DNA of 64,000 nt from Rhodamnia argentea. Its lineage: Eukaryota > Streptophyta > Magnoliopsida > Myrtales > Myrtaceae. The notes beneath the pieces are model-generated. The model searched no databases. It worked only from the letters and a program-made list of their open reading frames with translations, and had not been told where the DNA came from. Below, piece by piece: positions 1-64,000 of this stretch (position 1 is its first letter; every line of letters begins with the position of its first letter). A program made the position numbers and the translations under genes. The stretch lies in contig NC_063152.1 in the NCBI RefSeq assembly GCF_020921035.1, positions 9,066,001 through 9,130,000 of the forward strand, read 5' to 3'.

Positions 1-2202
1 GAGGAAAAGCTCACTTTTATTGGCATTGGGCTTTAATCCGGACCACCTTGAGAAAATATCTAAGCCTTCCTTCAAGAGAGTGATGGAGGGTATGTGTGCC
101 TCAGCAAAAAGTAAGACATCGTCAGCGAAGAAGAGATGTGACACACAGGTACGTTTGCACCGCCAATAGAACTTGAAAGCCCCCGAGTCGGTCTTGGACT
201 TGAGGATGCCCGAGAACACCTCCATAATCATAGTAAAGAGATAAGGGGAAACAAGGTCTCCTTGACGAATTCCTCTAGAACTTGGAAAAAAACCATGGAG
301 CTCACCATTAATCGCAATGGAGAACTTAGGAGAGGAAACACATATCATAATCAGCTTGATGAACATAGCCGGGAAGCCAAAAGCTTGTAAGGTCAATTCA
401 AGGAACCCCCAATCAATTGTATCATAAGCCTTTTGAAAATCTACCTTAATGGCACATTTAGGGAGATACGGATCATGATGAAACCCAGCAAACAACTCTT
501 GGGCTAGCATGATATTGTCACTAATCCGCCGGCCCCTAACAAAAGCATTTTGGGGAGAGCTTATGATAGAAGGCAAAACATTGGCAATCCGATTTGCAAG
601 GATCTTGGTGATACATTTATACACCGTATTGCAGCAAGCTATAGGCCTAAAATCAGACATAGCCGAAGCATTAGGCACTTTAGGCACAAGGGTGAGGATG
701 GTGGCGTTTGTTTCTTTGAGTAGCAACCCGGTTTCAAAAAAATTCCTAATGGCCAAGATGACTGAAGGTCCAATAATAGCCCAAGATGCTTTAAAGAAAT
801 CAGCATTGTATCCATCAGGCCCCGGCGCCTTTCCCGAAGCAAGGGAGAACATGGTACTACGAATTTCAGCATCCGTGACAGCCCGAGAAAGAAAACTGAC
901 CTGATCCCCATCGAGGCCACAAGCAATGAACTCCCTAATCTCGTGTATTTCCGGTTCGTAGCTAAGAGAAGTCCCATTTAGCAGATTTTCAAAATGCCTC
1001 ACAATATGCTACCGAATGGTGTTGTGCTCAGTGAGAATCACCCCATCCGAATCTTCAACCGAGAGAATACGATTATGCAAGTGTCTTTTATTGACAAAAT
1101 GATGGAAGTATTTAGTATTTTGGTCCCCTTCCTTCAACCAACGTATTCTGGACTTCTGCTTAAAGAAGGACTCCTCTTGGAGTCTCAAGTTCGAGAATAA
1201 CTTGAGCTGCTCCTTTTCTCGGTCCGCAAGGAAGCAGTTGTGGGGATCTAAGGCAAGATCATCTTGTGTGGACATAAGGGCTATCCTGGCCTGAGCGGTG
1301 CGAGAAGATATCTCAGAGAAGGAGTCTCTATTGAGTTGCTTGAGTCTAGATTTAAGAAGTTTTAGTTTGCAACAAAGGACATACATCGATGTCCCCATAA
1401 CCTGCATATCCCATACCTCAGCAACAATGTCCTTAAATGACGGATGCGACATCCAGCAATTATAGAACTTGAAAGGTTTCCTGACCACGGGGGAAGGTAC
1501 AATTCTAATAATCGAGGGAGTGTGATCGGACACACCAGGAGCCGGAAAAGATGCCTCCGAGAAAGAGAAAACCGAAGACCACCGCTCATTAATGAGAACC
1601 CGATCAATCTTCCGCTGTTTACGGGACAAGCTAGAAGAGGTTGACCAAGTAAATCTGTGGCCGACGTATCTAAGATCATCAAGGCCCGCCTGTATAAGAC
1701 ACTCTCCAAATTCATCAAAAGCCGGGATCCAAGTATTCGAGCTACCCAATCTGTCAGAATGGTCTCTAATGGCATTAAAATCACCAGCCACTACCCACGG
1801 CTCAACGTAGAATTCGGCACTAGAAAGGAGAAGGTCGGACCAAAGAGCACGTCGAGTAACAAAAGTATGCTCTCCATAGATCACCGAGAGGACAAGAGAC
1901 TTATTCATATGAAGCATTTGCACACGACAATGAATGGCCTGAGCTGATAAGGAGAGGATATCCATGTCAACCATTGTAGGATCCCAACCAACCCATATTC
2001 TACCCCGGGGTGAGTGGAGATAATTAGACGACCACCGCCAACCATGTACTAATCCAGCTGAGATCTGCAGAAACATAGATTCAGTAACCTTAGTCTCCAA
2101 GATACCAATACAAGATAATTTGTGGGATCTAACAAGAGTTCTAATTTCAGCTTGTTTGAGGGGGTTAACTAGACCCCGAATATTCCATACTCCAAAAAAC
2201 AT
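1..2202 (-). pseudogene. LINE ORF2: AP endonuclease plus reverse transcriptase (partial)
   Basis: Starts at ATG 2202 (MFFGVWNIRGL, typical start of plant L1 ORF2). The endonuclease domain spans about 2200-1500 with the motifs VVAGDFNAI, ETKV and, near its end, VSDHTP. The reverse transcriptase follows: motif A KVDFQKAYDTIDW at about 447-409, the RQGDLVSPYLF block at about 265-230, and the catalytic FFADDVLLF at about 132-106. One in-frame TAG at 1009-1011 separates the endonuclease half from the RT half; the frame is otherwise open from 2202 to the window edge. A CAG-to-TAG transition is the simplest cause. The product would nick DNA and prime reverse transcription of the element RNA. Confidence 0.88.
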
Positions 2203-2229
2203 ATATACAAGGCAAGGAATAACGAGCCA

Positions 2230-3805
2230 TTATCTCTTTCTTCTACCACCCCTTTTGTTTTTAGACTTGGGGATGGCACTCTGTGAGGATGAGGGGTTGC
2301 TGCCAGCACTGACTATCGGGGGAGCAGGAGATTCAGGTGGCACCGAGGGGGTGGACTCATGAGAGTCAGATAAAAGACCAGTAATAGTCCTCTTAGATCT
2401 TGTATTAGGCGGTGGAGGTGATGGGGGATCTTCCTCCTCTCCACTACCAATCTGACTGGGTAGGTCCTCACCAGCATCTTCCGAGTCCGAAGACGCAGCA
2501 GAGGTAGCCCGAGAGGTGAGTACTGGTTCAGACAGCATGAGATGGGTTCCAGGTTGAGCAGCAGGAGAGGGAGAGACTTGCACAGGGGTCTGCTCTTGGG
2601 GAATAGGAAGCAGGGGAAGCATCTTTGCTGCAGGAGATCTAGACTTCCTTTTGACTTGTTCCCATTCATCTTCAACAACAGAGAGCCCAACGTTTGCAGC
2701 CCCAGTATTCGAAGAAGCCGAGACTTCAAGAGCAGGAGCCACAGGGGCTGCATGGCACGGGTGCCCAATAGTGCCATTTTTATGGCCAAATACATGACAA
2801 GTGTCACAAGCCATAGGTTTCCATTCATAGTCCACCTCAATTGAACTTATTTCACCATCCCAACGGAACTCTACGAGGTGAGGGAGGGGTTGTGTCGCCT
2901 TAATCTCTATGCAAACCCGAGCATAGGAGATTTTTCTCATTTGCTCCGTTTGTAAATCAACATACAACGGTCTACCAATCGCACTAGCTATGGCGCTTAT
3001 ACCCGATGCCGACCAAAGCGTGTATGGGGATCTCCCGCAATTTAACCCATACTGGGAGTGTATCATGTTGATCCTTCTTAAGCTTCAACTTCGGGTGCCA
3101 TTGTTGAAGCATGATTGTACTCCTCATAATCGAAATAGGTCCCACATCTAGTATCTTTCGTCTAAAGGCCTCATCCGGGATATGAAAGAAAAAGAATCCA
3201 TTTTCATTCAAACGGACATCAATGACATGAGCACCCCATGCTTTTTTGATGGCGTCTTCAGTCAACTTGAAGGGGAGTTTCTTCCCCACAAAGTATCCAA
3301 CAAGACACTCCTTCCATAAGGGGTTCGCATCCTCCACAATTGCAGCCGAAATTTCCACAATGGGCCTCCCATTTTCAACAGTAGGTGGCATATAAGATAG
3401 ATTATAACCTTTCTCCAAAGACCTAGCAACATTTTCCCAAGTCCTCGGCTGATCTTGTCGCTTTTGAGTTGGCAGAGGGGCCTTAGAGCCATGGCTGGTC
3501 CTACTTCTATAGCGAAATCCATCATTTCTCACTAAGGCAGGTCGTGATTGCCTATTAGAAGGCCTGCCCCTACTACGGCTTCTACTACCAGCTTGCCCAA
3601 CAGCCCGTTGGGTCCCCAATGCATTCAGCCCCCCAGCAACACCCTGATGAGATCCTCCCCTATTGCCAGGTTCCTTGCTGCTACCAGCCACACCAGCAGC
3701 ACCAATAACAAGGTTCTGAAGCTCAGGGAATTGGTGCTCCTTATCTTTAGCTAAAGAAGTCATTGGGGGAGGCGATACAACAAGGGTGGTCAATGCATCT
3801 ACCAT
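2230..3805 (-). pseudogene. LINE ORF1: DUF4283-like RNA-binding gag-type protein, one frameshift
   Basis: Begins at ATG 3805 and ends at 2230, only 27 bp upstream of the ORF2 start. Seen in order: a Gly/Arg/Ser-rich N-terminus (RSRSRGRPSNRQSR), a DUF4283-like block (about 3330-3050) with LVGYFVGKKLPFKLTEDAI, a knuckle-like segment ACDTCHVFGHKNGTIGHPC at about 2830-2770, and a Ser/Pro-rich tail ending in a basic RGGRRKR. The frame shifts by one base at about 3020-3040: the residues before it read LPVWVKLREIPIH, those after read TLWSASGISAIASAIGRPLY in the next frame. Family role: coats the element RNA for retrotransposition. Confidence 0.85.
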
Positions 3806-4260
3806 CCCTAGACCGTACGGGTATCGAGACCAAAGAACTCAGAGAAAACTCGAACCACAGTACCAGAAGAATCCAGATGTGTTCCACGACTCATATAAGT
3901 CCACCAACAGAAAAATCGTTCAATAATGGGTGGAGAGGACCTTCCAAAACAACAACAAGGCTAAGCCAACCAGGGATAAAGCAGAAACAGAAGAAATTCC
4001 AACCTGAAAGTGCAACAGACGGCAAAACTCAAATCTGTTCCACCGGTCACACAACACCACGAAGGGGGAATCTAGTCGGAGAGGGCAGAGAGGGGAGGAG
4101 GACGATGCTCAGCAGCGAAAGTCAGGTCCAACCATTGCCTCAGCTGGCCGGAGTAGCCTTCAACCCGTCGAATGAACAGTAGCCCGAGGCAAAGGGGGCG
4201 GGAGCATTCTGGATGAACAGTACCCGCGAATTTGGAGCAAATGAAAAGTTCGTCATTTTC

Positions 4261-5155
4261 ATTCTTTATATAACAAGATATATATAAACACTAACAATAA
4301 GATCTTGTCATTCCTTTTTTTTTTTTTTTGCTTTAATGATATAGACAATCTAGTTATAGATATTATGTTCCTATTCGTTTGAAAAATAAATATATTTCGA
4401 ATGAATTTTTACTCTCATATTCTTTTTAGTATTTTGCTTTAATGATATTGACCATTTTTCTTCATGTTTGTAGTGTACATTACATTAGCGTTCGTCAAAC
4501 TTTTCTAATTACATATTTAAGGGAGACTGATAGTACCACTAATTGGTGATTTTTATTTAAAGCTCATAATATCACAGACCGTGCATGGTGATTGTCAAAG
4601 CCATCATTCTTTATCTTCCCAAGTTACATTTATTAAATCATTAATGTCATTGATTAGTTGCTATCAAAATTACCTTTACAAGAGAAATTTTTTTGGTCAA
4701 AACAAAAGAAAAAAAGAAGATGATGGTAAATAATAATAAAAAAAGGAAAAAAGGATTATTTTATTATATTTTTGTTTAAATACTATTCAACGCATTTTCC
4801 TATCTTCGACAAGTATATATCTTTCGACAAAAAAATAAATAAATATATATCTTACACCTGCATAAATTGAAGCAATGTCCTATTTTGGGTAGAAATTACT
4901 CTATTACTCCCCTATAAAACCACTATTGGATCAATTATAATCGTATAACATAGATACTCAAAAGGAAAATAATATACAACCTGCTATCATGCCTAGAGGC
5001 AATGAAAACAGATAAGAACACCAATCTAGAATGAAAATAAATTCGTGACAAGACTAGAAACTTGCAAGCGTGCAGAATTGTGCAAACAAGGAGAAATCCC
5101 CTCAATTGCATTTAGGTAGTTCACAATATCTCACTATGTACGACTTTTCGTGTTC
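4261..5155. other. AT-rich spacer between LINE and copia element
   Basis: No coding region is convincing on either strand. It holds poly-T runs (4316-4330), A-rich low-complexity stretches (about 4680-4760) and no recognisable TIR-domain exon, although an NB-ARC exon of a TNL gene lies on the other side of the copia insertion. The spacer is therefore either intergenic or part of an intron whose upstream exon is not in the window. Confidence 0.6.
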
Positions 5156-5160
5156 ATATG

Positions 5161-5440
5161 TGTTAAGGAATGTAGTTAATATGTAACGGATAATTCAAAA
5201 TTATTCTGTAATTAATATTGTAATATTTGTATTTAATACCGTAACGCCTGTAGTTAATATCGTAACGGACTAATTTTGAATTAGTCCATTAATGTAGTTA
5301 TATTCTGTAGTTAATATTGTAACGGATTAATTCAAAATACTTTGAATTAGTCATTGTAGGAAAACTCTATAAATACAAACGCTATCCTAGAGTTGAGGAT
5401 AAGCGAAACTCATTCTCAAACCTTGAGTCTATTTCTTACA
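5161..5440 (+). repeat. 5' LTR of the copia element
   Basis: 280 bp, TG...CA ends. It contains a TATA-like CTATAAATAC about 70 bp before its end, so transcription probably starts in the last 50 bp. Its first half is itself a degenerate internal repetition of a GTAGTTAATATnGTAACGG unit (at least four copies). Confidence 0.95.
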
Positions 5441-5521
5441 TGGTATCGTAACGACCAGTAGGATCCTTGAAAATACCAACGCTATTTATTCTCTACCATT
5501 TTTCCATCTCTCCTATTCACA

Positions 5522-6639
5522 ATGTCATCTTCCACCTCCACTCCGGCTGTGCAACACCACCTTAGCCTTAAACTTTCCGGTGATAATTTTCTACTGTGGA
5601 AAACTCAGTTGTTTCCGTTGCTTCATAGCCAATCCTTGATGGGATACCTTGACTGCACCATTGTCTGTCCCACTCCAACCATCACCCCTACGGACTCCAC
5701 TATTGCAGCACCAAACCCTGCATATGATGAATGGATTCGAAAAGACCAACGTGTTATTAGTTGGATGATATCTTTTCTTTCACCCGATGTCTTACCCTAT
5801 GTGGTTGGATCGATATCTGCTGCCGATGTTTCGAAGGCTCTACAAACCGCCTTCGGATCTCTATCGTATACAAGCATTCTTCAACTTCATATGCAACTCC
5901 AGAATACATCTAAAGGTGACAAGTTTGTCTTAACTTATCTCCGTGAGGTAAAATATATTTCAGATCAATTAGCTGCTGCCAATCGCCCTCTTGAGAATGA
6001 AGAATTAAATGCCATTGTCTTCCGTAATCTTGGTTCTGATTTTTCTGACATTGTTACTGTCTTGGCTACAAAACCTGATCCGATAACATTTCCTGAACTC
6101 CATCGATTGCTCCTCAATCGTGAGCTTCGAATGAAGTCTGCCACAGTGCCTATAGAGGCAAATGTTACTGCTTACACTCCTCTATGATCCACCCCTCCTG
6201 TTCAACCACAATCGATTTCCAATTTTCCACTTTCTACCACTCAAAATCCTCAATATCGTGGTCAAGGCAACCCGCACAATTATGGGAACCCGGACAATCG
6301 ATCTAAAAACAGAAAAGATCGATGCCAAATTTGTCAGAAATATAATCATACTGCCGCAAGATGTTATTTCAAGTATTCGCAGTCTAACAATACTGCAATT
6401 CAGCCTATTGCTAATATGGCTGGAATTCTTCCTACCTCGTTGCAGGAAGGCTGGTTTCCAGATACTGCAGCCACTCATCATATGACGCCTGATATTGCCA
6501 ATCTGCAGATCTCTGCACCACATAGCGGTAACGAATCTCTTCGTGTAGGTAATGGAACAGGTTTAGACATTGTTAATGTCGGTTCTTCCACTCTAAAAAT
6601 CCATACCAACAAATCTTTTAATTTCTCGAATATCCTTCA
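5522..6639 (+). other. Copia gag and protease region, upstream of the nested insertion
   Basis: Gag opens at ATG 5522 with an N-terminal UBN2-type capsid domain (LSGDNFLLWKTQLFPLL, then the block around RKDQRVISWMISFLSPDVL). A zinc-knuckle segment near 6320-6365 and a retropepsin-like region (WFPDTAATHHMT, about 6450-6490) follow. The region ends at the gypsy insertion point. Fossil; broken. Confidence 0.85.
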
Positions 6640-9215
6640 TGTAACACCCTAGAATTTTGTGAGCTCAAAACAAGGATATTATGAAGGCGGACCCACTTTA
6701 TCTCTTAAGCTTTCTTTGGTCAAATTTGGCAACTCCTTTCTCCCTCTCTCTACCACCTTCCACTCTCTCTTTCTGCCGCCCAAGTACACGTACACCCTTC
6801 TTTCCCCCTCCTTCTCAACCGACTTGCAGCAGCCCTTCTTTTTCCTCTTCGTTCTTCATTTTTCAACGACAACACCCACTCCACGAGCTACCAGGGAAAA
6901 CTACGACATTCATAGGACTTCCTCGACCGTCGCCAATCGTCCGTCACCGCCGCAGCTCGCCGGAGAGCGGGAAAACCAGAAGCTCAATCCGGTTCCCCTG
7001 TTTTGGGGCCGGTTCTGTGCGAGCTGAAGCTCGCTGGTTCCACCACCTCCAGCTCCCATCTCCGGCCACTTGCAACCTCCTCAGACACCCTGCGATGTGT
7101 CCCAGCAGCCGCCGCCCTTAATCCCGCCGGCCACAGCCCCGAAACAGCCCAAAATCGTTCCTCCCCTGCTGCGGTACATTGCAGTTTTTAAAGACTGACT
7201 TGGAGAAACAGAGCCCGTTCGCATAGCATACGGACCCGAAACCACCCCAAAATTTGTACACACCTTCCTCTACCTCTCTACGACGTTTCCATCTAAAGAA
7301 AACCCCCAGATCAGTCCTCGAAATTGAAACTGTACACGTCGCCGTCCGGACTGCTCAATCTGCCCTGTTTTCGGAGAAACCGGACTGTTCTGCACCGTTG
7401 TTGTTCGGTCGCCTCCGGCCACCATCCGCCGCCCCTAGCTGGTCCCGAAGGTCATCATCGACCTGTAGGTGAGTCCCCCAGCCTTCCCCAACCTCGCCTC
7501 AGCCTGTGAGATCGTTTTTCCCCCAAATTCAGCTCGGTTTCCCCTGTTTTTACCTTCGTCGGTTCTGTTTTTCAGCTTCCGTCGCTGGTCGGACCTCCAA
7601 TCGCTGAGCTGCTGCCGTTTGCAGCGATTTCACCGCCGAACTCGTCACTATTTTCGGTCGTGAACAGTGTCGCCGGAACAGTGTTGCCGGTGAACAGTAT
7701 TTTCCGGCGTGAATAGTGAAATTCGGCCCCGACCTCGAAAATCGTGCCCGACCCGACCTTGACCACCGTTTTTGGTGAGTTGACCTATAATCCTTGATTA
7801 GGTCTTTAATTACGTTTGGATTAGTCTTCCTGTATTATTAAGCGTTTAGGTAGTTCGATTAGGGCCGGTTAGGCGAGGAAGTGGATTTAGGTTAAATAGC
7901 CCTAATCGGTTGGGTTAGTCATATTTATGGCTGTCTGATTGAGATTGCTTATTTTGTGCTTGGCCTTGCTTGATAGTGAGCGAAGGATTGATTAGCCAAG
8001 AGCGATCGATTAGTTAATAATTGATTAACGATAATTTTTGTTGTTATGGATTTTAGTTGACCTAGTCGATTTGGGTTCATATTTGACTTGATTTATTAGC
8101 ATGGATTGCCTATAAATAGAAGGCCATTGACTGTCATGATTGCATGATCGTTTGATAATTCTCCATCATGTATTCACATGCAAAAGCTGGTAGATAGCAA
8201 TATGCATTCAATTGTTCGTGGTGATGCACACAGCATGAAAATGGCCTGTGGTCAAGTTTTGGACATCCGGTTATAATTTAAATAAAGTAAGTGGAATGAC
8301 TAATGGATGAATTGAGTGATCACATAATGGATGATGATTCGTGGCCTGTCAAGTTCGTATCGTATCTTTTTGTACGGATCACACGACTTGTCGGTTGCCC
8401 GACCTTTCATGTCGAGTCATGGATTGTCGGATGCCGGTCGCAGCTTGTGACGGACCGAAGCCCTTTAGGGGAATGCCTACTTGAGATATCGAGTTATCGC
8501 TTGTGGTTGCCGTCGCCGAAAGGAGTCGGGACGATGCCTGTTTATCAGAAGTCGATTCCGGCATTGTGTTGTGCGGGTCGAATTAATGGACCCCAGCATT
8601 GCGTTGTATGGATCCAAAGAATTTCATTCACGAAAATCATCATTAATAAATGGACTACGTGTGATGTCCAGTGTTGCTTTATGGTTGAGTATACCATGGT
8701 TCTTGATTGCCTCGATGATCGTCTCGAGTTGGCATGGTCTCACGTTATATTCATGGTGCACATATGTATGACTTAATATCAAGTAAGTTGCATGTGATTG
8801 ATATGAATGTGTGATTGCCCGATATGGTATCTGGACGAATCATTGCCCTAGTCGAGGCTTAGGCGTTGACTCGCTGGGATTTTTATCTCACCCCTTTGTG
8901 GGAACATTTTTCAGGTCCGAGGTGATGAAGTTCGTAGGCTGGGAGCCGTTGACTCTTTTTGGAGTAGATGAGGATTTGACCTTGCGTTGTCTGTAGCTCT
9001 ATAGGGCTAGCTATTATCTAATAGATATGTATTTTGATATCCTACTGTTACGGGTGCTATGTTTGACTATCCCCGTTGTTTTGTATGGTTGGGAGTTTGT
9101 TCGTTTCCGCATGTGCCATATGTTATCGTGGGTCGATAGCGTACCTGGGACGTTATCATTATGACCCGAGGCGATTTGGTAGGGATATTACGTACCCGAG
9201 GGTCGGGGCGTGACA
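6640..9215 (+). repeat. 5' LTR of the gypsy chromovirus
   Basis: 2576 bp, TG...CA. The first 1.1 kb is C/T-rich and the last part AT-richer. A TATA-like CCTATAAATAG lies at about 8109. Apparent short reading frames in both LTRs are identical because the LTRs are; none shows a known domain and they should not be annotated as genes. Confidence 0.96.
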
Positions 9216-12200
9216 TCCCCGCCCGAAGTGGTATCAGAGCAGGTCAGCCTGATTCACCCGGTCATAGGTTTGGAGTAATAAGGAGCGATGGGGAAATTAG
9301 GATAGTTAGTAGGATTATACGATTAGTGCATGTGATTGCTGTTTGTTAACTTAATAGTTTGAGTTGTTCTTATCGTGCTTTGCTCTGGGGTGAGCAGGAC
9401 TCCGTATAATACCTGCATAATGAGCGAACGCGGTGGAAGAGCACCTCGAACTAGGCCTGTCGGGCGATTGAGGATCAATGAGATTGATGAGACCTCGGGA
9501 GCTGGAAGACCACCTCGAGCTAGACCTGAAAGGCAAGAACCAAGGGTCGATGAGACCTTGGAAGGTGAAACGCCACCTCAAGCCCCACCTGAAAGAGGTC
9601 CAAGGATGACTGATGACATCCTTGCTGCACTTGGGGAATTGATAAGCCAACGAGTATGGAGTCAAAACATTGCTACAGAGCCATCTCAAGTAGGTCCTTC
9701 GGCCGTTATGGTAGAAGGTACTCCGATGCATAGACTGGTAGAGTCTTTCCTGAAGTTGAAGCCACCAAGGTTCGCAGGAGAAGGCGATCCTGAAGTTGCG
9801 ACCCAATGGATTATGGATCTAGAAAAAGTGTTCGCCTTACTACGATGCACCGATGAAGATAAGGTCACTCTGGCTGTTTATCGGATGCAAGGAAATGCGA
9901 GCCATTGGTGGAATGCATCCAAAGGACGAGTCTTCCCTCAAGGTACAACTTTTAATTGGGATAAGTTTGTGGAAGCTTTTTATAACAAATATTTCTCGGA
10001 CACGGCGCGAGAAAGGAAACTGAATGAATTTATGAGCCTGCGCCTGAATCAGATGACCGTGGATCAGTACGAGGCAAGATTTGCTGAGTTGTCTCGATAT
10101 GCTCCACGAATGGTCGAAAACCCCGAAGACAAGGCCAAAAGATTTCGGGACGGACTGAGGCCCGAAATAAGGGAAGTACTGTTGCCTTTTAATTTGAAAG
10201 ACTATAATGAGCTGTATGAGAGGGCTTAGTTGGTAGAAAGGGGTATTAATGAAAGAGCTGCCACTGCCGGTTCAAGGTTTGCTCGTGCCGGAAGAGACAT
10301 TAGGCAAGGCAAGAGGTCGATGCCTGGTAGCGGGACCTCTATCCCACCAAACAAAGCTGGCGCCATTACTAAGCCGACCTATTATCAAAATGAGGATTGT
10401 CGCATTTGCCGTCGAAGGCATAGGCCAGGCCCGTGCCCTATGAGAACTGGAGCCTGTTTTGGATGCGGTCAAACTGGCCATCAAGTGAGAGATTGCCCGC
10501 AACGCCAAGGGAGTAGGCCACGGGGAGGGCAACCTGGAGGAAGCGCACCACGTAACACTCGGAATCGACCTCCAGCTCAAGGAAGGGTGTTTGCGGTCAC
10601 TCGAGATACGGCGAATGATTCGCCAACCGTGACAGGTACGGTCCTTTTACATAATCAAGCTGCATACGCTTTGTTTGATCCTGGTGCGACACATTCATTT
10701 GTGGCTGAACAATTTGTTAAGCTAGTTGACTTGGAAACGAAGCCGTTGGATACGACATATAGGATTTCTACGCCCTTACAAGATAGTGTAGTGGTTGCTG
10801 TAGGCTGCCCTGGATGTAAACCGGTAGTAAGTGGTCATGAGGATAGGATAGATTTGATTATGCTGGAAATGTATGACTTTGATTTGATAGTCGGAATGGA
10901 TTGGCTGAAGAAACAGAGGGCGATAGTGGATTGTCATCGTAAGGTGATTCAGTTTAATCCTCGGGATAGTGCTAGTTTTGAATTTGTGGGTAATCAAGGA
11001 GGAACCTCGACGACGATGATATCGTCCCTCGAGGCGACTAGATTATTGGAAGATGGGTGTTATGGTTATTTGGCGTCGGTGGTTGATACCTCTATTGAAG
11101 AGCCTAAGCTGGAAGACATACCAGTCGTACAGGAGTTCCCCGATGTCTTTCCTAAAGAATTGCCAGGCTTACCACCGGAAAGGGAAATTGAATTTGTGAT
11201 TGAATTGATTCCTGGAACGGAACCAATCTCCAAGGCGCCATATAGGATGTCATTGTCTGAACTTAAGGAACTCAAGGTTCGGATGCAGGAGTTACTGGAT
11301 AAGGGATTTATCCGTCCTAGTGCATCGCCTTGGGGAGCACCTGTATTGTTTGTAAAGAAGAAAGATGGATCGTTGCGGTTGTGCATTGATTATAGACAAT
11401 TAAATCGAGTAACAATCAAGAATAAATACCCGTTACCAAGGATCGATGATTTGTTCGATCAATTGCAAGGAGCTTCAGTATTTTCTAAGATTGACCTAAG
11501 GACAGGGTACCATCGGTTGAGAATTAGGAAAGAGGATATTCCTAAGACGGCATTTAGGACGCGATATGGACATTATGAGTTTACTGTGATGCCGTTCGGA
11601 TTGACGAATGCTCCTGCTGCTTTCATGGATTTGATGAATAGGGTATTTAAGGAATTCTTGGATCGTTTTGTCATTGTATTCATAGACGATATTTTGGTGT
11701 ATTCAAGAAGTCCCGAGGAGCATGAACAACACTTGAGGATAGTATTGGAAACCCCGAGGATACATCAGTTGTATGCCAAATTTAGTAAATGCAAGTTTTG
11801 GTTAGCTCGCGTGGCATTCCTGGGCCATGTGATTTCTGGAGATGGCATTGCCGTTGACTCTGCCAAGATCGAAGCAGTTATAAATTGGCCAAGGCCTACG
11901 ACGGTGACCGAGATTAGGAGTTTCCTAGGATTGGCAGGCTATTATAGGCGATTTGTGGAAAGATTTTCTGCTATAGCCTCGCCTTTGACACGACTACTTA
12001 AAAAGGACACGAAGTTTGAGTGGACAGAAAAATGCGAGCGTAGTTTCCAAGAACTCAAGCATAAGTTAACTACTGCTCCTGTCTTAACAATTCCATTTGG
12101 TCCTGGGGGATTTGAAATTTATAGTGACGCTTCGCATAGGGGACTGGGTTGCGTCTTAATGCAGCATGGAAGAGTAGTGGCATATGCCTCTCGGCAATTG

Positions 12201-14060
12201 AGACCTCACGAAATGAATTATCCAACGCATGACTTGGAGTTGGCTGCAGTTGTGTTTGCCTTAAAAATTTGGAGGCATTACTTGATTGGAGAAAAATTTC
12301 AAGTGTATACTGATCATCGAAGTTTGAAGTATCTATTCTCACAGAAAGAATTGAATATGAGACAACGCCGATGGATGGAGTTGCTTAAGGATTATGACTG
12401 CGAGATCCTATACCATCCGGGTAAGGCGAATAAAGTCGCAGATGCCTTGAGTAGAAAATCGGGGATTGCTCAATTACATGTTAGTGAATGGCGTTTGCTT
12501 GAGGAAGTTAGGGATTCTGACTTTAAGTTGGAAGTAAGTCGTCCGTCGAGTCTAATCGCCACCTTGAGAATTGAACCGGAAGTGCAAGAGAGGATCAAGA
12601 CCTTGCAATTAACGGACCCCACCGTCCAGAAGATCCTGCAAGAAGATTCGGCTAAGAGAAGTGCCGACTTCCATGTAACCAATGACGGAATTTTAAAGTT
12701 CCGTGGACGTTTAGTTGTGCCTAACGACAAGAGGCTAAGGGAGGACATCTTGTCAGAGGCACACCGTAGTAATTATAGCATCCACCTTGGAAGCACTAAG
12801 ATGTACCAGAATTTAAAACAACATTATTGGTGGAGTGGCATGAAGGGAGACATAGCTAGACACGTGGCGAAATGTCTGACTTGTCAACAGGTTAAGGCAC
12901 AATATTGTAAACCTGGAGGATTGTTACAGCCGCTGGAAATTCCTGAATGGAAATGGGAGCATATCACAATGGATTTTGTGATGGGATTACCAAGAAGCCA
13001 GCGCGGACATGATTCAATTTGGATCATAGTGGATCGATTAACGAAGTCAGCTCACTTTATCCCGGTTAGAAAGGATTTCGCCTTAGATAGATATGCAGAT
13101 CTCTATGTGAGGAATATTGTGAGATTGCATGGAGTTCCTGTGACTATCACGTCAGATCGTGATCCTAAGTTTACTGCTACTTTCTGGAAAAGCCTACAAA
13201 CCGCTTTGGGGACGAAGTTGCAGTTTAGTACGGCGTATCATCCGCAGACGGATGGTCAATCCGAAAGGATAATTCAGACGCTCGAGGATATGCTACGAGC
13301 TTGTGTCCTGGACTTTCAAGGTAACTGGGAGGAACAGTTACATCTAGTTGAATTTGCCTACAACAATAGTTATCAGCAGAGTATTCAAATGGCACCGTTC
13401 GAGGCATTATACGGTAGGGCTTGTAGAACACCATTGTGTTGGGATGAAGTGGGCGAAAGAAAAATTATAGGCCCTGAACTAGTGCAACAGTCAATGGAGG
13501 CCGTCAAGCTCATTAGAGATAGGCTGAAGACAGCACAAAGTCGTCAGAAAAACTATGCCGATAGAAGACGTAGACCTTTGGAGTTTCAGGTAGGTGACCA
13601 TGTCTTCTTGAAAGTGTCGCCAATGAGGGGAACGTCTCGCTTTGGCAAGAAAGGAAAGTTAAGTCCGAGATATGTGGGACCATTCGAGATATTGGAAAAG
13701 ATTGGGAATTTGGCATATCGCCTTGCTTTACCGCCGAAACTTGCTCGGGTTCATAATGTGTTTCACGTTTCGATGTTGAGGAAGTACGAACCAGACCCCG
13801 CTCATGTACTAAGCTATGAAGAGATCGAATTGGACGAGCGAGCATCGTACGTGGAACATCCGGTCAAGATCGTGGATCGAAAAGAGCAAGTGCTCCGAAA
13901 TAAGACGATCCCGCTAGTTAAGGTAATCTGGCAACATCACGGGACTGAAGGAGCAACCTGGGAAAATGAAGAGGTCATGAGGCGTACTTATCCAAGTCTT
14001 TTTGAGGAAATGTCACTGTAGTTAAATTTCGAGGACGAAATTTCCTAAGGTGGGGAGAAT
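9216..14060 (+). other. Gypsy internal region: gag, protease, RT, RNase H, integrase, chromodomain
   Basis: Domains by approximate position: gag capsid 9.74-10.2 kb; CCHC knuckle [14 protein letters not shown] about 10.45-10.5 kb; aspartic protease about 10.65-10.95 kb (ATHSFV); reverse transcriptase 11.2-11.95 kb with the catalytic FIDDILVYS; RNase H 12.1-12.45 kb (IYSDAS); integrase with an HHCC zinc finger at 12.75-12.9 kb (CLTCQQ) and catalytic core 12.95-13.45 kb; a C-terminal chromodomain-like segment at about 13.85-14.0 kb ([17 protein letters not shown]). The chromodomain assigns it to the chromoviruses, which tend to target heterochromatin. Fossil; nearly whole. Confidence 0.93.
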
Positions 14061-16669
14061 TGTAACACCCTAGAATTTTGTGAGCTCAAAACAAGGATAT
14101 TATGAAGGCGGACCCACTTTATCTCTTAAGCTTTCTTTGGTCAAATTTGGCAACTCCTTTCTCCCTCTCTCTACCACCTTCCACTCTCTCTTTCTGCCGC
14201 CCAAGTACACGTACACCCTTCTTTCCCCCTCCTTCTCAACCGACTTGCAGCAGCCCTTCTTTTTCCTCTTCGTTCTTCATTTTTCAACGACAACACCCAC
14301 TCCACGAGCTACCAGGGAAAACTACGACATTCATAGGACTTCCTCGACCGTCGCCAATCGTCCGTCACCGCCGCAGCTCGCCGGAGAGCGGGAAAACCAG
14401 AAGCTCAATCCGGTTCCCCTGTTTTGGGGCCGGTTCTGTGCGAGCTTAAGCTCGCTGGTTCCACCACCTCCAGCTCCCATCTCCGGCCACTTGCAACCTC
14501 CTCAGACACCCTGCGATGTGTCCCAGCAGCCGCAGCCCTTAATCCCGCCGGCCACAGCCCCGAAACAGCCCAAAATCGTTCCTCCCCTGCTGCTGTACAT
14601 TGCAGTTTTTAAAGACTGACTTGGAGAAACAGAGCCCGTTCGCATAGCAAACGGACCCGAAACCACCCCAAACTTTGTACACACCTTCCTCTACCTCTCT
14701 ACGACGTTTCCATCTAAAGAAAACCCCCAGATCAGTCCTCGAAATTGAAACTGTACACGTCGCCGTCCGGACTGCTCAATCTGCCCTGTTTTCGGAGAAA
14801 CCGGACTGTTCTGCACCGTTGTTGTTCGGTCGCCTCCGGCCACCATCCGCCGCCCCTAGCTGGTCCCGAAGGTCATCATCGACCTGTAGGTGAGTCCCCC
14901 AGCCTTCCCCAACCTCGCCTCAGCCTGTGAGATCGTTTTTCCCCCAAATTCAGCTCGGTTTCCCCTGTTTTTACCTTCGTCGGTTCTGTTTTTCAGCTTC
15001 CGTCGCTGGTCGGACCTCCAATCGCTGAGCTGCTGCCGTTTGCAGCGATTTCACCGCCGAACTCGTCACTATTTTCGGTCGTGAACAGTGTCGCCGGAAC
15101 AGTGTTGCCGGTGAACAGTATTTTCCGGCGTGAATTAATGTTAGGCGAGGAAGTGAATTATTTTCCACTTCCTCGCCTAACAGTGTCGCCGGAACGATTT
15201 TCGGCCCCGACCTTGACCACCGTTTTTGGTGAGTTGACCTCTAATCCTTGATTAGGTCTTTAATTACGTTTGGATTAGTCTTCCTGTATTATTAAGCGTT
15301 TAGGTAATTCGATTAGGGCCGGTTAGGCGAGGAAGTGGATTTAGGTTAAATAGCCCTAATCGGTTGGGTTAGTCATATTTATGGCTGTCTGATTGAGATT
15401 GCTTATTTTGTGCTTGGCCTTGCTTGATAGTGAGCGAAGGATTGATTAGCCAAGAGCGATCGATTAGTTAATAATTGATTAACGATAATTTTTGTTGTTA
15501 TGGATTTTAGTTGACCTAGTCGATTTGGGTTCATATTTGACTTGATTTATTAGCATGGATTGCCTATAAATAGAAGGCCATTGACTGTCATGATTGCATG
15601 ATCGTTTGATAATTCTCCATCATGTATTCACATGCAAAAGCTGGTAGATAGCAATATGCATTCAATTGTCTGTGGTGATGCACACAGCATGAAAATGGCC
15701 TGTGGTCAAGTTTTGGACATCCGGTTATAATTTAAATAAAGTAAGTGGAATGACTAATGGATGAATTGAGTGATCACATAATGGATGATGATTCGTGGCC
15801 TGTCAAGTTCGTATCGTATCTTTTTGTACGGATCACACGACTTGTCGGTTGCCCGACCTTTCATGTCGAGTCATGGATTGTCGGATGCCGGTCGCAGCTT
15901 GTGACGGACCGAAGCCCTTTAGGGGAATGCCTACTTGAGATATCGAGTTATCGCTTGTGGTTGCCGTCGCCGAAAGGAGTCGGGACGATGCCTGTTTATC
16001 AGAAGTCGATTCCGGCATTGTGTTGTGCGGGTCGAATTAATGGACCCCAGCATTGCGTTGTATGGATCCAAAGAATTTCATTCACGAAAATCATCATTAA
16101 TAAATGGACTACGTGTGATGTCCAGTGTTGCTTTATGGTTGAGTATACCATGGTTCTTGATTGCCTCGATGATCGTCTCGAGTTGGCATGGTCTCACGTT
16201 ATATTCATGGTGCACATATGTATGACTTAATATCAAGTAAGTTGCATGTGATTGATATGAATGTGTGATTGCCTGATATGGTATCTGGACGAATCATTGC
16301 CCTAGTCGAGGCTTAGGCGTTGACTCGCTGGGATTTTTATCTCACCCCTTTGTGGGAACATTTTTCAGGTCCGAGGTGATGAAGTTCGTAGGCTGGGAGC
16401 CGTTGACTCTTTTTGGAGTAGATGAGGATTTGACCTTGCGTTGTCCGTAGCTCTATAGGGCTAGCTATTATCTAATAGATATGTATTTTGATATCCTACT
16501 TTTACGGGTGCTATGTTTGACTATCCCTGTTGTTTTGTATGGTTGGGAGTTTGTTCGTTTCCGCATGTGCCATATGTTATCGTGGGTCGATAGCGTACCT
16601 AGGACGTTATCATTATGACCCGAGGCGATTTGGTAGGGATATTACGTACCCGAGGGTCGGGGCGTGACA
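14061..16669 (+). repeat. 3' LTR of the gypsy chromovirus, with a palindromic patch
   Basis: Near-identical to the 5' LTR except for about 14 substitutions and a rearranged patch at about 15134-15200. The patch contains an inverted repeat with 16-bp arms (GTTAGGCGAGGAAGTG and its complement). The arm sequence also occurs once, ordinarily, about 170 bp further on in both LTRs (7869 and 15323). Confidence 0.96.
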
Positions 16670-19600
16670 CTTCATGTCACTACCATTACGCGTAATTTGC
16701 TTTCTGTTCGCAATTTTACACGTGATAACAACTGCTTCTTTGAGTTTCATCCATTTCACTTTGTTGTGAAGGATTTGCAGACCAAAACACCACTGCTCCA
16801 AGGTTCGCTTAAGGATGGACTATACCGGTTGCCAGGTCTTTATGCCTCATCTCCATCTGCCAACACCATCTCACTTGACTCTTCCGCCACCGCCACTACT
16901 TGGCATGCCCGAATGGGTCATCCCCAACAAAGCAAAGTGCGCTCATTGATTCATTCAAATAATTTGCCATGTTCTACATTTGATTTCAATAAATGTGCTT
17001 CTTGTTTGTTAGGCAAATCTCATAAAACACCTCTACCTCTAACTCATAGCATTAGTAAAGCGCCTCTCGATTTAGTATTTGCTGATCTATGGGGACCTGC
17101 TCCAATTGATTCCATTTCTTGTTATAAGTACTTTGTTATACTTGTTGATGATTTCTTGAAATATACTTGGTACTATCCTATTCAAAATCGATCTATGGTC
17201 CCTTCTATTTTTGAAAAATTCAAGACTATGGCTGAGAAACAATTTGAAAAATCCATCAAAGCTGTACAGTCTGATTGGGGTGGTGAATATAGAACCCTAA
17301 ATAAAATTTTTTCTAACAATGGAATTATCCATCGTGTAGCTTGTCCACACACTCATGAGCGAAACAGAGCAGTTGAGTGAAAAATTAGTCATATTGTTGA
17401 TATTGGCCTTACATTATTGGCTCATGCATCTCTTCCTCTTAAGTATTGGCCTTATGCTTTTGAAACCACCATTTATCTTATTAACAGATTACTAATACCA
17501 GTTTTAAATAATATCTCCCCTTTTCAAACGCTTTTTAATCAACAACCGGAATACAAGTTTTTGAAAATATTTGGTTGTGCTGTTTTTCCTTTATTAAGGC
17601 TATACAATTCGCGTAAATTTTCACTCCGTTTTACTCAATGTGTGTTCTTAGGATATAGCCCATTGCACGTTGGTTACCGTTGTTTACATTACAAAACTAG
17701 ACGCATGTACATTGCAAGACATACTCATTTTATTGAAAATATTTTTCCATTCACTACATTTGGTTCACATACTTCAAAAATACTCTCACCATCATATCCT
17801 TGGCTGACGATCTCCACGGCTAGTGTGTCCTCCCACGCGAACCATGGTGCTAATGGTAATATCCTGCCTTCTACGCCATCATCTAGCACTGCCCCACCTA
17901 TCTTTGAAGAACCATCACCGACATTATCAAATACTAATACTACTTCAACGTCTAACACATTGGTTTCTAGTCCGCCTAATGATGGTACAGGTTCTAACGA
18001 GAATCTTTCGGATGCCTCCCCACCGCAAGCTATTTTAATACCTCCACAACTGGCCTATCAAGCACCAAGGACCCATCCAATGCGGCTGCGTCAGAACCCA
18101 AAGCGCAACAGTAAATATCCATTACCAGATGTGAACTTGACTGAAAGCTGTTCTAAAGAAGAACCACGGTGCTTCACCGAAGCTAATAAACATGAAAAAT
18201 GGAGGGAGGCGATGCTTCAAGAATTTAATGCTTTGTTGCGTAATGGAACATGGGTTTTGGTTCCACCGAATCCCAAAGCAAATGTCATGGGCTCCAAATG
18301 GGTTTATCAAGTCAAGACACGTGCAGATGGCTCGATATATCGATATAAAGCCTGTCTAGTGGCCAAGGGCTACAATCAGCAAGAGGGTATTGACTATACG
18401 GAAACGTTTAGTCCCATCGTTAAAGCAACCACCATCCGTACAGTTATTTTATTGGCGGTGACAAGGAATTGGAAACTCCGGCAATTGGATGTTAGCAATG
18501 CATTTTTAAATGGTAACTTGACTGAAGAAGTCTGCATGGCCCAACCTCGGGGCTTCATTGATTAAAAAAAGCCAAACCATATATGCAAGCTACAAAAATC
18601 CTTATACGGATTGAAGCAAGCACCGCAGGCTTGATTCCACCGATTGAGCATCTTTTTAGAAACACTAGGATTTATCGGATCAAAAACCGATACTTCCCTC
18701 TTCATACTACATCGGCCCGATTTCTCCATTTACATGCTTATCTATGTTGATGACATTGTTATTACATGATCAAACTCGACATTTATTCAAGACACTATCG
18801 AACGCTTGAACAAATAGTTCTCCATGCGGGACTTGGGTGACCTTAATTATTTCCTGGGAATTGAGGTGGTCAAACATCCATCCGGGCTCCTCTTGTCAAA
18901 ACAAAAGTATGTTACAGATCTCCTCCACGGAACCAGAATGGACGATATTAAACCGGTTCACACACCCATGGCTACAAATACCAGTTTAACAATCAAGGCA
19001 AGCCACTTGAAGATGCCGGTTTATACGGGAGCACCGTAGGAGCTCTTAAGTATGCCACCCTCACTCAGCCAAATATCTCCTATGGGGTAAATAAAGTCTT
19101 CCAGTTCTTGAAAGAACCAACGGAAGACCATTGGAGTGCGGTGAAACGCATCCTACGCTATTTAAAGAAACCATTTCACATGGACTGCTTATCGGTTCTC
19201 AATCCTCCACAGAACTCCATGCATACGGTGATGCAGATCGGGCAGGTTGCCCCACCGATAGACGATCAACATGAGGCTATGCAATTTATATGGGCCAAAA
19301 TCAAATTTCTTGGTCAGCTAAGAAGCAACATACCATTGCACGTTCCTCAACCAAATCCGAGTATCGAGCATTGGCAAATGCCACAGCAGAAGTGGTATGG
19401 CTACAATCGTTGTTACAAGAATTGGGCATCTCTCACTCAAAACCCCCTATCCTTTGGTGCGACAACCTAGGGGCAACGTATCTTATGGTGAATCAAATTT
19501 TTCATGCTAGAACAAAGCATATCGAGGTAGATTTTCACTTTGTCCGCCATTTAGTGTCACAACGCAAACTTGAGGTTCGCTTCATATCCACATGTGACCA

Positions 19601-19702
19601 AATAGCGGATATCTTCACCAAGCCTCTTACACGTTGTCGCCATGATCTGCTCAAATCCAAGTTGAAGATCATCCAAAAGACCTCCTTCAACTTGCGGGGG
19701 CC
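16670..19702 (+). other. Copia integrase, reverse transcriptase and RNase H region, downstream of the nested insertion
   Basis: Integrase pre-domain TWHARMGHP at about 16.9 kb and catalytic core to about 17.4 kb, followed by a capsid-distal block to 17.8 kb and a Ser/Thr/Pro-rich linker. The copia reverse transcriptase is at about 18.2-18.95 kb (GSKWVYQVK, LDVSNAFLNG) and RNase H at 19.1-19.7 kb ([21 protein letters not shown]). Fossil; broken in several places. Confidence 0.9.
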
Positions 19703-19982
19703 TGTTAAGGAATGTAGTTAATATGTAACGGACAATTCAAAATTATTCTGTAATTAATATTATAACATCTGTATTTAATATTATAACGTCTGTAGTTAAT
19801 ACTGTAACGGACTAATTTTGAATTAGTCCATTAATGTAGTTATATTCTGTAGTTAATATTGTAACGGACTAATTCAAAATACTTTGAATTAGTCATTGTA
19901 GGAAAACTCTATAAATACAAACGCTATCCTAGAGTTGAGGATAAGCAAAACTCATTCTCAAACCTTGAGTCTATTTCTTACA
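19703..19982 (+). repeat. 3' LTR of the copia element
   Basis: 280 bp, same length as the 5' LTR, no gaps between them and about 12 differences. It is followed directly by the ATATG target duplication. Confidence 0.95.
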
Positions 19983-20445
19983 ATATGATGGACGGGCCCT
20001 GAAATCCTCTTGCTTATGACATGTTTATTGATTGATGGTTGACTCTCATACTGGGCTAGCTTATTGGATTTTTGCTTATTCAAACACTTTAGAAAATTTT
20101 TAAAGTCACGTCCATGTGATCCCTAATATCGTTAACAAACAAGAAGTGTAAATATTGGTTCAAATCCATAACACATACAATATTCTGGATTCATAAGCGA
20201 TACCCTCAAGTTTCTTCTAGCTTAATAAATTATGTCGTAATAGTGGAATGAGGCACGCCATGTGAAGCAACCATCGGCATTTCCCACTTTAGTCATAGCA
20301 TATAAGATAATATATGGAGATGTGACGAAAGTATTCCTAAAGGTTTTTTTATTTATCCGCATATTTATTTATTATTGTGTTCTCATTTGATAAACAACAT
20401 AAAATTACTATTGCCACATAACTGAACTCTTGTCACATTTGATAG

Positions 20446-21541
20446 GTCTGAAGCGGACTTGGTGAAATCGATTGTCCGAAAAGTGTTGAGCGAACCGAAG
20501 AAACAGTTTGAGTTGGATATTTCTGAGAATTTGGTCAGAATACAAAATCATGCGGGGAATATTATGGAATTTGTGGATGATAAATCTCATGCCATCCTAT
20601 TCGTTGGTATTCACGAAATGAGAGGCATTGGTAAGACCACTCTTGCCAAAACCATCTGCAACAAGCTCTCCAATCAATTCAAGCATCACAGCTTCATTCC
20701 CGATATAAGAGAATTATGGAAGCATAATGGTGCATATTGCTTGCAGAATCAGTTTATCTTTGATATATTTAAGCGAGAAAATGAAGTTCATAATGAGGAT
20801 GAAGGGACTAAATTCATCTCCTCCAAGTTTAAAGGTAAAAAGATCCTCGTTCTTTTTGATGATGTGGATAATGTCATTCGGTTGAAACGTTTGGCTGGTA
20901 AACGTGATTGGTTTTCTTCGGGAAGTAAGATCATTATTACCACCAGAAACGAGAGCATTCTTGAAGAGGTTGGGGTGGACTATTCCTATGACCTTAAGGA
21001 AATGGATAATGATCAGTCTTTGATTCTATTTAGCAAACATGCGTTTCGAAAGGATTCTCCTCCAAGGGAATTTAAGGACCTCACGAATGAAGTTGTATCC
21101 ATCACGAGAGGACTTCCCTTGTCCCTTGAGGTTTTGGGTTCTCTCTTGTGTGGAAAAAAGCTAGCATTCTGGAGAGATACAATAGACAAGTTAAAAAAAG
21201 TGCCTCCTAAGGAAGTGAGAGAAAAGTTAAGTATCGGTTATGATGCATTAGAGTACGAACAAAAGCAAATATTTTTGGATATCGCTTGCTTTTTCATTGG
21301 CACCGACAAGAGAATCGCATCCTACATGTGGGAGGCCTGTCACTTTTTCCTTGAGGAGGGAATTGATGTATTGAGATTCATGTCATTAATAAAAATTGGA
21401 GATGATCATGAGCTGCGAATGTATGACCAACTAAGAGATCTCGGTAGAGAATTAATTCGCGAGGAAAACCAGTGGGAGCCTTAGAACCGTAGCAGGCTAT
21501 GGGACTCTGAAGAAGTCCAGAAAATGCTAAAGGAGAAGAAG
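20446..21541 (+). pseudogene. Orphan NB-ARC exon of a TIR-NBS-LRR (TNL) disease-resistance gene
   Basis: A single exon between a plausible acceptor (TTGATAG ending 20445) and donor (AAGAAG/GTAAAA, exon end 21541). It encodes the NB-ARC ATPase switch of TNL immune receptors. P-loop GIGKTTLAK at about 20629-20655; kinase-2 ILVLFDDVD at about 20840-20870; RNBS-B GSKIIITTRN at about 20926-20955; GLPLSLEVLGS at about 21110-21145; CFF of RNBS-D near 21289. The MHD-type motif reads MYDQLRDLG. An in-frame TAG at 21482-21484 cuts it 19 codons before the donor; the frame continues as NRSRLWDSEEVQKMLKEKK. No TIR exon is found upstream and no LRR exon in the 1.2 kb downstream. The copia element ends 460 bp upstream. 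Almost certainly non-functional. Confidence 0.88.
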
Positions 21542-22762
21542 GTAAAACGTTCCGTTCTTTTGCTCTCATAGTCCACATTCTATTGTTAGAGTAATGTTGG
21601 TTCACTACTTAGTGCTTCCTCTAAAAATCAATAATATATAGATGTTAAAGTTAATATAATAGGACTAAGATGCCCGCATTTCTCATGACTTATTTAAAAC
21701 TTGCCGAATAAGATAGGAACATGAATATCATGCGAGCGTAGCATCAAGCGTATTTTATGCAATGACCATGAAGTATGTGATTGTATTTGCATTTGTGAAT
21801 TTAATCATAATTCTGACTCTAGTACTTTTAATCCATCATTTGATTTGACTCGAGTTGTTGCTTTAACAGACTAGAACTCATATGCAATCTCAACGTGCGA
21901 CCGATGTATAATCTCGAGCCAATTCATTTATTAACAAATTCTAAGCCAATGTCTATTTATTATGTCTTTCGTTGATTAAATAAACTAAAATAACCAAAAG
22001 AAAAACGAATATGTTATATATTTTAGATACGACTAAAATTGTATAGATAAATTTTACAACTGAAAAAGTACTGTTTTATAATATTGTTTCAGTATTTTTG
22101 CATGACTCCATTTCGCTATTCATCCATGGTACTATAATGAGCAATGGCGGTTACCCATGGCGATTTAACAATGATTACTGATGAAATTTGTAGAGGGTGT
22201 GAGCTTTGTTCTACGATTTTATGGTTAGCCTGTATTTTATTACGTTTGAAAGGTTATGTTATTTTTGTGGTAGATTCTGAAGGTTAGGCCTTGTAGACGT
22301 TTGAAAGGTTTTGCTGCTTTTGTCCCAAGTAAAAAGAAGTTGGGCTTAGCTTCCTCTTTCACATTTCATAAATGCTTTGCGCTTTCAACAATTAATCTTT
22401 TTTTAATATACATCAAAGTTAATAGGTTTGTTTAATTTTATTTATTGTACTTGAGTAGCTCAGTCATCTATGATTATGAATATATCAAATTGTAATCTAT
22501 AGTTAAAATAAAATTCATGATACTATAATAAGTTGTAGAGAATATTAATATATCTAATATTAGTAAAATAATAGGTACATAATATATTAATATAACTACT
22601 ATCAGAACATTCAGTTTCTTGTAATTAGTTATTATCACTCCAATGGAAAATAATAGTATTTGTTCTTTTTTTATTGATCGCGTAAGTAGCATAGACGAGT
22701 AATATACACGAAATTAGTATTGAGAGAAAGATATATTTCTATTAAAATTAATCAAATCAACT
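21542..22762. other. AT-rich spacer after the NB-ARC exon
   Basis: No LRR repeats or other coding signal were found on either strand. The sequence is strongly AT-rich, especially 22380-22740. If it is the intron of the TNL gene, the following exon has been lost. Confidence 0.6.
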
Positions 22763-24632
22763 TTAGATTTTGCACATTGCAGCCCTTGTCAATAGGATAT
22801 TAAATACGTCGGTTGCTCGGTCCATCAGACGATCGAACCTTTCACCGTAGTTTTCCTTACGCCTGAGCCCAGGAACCTGCGTCAAGATTCCACATAGAAG
22901 CGATAGAAATGAGCATAAATGCAACACAAAGAGGCTAGATATGCAAGAGAACAAAATCAAACCTTCATTTGATCCAAAACAAGGTTGGTTCCAAGCAACA
23001 CATCGCTTCTCAGGGTGTTCTTTGATCCATTTCTCAGCCCAAGTAGTTTTTCCAGAAGCTGGCAATCCCACCATCATTATTTCACAGCAGCTAATATCAG
23101 AGAAAGCAGGACCTAGAATGGCCTTCTGATCCTCAAATGCACAAGCCCAAGGCTTAAAACCATCTTCGGGAACCAATCCATCTTCAAGACTAAAGTGCAT
23201 CTCTACTTCAACATTCTTCAATAGTATGTGCGGAAAGAGCGCTGATTTCCACGGTACATTACTTGCTGCAGTATCCACTCCAAGACCCATCCCACTGGCA
23301 TCAAACTGCTTCGCAACTCCCAGCCACTTACCATTCTTTGAGAAACCTATGGACGCCAGGGGCTTACTCTCAAGATCAACAGCACAGAAAATCGTGTCAC
23401 CAACTCCAAACTTTTCACCATAATCCAAAAAGTCGTTTTCAGTTGAAAACTTTGCAGTCCCTCCATATCCAAAGCTGCAGGAGCTTTCTCCAAGGCTTCC
23501 CACTGGTTTGTCCCCAGTCGAGACACCAACACGACAAAGATGCTGCTTGTCATGGGGAGTGTCATCCATTTCAACTGGCTGAGTTGAGACAACGTTGCAG
23601 CCAAAACAGTATTTCCCCCCCCCCATCCTCCCTCCAATATTCCAGCATTAGCACGCGCACCAGATCAGCAATAAGCAAACCCTTTCTCATGAAGTGCGGA
23701 TCCTCGAAGCCCATTGCCTTCCACATTAAAATCTGCACGAGGGAATACGTGTTTGCACCATCAGTTCGGTCAGCAAAACAAGAAAGAGTTTAGACCTTTT
23801 GACATATGCAAACGACAATACACTTGATACTTTGGTAAAGACATACGTGAAGTAAGAGCACAAGTACCACCATGCATAGGCTCATATATTTCCATTGTAT
23901 GCTTTTCGACAACCGTGCCAAACACCATCCTCGACTGAGAAAAATACTAGAGGAGAACATTCAGAACGTATGCCACAAAATGAGGCAATTGACGGATATT
24001 TCCCACATTGACCATCCATCTTTTCTCTCAAAAAAACATTACACCAGTGACTCACATAACTATGGATGCCATAAGACACTTGACTAGTCTTAACAAGAAT
24101 GGACATTTCTTCGGATTTGATCTCTCTGTTACACGAAATTAAAAACCAAACTGTCACTAGACAGTACTGTTCCGTTGAACTTCGCGCAGCCGACCCAAAC
24201 ACACGCACTTTGCTTCCTGACCACGCACAGCACAAGCAATCACGGTCATGACCGATAGAATCGACGACACCAAGCCAACACACGATCGATCGAGAACTCC
24301 ATCTGACCCCTCGCACGCACAATTCTCGGACCAAACGAAAGAAACGTGTCACGATCATTCCTCCGTATATCACCAAAACAGTCAGAGAACAAACGATCAA
24401 AGAGAGAAACACTCTTACGAAGCAGGCACGATCAACGAAAAGTACGAAGAGACAGAAAAAAAAAAAAAGGAGGGGAAAACGAAGGGGAAAAGGCGGTACC
24501 TAAGTTGCAATCGGCGGGGTTGAGAGCCACACGGTGGTCGGGCTTCGACTCCGAGGCGTCGCCGCGTCTCGTCCTCTTGAGGTTCTGCTCGAATTCGTCT
24601 TCTCCGGAAGGTTCGCGTTTCAGAGAAGCCAT
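22763..24632 (-). pseudogene. hnRNP U-like SPRY-domain / P-loop kinase-like protein, broken and 3' truncated
   Basis: Three exons on the minus strand. Exon 1, 24632-24500, from ATG 24632 (MASLKREPSGEDEFEQNLKR). Exon 2, 23732-22963, carries the SPRY domain (KYCFGCNVVSTQPVEMDD, GEKFGVGDTIFCAVDLESK, IGFSKNGKWLGVAKQF) and then a Walker A loop GLPASGKTTWAEKW. Exon 3, 22876-22763 (VPGLRRKENYGERFDRLMDR). Splice sites GT/AG are visible at each junction. Lesions: TGA in place of the expected Trp in GFAYCxSGAR (near 23668), a frame change at a 10-base C run (23615-23624), and a second frame change just after HPEKRCV (near 23000). The protein also stops at LLTRAA, before the C-terminal part expected of the family. 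Intact members are nuclear RNA-binding scaffolds. Since one frame change sits in a homopolymer, that one could be an assembly error; the others argue for a pseudogene. Confidence 0.85.
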
Positions 24633-25733
24633 TGCCACCGGGCTCTGAAGCTGAACCACCAGCACCGGCACACAGAGAGAAAGAGAGACAGAGACAGAGA
24701 GAGAGGAGGGGCCCAAACGAAACGTGTCGTCGTGTATTTAAAGGGATCGGAAGCGGAGTGGGACCCACAAGCCAATAAATTATTTCTTTTTATTTTTATT
24801 TTTTTACTTTTTTGCCCAAAAAAAGTTTACACGATAGTTGGATTAATTAATTAAGGGGAAAAGGGCAATGGAAGAACTAATTGGGCTTTGGCAGTGTCTA
24901 TCGTGCTCACGATCCGCGTTTAAGGTTAATGAGCTCTTTTTTATTTTATTTTTTTGGTCGAACAGGTAAATGGGCTTCGAGGGCACCTTAGCTCACCTTG
25001 ACATTTGAAGTTAGATTTTTGTTTCGAACGAGTCGATTTTGGTTAGGTCCAAAACGAGTCGGTGATGGCTCACTAGAATCTTTTGGCATGAAAAAAAACA
25101 AGTCGATTTGGATCGGATACATTTTCAACCCATCTAAACCCAACCCGACCCGACTCGCTATAGGCGTCAAAGCCCACCAATGAGCTCTTTGACACACCTG
25201 TGCATGAAAAGATACTATTGTCCATTTTAACCCATCACATGATAAGACATGATGCTTACGATTGTAGTCATGTGACGCATTAGAGAATAATAATCATCAA
25301 TATGCATATCTACGAAAATTAGTCGGATATACCACGTTAATCGGACGACCAAACACATGTACATTGCCCTAACGAAGAGAGAATCGGTATGCCACGACAT
25401 TTTCCCGTGGACCGGTCCTGCTTTTCGACAAGTTTAACAATACTTCGTCTAAATCCTATCAAAGTACCCTTTGCATGAAAAGATTATCATTTGGTCATCA
25501 TCATTCATCATACATTAGTTACATCGAAACAAACCCCAGCCGAGACAAACTCATACTCTACTTTGAGCGACTGCCCAAAGCTATGCCGCAAATCGCTATA
25601 ACTCGTTACAAATCGCGAGAGCTCAACATTGCTGAATCACTGCAGATCATGGATTTGCCTCTGCCATCAATCATTCAATATTTCCGATCCGTGAAAGACG
25701 TGATATAGATTGATGCAAAGTTTTTAAGAATTC
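24633..25733. other. Spacer between the hnRNP U-like and WD40 loci
   Basis: The first 150 bp upstream of ATG 24632 contain a GA-rich tract (24675-24710), plausibly the 5' leader of the hnRNP U-like gene on the minus strand. The rest is AT-rich with poly-T runs; 25475-25708 is open on the plus strand for 77 codons but resembles nothing I recognise. Confidence 0.5.
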
Positions 25734-28700
25734 TCAAGAATCCTGTTGCCCCTTTTCAGGGGACGCAGCCTCAAGATCAGCACCTCCATCTCCATCATCC
25801 ACGCTGTTACGTGCGGAATCGAAAGGAAAGCTCCAGATTGAGAGACAGTTCTCATCACCTGCAAAAGACAAGACAATACAATGTAAACGAAGGGCAACAG
25901 TAAATTGTTGAGCTGATCAAAGGAGAGTGCCCACATGCGCGGCTGGCAAGAGATATCCACTCTAATCCGTGTAATTAAACTTGCAACAAATTTTATCCAA
26001 GTACATCATCGAAGAAAAGCAGAACAGTCTATGGCTGTTGAAACTAGCAAAAAAAAAACTTCAAGATGGCATAATCTTAGCTCGCCGAAGAACTTGAAAA
26101 ACAAAAGGATATCTTTTCCCCAGGAAAATTCCAAACATTGGTCTGTAGAAGACCCTCAAGTGGGACTTTGGGGATAAAAGGGAAGAACAAGAAGAAGAAA
26201 AAACGCAATGGAGGACAATCTTCTAGGGGACTTTGGGGAAAAATGGGAAGAACAAGATCAAGAAAAAACCAAATGGAGGATAACCTTCTAGGGCCCAATA
26301 TTTTGATTGAATTCGCACAATCACCAAGGCGATCAATCAACAAGGCAAAGTGAAATATGCTGCAAGCTTTAACAGGAAAAGGTGGACATCTATGATACCC
26401 CTCAAATGAAATACTGCATCATCCTCCTCAGGAACCTCAAATCTTCAGTGCCCAGAAGAAGAAGCAGCCATCGGCAGAAACGGATGAAAAGAGAAGCCAT
26501 TTACTGTATCTGGATTATCACGGAAGACAAGGAAATGTCCATCATCAGGCAAATCAAGTACAACTAAACACAATACGCATAAATGGACAAGAAACCCTTC
26601 AATTACAAAGTATCAGACCTGATGCAGCCTGAAAGCCTGAAATGCACTGGCCAGTTTGAAGATCATATATATGAACTAGACCATCCTGATGGCAAAGAGT
26701 CAGAAAGAGTAGACTATTGACGATATAGTTCGCTACAAATGCAAAAGCAGCATGGTACCTGACCGCCTGTACCAAGATATCGACCTAGAGGTTCAACATC
26801 AAAGTATATACGCTGGTTGGTATCTTCAGATGACCGGTACAACCTATATAAACAATTGAGGGACAAAAAAAGTCACTTCAATGATACGGAAAAACAATAA
26901 TGATAGCAAAAGCGATTACTTGAGGGGAAAAAAAATCCGCCTTGGGAGAGGCATATTAGCAGGAAATATTCTACTTTCTTATCTAAGACCCAACATTTCA
27001 TTAAAAATATGTTATTCAGTTGCATGGAAAGAGGAGCTTTGCTATCATTAGAAAACAATACTCACTTGTAGACGACATCAACAGCCTTGCGAACATCCCA
27101 GCACATCATGAAAGGGTCCTACAAGAAATTTAAGAAGAGACATTGTCAAAGATAGACATGCCTAAAGTAAACAATGCATAAAGAATGTTTACCATGATTC
27201 CTGAAGGTTAAGTCCATCCCAAAACACTACAGTGGTTCTCGCACAAATTCAGAATTTAGACTCTGTTTGATCACAGGAAAAAGACAGAATTGAGACGAAA
27301 TGTTTGTGCATTCATTTGGAGAGTGACTAGAATTAAATATGTTCTATCTTATCCGGCTTCACCAATTAACACACATCCCAAATCAGTGAGTGCCTGGCTA
27401 CTTGGTAGGTCACTGTGTCTGGAAAGAACAGGGCAGGATCATACGCGAACACACACACACTCTCTCTCTACCAACCGAAACCACCACCCCCCTCTCCCCC
27501 ACAAAAACAAAAAAAAAAAATAATTAAAAAAAAGCCGCTCATCTTTTCCTCTTCCGCCACAATCGCCACCCCCAATTCAAACCAAAGCCATTCCCTGCCA
27601 CCTAAGAGGAAAGCGTTCCACATTTAGCTTGTCATTCAAGCAAGTACAAGACATGAAAAAAGGATATGTTTCCACGATTATCACCATTAGTAGCAGATTA
27701 AACAAATCTGCATATCTTAAGAGGCAACAACGAATTCAATCACTCATCATCACAAAGTAATTGTTCCAACTTTTATCTAATTAATCGATAAAAAAACTCT
27801 GGAAATGCCCAAATAAAATGCTTCCATCACACGCCATTGCATGAGAGAGAGAGAAAGAGAGGGAGAATGTTAGAGAGTCATTCTATATATTTTCAAGAAA
27901 AGGAAAAGAGAAGGTTTAGAGTATTCTACCTTTCGTCCTCCAGTATACAAGTAGTTTCCATCTTCGAAAATAACACCTGGAATTGCAAGCTTATCACCTA
28001 TAATTTCTTGAGAAATAACTATCACATAAGGGAAATCCAACCTTCTGGCACTTACATGGGTAACCCCGCCTTGTTGACCATGTAGGATGTACAAGAGTTC
28101 CATGTTATCTTCTCTGCAGATTGCAGTAGTCTGCCAGCATTCCAGTATGAGCTGGAGAGAAAGCAATGGCAGATATAATACCTGCACAAAAGCAATAGCC
28201 AGTAAGACACTAAATTCTTCCCTTTTATCTCGCGATCTCAATATTATCTTGAATCATTATATAATTAGCATGCAAATCCAGGGCATTCAGGAGATATGCT
28301 ATTTCCCTTTACATGCATTGTATATCAGCCCCATGGCAAAATAAACAGAAAAAGTCAGCCTTACAATCCAAAGTATTCCATTGAAGTTGAAATACTCAAT
28401 TCTTCTCGACTGGAGTTTTTGAATTCCTCTTTTATTTAACTTGTCAGACAAATATAAAGAAACAGCTAAACCAGGACAGGCACAACAATGCACCTGTTTG
28501 ACCTTCTTTGTTTCCTTGAAGTGTTGAGTGCTTCTCAAAATCTCTACCAGGGCGATGTACGTCAAACACTCTTATGGATTTGTTATATCCAGCAAAGATC
28601 CTTCACATGAACAGAGGATGTAGGTTGAAACTTTAATAGACTTAAAATGCTGTAAACCCAGCGTATAGAGAATAGCTCCAACAAACTAAATCATTCTTGA

Positions 28701-30207
28701 TAACCCCAAAAACCACTAAGTAACCAAACACCGACATTTGGAAATTCGGATAGCAGAGCATAACCTACATCACCAAATGCTGATTTCTTTCAACAATAGA
28801 AGGTAAAGTAATGTACAATTTCAAGGGGAATTAGAGTGAACCGTTGACATGTGGGAATTTAAGAGTCTTCAAAATGGAATGTTAACCTTACTTGTTCCCC
28901 GCAGGATTAAATGCAATTGAAAATGCAGCTGTAATTTCATCCACAGCATCATAAGCCCTGTACGTGCAACGTAGCTGCAATGTCAATTGTACGAGTCAAT
29001 AAAATTTCCTCTTTTATGTCGAGACAATTGAAACAGAAGTTGTACAAAGAAGATTGTAAAGGAGAAAATGAGGGGTATGCAGACAACAGAGTAGCTACAA
29101 AGCATGTCTAAGATGTGTGATAAGCTCAGGGTCCACAACTTCAGTGTACCCCTAAATAACTATATGGCTTCCATAAAGTCTCCCTAGAGTTCTTGAAACC
29201 TCTAAACTAAGCTTAACAATTCTGACATGTCCAGTAGTAGCATCCCAGACATGAATTGGAAGATCACGAGTAGTTGACGCGAATACACAGCTAACTGGGT
29301 CTGAAATATGAAAAACTTCCACACTCAATTCTAGCTGTAGCTAATTACCAGAAGAAAATTAAAAATAGCTGAAAATATAACCATGTTACGTAAAAGAAGA
29401 GTAAAATTTAAAGAGACAACCTGTAGCAGACATGTATGGGTACCAACAGAAATCATAAACCGATTCCCCTTCTGTCACAACAAGATTTGCTGTGAAGGAA
29501 TCTGCAACCAAAGAGAACTACATGAGACATAGACCACCCAATGTCTGGATTTGCTAATATTTGGTTGTAGATATTACTAGCAAAATAGTCTCAGCAGTCC
29601 TAAAGCTAACATCTTTTCAAGCTACTTAAATACACAGAAACAACACACATAATAAATGACCCCAAACTCCTTGCGAATGTGTACCTTGATCAACATCAGA
29701 CGAAATTGCCTTCGCGCTGTCGTCAACCCCATAGTCTGGTCTGATCATGAAACACAGCAATTAAAGTACCACCAACATCGCCACTTCTCGTGAACTACTA
29801 AACATCAAAAGGAACAGAAAAATCAGCAAGCACCACCATTGTCCCAAAACAAACTTACAAAGTGAACACACGAAGTGTATTGTCCTCTGAACTACTGAGA
29901 AAGCAAGTCCCATCAGGTGACCTAACGAAGCCCAAAAAAGAAGAGGCAATCATCGCTCCAAAAGCCACAGCACTACTCAGAATGCGGACAACCAAACACC
30001 CATCAAGGGAAAACGAAAAATTATGCACCATTTGACGCCTTTCAGAAAGTTGTTCGGCTTCTGGTCAGTTCTGAACTGTTTGTGGAAATGATAGGCTCTT
30101 TGAGGAGGGACATCGAACCGAATCGCGGGCCATGAGTAGTCTTGATGAGCGGCCACTGTGGGTTCGTCGAGCGGGCTCAGTTGACGCTGCTCTTCTTCTT
30201 CAACCAT
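25734..30207 (-). pseudogene. WRAP53: WD40 protein, TCAB1/WRAP53-like, copy A: all 14 exons present but three lesions
   Basis: Telomerase Cajal body protein 1 family (binds CAB-box RNAs and guides them to Cajal bodies). Exons, minus strand: 30207-30029, 29921-29859, 29740-29685, 29501-29421, 29300-29227, 28974-28892, 28600-28494, 28181-28056, 27976-27930, 27118-27066, 26843-26759, 26685-26619, 26509-26399, 25858-25734; donors and acceptors are GT/AG throughout. Diagnostic peptides: NNFLKGVKW/SPDGTCFLSSSEDNTLRVF, DFCWYPYMSAT, PIHVWDATTG, SIRVFDVHRPGRDFE, GIISAIAFSP, TNQRIYFDVEPLGR, NGFSFHPFLPMAASSSGH. Lesions: about 17 bp missing in exon 8 after HTGMLA (frame change), one base missing in exon 9 (VLFSK then DGNYLYTGGRK in another frame), and TGA for CGA in exon 13 after SSSGH. 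About 419 codons of exon sequence remain, close to family length. Either a recent pseudogene or a locus needing resequencing. Confidence 0.88.
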
Positions 30208-30379
30208 CCTCGTGCGAGAGAAAAGAGTGTGTGTTGAAGAGCGTCGAGCACGAGCCGTGACAGATTTCTCGAGGGGTCGCCGGCGAGTTGAAATCTGATT
30301 TTTCCAACAAGTGCATAGGCCGCCAATGGGCCAAAAGAAAGGGCAAGTAATAAGGCAGCTTTTATGTGGCTAGTTGCGA

Positions 30380-30745
30380 TACATTTGCTCTAATTTTTTT
30401 TATGACACAAAAAATCTTAAATTTATATCCATATAATACATTTATCTCAAACTTTTACCCATGTGACATATTTACCCCAAAATTTTTATTATGACACCAA
30501 AAACCCCAAACTTGTAGGCATATGACACATTTATTCCAAATTTTGAGGTAAATGAGTCACGCGAATACAAGTTTAGGATTTTTGATGTCATAAAAAAATA
30601 ATTTGAGATAAATATGTCACATTGGTATAAGTTTAGGATTTTCGGTGTCATAAGAAAAAGTTTGGGATTTTTTATGTAACAAAAAAAAATTTAGGGTAAA
30701 TGTATTACAGTTGATATAATTTAGGGTAAAAATTTATGCAAGTAA
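30380..30745. repeat. Foldback (inverted-repeat) element, copy 1
   Basis: AT-rich sequence in which units of the form 'TGACAcAAAAAATCccAAACTTnTAnCCATaTGACAcATTTAcCC' run in one direction up to about 30540 and in the opposite direction afterwards, meeting at AAATTTTGAGGTAAAT. It is thus a palindrome made of tandem subunits of roughly 60 bp. It lies between the promoter side of WD40 copy A and copy B. No coding capacity. Confidence 0.75.
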
Positions 30746-31139
30746 AATAGGGTCTAAAATAAAAAATAAAAAATAGGGTGTAAAATTTCCATCAAACAAA
30801 AAAATAGGGTCTAAAATTTCGAATGAAACGGTAGCTAGAATTGAGGTATTTTCTTTGGAACCCTAAAATGGCAACGTTAAGAGTCACGTCTTACTTCTTT
30901 TGGGCAGCAAAGAAGCACTTCGAGTTTGTCATTTGAAATCAAACGCAATCGAAGGAGCTACTTGCTTGCTTATTCATAAATTTGCGAGCACCGCAAGGAG
31001 TTGTTGCTTCACTTGAAAACAAGGAGTTGTGTTGAAACTAAAATCAAATTGTAACGATGTCTATATAGTTAAGCATAAATACGTGAAATAAAATACATAT
31101 TATGATACTCGGGATTTCGTGTGACCTTCCAACAATGCA

Positions 31140-31500
31140 CATAAATAAGGAAAAATTTCAATTAGGAGCCTAAAGTGCCCTTATTTATCAAATAATGGGT
31201 TGAAATGAATTTTGCTTTAAATAAGAGCCTAAAGTGGTCATTATCTCAAATAAAAGCATGAAGTGGTCATATTAGTCTCAAAGAAGGGCTTGACTTGGCC
31301 GGCCAAAGGACAATTTCGTCTTTTTACTTTTTATTTATCTTTTCTACTTTTCTACTTTTTTTTTTCTTTTTTTCCTCCTCCCGCTACCATCGGACTGGTG
31401 GAAGCTGCTGGATTCGGGGGAGGGATGCCCTCGGTTGGGCAAGCGAGGGCGAACCACAACAAATCCGACGAGGACCATACTCAGAGTTTTCGGCAATCGA
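31140..31500. repeat. Dispersed repeat with 'GAGCCTAAAGTGGTCAT' subrepeats
   Basis: Three degenerate direct copies of a TTTnAAATAAGAGCCTAAAGTGnnC motif (about 31155-31275), followed by GGCCGGCCAAAGGAC and a poly-pyrimidine tract (31320-31385). This arrangement is typical of non-coding dispersed plant repeats; the exact family is not recognised. It abuts the start of WD40 copy B. Confidence 0.45.
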
Positions 31501-31536
31501 CTCGCTGCCAATGGATCCTATCCCTTCTTAGGAAAG

Positions 31537-33535
31537 GCATGTTCAGAAACTATTCTACTTTCTCATCTAAAGACTCAACATTTCGGGAAGAATATGTCAT
31601 CCAGTTGGACGGAAATAGAAGCTTTGCTATCCCTAGAAAACAACACTCAATTGTAGACAACATCAACAGCCTTGCGAACACCCCCAGCACATGATAAAAG
31701 GGTCCTACAAGAAATTTAAGAAGAGACATTGTCAGAGACAAACATGCCTAATGTAGAAATAACGCTTAACGAATGTTTGCTCATGATTCGTGAATGCTAA
31801 GTCCATCCAAAATGCTCCAGTGGTTTTTCTCACAAATTGGGAACTTAAGATTCTTGTGTTTGATCACAAGATAAAGACAGAATTGATACGAAAAAACTTT
31901 TCGATTCAACCTGGAGAGCTAGTACATGAAAGAATTAGACATGTTCTCCTATCTTATCCTAGTTCATGTCCCATATTAGTTAGTGTCATGTCGGTTGCTA
32001 GGTCACGTGTGCTGGAAAGAACTGGGCGGAGGATCATGCACACTCTTTTCCGCTTCCGCCACAATCCCCACCCCCAACTCAAACCCCAAAGCAAATTCCC
32101 TTCCACATAAGAGAAAAAGCTTTCCACGTTTATCTTGTCCTTTGTTGTTGGGACTTTATATCTGGCTCCATATTTGGGTATATCCAATCTGATGGGACTT
32201 TGCATTTTGCCAAAGAGGACACCATAACTCCTATTAGCTTGTATAAAAACCAAAGAACATTCAAGCAAAGTCCAAGACGTTAAAAGAAAAAAAAAATGAT
32301 ATCTTCCCATGATAATCACTATTAGAAGCAGATGGAATAAATTCGCATACCTTAGAGGCAACGAACGAATTCAATCACTCAACATCGCAAAGTAATTTTT
32401 TCCAACTTTTATCCGATTAATTGACAACAAAACCTCTGTAAATGTCCAATTAAAATGTTACCATCACACGCCATTGCATGGGAGAGAGGGAGACTAGTAG
32501 AGAGTCGTTGTATTTGTTCCCAAGGACAGGAAAAGAGAAGGTTTAGAGCATCCAACCTTTCGCTCCATCTTTCAAAAATAACACCTGGAATTGCAAGCTT
32601 ATCACCTATAATTTCTTGAGGAATAACCATCACATGGGTAACCCCATCTTGTTGACCATGTAAGATGTATAAGAGTTCCATGTTATCTTCTCTGTCGAAT
32701 CCAGTAGTCCGGCTTTAGGAAGGGAACGAGGGATCTTGTGATCGTGAGTTGGAGAGAAAGTAATGGCAGATATCATACCTGCATAAAAGCAATAGAGAGT
32801 AAGATACTCAATTCTTCCTTGTTATCTTGTGATCATGATGTTATCTTGGATAACGATACGCATGGAAATTCAGGGCATTGAGGAGATCTGTTATCTTACT
32901 TTGCATGCAAAATAAAACAGAAAAAGTCAGCCTTCCAACCTTCTTTGTTTCCTTGAAGTTTTGAGTGCTTCTCAAAATCCCAACCAGGACGACGTAAGTC
33001 AAAACACTCTAGTGGATTTGTTATAAGCAGCAAAGATCTCACACGTGAACCAGGGATGCGGGTTGAAATTTTATTAGACTTGAAATGCTATAAACCCTAC
33101 GTAAAGAGACTAGCTCCAACATACTAAATCGTTTATGATAACGGCAAAAACAATCGAGCAACCAACCACGGACATTCTGAAATTCTGGTGGTGGAGTATA
33201 ATCAAAATCACCAAATGCTGATTTCTTTCAACAATAGAAGGTAAAAAGTAATGTACGAATTCAAAAGAAAATTTCAAGGGGAAATAGAATGGACCTTTAA
33301 CACAAGGAAATTAAGAGTCTTCAAAAAAGAATGTTAACCTTACTTGTTCCCCCCATAATTGCAATTGAAAATGCTAAGGGATATGCAGATGACAGAGTTA
33401 CTATGAACCATTTCTAAGATGTGTGATTAGCTTGGACTCCACAACTATCTAGCTCAAAAGATAAGATTTTCTCGCACTCTTATGCTACACAGGTGTTGAA
33501 GAGCATCGAGCACGAGCTATGACACTTTTCTTGAG
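31537..33535 (-). pseudogene. WD40 TCAB1/WRAP53-like, copy B: partial duplicate
   Basis: Collinear with copy A from its exon-10 side (A about 26950) to its exon 6, then jumping to the 5' leader region (B 33495-33535 matches A about 30230-30280, GTTGAAGAGCnTCGAGCACGAG). Exons 1-5 and 11-14 are therefore absent. Recognisable remnants: exon 10 near 31650-31710, exon 9 near 32560-32595, exon 8 near 32630-32785, exon 7 near 32930-33035, a scrap of exon 6 near 33345-33370. Exon 8 is scrambled at the same site where copy A has its deletion. Clearly non-functional. Confidence 0.8.
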
Positions 33536-35248
33536 TTTTGGCTTCGTTGAACCTCCCTCTTTTGAGTTCGTTAAAGGGAGCTAAAATAAAATGGGAATAA
33601 ATGATAATAAACTAAACTCGAAATTAAGGCTCCATTTATTTCGTGAAAAATAAATGATTTTAAAAATATTTTTCTCAAAATGATCACTTTTATTTTTTAC
33701 AAAAACTAATGAACATAAATTATTTTCATCGTTTATGCAAATACTTAGATATAAATTTATATCGGTAATAAAAATATTTTCCATTGACCGTTTATTTTCA
33801 TCATGTGGAAGGAGGAGCACAAAGCAGCGGTCTGGTGATATTCCTGCAGTAGTTCCGTGATTTGCTTGTGTTCATGTGGATGGAAGGACGAGCTAACAGC
33901 GGCACGGTGGTTCGGTCTCGTGGTGGGCCTCTCGCGTAGGAGTCCAGGCGAGCAGATTTCTATTTCGTTTAACTCTCGGATCTTGGGTTTCGGCTTGCAT
34001 ATTGCCAATGTTCTTTGCATGCTACTTTTGTTGGTTTGCTTGATATCCTAGAGCTGTCGGATGAGTGAAATTGAGAGAGGAAGAGAGTTCGGTGGGGTCG
34101 TCACGAAATGAGAACGAAGAAGAGGAAGAAGAAAAGAAGAAGAGGAAGAGGAGATGGTGGCTTGAAGGTTCCTATGCCACATGGGGAGGGAGGTGTCGTC
34201 CATGAAAGAAGAGAGAGGGGTGAGGTGCAATTTTCGCTCGGTCGGGTTCCAATTTCACATATTTTTTAACTCTATGGGGTCCAAATTATACCGTAGTGTA
34301 TCCTCAAAAATATCATTTTTACTACGGACTTGAGATCAATAAGTACTAATCCACTCATAACTTAAGTTGGTGGAAAAATCGGGTCGTTCTTGTACATGTC
34401 TTGTTTAAATATTTATCAATTGGAATCATATTTACATTAACCTTACTTTGATTTTTTTTTTATATATAGATAGAGTAGTTATGAATAGATAGTGCTTTTA
34501 TATAAAACAAATAAACTTTTCTCCCTTTCACCTGCTTTTGGATGAATTTTTTCTAATGAACAAAAGGAATTAAAAAAAATAAAATTCATATTTTTTTTAT
34601 TTCTTCGGATTAAAAATATGAATACACAAAAAAAAATCGAAATGGTTATATTTTATATAAAATTATTGTTTTATTTTAATTTTAATATACTACTTAACTA
34701 TACCATTCTATTAGTTATAACAAACTATAATATTAGTTATATTAGGGCTATACGAACTCGAACTGTAGACCTTCTTGGTAAAACAGATCAAACTTATTAT
34801 TATTAAAATGATTCGAACTACTTCAAAGACTCAACATGCCTCTCTTTTTTCTTTTTTCTTTTTAGTTTGCATTGGGATAATATCAATTAGTCGACTATCT
34901 TTTTTCTTGCCGATAAGGAGATGGCTCCTTGCTTTGAATCATGATTTTGGTTTCAACTCGGAAGCATTACCAGAGCGTTTCAAAGAAGGGTTATTTTGAT
35001 GTGGGTGTGCTTTTTGCCAAGATTAACCTAGATAAGGAGATTTTTAGGAGATTTTTTTATCCCATTAATTTATCATAATCAGTAGGGAGATTTCATCCAT
35101 TGTCCGCTATTTCCGATATTTGACGTACCACAAAAATGAAATTAGGAATATCGAATCTATATCAAAGAAAGTTTGAAGTTTTGAAGTCAGGGTATGCATT
35201 GTTATTTTACACATTGTGGTTAGTAATGTTGGTAAATTAATTTAAGAT
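33536..35248. other. AT-rich spacer with a MITE fragment
   Basis: 33627-33790 resembles one half of a short inverted-repeat element found complete at 61481-61682 (GGCTCCATTTATTTCGTGAAAAATAAATG...). 34090-34180 is a GA-rich purine tract. 34440-34760 is very AT-rich. Open frames of 60-90 codons on both strands show no domain I recognise. Confidence 0.5.
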
Positions 35249-35249
35249 A

Positions 35250-35300
35250 AGGAAAGAGAGGGATTCAAACTACGCCTTGCACCACTCGGCCAACTCTCCC
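35250..35300 (-). pseudogene. tRNA-Ser-like fragment, probably plastid trnS-GGA with the anticodon region deleted
   Basis: On the minus strand the sequence opens GGAGAGTTGGCCGAGTGGT followed by GCAAGGCGTAG (acceptor 5' strand and D arm, box A). It then jumps straight to TTTGAATCCCTCTCTTTCC (T arm and acceptor 3' strand, box B). The two acceptor strands can pair. About 35 bases holding the anticodon and variable arms are missing. The ends match my recollection of plastid trnS-GGA closely; a tRNA-derived SINE head is the alternative. Confidence 0.6.
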
Positions 35301-35875
35301 GCAGAGGCTATGATGATCATACCCTACAAAAAGGGCACATAGTTCAGTGAATGATGGCGGACATCATAATTCATCTTCATCAAAGTTATAATATGGAGGA
35401 AATCTATGGGGCAATTGGCTTCCCATAGAGGATATCTCTGATCCTAAACCCTCTTCATTGTGGCCGAGGCCCACAGGCCAGAACCATTTCTACCAAGGCT
35501 TCGGTTGGATCGTCTTGCTAGTTTAAGCATCTTCGCGCACATAGTTACAAACAAAAAAGGACGTCGGCGGCAATAGTCAGGTGGATCGCCACCGCTTTGA
35601 TAGGACGCAGTGTCTTAAAAATGTCCAATGCTGCAAGAAGGATAGATGTGGCGGCTTATGGCTTCGTGCAAGGCGTCGTTGAAATCATGGAGATAAAATT
35701 GTCAATGTTCCTGCTTCGTTTCGTTTCGTTTCGAAGGAGAAGGCTCGCTTCGTATTGCAAGATTCGGTGGTTTCGCCACGAAAATTTGCCTTGGATTATG
35801 CTGTGGGCAGAGCTCTCGGCCATGAATTTCACTTCCCAGGTTTCTATGAGTCCTGCCACCAAAACAGCTTTGAAA
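35300..35875 (+). pseudogene. Degenerate gene fragment of unknown family (related to 45190-45473)
   Basis: Closely related to the segment at 45190-45473 and, in its last 150 bp, to segments near 54.4-54.6 kb (minus sense) and 56.4-56.5 kb. A readable stretch is VSPRKFALDYAVGRALGHE, then FHFPGFYESCHQNSF. I do not recognise the family. It overlaps the 3' end of FBD-1 on the other strand and appears to be part of the duplicated unit. Confidence 0.45.
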
Positions 35876-38116
35876 AAAAGGACGCCTCTTTGAAAGAATG
35901 ATTGATGATGACCTCAGCATTTTGGGAACCTCTTGGATAGCTGAGCACATTTTGGCGTTCGCCAAGTAGTTCCCAAAGAACAGCGGCTTCATGGTGTCTT
36001 AGTCCATAATGCGCGGGCAATTCAGCCTTGATAATCAACTTCTCCAGAACAAGTGCTTCCTCAAGAAGAAACTTAATCAGTGCGAGCAGATGTTTCGACC
36101 GAAAGCAATCAGCTCCAAAGCTGATTATCTCAACTCTCTTGAGATGTTTCGCCAAGCACTCAAAGTTCCCCTTCCTTGAGCACAAAAAATCTCCTTCCTC
36201 AAAGTTAAAATCGTCTTTGGATTCATGTAGCTCAAACTGCACATGAATACCCCATGTAAGAAATTTTGCACTAGATGTGGGTCCACAAGGATTAAAAAAA
36301 AAAATTCAACGGCTCACTAAAATATCAAACAAACAACCTTCATTTGCCCACCGTAAATGCTAGTTAGTTTTACTTTGTATCGAGTCTTGATCAATTTGAG
36401 CTCTTAAAGTCGTCCACACAATAAAATATCTTCTCTTTCTAGGTGCTCATTGCTACCCTATTAGTTCAAGATCCAAACCTACATGGCAGCCAAAGAACCT
36501 CCAGTAAAACACTGCAGTTACTTTAGCTGCACAGATGTCATGTAGACTGACCGAAGTTACAGGCAATTTTCAATTGCTAAAACTAGTAAGTGTTTGAAGT
36601 TGATCATCTGCATGTGCTTCTAAAGCTTTAACTCACTGTTTAAAAATTTGTGCAAAAGAAAATTCAGCACAAGAAGCGAGATGAAAGTATCATAGCAAAG
36701 GAACAAACCAGCACGTTGCTGCGGGCAGCCAGGCGTATGACTAATTTTTCAAGGCACGGTGAACTTCGTAGCAGGTGTGCTATCCCAGGAAGTTCCCAAT
36801 GATGAACTGGTGCAAGTAGTGTCAAATTCTGACATTTTGACAATGGAGATGGCACTCCTCCCATCTCCCAAAGGGACAGAATCTAAGAACATTGAGCAAG
36901 CAACATAGAAAATTTTGACTATACTTTCTTTTCCTTTTTCCTGTTATGAGATGAATGAAGACTAACAAAAATTAAAGTCCATCCAAATACCTTATACCCT
37001 GACTCTGTCTCCAACGACTACGAGTTCACAATGATACATCTTGATGGAAGACTAGAATGCCACGGAGAGCTGTAGTTGCTCAACCGGGGCAACAAACAGC
37101 ACTACAACAGTGCTAATCACCAACCACATTCAACACGAGCAAGTCTTATAGAGGTAAAAATACTGAGCTCGTACCTGCAAACATGGACAGCAGATGGCGA
37201 TTGTGGGAACTCCACGCAGCTTCTCATAGAGTCCCTTGAAAACGTCACAGGGCATCCTCCTCACAGGAGACTCGAGAAAATATAACTTGGCTTCAACCAA
37301 AGATGATACATCCTCAAGTATAAGCATGGAACTATTAGGCCAATACCCTGATACCCGCAGCGACAGCAAATGCGGAGCCCAGAGTTTCTCCATGTTCGAG
37401 TACTCCACAATATCGTGGCGGAAGAATACCAACTCTTTCACACTCGTTGAATCTATTCTAATGTTCTTCAACCCCCCCGCCATACTCCAACTCGAGGGAC
37501 TCTAAAACAGGGCTTCCCCTGAGAATTCCTTCCAAAATATCATCACTCAACTCAGCGTATTTTATAGACAAGACCTTAAGACAAGGCCACCTGATATTAG
37601 TACCCGACGAAAAACAGCAGAAACGGACTTCCAGACTTACCAACCAACTCAAGCAACACACGAACCGAGGCAGTGTGTACGAGAATAGCGGATCGCTCAG
37701 CCACAGGCAGAGATCCTCCACGCGGCGCGCCTCCGCGAAGCGGAGCCAGAAGTCAACCTTTTTGGGGAGTTGGCCACGTCGCACTCGAAGCCGATGACGT
37801 GGAACCTCTTCACCGTCGGGGAGGTGCTCTGGAGCAGGACGCTGTCGACAAGGGACGACAGGTCCGATAGTTTAAGGGGCTCGTGGTCTCTATTGAAGAC
37901 GAGGTGCGCTGTGCTGGTCCAAATGGACTGCCAGCGCTTGGAGAGGACGCTGGTCTTGACGACGTCCTCGAGCGGCAGAAATGAGAAGATGTGGTGGATC
38001 ACGGCGTCCGGCAAGGCGCTGATGAGATCCCTAGGGCTCAAAGGAGGAGGAGGAGGATCTCGGTTTCCTTCGGTGCGATTGGGCCTGTCGCCGCCGTGGA
38101 CGGAGGTCTCCGCCAT
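35844..38116 (-). pseudogene. F-box/LRR/FBD protein, locus FBD-1, two frame changes
   Basis: Three exons: 38116-37175 (F-box plus LRR-like region), 36882-36709 (174 bp), 36236-35844 (FBD domain). Start at ATG 38116, MAETSVHGG. F-box: DLISALPDAVIHHIFSFLPL, then VVKTSVLSKRWQSIW; LRR-like: NIRWPCLKVLSIKYAELS, GSPVLESLELE; FBD: FECLAKHLKRVEIISFGA and LVLEKLIIKAELP. Two frame changes in exon 1: one in a 5-base A run (about 37760, after DVANSP) and one in a 7-base G run (about 37472-37478, after LELEYGG); the frame resumes as LKNIRIDSTSVKEL. Both lie in homopolymers, so assembly error is a real alternative. The C-terminus also diverges from the other paralogues after NHSFKEASF. Intact members are presumed SCF substrate adaptors. 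Confidence 0.85.
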
Positions 38117-39063
38117 GGGATTGAAATCCTAGGGTTTCCGCGGATTTTCCCGCTGATTCGAAGGATTTTACTTTTTCCCGTCTTTTTACATGACGACGTA
38201 GCAGGACGAAGGTGAAGGATAATCAAGTAATTTTCCTTTGCTCCATTAAACAAGAAAAATTAAAAAAATAGAATGAAAATTAGATGGCCGCGAATGTGAA
38301 AAATGAATTGGAAGGACAAAAACTAAATTTAAGCTTAGTGAAAAAAGGGTGTTAATTAATCTATACTAATTATGTATAACTCGTTCTGTATGTATTTCAT
38401 TCATCAAGCACTATGACAAATTTCCTACATTCCTACATCCATTACTCTCTATGCCTTGTCAACCCCGCCATCGACATCGACATCGCCATACTTGTCACTC
38501 ACCCCTCTCTACATCCGAACATACTCTAGAGTCACGCCACCTCCAACAGGCCGGGAATTTTCAACGTGATGTGTTTACACGGCGCCCAAATGAGCGTGCT
38601 CGGTTGAAGCTTAATCAATACCTTGTCATCAACAAATGGGACATGTTTAAACGCATATAATAAGTACGTCGTCGCTTATTGAACCTTCCAATGCCTTTAT
38701 TACATTCGTAGACACGTCAACACTTGCTTGGATTGATACCACATGTTGTAGATACATTTTTTGGTACGTGTAATAAATGTCGAAGCACATTTTTTGTTTG
38801 TGTGTGTGACAAGTAATATCTTAAATGCGTTAAGCATGTCGTAGTGTCTAAGATGCTTAATAAACTTGTCGTATTGGGGCTTTTATTTGAAGTTAGTTGT
38901 TTGCTTCTAGATTGGGTTTGTTTCTAAGATCCCAGCCGGGCGGATATGAATCGTAGAAATCATTTCCCATAAATTGAAGAGAGAGAGAACTTGTGTCGAA
39001 TCCATTTTTGACTCACCTAAACTCGACGAGGCTCACCTATTTGATAGGTCTATATAGGACAGA
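38117..39063. other. Spacer upstream of FBD-1
   Basis: Includes the FBD-1 promoter side (38117-38340). The 38790-38890 stretch (TTAAGCATGTCGTAGTG, AATAAACTTGTCGTA) is repeated at 44917-45000, so the spacer is part of the duplicated landscape. No gene seen. Confidence 0.5.
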
Positions 39064-42000
39064 CGATGGCTGTTAAATCTAGCAACAAAAACTTCAAGAT
39101 GGTAAGTAAATCTTTTTCCCTACAGAAAAATCCAAAGATTGGGACCTAGAAGACCCACCATTGGGACTTCGGCAAAAAATGAAGAACAAGAACAAGAAAA
39201 AAACCCAATGGAGGATCTTCTAGGGCGCCCAATATTTTGATTGACTTAAGCACAATCACCAAGTCATCCAATAAGGCGAAGTGAAAAGCACAAGGTGGTG
39301 GACGTTTATGATATACCCTTCAAATAAAAAACTGCATCATCCTCCTCGGGAACTTCAAAATCTCTGGTGCCCTGAAGAAGAAGCGACCATTAGCGTAAAC
39401 GGGTGAAAAGAGAAACCATTTGCTGTATCTGCATTATTGCGGAAGACAAGGAAATGTTCATAATCAGGCAAATCATATACAACTAAACATGATACGCATA
39501 AGTGGACAAGAAACCCACCCTTGAATTATGAAGTATCGGACACGATGCGCACTGAAATCCACCGGCCAGTTTGAAGATCATACGTATGAACTAGACCATC
39601 CTGAAGGCAAAGACTGTTACAAAGAGTAGACAATTTTACGATATAGACTGTTAGAAAGAGTAGACAATTTTACGATATATATTCATTCTAAATGTAAAAT
39701 TGGCATGATACCCGACCACCTATACCAAGATGTCGACCTAAAGGTTCAACATCAAAGTAGATGCGCCGGTTGGTACCTTCAGATGATTGTCACAACCCAT
39801 ATAGTCAATAGAGGGGACAAAAGAAAGTCACTTCAATGATTGAGAAAACAATAATGCTAGCAAAAGCAATTACTTGAGAGAAAAAACTGAGTCTTGGGAA
39901 AGGTATATTAGCCAGAAATATTCTACTTTCTTATCCAATGACCCAAAATTTCATTCAAAATATGTTATTCAGTTAGATGGAAACAGGAGCTTTGCTATCA
40001 TTAGAAAACAATTGTCAATTGTGGACAACATCAACAACCTTGCGAACATCCCAGCACATAATAAAAGGGTCCTACAAGAAATCTAAGAAGAGACCTTGTC
40101 AGATACAGATGTGCCTAAAGTAAATAATACATAAAGAATGTTTACCATGATTCCTCAAATTTTAGTCCATCGCAAAACACTACAGTGGTTTTCGCACAAA
40201 TTGAGAACTTAGACTGTGTTTGATCACGGGATAAAGACAGAATTGAGATGAAAATGTTTGTGCATTCATTTGGAGAGTGATTAGATATAAGAATTAGATA
40301 TGTTCCCCTATCTTGTCCGGCATCACCAATTAACACACATCCCATGTTAGCAAGTGCCTGGTTACTTGTTAGGTCACTGTGTCCGGAAAGAACAGGGCGG
40401 GATCATGCACTAACTCACCCTCCCCCAATCCCCCACTTTCAATGAACCCCCCTCTTCCCTTTTCCTCTTTCGCCACAATCCCCACCCCCAATTCAAACCA
40501 AAGCCATTCCCTTCCACCTAAAAGAAAAGTTTTCCACGTTTATCTTGTCCTTTGTTGTTCTTCTGGCTCAATATTTGGGTATATCCAATCTGATAGACTT
40601 TGCATATGCCAAAGACGACACCTTAAACATTCAAGCAGGTTCAAGACATGAAAATAGGATATCTTTCCATGATTATCACTATTAGTAGCATCTTAAACAA
40701 ATTTGCATATCCTAGAGGCAACAAACGAATGCAATCCCTCATCATCACAAGGTAATTGCCCCAACTTTTATCTGATTAATAGATAACAAAAACTCTGAAA
40801 ATGTCCAAATAAAATGCTCCCATCACACTCCATTGCACAAGAGAGAGAGAGAGAGAGAGAGAATGGTAGAGAGTCATTATATATATTTCCAAGAAAAAAA
40901 AAGAGAAGGTTTAGAGCATTATACCTTTCGTCCTCGAGTATACAAGTAGTTTCCATCTTTCCAGAATAACACCTGAAATTGCAAGCTTATCACCCTATAA
41001 TTTCTTGAGAAATAACCATCACATCAGGGAAATCCAATCATCCGGCACTTACCTGGGTAACCCCACCTTGTTGACCATGTAAAATGCATAAGAGTTCCAT
41101 GCTATCTTCTCCGTAGATTGCAGTCTGGTCATTGGAGAGAAAGCAATGGCAGATATGATACCTGCACAAAAGCAATAGAGAGTAAGATACCCAATTCTTT
41201 CCTTTTATCTTGTGATCGCAATATTATCTTGAATCATTATAAAATTAACAAGGAAATCCAAGGCACTTAGGAGATCTGCTATTTTCCTTTGCATGCATCG
41301 TATATCAGCCCCATTGCAAAATAAAACAGAAAAAGTCAGCCTTACAATCCAAAGTAATTCTTTGAAGTTGAAACACTCAATTTTTCTCCACTGCAGTTCC
41401 TCTAAATCCTATTTTATTTAACTTGTTTGACAAACATACAAAAATAGCTAATTCAGGACAAGCACAACAACGCACCTGTTTGACCTTCTTTGTTTCCTTG
41501 GAAGTGTTTGAGTGCTTCTCAAATTCTTTACCAGGGCGATGTCCATCAAACACTCTTATGGATTCATTATATCCAGAAAGTTCCTACGCATGAACAAAGG
41601 ATGTAGGTTGAAACTTTTATAGACTTAAAATGCAATAGACCTTATGTAAAGAGAAAAAGTAAATCATTTATGATAACCGCAAAAACCACTAAGCAACCAA
41701 ACACCGACATTCCGAAATTCGGTTAGCAGAGCATAACATACATCACCAAATACTGATTTCTTTCAACAATAGAAGGTAAAGTAATGTACGATTTCCTACG
41801 AAAATTTCGAGGCGAATTAGAGTGGACTGTTGACATGAGGGAATTTAAGAGTCTTCAAAATGGAATGTTAACCTTACTCATTCCCCGCAGGATTAAATGT
41901 AATTGAAAATGCAGCTGTAATTTCATCCACAGCATCAAAAGCCCTGTATGTGCAACGTAGCTGAAATGTCAAGTCCACAAGTCAATAAAATTTCCTTGTT

Positions 42001-42956
42001 TCTTTTCAAGACAATTAAAAACGAAGCTGGATTCGGAAGATTGTAAAGGAGAAGCTAAGGGGTATGCAGACAACAGAGTTGCTATAAAGCATGTTTAAGA
42101 TGTGCGATAAGCTCGGGGTCTACAACTTCAGTGTACCTGAAACAATTATACGGCCTCCATAAAGTCTCCCTGGAGTTCTTGAATAAACTAAACTTAACAA
42201 TTCTGACCTGTCAAGTAGTAGCATCCCTGGCATGAATCGGATGATCACGAGAAATTGAAGCAAATACACAGCTAACTGAGTCTGAAACATGAAAATCTTC
42301 AATCAATTCTAGCTGTGGCTAATTACCGGAGGAGAAATAACTATAGCTGAAAAAAAAAAAAAACATGATACAGTAAAAAGAAAAGAGTGAAATTTTACGA
42401 GACTACCTGTAGCAGACATATGGATACCAACAGAAATCATAAACCGATTCCCCTTCTGTGACAACAAGATTCGCTGGAAAAGAATCTGCAACCACATAGA
42501 CACAGACCACTCATTATCTCAATTTGCGAATGATTGGTTATAGATATCACTGGCAAATAGTCTCAAGAGTCCTAAAGCTAACATCTTTCAAGCTATTTAA
42601 ATACACAGAAACAAACACACACTCTACGTGACTACAAAATGCCTTGAGGACCTGTACCTTGATCAACATCAGAAGAACTTGCATTTGCGCAATCATCACC
42701 CCCGTGGTCTGGTCTAATCATGACACAGAGCAATTAAAGTACCACCAACAGCGCAACATCTCGTGAATGAACAAACATAAAAAGGACCAGAAAAATCAGC
42801 AAGCGCCACCATTGTCCCAAAACAAACTTACAACTTGAACACACAAAGGGTATTGTCCTCTGAGCTACTGTGAAAGCAAGTCCCATCCGGTGACTCAACG
42901 ACAGCCCAAAAAGAAGAGGCAATCATCGCCCCAAAAGCCACCCCACTACTCATAAC
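39064..42956 (-). pseudogene. WD40 TCAB1/WRAP53-like, copy C: exons 2-13 remnant
   Basis: Collinear with copy A from about A 26031 to A 29975, so it retains counterparts of exons 13 (about 39.33-39.45 kb), 12 (39.55-39.62), 11 (39.71-39.80), 10 (40.02-40.08), 9 (40.93-40.97), 8 (41.05-41.16), 7 (41.47-41.58), 6 (41.88-41.96), 5 (42.20-42.29), 4 (42.41-42.49), 3 (42.66-42.72) and 2 (42.83-42.90), but neither exon 1 nor exon 14. Exon 9 is in frame here (VLFWKDGNYLYTRGRK), unlike copy A. Exon 8 has its own, larger deletion after IAFSP. Exon 5 has a TGA in place of the Gly codon in ATTGQ. Copy C ends abruptly at 42956 against a copia-derived fragment. Confidence 0.82.
39611..39678. repeat. Tandem duplication, 2 x 34 bp
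   Basis: Two adjacent 34-bp copies (39611-39644, 39645-39678) differing at one base, within an intron of WD40 copy C. Copy A has only one unit at the equivalent place, so the duplication is specific to copy C. Confidence 0.85.
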
Positions 42957-43330
42957 TCAGGATTATATTTTTCCTGAGGGTACTAAATACATTGAGACTG
43001 ACCAGTATTTTATTCGTCAACATATTTATAGTGGTGCAATCAAATTTTCTTTCCATCTTCAGTGGATTAACTAGCTGGTATTTTCATTAAAGCATATCCA
43101 CCTGGCCGTTCCGATGAAGTGGAGTGAAGTGCTGATTAAGCAAGCAAGCAAAGTACAATGGCGAAAACACTGAGGCGCAGAATAGAAATTGACGGAGAAA
43201 CATCAGCGGAGGAAAAGAGACATCCTAAATGTCCTTAAACGTTTTAAAGTGTTTCAAATTAATGGATAACGATGGCATTGTTGGCTCTATAAATTGTGGC
43301 CTCCATCATGCTTGTGTTCTATCACAGTTC
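42957..43330 (+). mobile_element. Fossil Ty1/copia 3' fragment (RNase H end, possible LTR scrap)
   Basis: Beginning exactly where homology to WD40 copy A stops, the plus strand reads a short stretch resembling the C-terminus of copia RNase H (PEGTKYIETDQYFIRQHI), followed by about 200 bp of possible LTR remnant. Broken and old. It marks the breakpoint between WD40 copy C and locus FBD-2. Confidence 0.65.
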
Positions 43331-43590
43331 TTCTTTTCCGTTACCACATAATGTCTTCGACCTCTTCTTACGTTTCTGATGTTACCACCTTCCGCAATGA
43401 GTTCCGCATCCTTTGCAAAGAACTCATCATCTCTCGTCCAAATTCCACTCGCGCTTACACGGTGATTGTTTCAAAGCGGCGAACCAACACATCTTCCACC
43501 ACATCATCCTTTTCGAGTGGATTCGCATCACGCGGACGCAATTCAACCCGAGTATGCCTCATAAAAGCGTACAAAATACCGAGCTCGTAC

Positions 43591-44297
43591 CTGCAAATAC
43601 CAACCGCTAATAGAGCTAATGGCGATTGCAGGAACTCCGCGCAGCTTCTAATCGAGTCCCTTGAAAAAGTCGAAGAGCATGCTATTGTCACTGCACGCAA
43701 CAAAATCTGACTTGGCTTTCACCAAAGAAGGTATATCGTCAAGTCTGAACTCATAATCATGAAACCAACACCCTCGTATCCGCAGTGACAAAAAAATGTG
43801 GGGGCCCAAAGTTTCTCCATCATAGAGATCGCGCGGGGGACGAGTACCAACGCTTTTTTCACAATCGTTGACCGACTCTAGTATATTGTTGTTCACGCCC
43901 CTGCACAAGTACAACTCGAGGGACTCTGAAACAGGACTTCCCCTGACAATTTCCTCCCAGGTATCATCACACACCTCCACAAATTCTATCAACAAGACCT
44001 TAAGACAAGGCCACCTAATAGTAGCACCCAACGAAAAACAGCATTCTCTGACTTCTAGGCGTCCCAACCGACTTAGGCAATACAAGAACTGCGGCAGTGC
44101 ATAGCCGGAGATCCTCCACACGGCACCCCACCGCAAACCGTAGCCGGAGGTCGAGCTTAGGACAGTTGGCCTCTTCGCACTCGAAGCCGACGATGTGGAA
44201 TTTCTTCGCCGTGGGGCGAGGTGCACTGGCTCAGGACGCTGTCCATGAGGGGGCGGGAAGTCCAAGGGTTTACGAGGCCTGTCTCCGTTGAAGATGT
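43591..44297 (-). pseudogene. F-box/FBD locus FBD-2, LRR-region fragment
   Basis: Corresponds to exon 1 of the FBD genes from FNGDRPRKP to the exon-1 donor (TTTGCAG/GTACGAG, exon end 43591). LRR-like peptides: TIRWPCLKVLLIEFVEV, GSPVSESLELYLCRG, SLRIRGCWFHDYEFRLDD. The F-box itself is missing because the gene is interrupted at 44297 by an LTR-like segment. It also has a frame change near its 5' side and a TAG at 43648-43650 (FFKGLD then KLRGVPAI). Exons 2 and 3 are absent. Confidence 0.8.
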
Positions 44298-44690
44298 TGG
44301 GTTTATGGGTGGGTGGACCGCCCATGTGGGCTAACACATCCCATTACTCGTCATGGATAACTATCGTTTTTAAATGTGATGTCTAATCACGTTCTTTTAT
44401 CGCCTAACATAATAAGAACATCATCTTTCTCTAAGAAGAAATTACGTGTGTCGTTCTCATTGTGAAGACAAAGAAGAAAAAAAAGAAAAACAACGACGTC
44501 TCTCTATGAACGTCAAATCGGTGGACTCTTTCTTTACATCGGGAACACTTAATCTGTGAAATAAGAAAGTATGTTCGTAATCATAATATACCTTTTCGAT
44601 CAGTGATTCAAGACTTCTTGAGCATGTTAATTCCCCAATCCATACTTATAGAATTAGGGATTGGTTCCCGTCATTGGTATCAGAGCATCT
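44298..44690 (+). mobile_element. Probable fossil LTR fragment with primer-binding site
   Basis: Starts TGTTGGGTTTATGG exactly where FBD-2 homology ends and ends ...TTCCCGTCA at about 44673, followed by TTGGTATCAGAGCATC, a standard tRNA-iMet primer-binding site. No matching second LTR or recognisable gag/pol is found in the window, so it is a 5' end fragment. Broken. Confidence 0.6.
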
Positions 44691-45189
44691 TGTTCCTATT
44701 TCCTGATCGAGCGAATTTTTGTGGTCGAATTAGTGTGAAAAACCCGTTTTACGAACCTACTATTCCTAGATCAGTTCGTGACTTTTTGTACAATAAAAGT
44801 ATTTTTGAACATATAATTAGAACCGTATCGGCGAAACGAGTCCTATGAACACACAGTGGTTTGCAGCGGGCGGAAGGGGGGGACGAAGTTCTCCGCCATG
44901 GGTCGCACGTGTATGTTGGAATCAAATATTAAATGTGCTAAGCATGTTGTAGTGCGTAAGGCGTTTAATAAACTTGTCGTACTTGGGCTTTAAAGGTATA
45001 TCGCTAGTGATAATTATGTCGTGTTGAGGCCCCACTGAATTCAGTGCATTGGACACTGCGCATTTATATCTAGAGACAGAGATAGTTTCGGTGGATTTAG
45101 AGGCTCTTCGGTGGCCTTGTACACGATGGATCATATCAAGCAGCTTTCAAAGATCACCTACCTCCAAAGATTTTTCCCTGTATGTGCAT

Positions 45190-45473
45190 ACTGGCTATGA
45201 TGATCATCTCCTACAGCAGAAGGGCACATGGTTTCATCTTCATCAAAGTTGTCATCTCAAGGGAATACATGGGGCGATTGGCTTCCGATAAAGGATGTCT
45301 CTGATATGAGAACTCTTCACTATGGCAGAGACGCACGGGCCAGAACCATGTCTACCAAGGCAGAGACGGCTCGGATGGATCGTCTTGCAAGTCTAAGCAT
45401 CTTGGCGCAGAGCCATGAATTTCAGTTCCCAGGTTTCTACGAATTCTGCCACCAAAAGAGCTTTGAAGTTTGA
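45190..45473 (+). pseudogene. Degenerate gene fragment of unknown family
   Basis: Open for 81 codons from 45228 on the plus strand: TWGDWLPIKDVSDMRTLHY, then RDARARTMSTKAETARMDRL and SHEFQFPGFYEFCHQKSFEV. The same sequence, more broken, is at 35300-35875. I do not recognise the protein. The repeated occurrence beside FBD genes suggests a neighbour gene duplicated together with them. Confidence 0.4.
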
Positions 45474-45731
45474 GGTTAATTTGTTGTCGAATTGTTGGCA
45501 AACAAGTGATGACTGCTCACTTTACACGCAAACTTCGGACTGTTGGACGATAAGGTGAAACAACAATCGTTATATCGACAGGCATTCGCGATCGTCGAGT
45601 AAAATATATTCCTTTCGGGCGTCGGACGGTCCATAATGATTTTGTATGTAGACAACATCTTCGACTACCAATTTTAGGTAAATGGTATTTTGGAGTATTG
45701 GGGTCTTGATTTGCTCTTTCGGTTTACAAAT

Positions 45732-45831
45732 CGATTCGGATCATACATTCATGGCCCGGAATCATTCTTTCTCTCAAGGAACGATTCGGATCATACATTC
45801 ATGGCCCAGAATAATTCTTTCTCTCAAGGAT
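45732..45831. repeat. Tandem duplication, 2 x 50 bp
   Basis: Two adjacent 50-bp copies (start CGATTCGGATCATACATTC) with about two mismatches. Part of an 0.65-kb spacer otherwise without a gene. Confidence 0.85.
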
Positions 45832-46138
45832 CAGTTGATTTGGCTAAGTTTGTCGCTTATTGGAGGAGCCTTTCTCATAAGAAAGAGTCATGCCTATTCT
45901 GTGTTCATGTTTTGATATTAACTACAGGAATTAGTACATGATCGGAGAAAGATTGAAGAATTGGAAGTAGAAAAACATATAAAAGTTGAAACATTTGAAG
46001 TCCGATTATCCAACGAGTGATAAGCTGCCAATAGGCCAAAAGAGTGATTTTCCAACCATGACAGTGTCAAAAGAGTGTAAGCCAGGATGAGCATTGCAGT
46101 GCTCATTCAAGTTTAGAAACCTGGATTTTCATATGCTT

Positions 46139-48329
46139 TTAAAAGGACGTCTCTTTGAAAGGATGATTGAATATAACTTCAGCATTTCGGGAAGCTCTTC
46201 GATAGCTGAGCACTTCTTGCATCACGCCAAGTAGTTCCGAAAGAACAGGGTCTTGATGGCGCTCTTGTCCATATTGTGAAGGCAATTCAGCCTTGATAAT
46301 TAACTTCTCCAGCACAAGTGCATCCCCAAGAAGAAACTTCATCAAGGCGAGCAGATATTTCGACCGAAAACTATTAGCTTGAAAGCCGATGATCTCAACT
46401 CGTTTGAGATGTTTCGCCAAACATTCAAAGTTCCCCTTCCTTGCACACAAAAAATCTTCTTCATCATAGTTAAAACGATCTTTAGATTCTTCATCAAGCT
46501 CAAACTGCACATGAACCCCCATTTAAGAAACTTGCTTCCCATTAGATGTGGGTCCACGAGGAAAAGAAAATCCATTAGCTCACTAAAATTTCAAACACAC
46601 AACCTTCATTTATCCACAGCAAATGCTAGTTAGTTTTACTTTGTATGGAGTCTTAATCAATTTGAGCTCTTAAACTCGTCCACACAACAAAATATCTTCT
46701 CTTTCTAGGTGCTCATCGCCACCCTATTGGTTCAACGTCCAAACCTACATGGCAGCCAAAGAACCTCCAGTACAACATTGCAGTTACTTTAGAAGTGAAC
46801 TAAAACAGCTTAAAGTTGTCCAGTACAGATGTTGAGTAGACCGACCGAAGTTAGGGGCAATTTTCAATTTCTAAAACGAGTAAGAGTCTGAATTCGATCT
46901 TCTTTATGTGCTTCTGAAGTTTTAACTCACCGTTTAAATATTTGTGCAAAAAAAAAAAGTCGGCACAAGAAGCGAACTGAAAACATCATGGCAGAGGAAC
47001 AAACCTGCAAATTGGTGAAGCCAGCCAGGCGTATGACTAATTTTTCCAGGCATGGTGAACTTCGTAGTAGGTGCACTATCCCAGGAAGGTCCCAACGAGA
47101 GACTGGTGCATTTAGTGTCAAATTCCGACATTTTGACAATGGAGAATGCACTCCTTCCATCTCCCAATAGGACAAAATCTAAGCACAATGAGCAAGCAAA
47201 AGAGAAAATTCTGATCATTGTTTGTTTTCCTGCTTAAGGTGAATAAAGACTAACAAAATCTACGGTCCATCCAAATACTGTATTCCTTGATCCTGTCTCC
47301 CGCGAAGAATTCACAATGATTCCTCTTCAGAGCACGTCTTATAAAGGGTAAAAAATACGGAGCTCGTACCTGCAAACACGAACCACCTGTGGCGAGTGTA
47401 GGAACTCCGCGCAACTTCTCAAGGAGTCCCTTTAAAAGGTCCCGTATCCTCTCCACATGAGACATACTAAAATATAAGATACGAAGATATAAGTTGGCTT
47501 CGACCAAAGAGGATACGTCGTCAAGTCTGAACACGGAGTCGTGTGGCGAGAACCCCGACACCCGCAGTGACAGCAAATGAGGGGCCCAAAGATTCTCCGC
47601 GTTAGAGAACAAGGAGGGAACGAGTAGCAAGTCCTTCACACTCGTTGAATCTATTCTGATGTTCTTCACGCCCTTGCAGGAGTCTAACTCGAGGGACTCT
47701 AAAACAGGACTTCCCCTGAGAATTTTCTGGAGGGAATGATCGCACAACTCTCTATGTCTTATTGACAAGACCTTAAGACAAGGCCACCGAATACTAGTAC
47801 CCAACGAAAAACAGCAGTAAGAGACCTCCAGGCGTACCAGGCAAGTCAGGCGACTCGCGAACCGCGGCAGCGTGTACAAGAACGGCGAAGCAGTCAGCCC
47901 CAGGCAGAGATCCTCCACGCGGCGCGCCATCGCGAAGCGGAGACAGAAGTCGAGCTTGGGCGAGTTGGCTTCGTCGTACACGAAGCCAGTGACGTGGAGC
48001 CTCTTCACCGTGGGGGAGGTGCTCTGGATCAGGACGCTGTTGACGAGGGACAGGAAGTCGAAGGAATAGGTTTCGTGATTGCGAGGCCGGTCTCCGTTGA
48101 AGACGAAGTGGGTGGTGGTGGTCCAAGTGGACTGCCACCGCTTGGAGAGGACGCTGGTCTTGACGACGTCTTGGAGGGGCAGGAACGAGAAGATGTGGTG
48201 GATTACGTCGTTTGGCAAGGCGCCGATGAGATCGCTGGGGCTCAAAGGAGGAGGAGGTTGGCTCCTGCGATTCGGGCTATCGCCAGAGGATTCGCGGTGG
48301 ATGTCGCCGTGCACGGAGGTCTCCGCCAT
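46139..48329 (-). CDS. F-box/LRR/FBD protein, locus FBD-3, intact
   Basis: Three exons, GT/AG bounded, all phase 0: 48329-47370 (960 bp), 47178-47005 (174 bp), 46504-46139 (366 bp); predicted 499 residues. F-box near residues 30-70 (DLIGALPNDVIHHIFSFLPL, VVKTSVLSKRWQSTW), which in this family binds SKP1; LRR-like repeats in the middle (SIRWPCLKVLSIRHRELC, GSPVLESLELDSCKGVKNI, WAPHLLSLRVSG); FBD domain in exon 3 (FECLAKHLKRVEIIGFQA, LVLEKLIIKAELP), stop TAA 46139. The start MAETSVHGD matches FBD-1 (MAETSVHGG) and FBD-4 (MAGANVHGA). An in-frame upstream ATG would add 29 residues but is not shared, and a duplicated CCGCCATGGAATAT puts a second, out-of-frame ATG just upstream. Presumed SCF ubiquitin-ligase substrate adaptor; target unknown. 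The only FBD locus here without a visible lesion. Confidence 0.9.
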
Positions 48330-48796
48330 GGAATATGTATGCGTTCTCGGTCGAGTCCGCCATGGAATATATGCTTTCGAGGCTCTTGACTTTTGCGTTT
48401 TATATTTATATGGCATAATTTTATTTTATTTTTTTGTGTGCGTATTTCTCTCTTTTTCAATATTTATAAGAATTTTTGTTTTGTGACCAAGCGAGTGCTC
48501 AATGGTCAAGTAATTTTCCCACGTGGAATCAGAATACTCCAGAAAATTGTTACGAATATTGATCCAAAGGTAAACAGGAAGAAGCATAATTCTTTCGTCA
48601 TGCTAACGTGGCATTCAATTAAAAGGAAAAAAGTGATAAACCTAGTAATCCTTTTGTAATAAGAATCTATATTATTATCCACGAAATAGTTATTATGGCA
48701 AAAAAAGGGGTACTATTTCAATCTATTATAGGTAACATATCCATCACGTGGTGGTATTTATGTGACGGCCATATTTGCCTAAATAATAAAAAAGAT
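48330..48796. other. Spacer upstream of FBD-3
   Basis: AT-rich 5' flank of FBD-3. Apart from the duplicated ATG context at 48324-48366 nothing specific is seen; a TATA-like TTATATTTATATGG lies near 48399-48412. Confidence 0.45.
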
Positions 48797-49776
48797 AAAT
48801 ACAATCAAAAATCCTAAATTATGCACAATGTGACACGTTTACCCTAAACTTTTTTTGTGACATCAAAAACTCCAAACTATACCCATGGTGACACATTTAC
48901 CCTAAACCTTTTTTTTTTTTTTGTGACACTAAATATCCTGAACTTGTACCATTGTGACATTAATTTTCCAGTTAAAAGCAGCAATTAAAAATATAACGAA
49001 AATTCAAGGTGGCGTTGATATGGCGCCATGCAAGTGTCACATTAGAAAAACGTAAAAAAGAAGAAGGAAAATCTGAAGTTATTATTCATCGTCTTCAACA
49101 TTCGAGTTCCTCAGGCACTTGTCCATCCACTACCCACTTCTATTTGGAGACACCGCTGGAGTGAGATACGATCGATGCGATGATTCCTGGCACTTTCCAA
49201 AATCATTTCTGATTGTTGATTTGGTGTTTTAGGTGCCTGTGAACGATGAGCTCATTTGGGACAATGGGACCGCATTCCTTGAGCCCTGCATTGATTGCAT
49301 CACCGATACTGTTGGAAAGTTTGGGATTTGTTTGTTCTATGGGATGGACGTTTTTCATGATGGATGCCTAATTGTCAAAATCCTGCTTTAAGATTAAATT
49401 TGGAATAGATCTTAGCCTGAGCAAGGCCGAGAAAAAGGAAAGGATTGTGTGGCTTAGCTCAGTATTAAATTGTGATTTACAGTATGAAGCATTGGCTTGG
49501 CTTTGTGGAGGTTTGAATTTCTCCTGCAATTTGGCTTCAACAAGGGCCAGCCCGACCTCCTCCAATTCAGGCCCTCCTTGGATTCACATTATACTTTTAA
49601 CTGGAAGGTAAATGTGTCACAATGGTATAAGTCCGGGGTTTCTAGCGTCACAATGAAAAATCTAGAGTCAATGTCTCACAATGGATATAGTTTAGGATTT
49701 TTGACGTCCACAAAAAAAAAAAAACAGAGTAAATGTGTCGCGGTATGCATAGTTTAAGGTTTTTGACGGTATTTTT
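48797..49776. mobile_element. Foldback element carrying a captured host-gene fragment
   Basis: Inverted arms at about 48797-48975 and 49605-49776. Left termini read AAATACAATCAAAAATCC; the complement of the right end reads AAATACCGTCAAAAACC, and both continue into the GTGACACnTTTACCC subunits typical of this family. The 630-bp interior is non-repetitive and contains an intron-split gene fragment (next entry). A 9-bp match AAAAAAGAT lies near both ends but the sequence is low-complexity, so it is weak evidence for a target duplication. Confidence 0.7.
49233..49535 (+). pseudogene. NDUFB8: Captured fragment of mitochondrial complex I subunit NDUFB8/ASHI-like gene
   Basis: Exon a, 49233-49318, after a good acceptor (GTGTTTTAG): VPVNDELIWDNGTAF, then EPCIDCITDTVGK. 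Intron 49319-49482 (GTTTGGG...TTTACAG). Exon b, from 49483: YEALAWLCGGL, then similarity is lost. From memory of the plant family these two blocks are consecutive in the intact protein (a matrix-facing accessory subunit of NADH dehydrogenase). Because an intron is retained, it was copied from genomic DNA, not from mRNA. The exon-a donor is slightly out of phase with exon b, so it is already eroding. It is enclosed by the arms of a foldback element. Confidence 0.65.
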
Positions 49777-49814
49777 TCTTTAAAAAAAAAGATTAAAGAT
49801 ACTAAAAAGAGAGG

Positions 49815-50398
49815 GGTGATTACCACGAAAAATAACAAACTGGTACATCAGTATAAATTTACCCAAAATTTTTTTTTACCACAAAAAATCTCAAACTGGT
49901 ACACATATAAGAAATTTATCCTAAATTTTTTTTGGACCACTAAAAACCCTAAATGGGTACACATTTGATAAATTTACCTCAAATTGGTACACCTATGACA
50001 AGTTTATCATCCATTAATTTTTATTAAATTTCATCATCAAATTGCCTAGTTGGATGACACGTGATAATTGCCGAATGTACACGTTTGGGATTTTTATCCT
50101 ATGTTTATCGGATATGTATCAATTTGGGGCATTTCGTGATATTAACTCAATTAATGGAAACTAACAGAGGGTAAATTCGATACAATTGTACTAGTTTGGA
50201 GTTTTTTGTGGTTGAAAAAATTAATTTGGGATATATTTATCATGGGTGTACCAATTTCGAGTTTATTGTAATAAAAAAAATAATTTGGATAAATTTGTCA
50301 CGGGTGTACTTGTATGGGATTTTTTATTACCATAAAAATTATTTAGGGTAAACTTGTTACATATGTGCCGGTTTAGGATTTTTTGTACGTTTAACTCA
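49815..50398. mobile_element. Foldback element with possible 9-bp target duplication (MULE-like)
   Basis: Left arm 49815-50035 (units ACCACnAAAAATCTCAAACTGGTACACAT...AAATTTACCC), central 120 bp, right arm about 50160-50398 in reverse orientation, ending ...TTTAACTCA. Flanked by AAAGAGAGG at 49806-49814 and again at 50399-50407. A 9-bp duplication is characteristic of Mutator-like elements. No coding capacity, hence non-autonomous. Related to, but a different subfamily from, the neighbouring GTGACAC foldbacks. Confidence 0.65.
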
Positions 50399-50734
50399 AA
50401 AGAGAGGTAGTTGCCCTCTCCATACAATTATCATAGGAAGATCTCTTCATAATTTATTTAAAATTGCTATTTCTTGTCAATTTTTAAATTAAATTATTCT
50501 TGGAATTTTCCTCTAATGATTTTTTAGCACTTTTTAATAGTTATATCTTCGATGAAACGAAAAATAGCTATATAAAAAAGGGGTGAATATCTTCAATCTT
50601 TTAGTTGCTGTCTTTTAGTGGAGAATGAGACATTTTTGAAAAATATTTTTCAGCAAATCCTTTTTTAGGAAAATAACAATATTTTTCGATGTTTGGCTAA
50701 AACCCGAAAATAAATGTTACTATAGAAAAATAAT

Positions 50735-51330
50735 CAAAAAAGTCAGAAACCTATTGTAATCGTGCCAATTCAACCATTTAGCCTGTCAATGCTGACATAT
50801 ACACTTTTTAATAATAATTTTTCTTTTCAATTTTTTTATTTTATCTTTATCTTTTCTTTTTTTTCTCTTTCAGTTTGTTTTTTTCTTGCCACCGGTCGGC
50901 GAGGGTTGTCCTAGCACGCCGGCCACCGGGCAAGCCCATCACAGCCACTAGCGAGGCCATGGCCGCCTTCGACCTCGGTTGATGAGGCCCTAGCAAGGTT
51001 GGCCTCGCCCATATCCGGGCTAGGCGGCCTTGTCCGCAACCATGCGTCCCGATAGCTTGGGTTAGAGAGGCGTGCTCGCGAGCAAGGCAACCGTGCCCAC
51101 ACCCGCGATGGCCTCACCCAATGGTCGGTGAGGAGAAAGAAAAAATAGAAAGAGAAAGAAGAGAAAAAATTAAAAATTAAAAAATTAAAATATTATTAAA
51201 AATTATCCACATAAGTGTAGGATGGCCCAATAAATCGAAACAAATCCAAGAGGATTAGTACTCAATTGACGGAAAAAAATTTTAGGATTAAATAGACACA
51301 ATCGTTATAGATTTAAGACTTCTTTTATAA
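50735..51330. repeat. Inverted-repeat element with GC-rich core
   Basis: AT-rich ends in inverted orientation (left AGAAACCTATTGTAATCGTG; complement of the right end ATCTATAACGATTGTGTC...) surround a GC-rich core (50885-51125) full of GGCCTCGCC/GGCGAGG words. The contrast with its surroundings is sharp. Non-coding dispersed repeat; family not named. Confidence 0.55.
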
Positions 51331-51561
51331 TTCCGCCCGTTAAAATGTTTTCCAGGTTTGGTACGGTTGATTTCCTAAGAGAAAATAGCCGCAAATTTTG
51401 AATTTTTAATTATTTTTTCCTTTTCTTTTGTTTCCTACTTCCACGGTTGGTGCTGGTTGCTCACGAGATCAATGCTTTACATTTGCACCATTACTCTCGA
51501 GAGTAGATCGTAAAAAACAGGAAAAATGAGGAGGGAGAAAAAAAGGCAGCGAAGGGCAATG

Positions 51562-52398
<837 letters not shown>

Positions 52399-52853
52399 AA
52401 AAGACTAGGGAAAACACCATAAAAAACCCTAAACTATACCACTGTGACACATTTATCTTAAACATTTTCTTGTGATACCAAAAATCCTAAACTTATACCC
52501 ATATGATACATTTATCCCAAATATTTTTTTTTATGACACAAAAAATCCCAAACTTATACTAATGTGACATATTTATCCCAAAATTATCTTTTTGTCACAC
52601 AAAAAAATCCCAAACTTATAGGCATGTGACTCATTTACCATAAATTTTGAGGTAAATGTGTCAAAGGAATACCGATTTGATATTTTTAGTATCACAAAAG
52701 AAGTTTGGAGTAATGTGTCGCACTAGTATAAGCTCGGGTTAAATGTATCACATGGATAAAAGTTTGAGGGTTTTTTGTCCCAAAAAAAATTTAGGGTAAA
52801 TGTGTCACAATTGGTGTAATTTAGGATTTTTCATAGCTTTTCCCTAGTCTTTT
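52399..52853. repeat. Foldback element, GTGACAC family
   Basis: Perfectly inverted outer ends (AAGACTAGGGAAAA at about 52401 and its complement TTTTCCCTAGTCTT ending 52853). Inside them lie about four subunits in one direction and three in the other, meeting at AAATTTTGAGGTAAAT (about 52640-52655). It ends only 27 bp before the acceptor of an FBD exon 2 (52881), i.e. it lies in the former intron 1 of FBD-6. Confidence 0.8.
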
Positions 52854-52880
52854 CTTGTGTTACTTGCTCAATGTGCTTAG

Positions 52881-53918
52881 ATTCTGTTCCTATGGGAGAT
52901 GGAAGGAGTGACATCTCCATTGTCAAAATTTCAGAATCTGACACTAGTCTCAAAAGTTAGTCAATGGGCCCTTCCTGAGATAGCACACCCACTACAAAGT
53001 TCAGAGTGTCTGGAAAAATTAGTCATACACTTGGCTGGTTGAACCAACTTGCAGGTTTGTTCCTTCTTATGATATTTTCATTTCGCTTATTGTGCTGACT
53101 TTTATTTCGCACACATGTTTAAACAGTGAGTTAAAACATTATAAGCACATAAAGATGATCAAATTCAAACTCTTACTTGCTTTAGCAATTGAAAATCGCC
53201 GGTAACTTCGGTCAGTCTACTCAACATCTGTGGAAGGCAACTTTAAGCTATTTTAGTTCATGACTTAAAGTAACGGCAGTGCTGTACTAGAGGCTCTTTT
53301 GCTGCCATGTAGGTTTGGATCAACTAATAGGTTAGCAACGAGCACCTATAAAAAGAAGATTTTATGTTGTGTGGACGAGTTTAAGTGCTCAAATTGATTA
53401 AGACTCCATATAAAGCAAAACTAACTAGCATCTGTGGAGGACAAATGGAGATTATTTGTTTGAAATTTTTGTGAACCGATGAATTTTTCTTTTCCTCGTG
53501 GACCCACATCTAACGTGAAGTAAGTTTCTTAAATGCGGCACTCATGTGCAGTTTGAGCTTGATGAAGAATTGAAATGAGTTTTTTAACTTTGACGAAGAC
53601 ATTTTTCTGTGCTCAAGGAATGGTGACTTTGAATGTTTGGCGAAATATCTCAAGAGAGTTGGGATCATCAGATTTAGAGTTCATCATTTTCGGTTGAAAC
53701 ATCTACTCGCCCTGATCAAGCTTCTTCTTGGGGATGCACTTGTGCTGGAGAAGTTGATCATCAAGGCTGCTTTGTGCGCACAGCATGGACAAGAACATCT
53801 TCAAGCTGCTGTTGCTATGGAACTTCTTGCTGTCAGCCAAAATGTGCTCAGCTATCGAAGAGCTTCCAAAACTGCTGAAGTTATCTTCAACGTACCTTTT
53901 AAAAAGGTGTCCCTCTAA
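52881..53918 (+). pseudogene. F-box/FBD locus FBD-6 (plus strand), exons 2 and 3 only
   Basis: Exon 2, 52881-53054 (174 bp, same length as in the paralogues): ILFLWEMEGVTSPLSKFQNL, then SSECLEKLVIHLAG, a TGA, and TNLQ before the donor CAG/GTTTG. Exon 3, 53552-53918: FELDEELK, then an early frame break, with the FBD domain recovered at FECLAKYLKRVGIIRFRVHH, LVLEKLIIKAALCAQHG and a stop after PFKKVSL. Exon 1 is absent upstream, replaced by a foldback element. It is the only FBD locus with exons 2-3 on the plus strand, so the cluster contains an inversion or inverted duplication. Confidence 0.82.
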
Positions 53919-54354
53919 AAGCATATGAAAACGGGGGATTCCCATTAATCTTATGGCAAGAGGGTGTATTGCTATGGGCACTACACTGCTCATTAGTAAA
54001 GTTACATGAACCAGGATAGTATTTGCTAGCAGAACTGGATCATAAGTTCGACTTCTTGAAAACCAAAACACAATTTATTATCTTGCATTAAGATTTGAAA
54101 TAACTTTAGATTCTTCAATCTAAAGTAGCTGGTACTTCATTACAATAATCGAAGATTTTACCAATTAGATTCAACGCAATTTGGAACATAACTTGCTTTC
54201 ACTTTAGCCCAATTTGGGTCTAAGATTTGTTCCATTAAATATTCGTTAAGCCGAATCAAGCCGCATTATATTTGGCCGGCGTAGAACCTTCTTTTGTTGT
54301 TTCTTATTTCAAAGGTCTTCGTCAAATGAAGCAAACTTATCGTTCAATGGTCCG

Positions 54355-54975
54355 AAATTCACTGGACAACATATATTCTAAAATCGATCCGTTTCTTTAG
54401 CTGCTTGGTCACCATCCGAATGCAAAACCTCCAACCTTTCAAGCCCTTTCGGCAGCATAATTCCCAAGAACCTTGGGAATGTATCCATGGCCAAAGGGGC
54501 TTCCCACGGTGTGATCCAAAGCAAACTCTGCGGCGAACGATCGAATTGCGCGGCAGGAAGGCCACTTTCTCCTTCTTCTCCCCTTCCTCTGAAATGAAGT
54601 GAGGAATCCTGGCATTTTCATTAGCGCCTTTACCGAAAGGCCTAGTCTGTAACATCTCCTCCTCTTGCGCATCGAAGACATTATCAAGACCCAGGTCCTC
54701 TACAAACAGTGGCGGTTCACTTGGACTACCGCCATTGACCTCCTTTTTCTCCAATGGCTATGTAGATGTTACTTCATGATAATTTTCAAATTGGTATGAT
54801 TTGGTATATTTGTCTTAAATTAATTATATTTATTTTCCAAAAAATTCCGAACCAGCACCCTAATTTACAAATTGATAAGAGATAATCGCCTGGGGACGAT
54901 TGTGTATATTATTTCATTGGGGACATGCAAACTCAAATGCAGTGTATTTTTTATTGGTATCTTCTAAGCTATGAG
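54355..54975. repeat. Left arm of a large inverted duplication (with F-box remnant)
   Basis: Matches, in reverse orientation, the region 56040-56580. Shared words include ACAAATTGATAAGAGATAATC (in parts), ATGCAGTGTAT, GGTATCTT and, on the outer side, TTCGATGC-AAGAGG, GGTAAAG-CACTAATGAAA. The arm contains an F-box remnant (54590-54770) plus AT-rich sequence. The arms have diverged considerably, so the event is old. Confidence 0.65.
54590..54770 (+). pseudogene. F-box domain remnant (FBD-type exon 1 start)
   Basis: On the plus strand the reading LISAFTERPSL, stop, HLLLLRIEDIIKTQVL, YKQWRFTWTTAIDL aligns with the F-box of FBD-4 (LIGALPDDVICCIFSFLLLE, VVKTSVLSKRWRSTWTTTNHL). Heavily decayed. A mirror copy lies on the minus strand at about 56285-56400. 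Confidence 0.6.
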
Positions 54976-55405
54976 TGTAAATGCAGTGTATATAAAATCC
55001 TAAACTATATCCATTGTGACACATTAACTCTAAAAATTTTATGTCACATAAAAAACTCTTGAATTTTTATTCATATGATACATTTACCCCAAACTTATAT
55101 CAGTGTGTCGTATTTACCCTAAACTTTTTTTGTGACATTAAAAACCCTAAACTTGTATCCGCGTGACATATTTATCTTAAAATTTAGGGTAATGAGTCAC
55201 CCGCCTACAAGTTTGGGGTTTTTGTATCACAAAAAAATAATTTGGGATAAATGTGTCACATTGGTATAAGGTTGAAATTTTTTGTGTCATAAAAAAAATA
55301 TGTCACACGGATACAAGTTTGGGGTTTTCGGTATTGTAAAAAAATGTTTATGGTAAATGTGTCACAGTGGGCATAATTTAGGATTTTTGGTGGTTTTTTT
55401 TCAAT
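54976..55405. repeat. Foldback element, GTGACAC family, inside the inverted duplication
   Basis: Subunits (AAAATCCTAAACTATATCCATTGTGACACATT...) run forward to about 55185 and backward from there to 55405, meeting at AAAATTTAGGGTAATGAGTCAC. It sits in the spacer between the two arms 54355-54975 and 56040-56580. Confidence 0.75.
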
Positions 55406-55411
55406 TAAAAA

Positions 55412-55796
55412 TTAGGGGTGAACATTTCCCGATCCGGTCCGGTCCCACCTTGGAACCGAGAACCGGACTGGGAGGACGGGTTCTTAGGTGGTCCAATCAT
55501 TGGACCACATTTCCTTAATTGTGTCGTATTGTCGCTAAACCTGAAAATCGCACTAAGCATCACAAACATCTTAGATTTCGGTTTAGGTTTACATTTAGAT
55601 TTTTTCTTTTAAAAAAAGGTTGTTCGGTCTGATCTGCACCGTCCGGTTTCTCCATGGAACTGGAAATTGCACCGACCTTAACCGGTTCCAATTATATGGA
55701 ACCAAAAACTGGACGAGAACCCGCGAGAGCCGTACCTAACTGGCCAATTCAGTCCGATCCGGGTGATTCCGATCGGTCCATTATCCTCAACCCTTT
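55412..55796. repeat. Short inverted-repeat element (hAT-like MITE?)
   Basis: Begins TAGGGGTGAACAT...GATCCGGTCC; the complement of its other end reads AAGGGTTGAGGATAATGGACCGATCGG. GC-richer inside than its surroundings, non-coding. The end sequence recalls hAT-type MITEs but no clear 8-bp target duplication is seen. Confidence 0.45.
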
Positions 55797-56039
55797 TAAA
55801 AACTATCCATAGTCATCCGGTGGGTAGCCCGCAATAATTTGCGTTGTAAATCGTAACGGTACAAAACAATGATTCCTAATTTCAATTGATGTTCGCAACT
55901 TTAAGTAAATGTTATTTTGGGATGCCCACTTTTAGACAAATGTTCTTTTGGGATTTCACGGCGCCTTTGGGCATTCTTTATAATTTTTCTCTTTCCTATA
56001 CCGTATAAAAAGACTACCGATTTCATACATTCATTGCCC

Positions 56040-56580
56040 GCAAGATACCAATCAAATATACACTGCATGTGAATTTATATGTGTACATCCAAATAACATA
56101 AACAGTCATCCTCGGATGATTATCTCTTATCAATTTGTAAATAAATAAAGCCTACTAAAAAACAAAGAAAATTAATTTGAGGTAAATGTGAAATGGGGTG
56201 CCGGTTTGGAATTTTTCGCGAAATAAAAAATTAATGAGGTAAATGTATCATGGCATATCAATTTGAAATTTATCATGGCATTAACTCTTGCCAATGTATT
56301 CGATGCACAAGAGGGAGAAGATGTCGTGGATCAGGTTGTTTGGTAAAGACACTAATGAAACTGTCGAGGTTCCTCACTTTATTTGAAAGGAGTAGAAGGA
56401 GAAAATTGGCTTCGTTCTGTGCAAATTGATTGTCTGCCAAAGAATTTGTCGTGGATCCGATTGTGGACAAAGCTCTCGGCCACAGATATCATTCCAGGGC
56501 TTCTTTGAATTCCGCCACACGAAGGGCCTTTAAAGTTGAAGGCTTTTTTTTTCAGATGGTGAGCAAGCAACTAAAGGACC
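56040..56580. repeat. Right arm of the large inverted duplication (minus-strand F-box remnant)
   Basis: Reverse-oriented counterpart of 54355-54975. 56040-56288 matches the inner AT-rich part, 56285-56400 the F-box remnant and 56400-56580 the outer part ending in ATGGTGAGCAAGCAACTAAAG. The outer part also resembles the end of the unknown fragment at 35700-35870. Confidence 0.65.
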
Positions 56581-56624
56581 ATTGTACGATAAGTTTGTTT
56601 CATTTGATGAAGACCTTTGCAATA

Positions 56625-56790
56625 AAAAGCAAAAGAAGAAGGAGAAGGAGGAGGAGGAGGAGGAGGAGGAGGAGGAGAAGAAGAAGAAGGAGCAGAAGAA
56701 GAAGAAGAAGAAGAAGGAGAAGAAGAAGAAGAAGAAGAAGAGGAGGAGGAGCAGGAGGAGGAGCAGGAGGAGGAGCAGAAGTAGTAGTAG
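56625..56790. repeat. GAA/GAG purine microsatellite
   Basis: About 160 bp of nearly pure purine on the plus strand, mixing GAG, GAA and GCA triplets, then a short GTA run. Long Glu/Lys, Arg or Ser/Leu frames here are artefacts. Such tracts can form triplex DNA. Confidence 0.95.
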
Positions 56791-57205
56791 TAGTTTTTAT
56801 ACCTTGTAGAAACGTATAATGGTTCAAGGGTCCCTCTATTTGAGCAAGAGAGTAGGGGCAAACATTATGCAGCTCGATTCGGCTTAATGAATGTCGAATA
56901 GAACAAATTTGTATTACCATTATTTGACCCCAATTGTATGCAAGTGGAAGCAATTTATGTTTCGAATCGAACCGAAACTAATTGGTAAAACCTTTGATTC
57001 TTTTAATGTGCTCTTTGTTGCTGATTCTTTGAACTTCCAAATTCACACAAACACAGCACATCTCAAACAATATATTAGTATTCTCATAGAGAAAATGTAC
57101 CTCATAGGTACATAATTATACATAGTAAAAATTCCAGCTGAACTAGATTATAAAATCTAAGCTATTTCAAAATTTGATGATGGATAATAAAAATTGAAAA
57201 ATGTT

Positions 57206-57530
57206 CCAGGGATTGATCTCGCGCATTGTTTTGATTTTCAAAAAGCTGAACCGAAATTAGCCACAAAAATGGTTTTGTTAAATATTCGAGTTTTTCAACC
57301 CAAAAAAAAAAAAAAATTCAAGGTCATCTTATTTTGGGCAACAAAGTACTTCAAAGTTTTCTTCAAAATCAAATTATAAAACATGTACCATGGTTTGATC
57401 TCGCAGTTTGCTTTGATTTTCAAAAAGCTCAACTGAAACTAACCACAAAAATGTTTATATTCAAATTTTGAGTTTATCTTCTTTTGGGCAGCAAAGTACT
57501 TCAAAGTTATCTTCGAAATCAAATTGCAAA
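57206..57530. repeat. Direct duplication of a ~180-bp segment
   Basis: Two neighbouring copies (about 57209-57375 and 57392-57530) share GATCTCGC, TTTGATTTTCAAAAAGCT, CCACAAAAATG and GGGCA-CAAAGTACTTCAAAG. Related single copies lie near 30890 and 62205, so this is a dispersed flank of the duplicated district. Confidence 0.7.
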
Positions 57531-57968
57531 GATGTCTTTGCCACATTAATATTTCCAAAATGTATAACCTTAATCTTCCAAGAGTGCACATAAATGATAC
57601 ACCCCTCATTTTTCTATTTTGCTTGAAAAAGAAGAGAAAAATGAGAAATATCTTATCCAAAACACCCTTTCATATGTCCATTATCTAAAACACTACTATT
57701 AAAATCTTTCCTCAAGAGCTTCATATTTACAACTAAACTAAGCTAAACTTGAAAGAAGTGTAACTTAGGTACATGTTTACTGTCAAAAGAGAGTGAATAA
57801 GAATGAGCAGTGTAAGGCTCCTTCAAGTTTAGAAACCCCCCGACCAAAAAACAAAAAAGAAAGTTTAGAAATCCGAATCTTCATATGCTTTTAAAGGGAC
57901 CCCTATTTACAAGGAAATTTAAAGATAACTTCAGCATTTTGGGAAGCTCTGCGATAGCTGAGCACATT

Positions 57969-60329
57969 TCAGCTCACACTAAGTACTTTGAAAAGATCAG
58001 CGGTCTCTAGACGTTTTTGTCCATGTTGCGCATGCAAATCAGCCTTGATAAACATCTTCTCCAGCTCAAGTGTACCACCAAGGAGAAACTTAATCAGGGC
58101 CAGCAGATGTTTCGACCCAAAACTATTAGCAAAACCGATGATCTCCACTCTCTTGAGATGTTTTGCCAAACATTGAAAGTTTCCCTTCCATGAACGCAAA
58201 AGATCTTCTTCGTCAAAGTTAAAACGTGCTTCAGATTCTTTGTCAACCCCAAACTGCACATAGTTAACCATTTAAGAAACTTACTTCAAATTTGATGCGG
58301 ATCCACGAAAAAAAAAGCCTCACTAAAATGTGAAAAAAAAAAAACAACTTTCATTAGTCCATCTAAGATGATAGTTCTAGTTCATATCGAGTACTAATGA
58401 ATTTGAACTCTTAAATATGTCTACACAATGAAACATCTTCTCTTTCTAGGTACTTATCGCTAACCTATTAGTTCAAGATCTTAACGCTGCATGGCAGCAA
58501 AATAAAAGAACCTCCAGTGTGAAACTGCAGTTACTTCTATTTTTTTGGGTCAAGACACTGTAGTAACTTCAGGACATGACCTAAAACAGCCTAAGGTGGC
58601 CCTGCACAAATGTAGATTATGCTGACTAAGTTACTTTCAAATTTCAGTTGTTGGAATAAGTAAGGGTTCGAGATCGGTCATCTTTATGTGCTTCTAAAGT
58701 TTTAACTCACTGTTTAAACATTCATGTATAGAGGAAGTTAGAACAAGAAGCGAATTGAAAATATCATACTGAGGGAACATACTTTCAATAGGGAGAGGCC
58801 AGTCAGATGTATGACTAATTTTTCTAGGCACAGGGAGCTTTGTAGCATGTACGCTATGCTAGGAAGGTCCCATTGACAAACTCGTGCGCGTAGTATCAGA
58901 TTCTGACAATTTGACAATGGAGATAGCACTCCTTTCATCTCCAACACGGACAGAATCTACGCACATTAAACAAGCAAAATAGAAAAATTAATTAGTATTT
59001 ATTTTCCTGTTTAACTTGAATAAAGAATAACAAAACATCCTTTGACCCTGTCTCCCAATCGGAAAAGGACCTGTAAGGATACTAAAGGAGAAATGAACAT
59101 ATGAATCTCTTTAGGAATCGAGACTATTTACATAAAACTTGTGACACTTGAAGGATCTGTTAATTCTAGTAGTTTCACTTGAGACAGCAAACCACGTTAT
59201 TGACTGAAGTTTCCAAGAAAATCCATCCATTGCCTCTGTAAAATATTCTGAGAATACTATTCTGTAAGATTATTATGGAACAGCAGCCTAGTGTGATGAG
59301 AGAGTAAGACTAATCACGGACATCATTCAACACGAGCACATCTTATAAAGGTAAAAAGTACTGAGCTGGTACCTGCAAACACCAACCGCCAATGGTGATC
59401 TTAGGAACTTTGCGTAGCTTCTCAAGAAGTTTCGTTAGCAAATCACAGCACATCCTCATGTGACCAGGCACATCAAAATCTATCTTGGCTTCGACCAAAG
59501 AAGATATATCGTCAAGTCTGAACACGGAAGAAAGACGACCTGATACACGCAACGACAGCAAATGTGGAGCCCAAATTTTCTCCGTGTTAGAGAACCTGTC
59601 GCCGATGAGCACCAACTCTTTCACACTCGTCGAATCTATGATAATGTTCTTCACGCCCCTGCACCAATGTAACTCAAGAGACTCTAAAACAGGACTTCCC
59701 CTGACAATTCTCTCTAGGACATCATCACTCAACTCTGAATATTCGATCAACAGGACCTTAAGACAAGGCCACCTAATGGTAGTACTCAACGAAAAACAGC
59801 ACAAACCAACTTCCAGGCGCACCAACCAGCTCAAGCAATACAAGAACGGCGGCAGTTTATACAAGAACTGCAGCCCAGTAATCAGAAGCAGGCGAAGATC
59901 CTCCACGCGGCACGCCTCCGCGAAGCGGAGCCAGAGGTCGAGCTTGGGGCGGCAGGCCTCGTCGTACTTGAAGTGGGTGATGTGGAAACTCTTCACCGAG
60001 GGCGAGGTGCACCGGATCAGGACGCTGTCGACAAGGGACAGGAAGTCAAAGGTGTAGGTGCCGTGATTGCGACGCCGGAGTCCATGGAAACCATGGAAAA
60101 CGAGGTGGTTGGTGGTGGTCCAAGTGGACCGCCACCGCTTGGAGAGGACGCTGGTCTTGACGACGTCTTCGAGCAGAAGGAATGAGAAGATGCAACAGAT
60201 CACGTCGTCTGGCAAGGCGCCAATGAGATCCCTAGGCCTCAAAGGAGGAGCTTGGTTTCCTTCGGTGCGACTCGGCCGGTCGCTGGAGGATTTGCGGTGG
60301 ATGGCGCCGTGGACGTTGGCCCCCGCCAT
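57969..60329 (-). CDS. F-box/LRR/FBD protein, locus FBD-4, C-terminus shortened
   Basis: Exons 60329-59373 (957 bp), 58956-58783 (174 bp), 58253-57969 (285 bp to the first stop); 471 residues. Start MAGANVHGA chosen by similarity to FBD-1 and FBD-3. F-box DLIGALPDDVICCIFSFLLL, then VVKTSVLSKRWRSTW; LRR-like TIRWPCLKVLLIEYSELS, GSPVLESLELHWCRGVKNI, WAPHLLSLRVSG; FBD FQCLAKHLKRVEIIGFA, LELEKMFIKADL. After FKVLSVS a TGA (57969-57971) replaces the Arg codon present in paralogues; the frame remains open behind it (NVLSYRRASQNAEVIF), so 26 residues are lost from the end. All splice sites are sound. It may still make a working adaptor, since most of the FBD domain is retained, or be an early pseudogene. 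Confidence 0.82.
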
Positions 60330-61480
60330 GGATTTGAAATTCTGGGGTTTCCGCGGATGTTCCCCCGAGCTTTCCAAGGTTTTTGCTTTTTCTTTTTTCT
60401 TTCTACCCTTTCCCTCTTTATTCTAATTTCTGCAAAACTCAATTTGATTAGATCAATTAGTTATTGATTCGATTTGGAATATATATTTTTTCCTCTTCGA
60501 TCCGATTTCCTATCCTTTTTTAAAAACGCTGTCTTATCCTTCAATTTTTTTATACTCATTCCATTTTTAGGCTGAAAATTTTCTTTATCGGAAATTTTCT
60601 CTTTCTAGTTATTTATGCAAGCATGACTGAATAATGAATCTGATTGCAAAAAAAAATTAGAAGATTTCAATGGAAGGAGGAGTAAAATTAAACTTATGCT
60701 TAGAGAAAAAAAATGTATTAAGAAATCGACTTACGTGATACACTAACTCATTCGATATTTTCTTTATTTTTTCATCCCCTTATAAATGTGTGTTTCTCAA
60801 ACATCTAGGATAAAAAGATTCTTAATTTTGGCTTGGTATGCTCCTCGCTATTTTTGAGTTAGACAAAGGTTAAATGCACACCTCTCACCCTTTGATTTGC
60901 GATATGAAATAACATCGAATTAACAGTAACGATTTTGTGAATATAAAACTAAACTCAGAATGAATACGGGAGAGATATTTTTTATTTGATGTGCAGGATA
61001 ATCTAAGAATAAAATTAGCAAGCTTGAAACTCTTTTAATTAGTTTAACTACGTGAAGATTAAATCCTAATATTATAATGCTGTTTCTTCGAATTATAAAT
61101 TTGATATGTAACTTACAAGTTACTCGCATCTAATTATAATCATAAAAGTAAGATTAGAACTATAATGCAATATCCGATGATTATAAGTCGGTCAAGAATT
61201 ATTACGACCTTTTAATATAAATTCTATCAAATTACTTTTAATGAGTGTCATAATACAAATCATGAACTATTAGTAGTTTTTGCAATAAATTATTATTTAC
61301 CCAGTATAATAAAATTCCCATTATTTAATTATGGCACTTAACATCTTCATTATTTGTGTTTAATAATCAAGTCATCTTATAATTTAATTTTCACTTAATT
61401 GAGTATTCTAAAATCCTAGTCTGGTTGCTCATCTACTGAGCATCATGCACTAGCTAACCGTAACATTAAATTAAAACGAA
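60330..61480. other. Spacer upstream of FBD-4
   Basis: Promoter side of FBD-4 (60330-60430, pyrimidine-rich on the plus strand), then AT-rich sequence. No gene or structured repeat recognised. Confidence 0.5.
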
Positions 61481-61682
61481 GGCTCTGTATGTTTAGTTAA
61501 AAAAGAATGATTTGTAAAATATTTTCTTGAAAAATAATAACTTTTATCTCTCGAAATAATTAATCAATAAAAAATAGTTTCGTATGGAAATATTTTGCAT
61601 TTATCATTTTGCAAACAAGAAAAATGATTATTTTGAGAGAAATATTTTTAAACTATTTATTTTTTGCGAAACAAGCAGAATC
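61481..61682. mobile_element. MITE with GGCTCTG... terminal inverted repeats
   Basis: Ends GGCTCTGTATGTTTAGTTAA and, on the complement of the other side, GATTCTGCTTGTTTCGCAAA; internal AAATATTTT/AAAATATTT and a central palindrome ATTTTGAGAG. About 200 bp, non-coding. A half copy is at 33627-33790. Confidence 0.6.
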
Positions 61683-62550
61683 TAAATTAAAATGTTATAA
61701 TAGTTACCCTATAACCAATCGTGTATGTTAGATTCTTATTCTTGAATCTACCCGGCACCCATTAGATCATGCATGCTCGCTTTTAGGTCTCTAAAGACTC
61801 CCTTGTTTTGACAAATTACATGTTGAGTTCATCAATAATAGGCCTAAAAAAATTTAGCAAATCTCATAATTTTTTATGAGATTTTTTTCCTTAAAATTAC
61901 TGAGTAAGTCCTAAAACTGTTCCATTGACGCGCTTGAGCGCGAAAACTCACATTTCGTGCATTTAAGCCCTCAAACATTCAACTTGGATGCACAATTTTT
62001 AACCTTTTCTATTCTTTTAATATCCCACGACTATTAATTTAAAAAATCTCACCCGAACATCCGGCAAAACTTGCCGGAGCTAATGGAAAGACTAATGATT
62101 AAAAATCGAACCCCGAAATACTGATTAGTTCCGATTACAACTTTCTTGCCGGGAAAAAACCAAACTAAACCACAAAAAGGGTTATGTTAAAATTCCACTT
62201 TATCTTCTTTTGGGTAGCACAGAAGTACTCCAAGTTCGAGTCTTTGAAATCAAACGCGACCGAATTATGAACAAATTTTCAAACAGAGAAAGCTGAGCAA
62301 TATCTCAACCAAAACATCCCTTTGATATGTCAATAATTCACTGCTATTAACCTCCTTCCTTGAGTAGGTTCATATTTACAAATGATCGAGTTTAAATCAG
62401 GAACATGTTAAAAACCTGATACTGTCATAGTTCACGTAACTTTACTGTCAAAAGAGAGTGAATAAGAATGAGCAGCGTAGGGTGCAGGGCAACATACCCT
62501 TGCCATGAGATCAACCAAAACCGGGACTTTTGCGTGCTTTTATGAGACAC
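61683..62550. other. Spacer downstream of FBD-5
   Basis: AT-rich. 62195-62270 repeats the GGGnAGCAcAGAAGTACT flank seen at 30890 and 57330-57500. No coding signal. Confidence 0.5.
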
Positions 62551-63563
62551 CTATTCAAAAGGATAATCAAAGATAACCTCAGCATTTTTGGAAGCTCTTT
62601 GATATCTGAGTACGTTTCGGCTCGTGCCAAGTAGTTTCGACAGAACAGCAGCGTCATGGCATTTTTGTCCCTTGCATGTGGGCAATTCAGTCTTGATAAT
62701 CAACTTCTCCAGCACAAGTGCTTCCCCAAGAAGAAACTTAATCAGGGCGAACAGATGTTTTGACCCAAAACTATTAGCTCCAAAACCGATGATCTCAACT
62801 CTCTTGAGATGTTTTACCAAAAAGTCGAAGTTCTCCTTCCGTGATGGTAAAAAATCTCCTTCGTCAAAGTTAAAACGTTCTGCAGATTCTTCAAAGAGGT
62901 CAAGCTGCACAAAGATACCCCATTTAAAAAACTTACTTCACATTAGAAGATGATCCACAGGGAAAAAATTCATCTGCTAACTAAAATTTCAAACAAACAA
63001 CCATCATTTGTCCACCGCACATGCTACTTAGTTTTACTTTATATGCAGTACAGATCAATTTGAGCCCTTAAACTCGTCCATACCATATAACATCATCTCT
63101 CTCGAGGTGCTCATATTAGTTCAAGATCCTAATGTACATGGCAGCAAAAGAACCTTCTGTACATCAATGCAGGTTACTTTAAGACATGAACAACAACAGC
63201 TTAATATTGCCCTGTACAAATGTTGAGTTGACTGACAGAGTTATGGGCAATTTTCAATTGCTAAAATAAATACAGAGTTTGAGACTGATCATCTTTTTGT
63301 GCTTCCAAAGTTTTAAATCACTGTTTAAACATTTGTGCAAGAAAGAAGACAGCAGAAGAAGTCAACTGAAATATCATAGCAAAGGAGCAAACCTGAAGGG
63401 GGAGGTCAGTCAGGACTATGTCTAATTTTTCCAGGCACTGTGAATTTTTTAGCAAGTATGCTATCCCAGGAAAGTCCCATTGGCTAACTGGCCCATGTAG
63501 TATCAGGTTCTGACATTTGAAGAATGGAGAAGGCAGTCCTTCCAACTCCAAAAGGGACAGAAT
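62551..63563 (-). CDS. F-box/LRR/FBD protein, locus FBD-5, exons 2-3 (exon 1 outside window)
   Basis: Exon 2, 63563-63393 (171 bp): ILSLLELEGLPSPFFKCQNL, SQCLEKLDIVLTDLPLQ, donor CAG/GTTTG. Exon 3, 62904-62551 (354 bp): LDLFEESAERFNFDEGDF, FDFLVKHLKRVEIIGFGA, LVLEKLIIKTELP, ending FDYPFE. Both exons are open and correctly phased with the paralogues, though exon 2 is one codon shorter. The F-box exon should begin beyond 64000, since intron 1 is over 400 bp in FBD-4. Presumed SCF adaptor if exon 1 is sound. Confidence 0.8.
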
Positions 63564-64000
63564 CTAAGCAGCGAGCAAGCAACAAAGAAAATATAATTAA
63601 TATTTCTTTTCCTGTCTTACATGAATAAAGAATAACAAAATTACGGTCCATCCGGACAATCTATCCTTTGATCCTGTCTCCCAGCCGGGAAAAGAGCGAT
63701 AGGAAACCACAAGCGGAAATAAAAGTGAATCTCTTTACGAATCGACAGTATTTACATATGCTTCTCATGTAAACTTGTGATCTTTGAATGATCTGAAAAT
63801 TCTATTAGTTAGTCCCATGAGACATCAAACCTCGTTACTGACGGAAGTTTCCAAGTGAATCTGTCCATTGCTATTTTAAAATAATATGAGAAATCTCTGT
63901 AAGATATATTATCGAACAACAGCAAAATGTGACAAGAGACCATGATTTGGTTCTGCCAGCCTAAGATGACTAGATCCATTATTCTGTCATATTTCCAGAT
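63564..64000. other. Intron 1 of FBD-5, running off the window
   Basis: Collinear with FBD-4 intron 1 (shared GATCCTGTCTCCCA, GAATCTCTTTA, GAATCGA, CTTGTGA). No other feature seen. Confidence 0.6.

Follow-up and report, generated by a model that had tools for sequence, protein, structure and literature searches.

A foldback-ended, Mutator-like transposon family of Rhodamnia argentea that carries intron-bearing fragments of NDUFB8 and other host genes

Contig C3 of Rhodamnia argentea (NC_063152.1) contains, within the 64,000 nucleotides analyzed here (the window; C3:9066001-9130000), a short element with inverted arms whose interior resembles part of NDUFB8, a nuclear gene for a subunit of complex I. 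The question is whether a foldback element has captured a piece of a host gene at this locus and, if so, to which class of transposons the element belongs. A sequence-only reading had proposed a foldback, as opposed to an ordinary Pack-MULE, that took up an intron-containing NDUFB8 fragment from genomic DNA, and had regarded gene capture by such an element as undescribed. Searches of the 346.7-Mb genome sequence support the capture. The most probable reading, at roughly 0.92, is that a non-autonomous, Mutator-like (MULE-type) transposon with foldback-style ends built of subunits took up host genomic DNA, and that the window element is a degraded copy of it.

The foldback element is non-autonomous and occupies positions 48793-49778 of the window (Table 1). 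An element is present where the sequence-only reading had placed it (48797..49776), but alignment of the family termini sets its left end 4 bp and its right end 2 bp further out. The two inverted arms were confirmed: 48793-48978 aligns with 49778-49594 in inverted orientation, with 73% identity over 188 bp (E 4e-26), and each arm of about 185 bp is built of about three imperfect subunits of 58-66 bp. The element thus has the long terminal inverted repeats of tandem subunits that mark foldbacks. Arms that nearly meet in mid-element, a further foldback trait, are found in L022-L028 (about 410-440 bp) and in the window at 52408-52845. The interior had been taken as a unique, captured gene fragment; this holds for the NDUFB8 fragment, but the stretch to its left is the family's own inner arm, and to its right lie a filler and a remnant of exon 1 of an XCT-like gene. 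The right-hand partner of the inner arm is missing from the window copy, and the end of the left one overlaps the NDUFB8 fragment by the common letters TTGGA (49144-49148). The termini of the window copy read AGATAAATAC / GAAAAAATAC. Its candidate target duplication agrees at best at 10 of 11 positions, with the termini shifted by 2, in A-rich surroundings, and is ambiguous.

Table 1. Parts of the foldback element and its candidate target duplications (window positions)
Feature	Position	Strand	Remarks
Left terminal arm, about 3 subunits of 58-66 bp	48793..48978	+	Terminus equals family consensus at 25/31 positions
Inner left arm, family-specific	48979..49148	+	On both sides in L012, L013, L014 and L016; left only in the window copy
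Captured NDUFB8 genomic fragment, part of intron 1 to part of exon 3	49144..49522	+	86% and 89% to C3:31049546-31049845
NDUFB8 exon 2 copy, open frame (VPVNDELIWDNGTAFLEPCIDCITDTVGK)	49233..49319	+	
NDUFB8 intron 2 copy, about 78 extra bases, damaged splice donor	49320..49482	+	
NDUFB8 exon 3 copy, start (YEALAWLCGGL)	49483..49522	+	
Short filler, 17 bp	49523..49539	+	Common to L012, L014, L016, L009, L010 and L011
XCT/FAM50-like exon 1 remnant, 29 bp	49540..49568	+	97% over 29 bp; donor C11:21276101-21276359
25 bp between XCT remnant and right arm	49569..49593	+	Sequence
Right terminal arm, about 3 imperfect subunits	49594..49778	-	
Candidate left target duplication, A-rich, hence weak	48783..48792	.	
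Candidate right target duplication, A-rich, hence weak	49779..49788	.	

Four related subunit-type foldbacks are present in the window at 30379-30705, 49855-50395, 52408-52845 and 54994-55402, all without a recognized gene piece; the one at 49855-50395 lies directly beside the NDUFB8-bearing element. F-box genes (Pfam F-box, FBD-associated LRR) are located at 47250-48425, the neighboring ORF, and at 59343-60422, and belong to a segmental duplication array that covers C3:6.83-9.11 Mb. Seven flank copies in this array carry the foldback, and five further partial matches stop before it. Elsewhere in the window (5471-6652, 8300-8776, 9363-14021, 15754-16230 and 16637-18565) identical ORFs of 158 aa, at 8300 and 15754, bracket a gypsy-like gag-pol region with copia-like pieces on both sides. 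Judged by eye, a young gypsy element whose LTRs are nearly identical seems to have inserted into a copia element here.

The similarity of the interior to NDUFB8 holds in a search against the sequences of solved structures, in which the joined 40-residue peptide of the element matches the plant subunit in two complex I structures (E 4.5e-19 for 8e73 and 2.7e-18 for 7aqw). Pfam gave no match for the captured piece, but the full-length donor protein has no Pfam match either. An intact donor gene exists elsewhere: the interior matches C3:31049546-31049733 (86%, E 1.5e-56) and C3:31049764-31049845 (89%, E 2.1e-20), within a complete four-exon gene with GT-AG introns at C3:31.05 Mb, on the same contig and 22 Mb from the window. 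The 125-aa product of this gene aligns end to end with 8e73_B8 (NDUB8; E 2.6e-75). When the donor gene and protein were compared with the window by blastn and tblastn, significant matches were confined to 49144-49333 and 49442-49536, and no further NDUFB8 exon was found there. Neither of the two outcomes that had been named as speaking against capture, failure of the peptide match or an interior lying outside the arms with further NDUFB8 exons at this locus, was thus observed. The captured content amounts to about 380 bp and runs from within intron 1 through exon 2 and intron 2 into the beginning of exon 3; as the introns are kept, the copy was made from DNA and not from mRNA. The original proposal, that an element with long inverted repeats took up NDUFB8 sequence from genomic DNA together with introns, is accordingly upheld. 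The splice acceptor reported for the retained intron is present, but the splice donor is damaged (AAAG/TTTGGG as against AAAG/GTTGGG in the donor gene). The approximately 78 extra bases of intron 2 (about 49345-49430) are absent from the donor gene and from the copies on C1 and C2, and are present in the aligned C3 copies (window, L002 and L005). A degenerate tandem motif, 'tttcgtggcaaattt..cgacga', by eye a different type of repeat, was noted downstream of the intact donor gene at a distance of about 1.2 kb (L017 6890-7500).

The NDUFB8 piece is present in ten copies in the genome: seven on C3 (the window element included), one on C1 (L009) and two on C2 (L010 and L011). Unit and flanks recur together in all seven C3 copies (full-length others at 92-96%; one split by about 15.7 kb), and these common flanks identify the C3 copies as products of segmental duplication. 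L010 and L011 likewise share flanks. The C1 and C2 copies contain the same NDUFB8 piece and the same arms as the window element, and NDUFB8 exon 3 is fused to the second sequence at the identical point in all aligned copies (window, L002, L005, L009, L010 and L011; in L011, GGTTTGAGTTTCT is joined to CCTGCAATTTGGCTCC). Because the same NDUFB8-filler-XCT junction occurs on C1, C2 and C3, the simplest reading is one capture followed by movement of the loaded element. L010 owes its 4.1-kb length to a nested hAT-like element with a BED zinc finger (L010 2528-5460), which rules out an additional capture as the cause.

Movement of the family was assessed from target site duplications (TSDs). The 9-bp flanks at fixed termini agree at 8 or 9 of 9 positions in 12 of 16 relatives, while mismatched left-right pairs never reach 8 (0/240). 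The termini were placed by one consensus, and the 16 elements comprise 6 gene-bearing and 10 compact ones; L009 (no termini), L011 (a duplicate of L010), the window element, the C3 copies L002-L006, and L063 and L068 stood outside this set. Perfect 9-bp duplications abut the foldback termini of the gene-bearing L012, L013 and L014, and one of the 12 positive elements, L023, has a T run as its duplication. The four failures are three compact foldbacks of the window (2-3 of 9; two with a poorly placed terminus) and L016, in which 5 of 9 positions agree at the fixed termini and 8 of 9 after a 2-bp shift. Neither recognizable termini nor a TSD were found for L009 on C1, no TSD was found for L068, and L063 lacks the left terminus. 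The terminal inverted repeats (TIRs) are long and start with G, as in MULEs, with termini of the GG(G/A)(A/T)AAATACCA type in most copies. MULEs make target duplications of 8-11 bp, typically 9 bp, and such duplications are present in the relatives, the A-rich one of the window copy being ambiguous. The 9-bp target duplications and the mostly GG-starting termini are Mutator-like features, and the opposition of foldback to ordinary Pack-MULE in the sequence-only reading was a false choice.

When the joined flanks of six gene-bearing elements were compared with the same genome, 42 matches were obtained; 14 of these come from the flanks of the elements themselves or from the duplication that links L010 and L011. 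The remaining 28 matches, at 26 places, span the L013 junction; they are this numerous because L013 landed in another repeat. Four of these empty sites were fetched and carry the 9-bp sequence AAAATATTT once (two exactly, two with one difference). L013 carries an XCT exon-2 piece and no NDUFB8, so that these empty sites identify it as a gene-bearing foldback that has demonstrably inserted. No empty sites were found in the same genome for the other five gene-bearing elements, nor for the window element: its left flank has 12 matches, of which 7 extend to the element, in copies that carry it, and 5 stop at least 260 bp short of it.

Other copies of the same arms with different interiors, which had been suggested as a check, were found with XCT-like, HD-Zip II, amidase and small-ORF sequences. 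L012 (C5) and L014 and L016 (both C9) have the same arms and about 258 bp of an XCT/FAM50-like gene, comprising the end of exon 1, intron 1, exon 2 and part of intron 2 (in L012, 92% over 258 bp to C11:21276101-21276359). In all three the XCT piece is fused to an HD-Zip II exon-like piece (C7:11523266). The match is 79% over 70 bp in L012, and the gene copied may have been an HD-Zip gene other than L047. A further HD-Zip II exon fragment, which retains its splice donor (96% over 53 bp), lies between two arms in L063 (C11). L015 (C9) carries about 704 bp of an amidase gene, namely part of exon 1, intron 1 and the first bases of exon 2, with a donor at C7:23843959-23844676 (78% over 696 of 704 bp, E 4.9e-163). 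The small-ORF subfamily, with 12 copies at 92-100% (11 on C3 and 1 on C8), carries the 5' end of an ORF from C1:11108461-11108626 (80% over 174 alignment columns). In six of six members tested (L069-L072, L074 and L078) the small ORF has an intact arm on one side and an incomplete, inverted one on the other, the latter detected with a profile of eight arms at E 5e-24 to 1.1e-10. Enclosure by two arms therefore holds for the HD-Zip, XCT and amidase pieces, and the small ORF has one arm and part of another. In L081 (C7:15535501-15539200) the arms are 2.5 kb apart and mirrored matches occur on both halves, which makes it a long palindrome; within these roughly 2.5 kb, sequence common to other interiors is now part of long inverted arms.

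The identities of the donors are supported in Pfam by Amidase (2.6e-39) and HALZ (1.2e-10), and by a weak XAP5 match below the cut-off (E 0.046). Pfam detected no families in the XCT N-terminal part, HD-Zip exon 1 or amidase exon 1, and a PDB search with the XCT piece gave no match. The donor genes are presumably XCT/FAM50, OM64/Toc64 and HD-Zip class II. Introns were kept from three donors: intron 2 and part of intron 1 of NDUFB8, intron 1 of the XCT-like gene and intron 1 of the amidase gene, the borders of the latter two being judged by eye. The family thus shows the two features by which Pack-MULEs are recognized, genomic DNA copied together with introns, and host gene fragments inside the TIRs with an intact donor elsewhere (the NDUFB8 donor is complete, and there are further donors).

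The capture joins are of mixed character. In L012 both inner arm ends read ACTTCCGTTTGGA; at this end NDUFB8 (donor ..CTTGGAGACACC) is joined with TTGGA in common, and XCT (donor ..CGTGGATGAGC) with TGGA in common. The NDUFB8/filler join has CT in common, the exact overlap at the amidase joins is 1 bp on either side, or 5 bp on the right if one mismatch is allowed, and the HD-Zip and XCT donors both contain CCAGGAGCTC near their join. Such joins suit template switching during gap repair or replication, without proving it; template switching was also proposed for animal Pack-TIRs, with a median microhomology of 2 bp (PMC8277862). Capture would then occur by template switching during repair of a break or a stalled fork inside the element. 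The short shared sequence at the arm end (TTGGA, TGGA) would help some joins, others sharing just 1-2 bp, and the element would be mobilized in trans by a MULE transposase encoded elsewhere. A more tentative extension is that the hairpin-prone arm subunits stall replication and make the element a serial collector of exons. On this view, one lineage would have taken up genomic DNA probably first from the XCT-like gene, next from an HD-Zip II gene and last from NDUFB8, with a later piece partly overwriting an earlier one. XCT and NDUFB8 would both have entered at TTTGGA through 4-5 bases in common, and the chimera would have moved in the intervals. If this were true, foldback-ended MULEs would be a capture-prone class in plants.

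A source of transposase was sought with the PF10551 profile over the same genome, which yielded 474 candidates, 150 of them scored as MULE domains. Among these 150, none was found between family arms in a by-eye comparison with the known, incomplete set of arm places. The sole match within 0.5 kb of arms, at C8:8220351, was ruled out as an autonomous partner, since this MULE/FAR1-like sequence is the insertion target of a compact foldback. That foldback (L028 1811-2249; C8:8220.8 kb) lies in the MULE/FAR1-like coding sequence and is flanked by a perfect 9-bp TSD, TTCGATTTA.

Other origins of the arrangement were considered. A pre-existing NDUFB8 pseudogene might have been flanked by chance by two foldback insertions, with neither capture nor co-mobilization, and both the several foldbacks of the same type in the window (the four listed above) and the ambiguous TSD of the window element would fit such an origin. 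It is nevertheless highly improbable, as the fragment recurs between arms, its internal junction unchanged, at unlinked sites on C1 and C2, the NDUFB8 fragment begins exactly at the inner arm end (TTTGGA), where XCT joins in other copies, and the window has no other NDUFB8 exon. Helitrons have neither TSDs nor long TIRs; the present family has both, and the perfect duplications of L012, L013 and L014 directly abut the foldback termini of gene-bearing elements. It is therefore scarcely credible that the arms are incidental and the gene piece belongs to a Helitron or some other capturing element, although Helitrons are described as gene collectors (PMC13317346). For capture through RNA, with retroposition into the element, no points in favor were found; a processed pseudogene is devoid of introns, whereas those of three donors are kept here, and the chance of this origin is close to nil.

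It is also unlikely, judged from the sequences, that the captured pieces would be functional, for example as a source of small RNA or in chimeric transcripts that affect the donor genes. The inverted arms could give rise to hairpin RNA, and maize Pack-MULEs and Helitrons with captured pieces are described as siRNA reservoirs in PMC13317346; the gene piece, however, lies between the arms and not within them. The exons of the window copy are nearer to the donor than its introns, at 119/131 (91%) versus 127/158 (80%) positions (intron 1 69/80, exon 2 77/87, intron 2 58/78, exon 3 42/44). Constraint on the donor's exons would explain this difference, with which constraint on the copy is also compatible, though the difference is no proof of it. 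Against function stand out-of-frame joins (the NDUFB8 and XCT pieces of the window copy sit in different frames), a stop in exon 2 of the sister copy L011, and the deletion of 8 bp from exon 3 in both L010 and L011. Taken with the damaged splice donor, the out-of-frame join and the L011 stop suggest that the captured NDUFB8 piece is probably a passenger.

Pack-MULEs capture plant genes, and the Rhodamnia family acts like a Pack-MULE with ends built as in foldbacks. It resembles Pack-MULEs in its 9-bp target duplications, long TIRs, intron-bearing host fragments, multi-donor chimeras, non-autonomous nature and the multicopy spread of a loaded element, and differs in having arms of degenerate 58-66-bp tandem subunits that nearly meet in compact members. 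Tandem-TIR MULEs and Pack-MULEs of tomato and Arabidopsis likewise have extra TIR units at both ends and a captured gene fragment, according to PMC3310237, but what is duplicated in them is the entire TIR (more than 1 kb altogether), in contrast to the short minisatellite-like subunits of the present family. The Mutator/Foldback element Tm1 of Meloidogyne, as described in PMC3169594, shares composite subunit TIRs, 8-10-bp TSDs (in 45/53 complete copies) and compact MITE-like members. Its authors suggested acquisition of a host sequence (a histone hairpin); in distinction from the Rhodamnia family, a transposase-encoding member is known for Tm1, and no donor gene is shown for it in that account. 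Citing Windsor and Waddell (2000), PMC3169594 also attributes a transposase with a MULE domain to FARE, a plant foldback of Arabidopsis.

Gene capture by a foldback, which the sequence-only reading had taken as undescribed, is in its broad form already in print: Tan et al. (2021; PMC8277862) report Ssk-FB4 of Drosophila, in which the foldback FB4 has taken up the host gene Ssk and has TSDs of 9-10 bp, and call it a Pack-MULE. By that report, Ssk-FB4 resembles the present family in its repetitive long TIRs, in a captured host gene that was then transposed to several sites and in 2-bp microhomology at one breakpoint. It differs in being an animal element with one donor that is expressed and translated, as opposed to a plant family with several donors, all of them present solely as fragments in old, decayed copies. 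No plant foldback with captured genes was found by title or abstract among the literature matches listed, a set that mostly excludes subscription journals, and the word 'foldback' is absent from the texts of a 2026 review (PMC13317346) and a Pack-TYPE paper (PMC8903248). Foldback gene capture itself is known; what the present case adds is a well-supported, foldback-ended plant family with several recognizable donors and a readable capture history. It brings together foldbacks and Pack-MULEs, usually described apart, and the junctions of its captured pieces can be read. The mechanism of gene capture by MULEs was described in 2012 as 'yet to be understood' (PMC3310237), and in 2021 capture models were named as worth exploring in plants (PMC8277862). 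The Rhodamnia copies preserve different stages (arms with XCT/HD-Zip, arms with XCT/NDUFB8 and arms with amidase) and so provide a series in which gene capture by MULEs can be tested.
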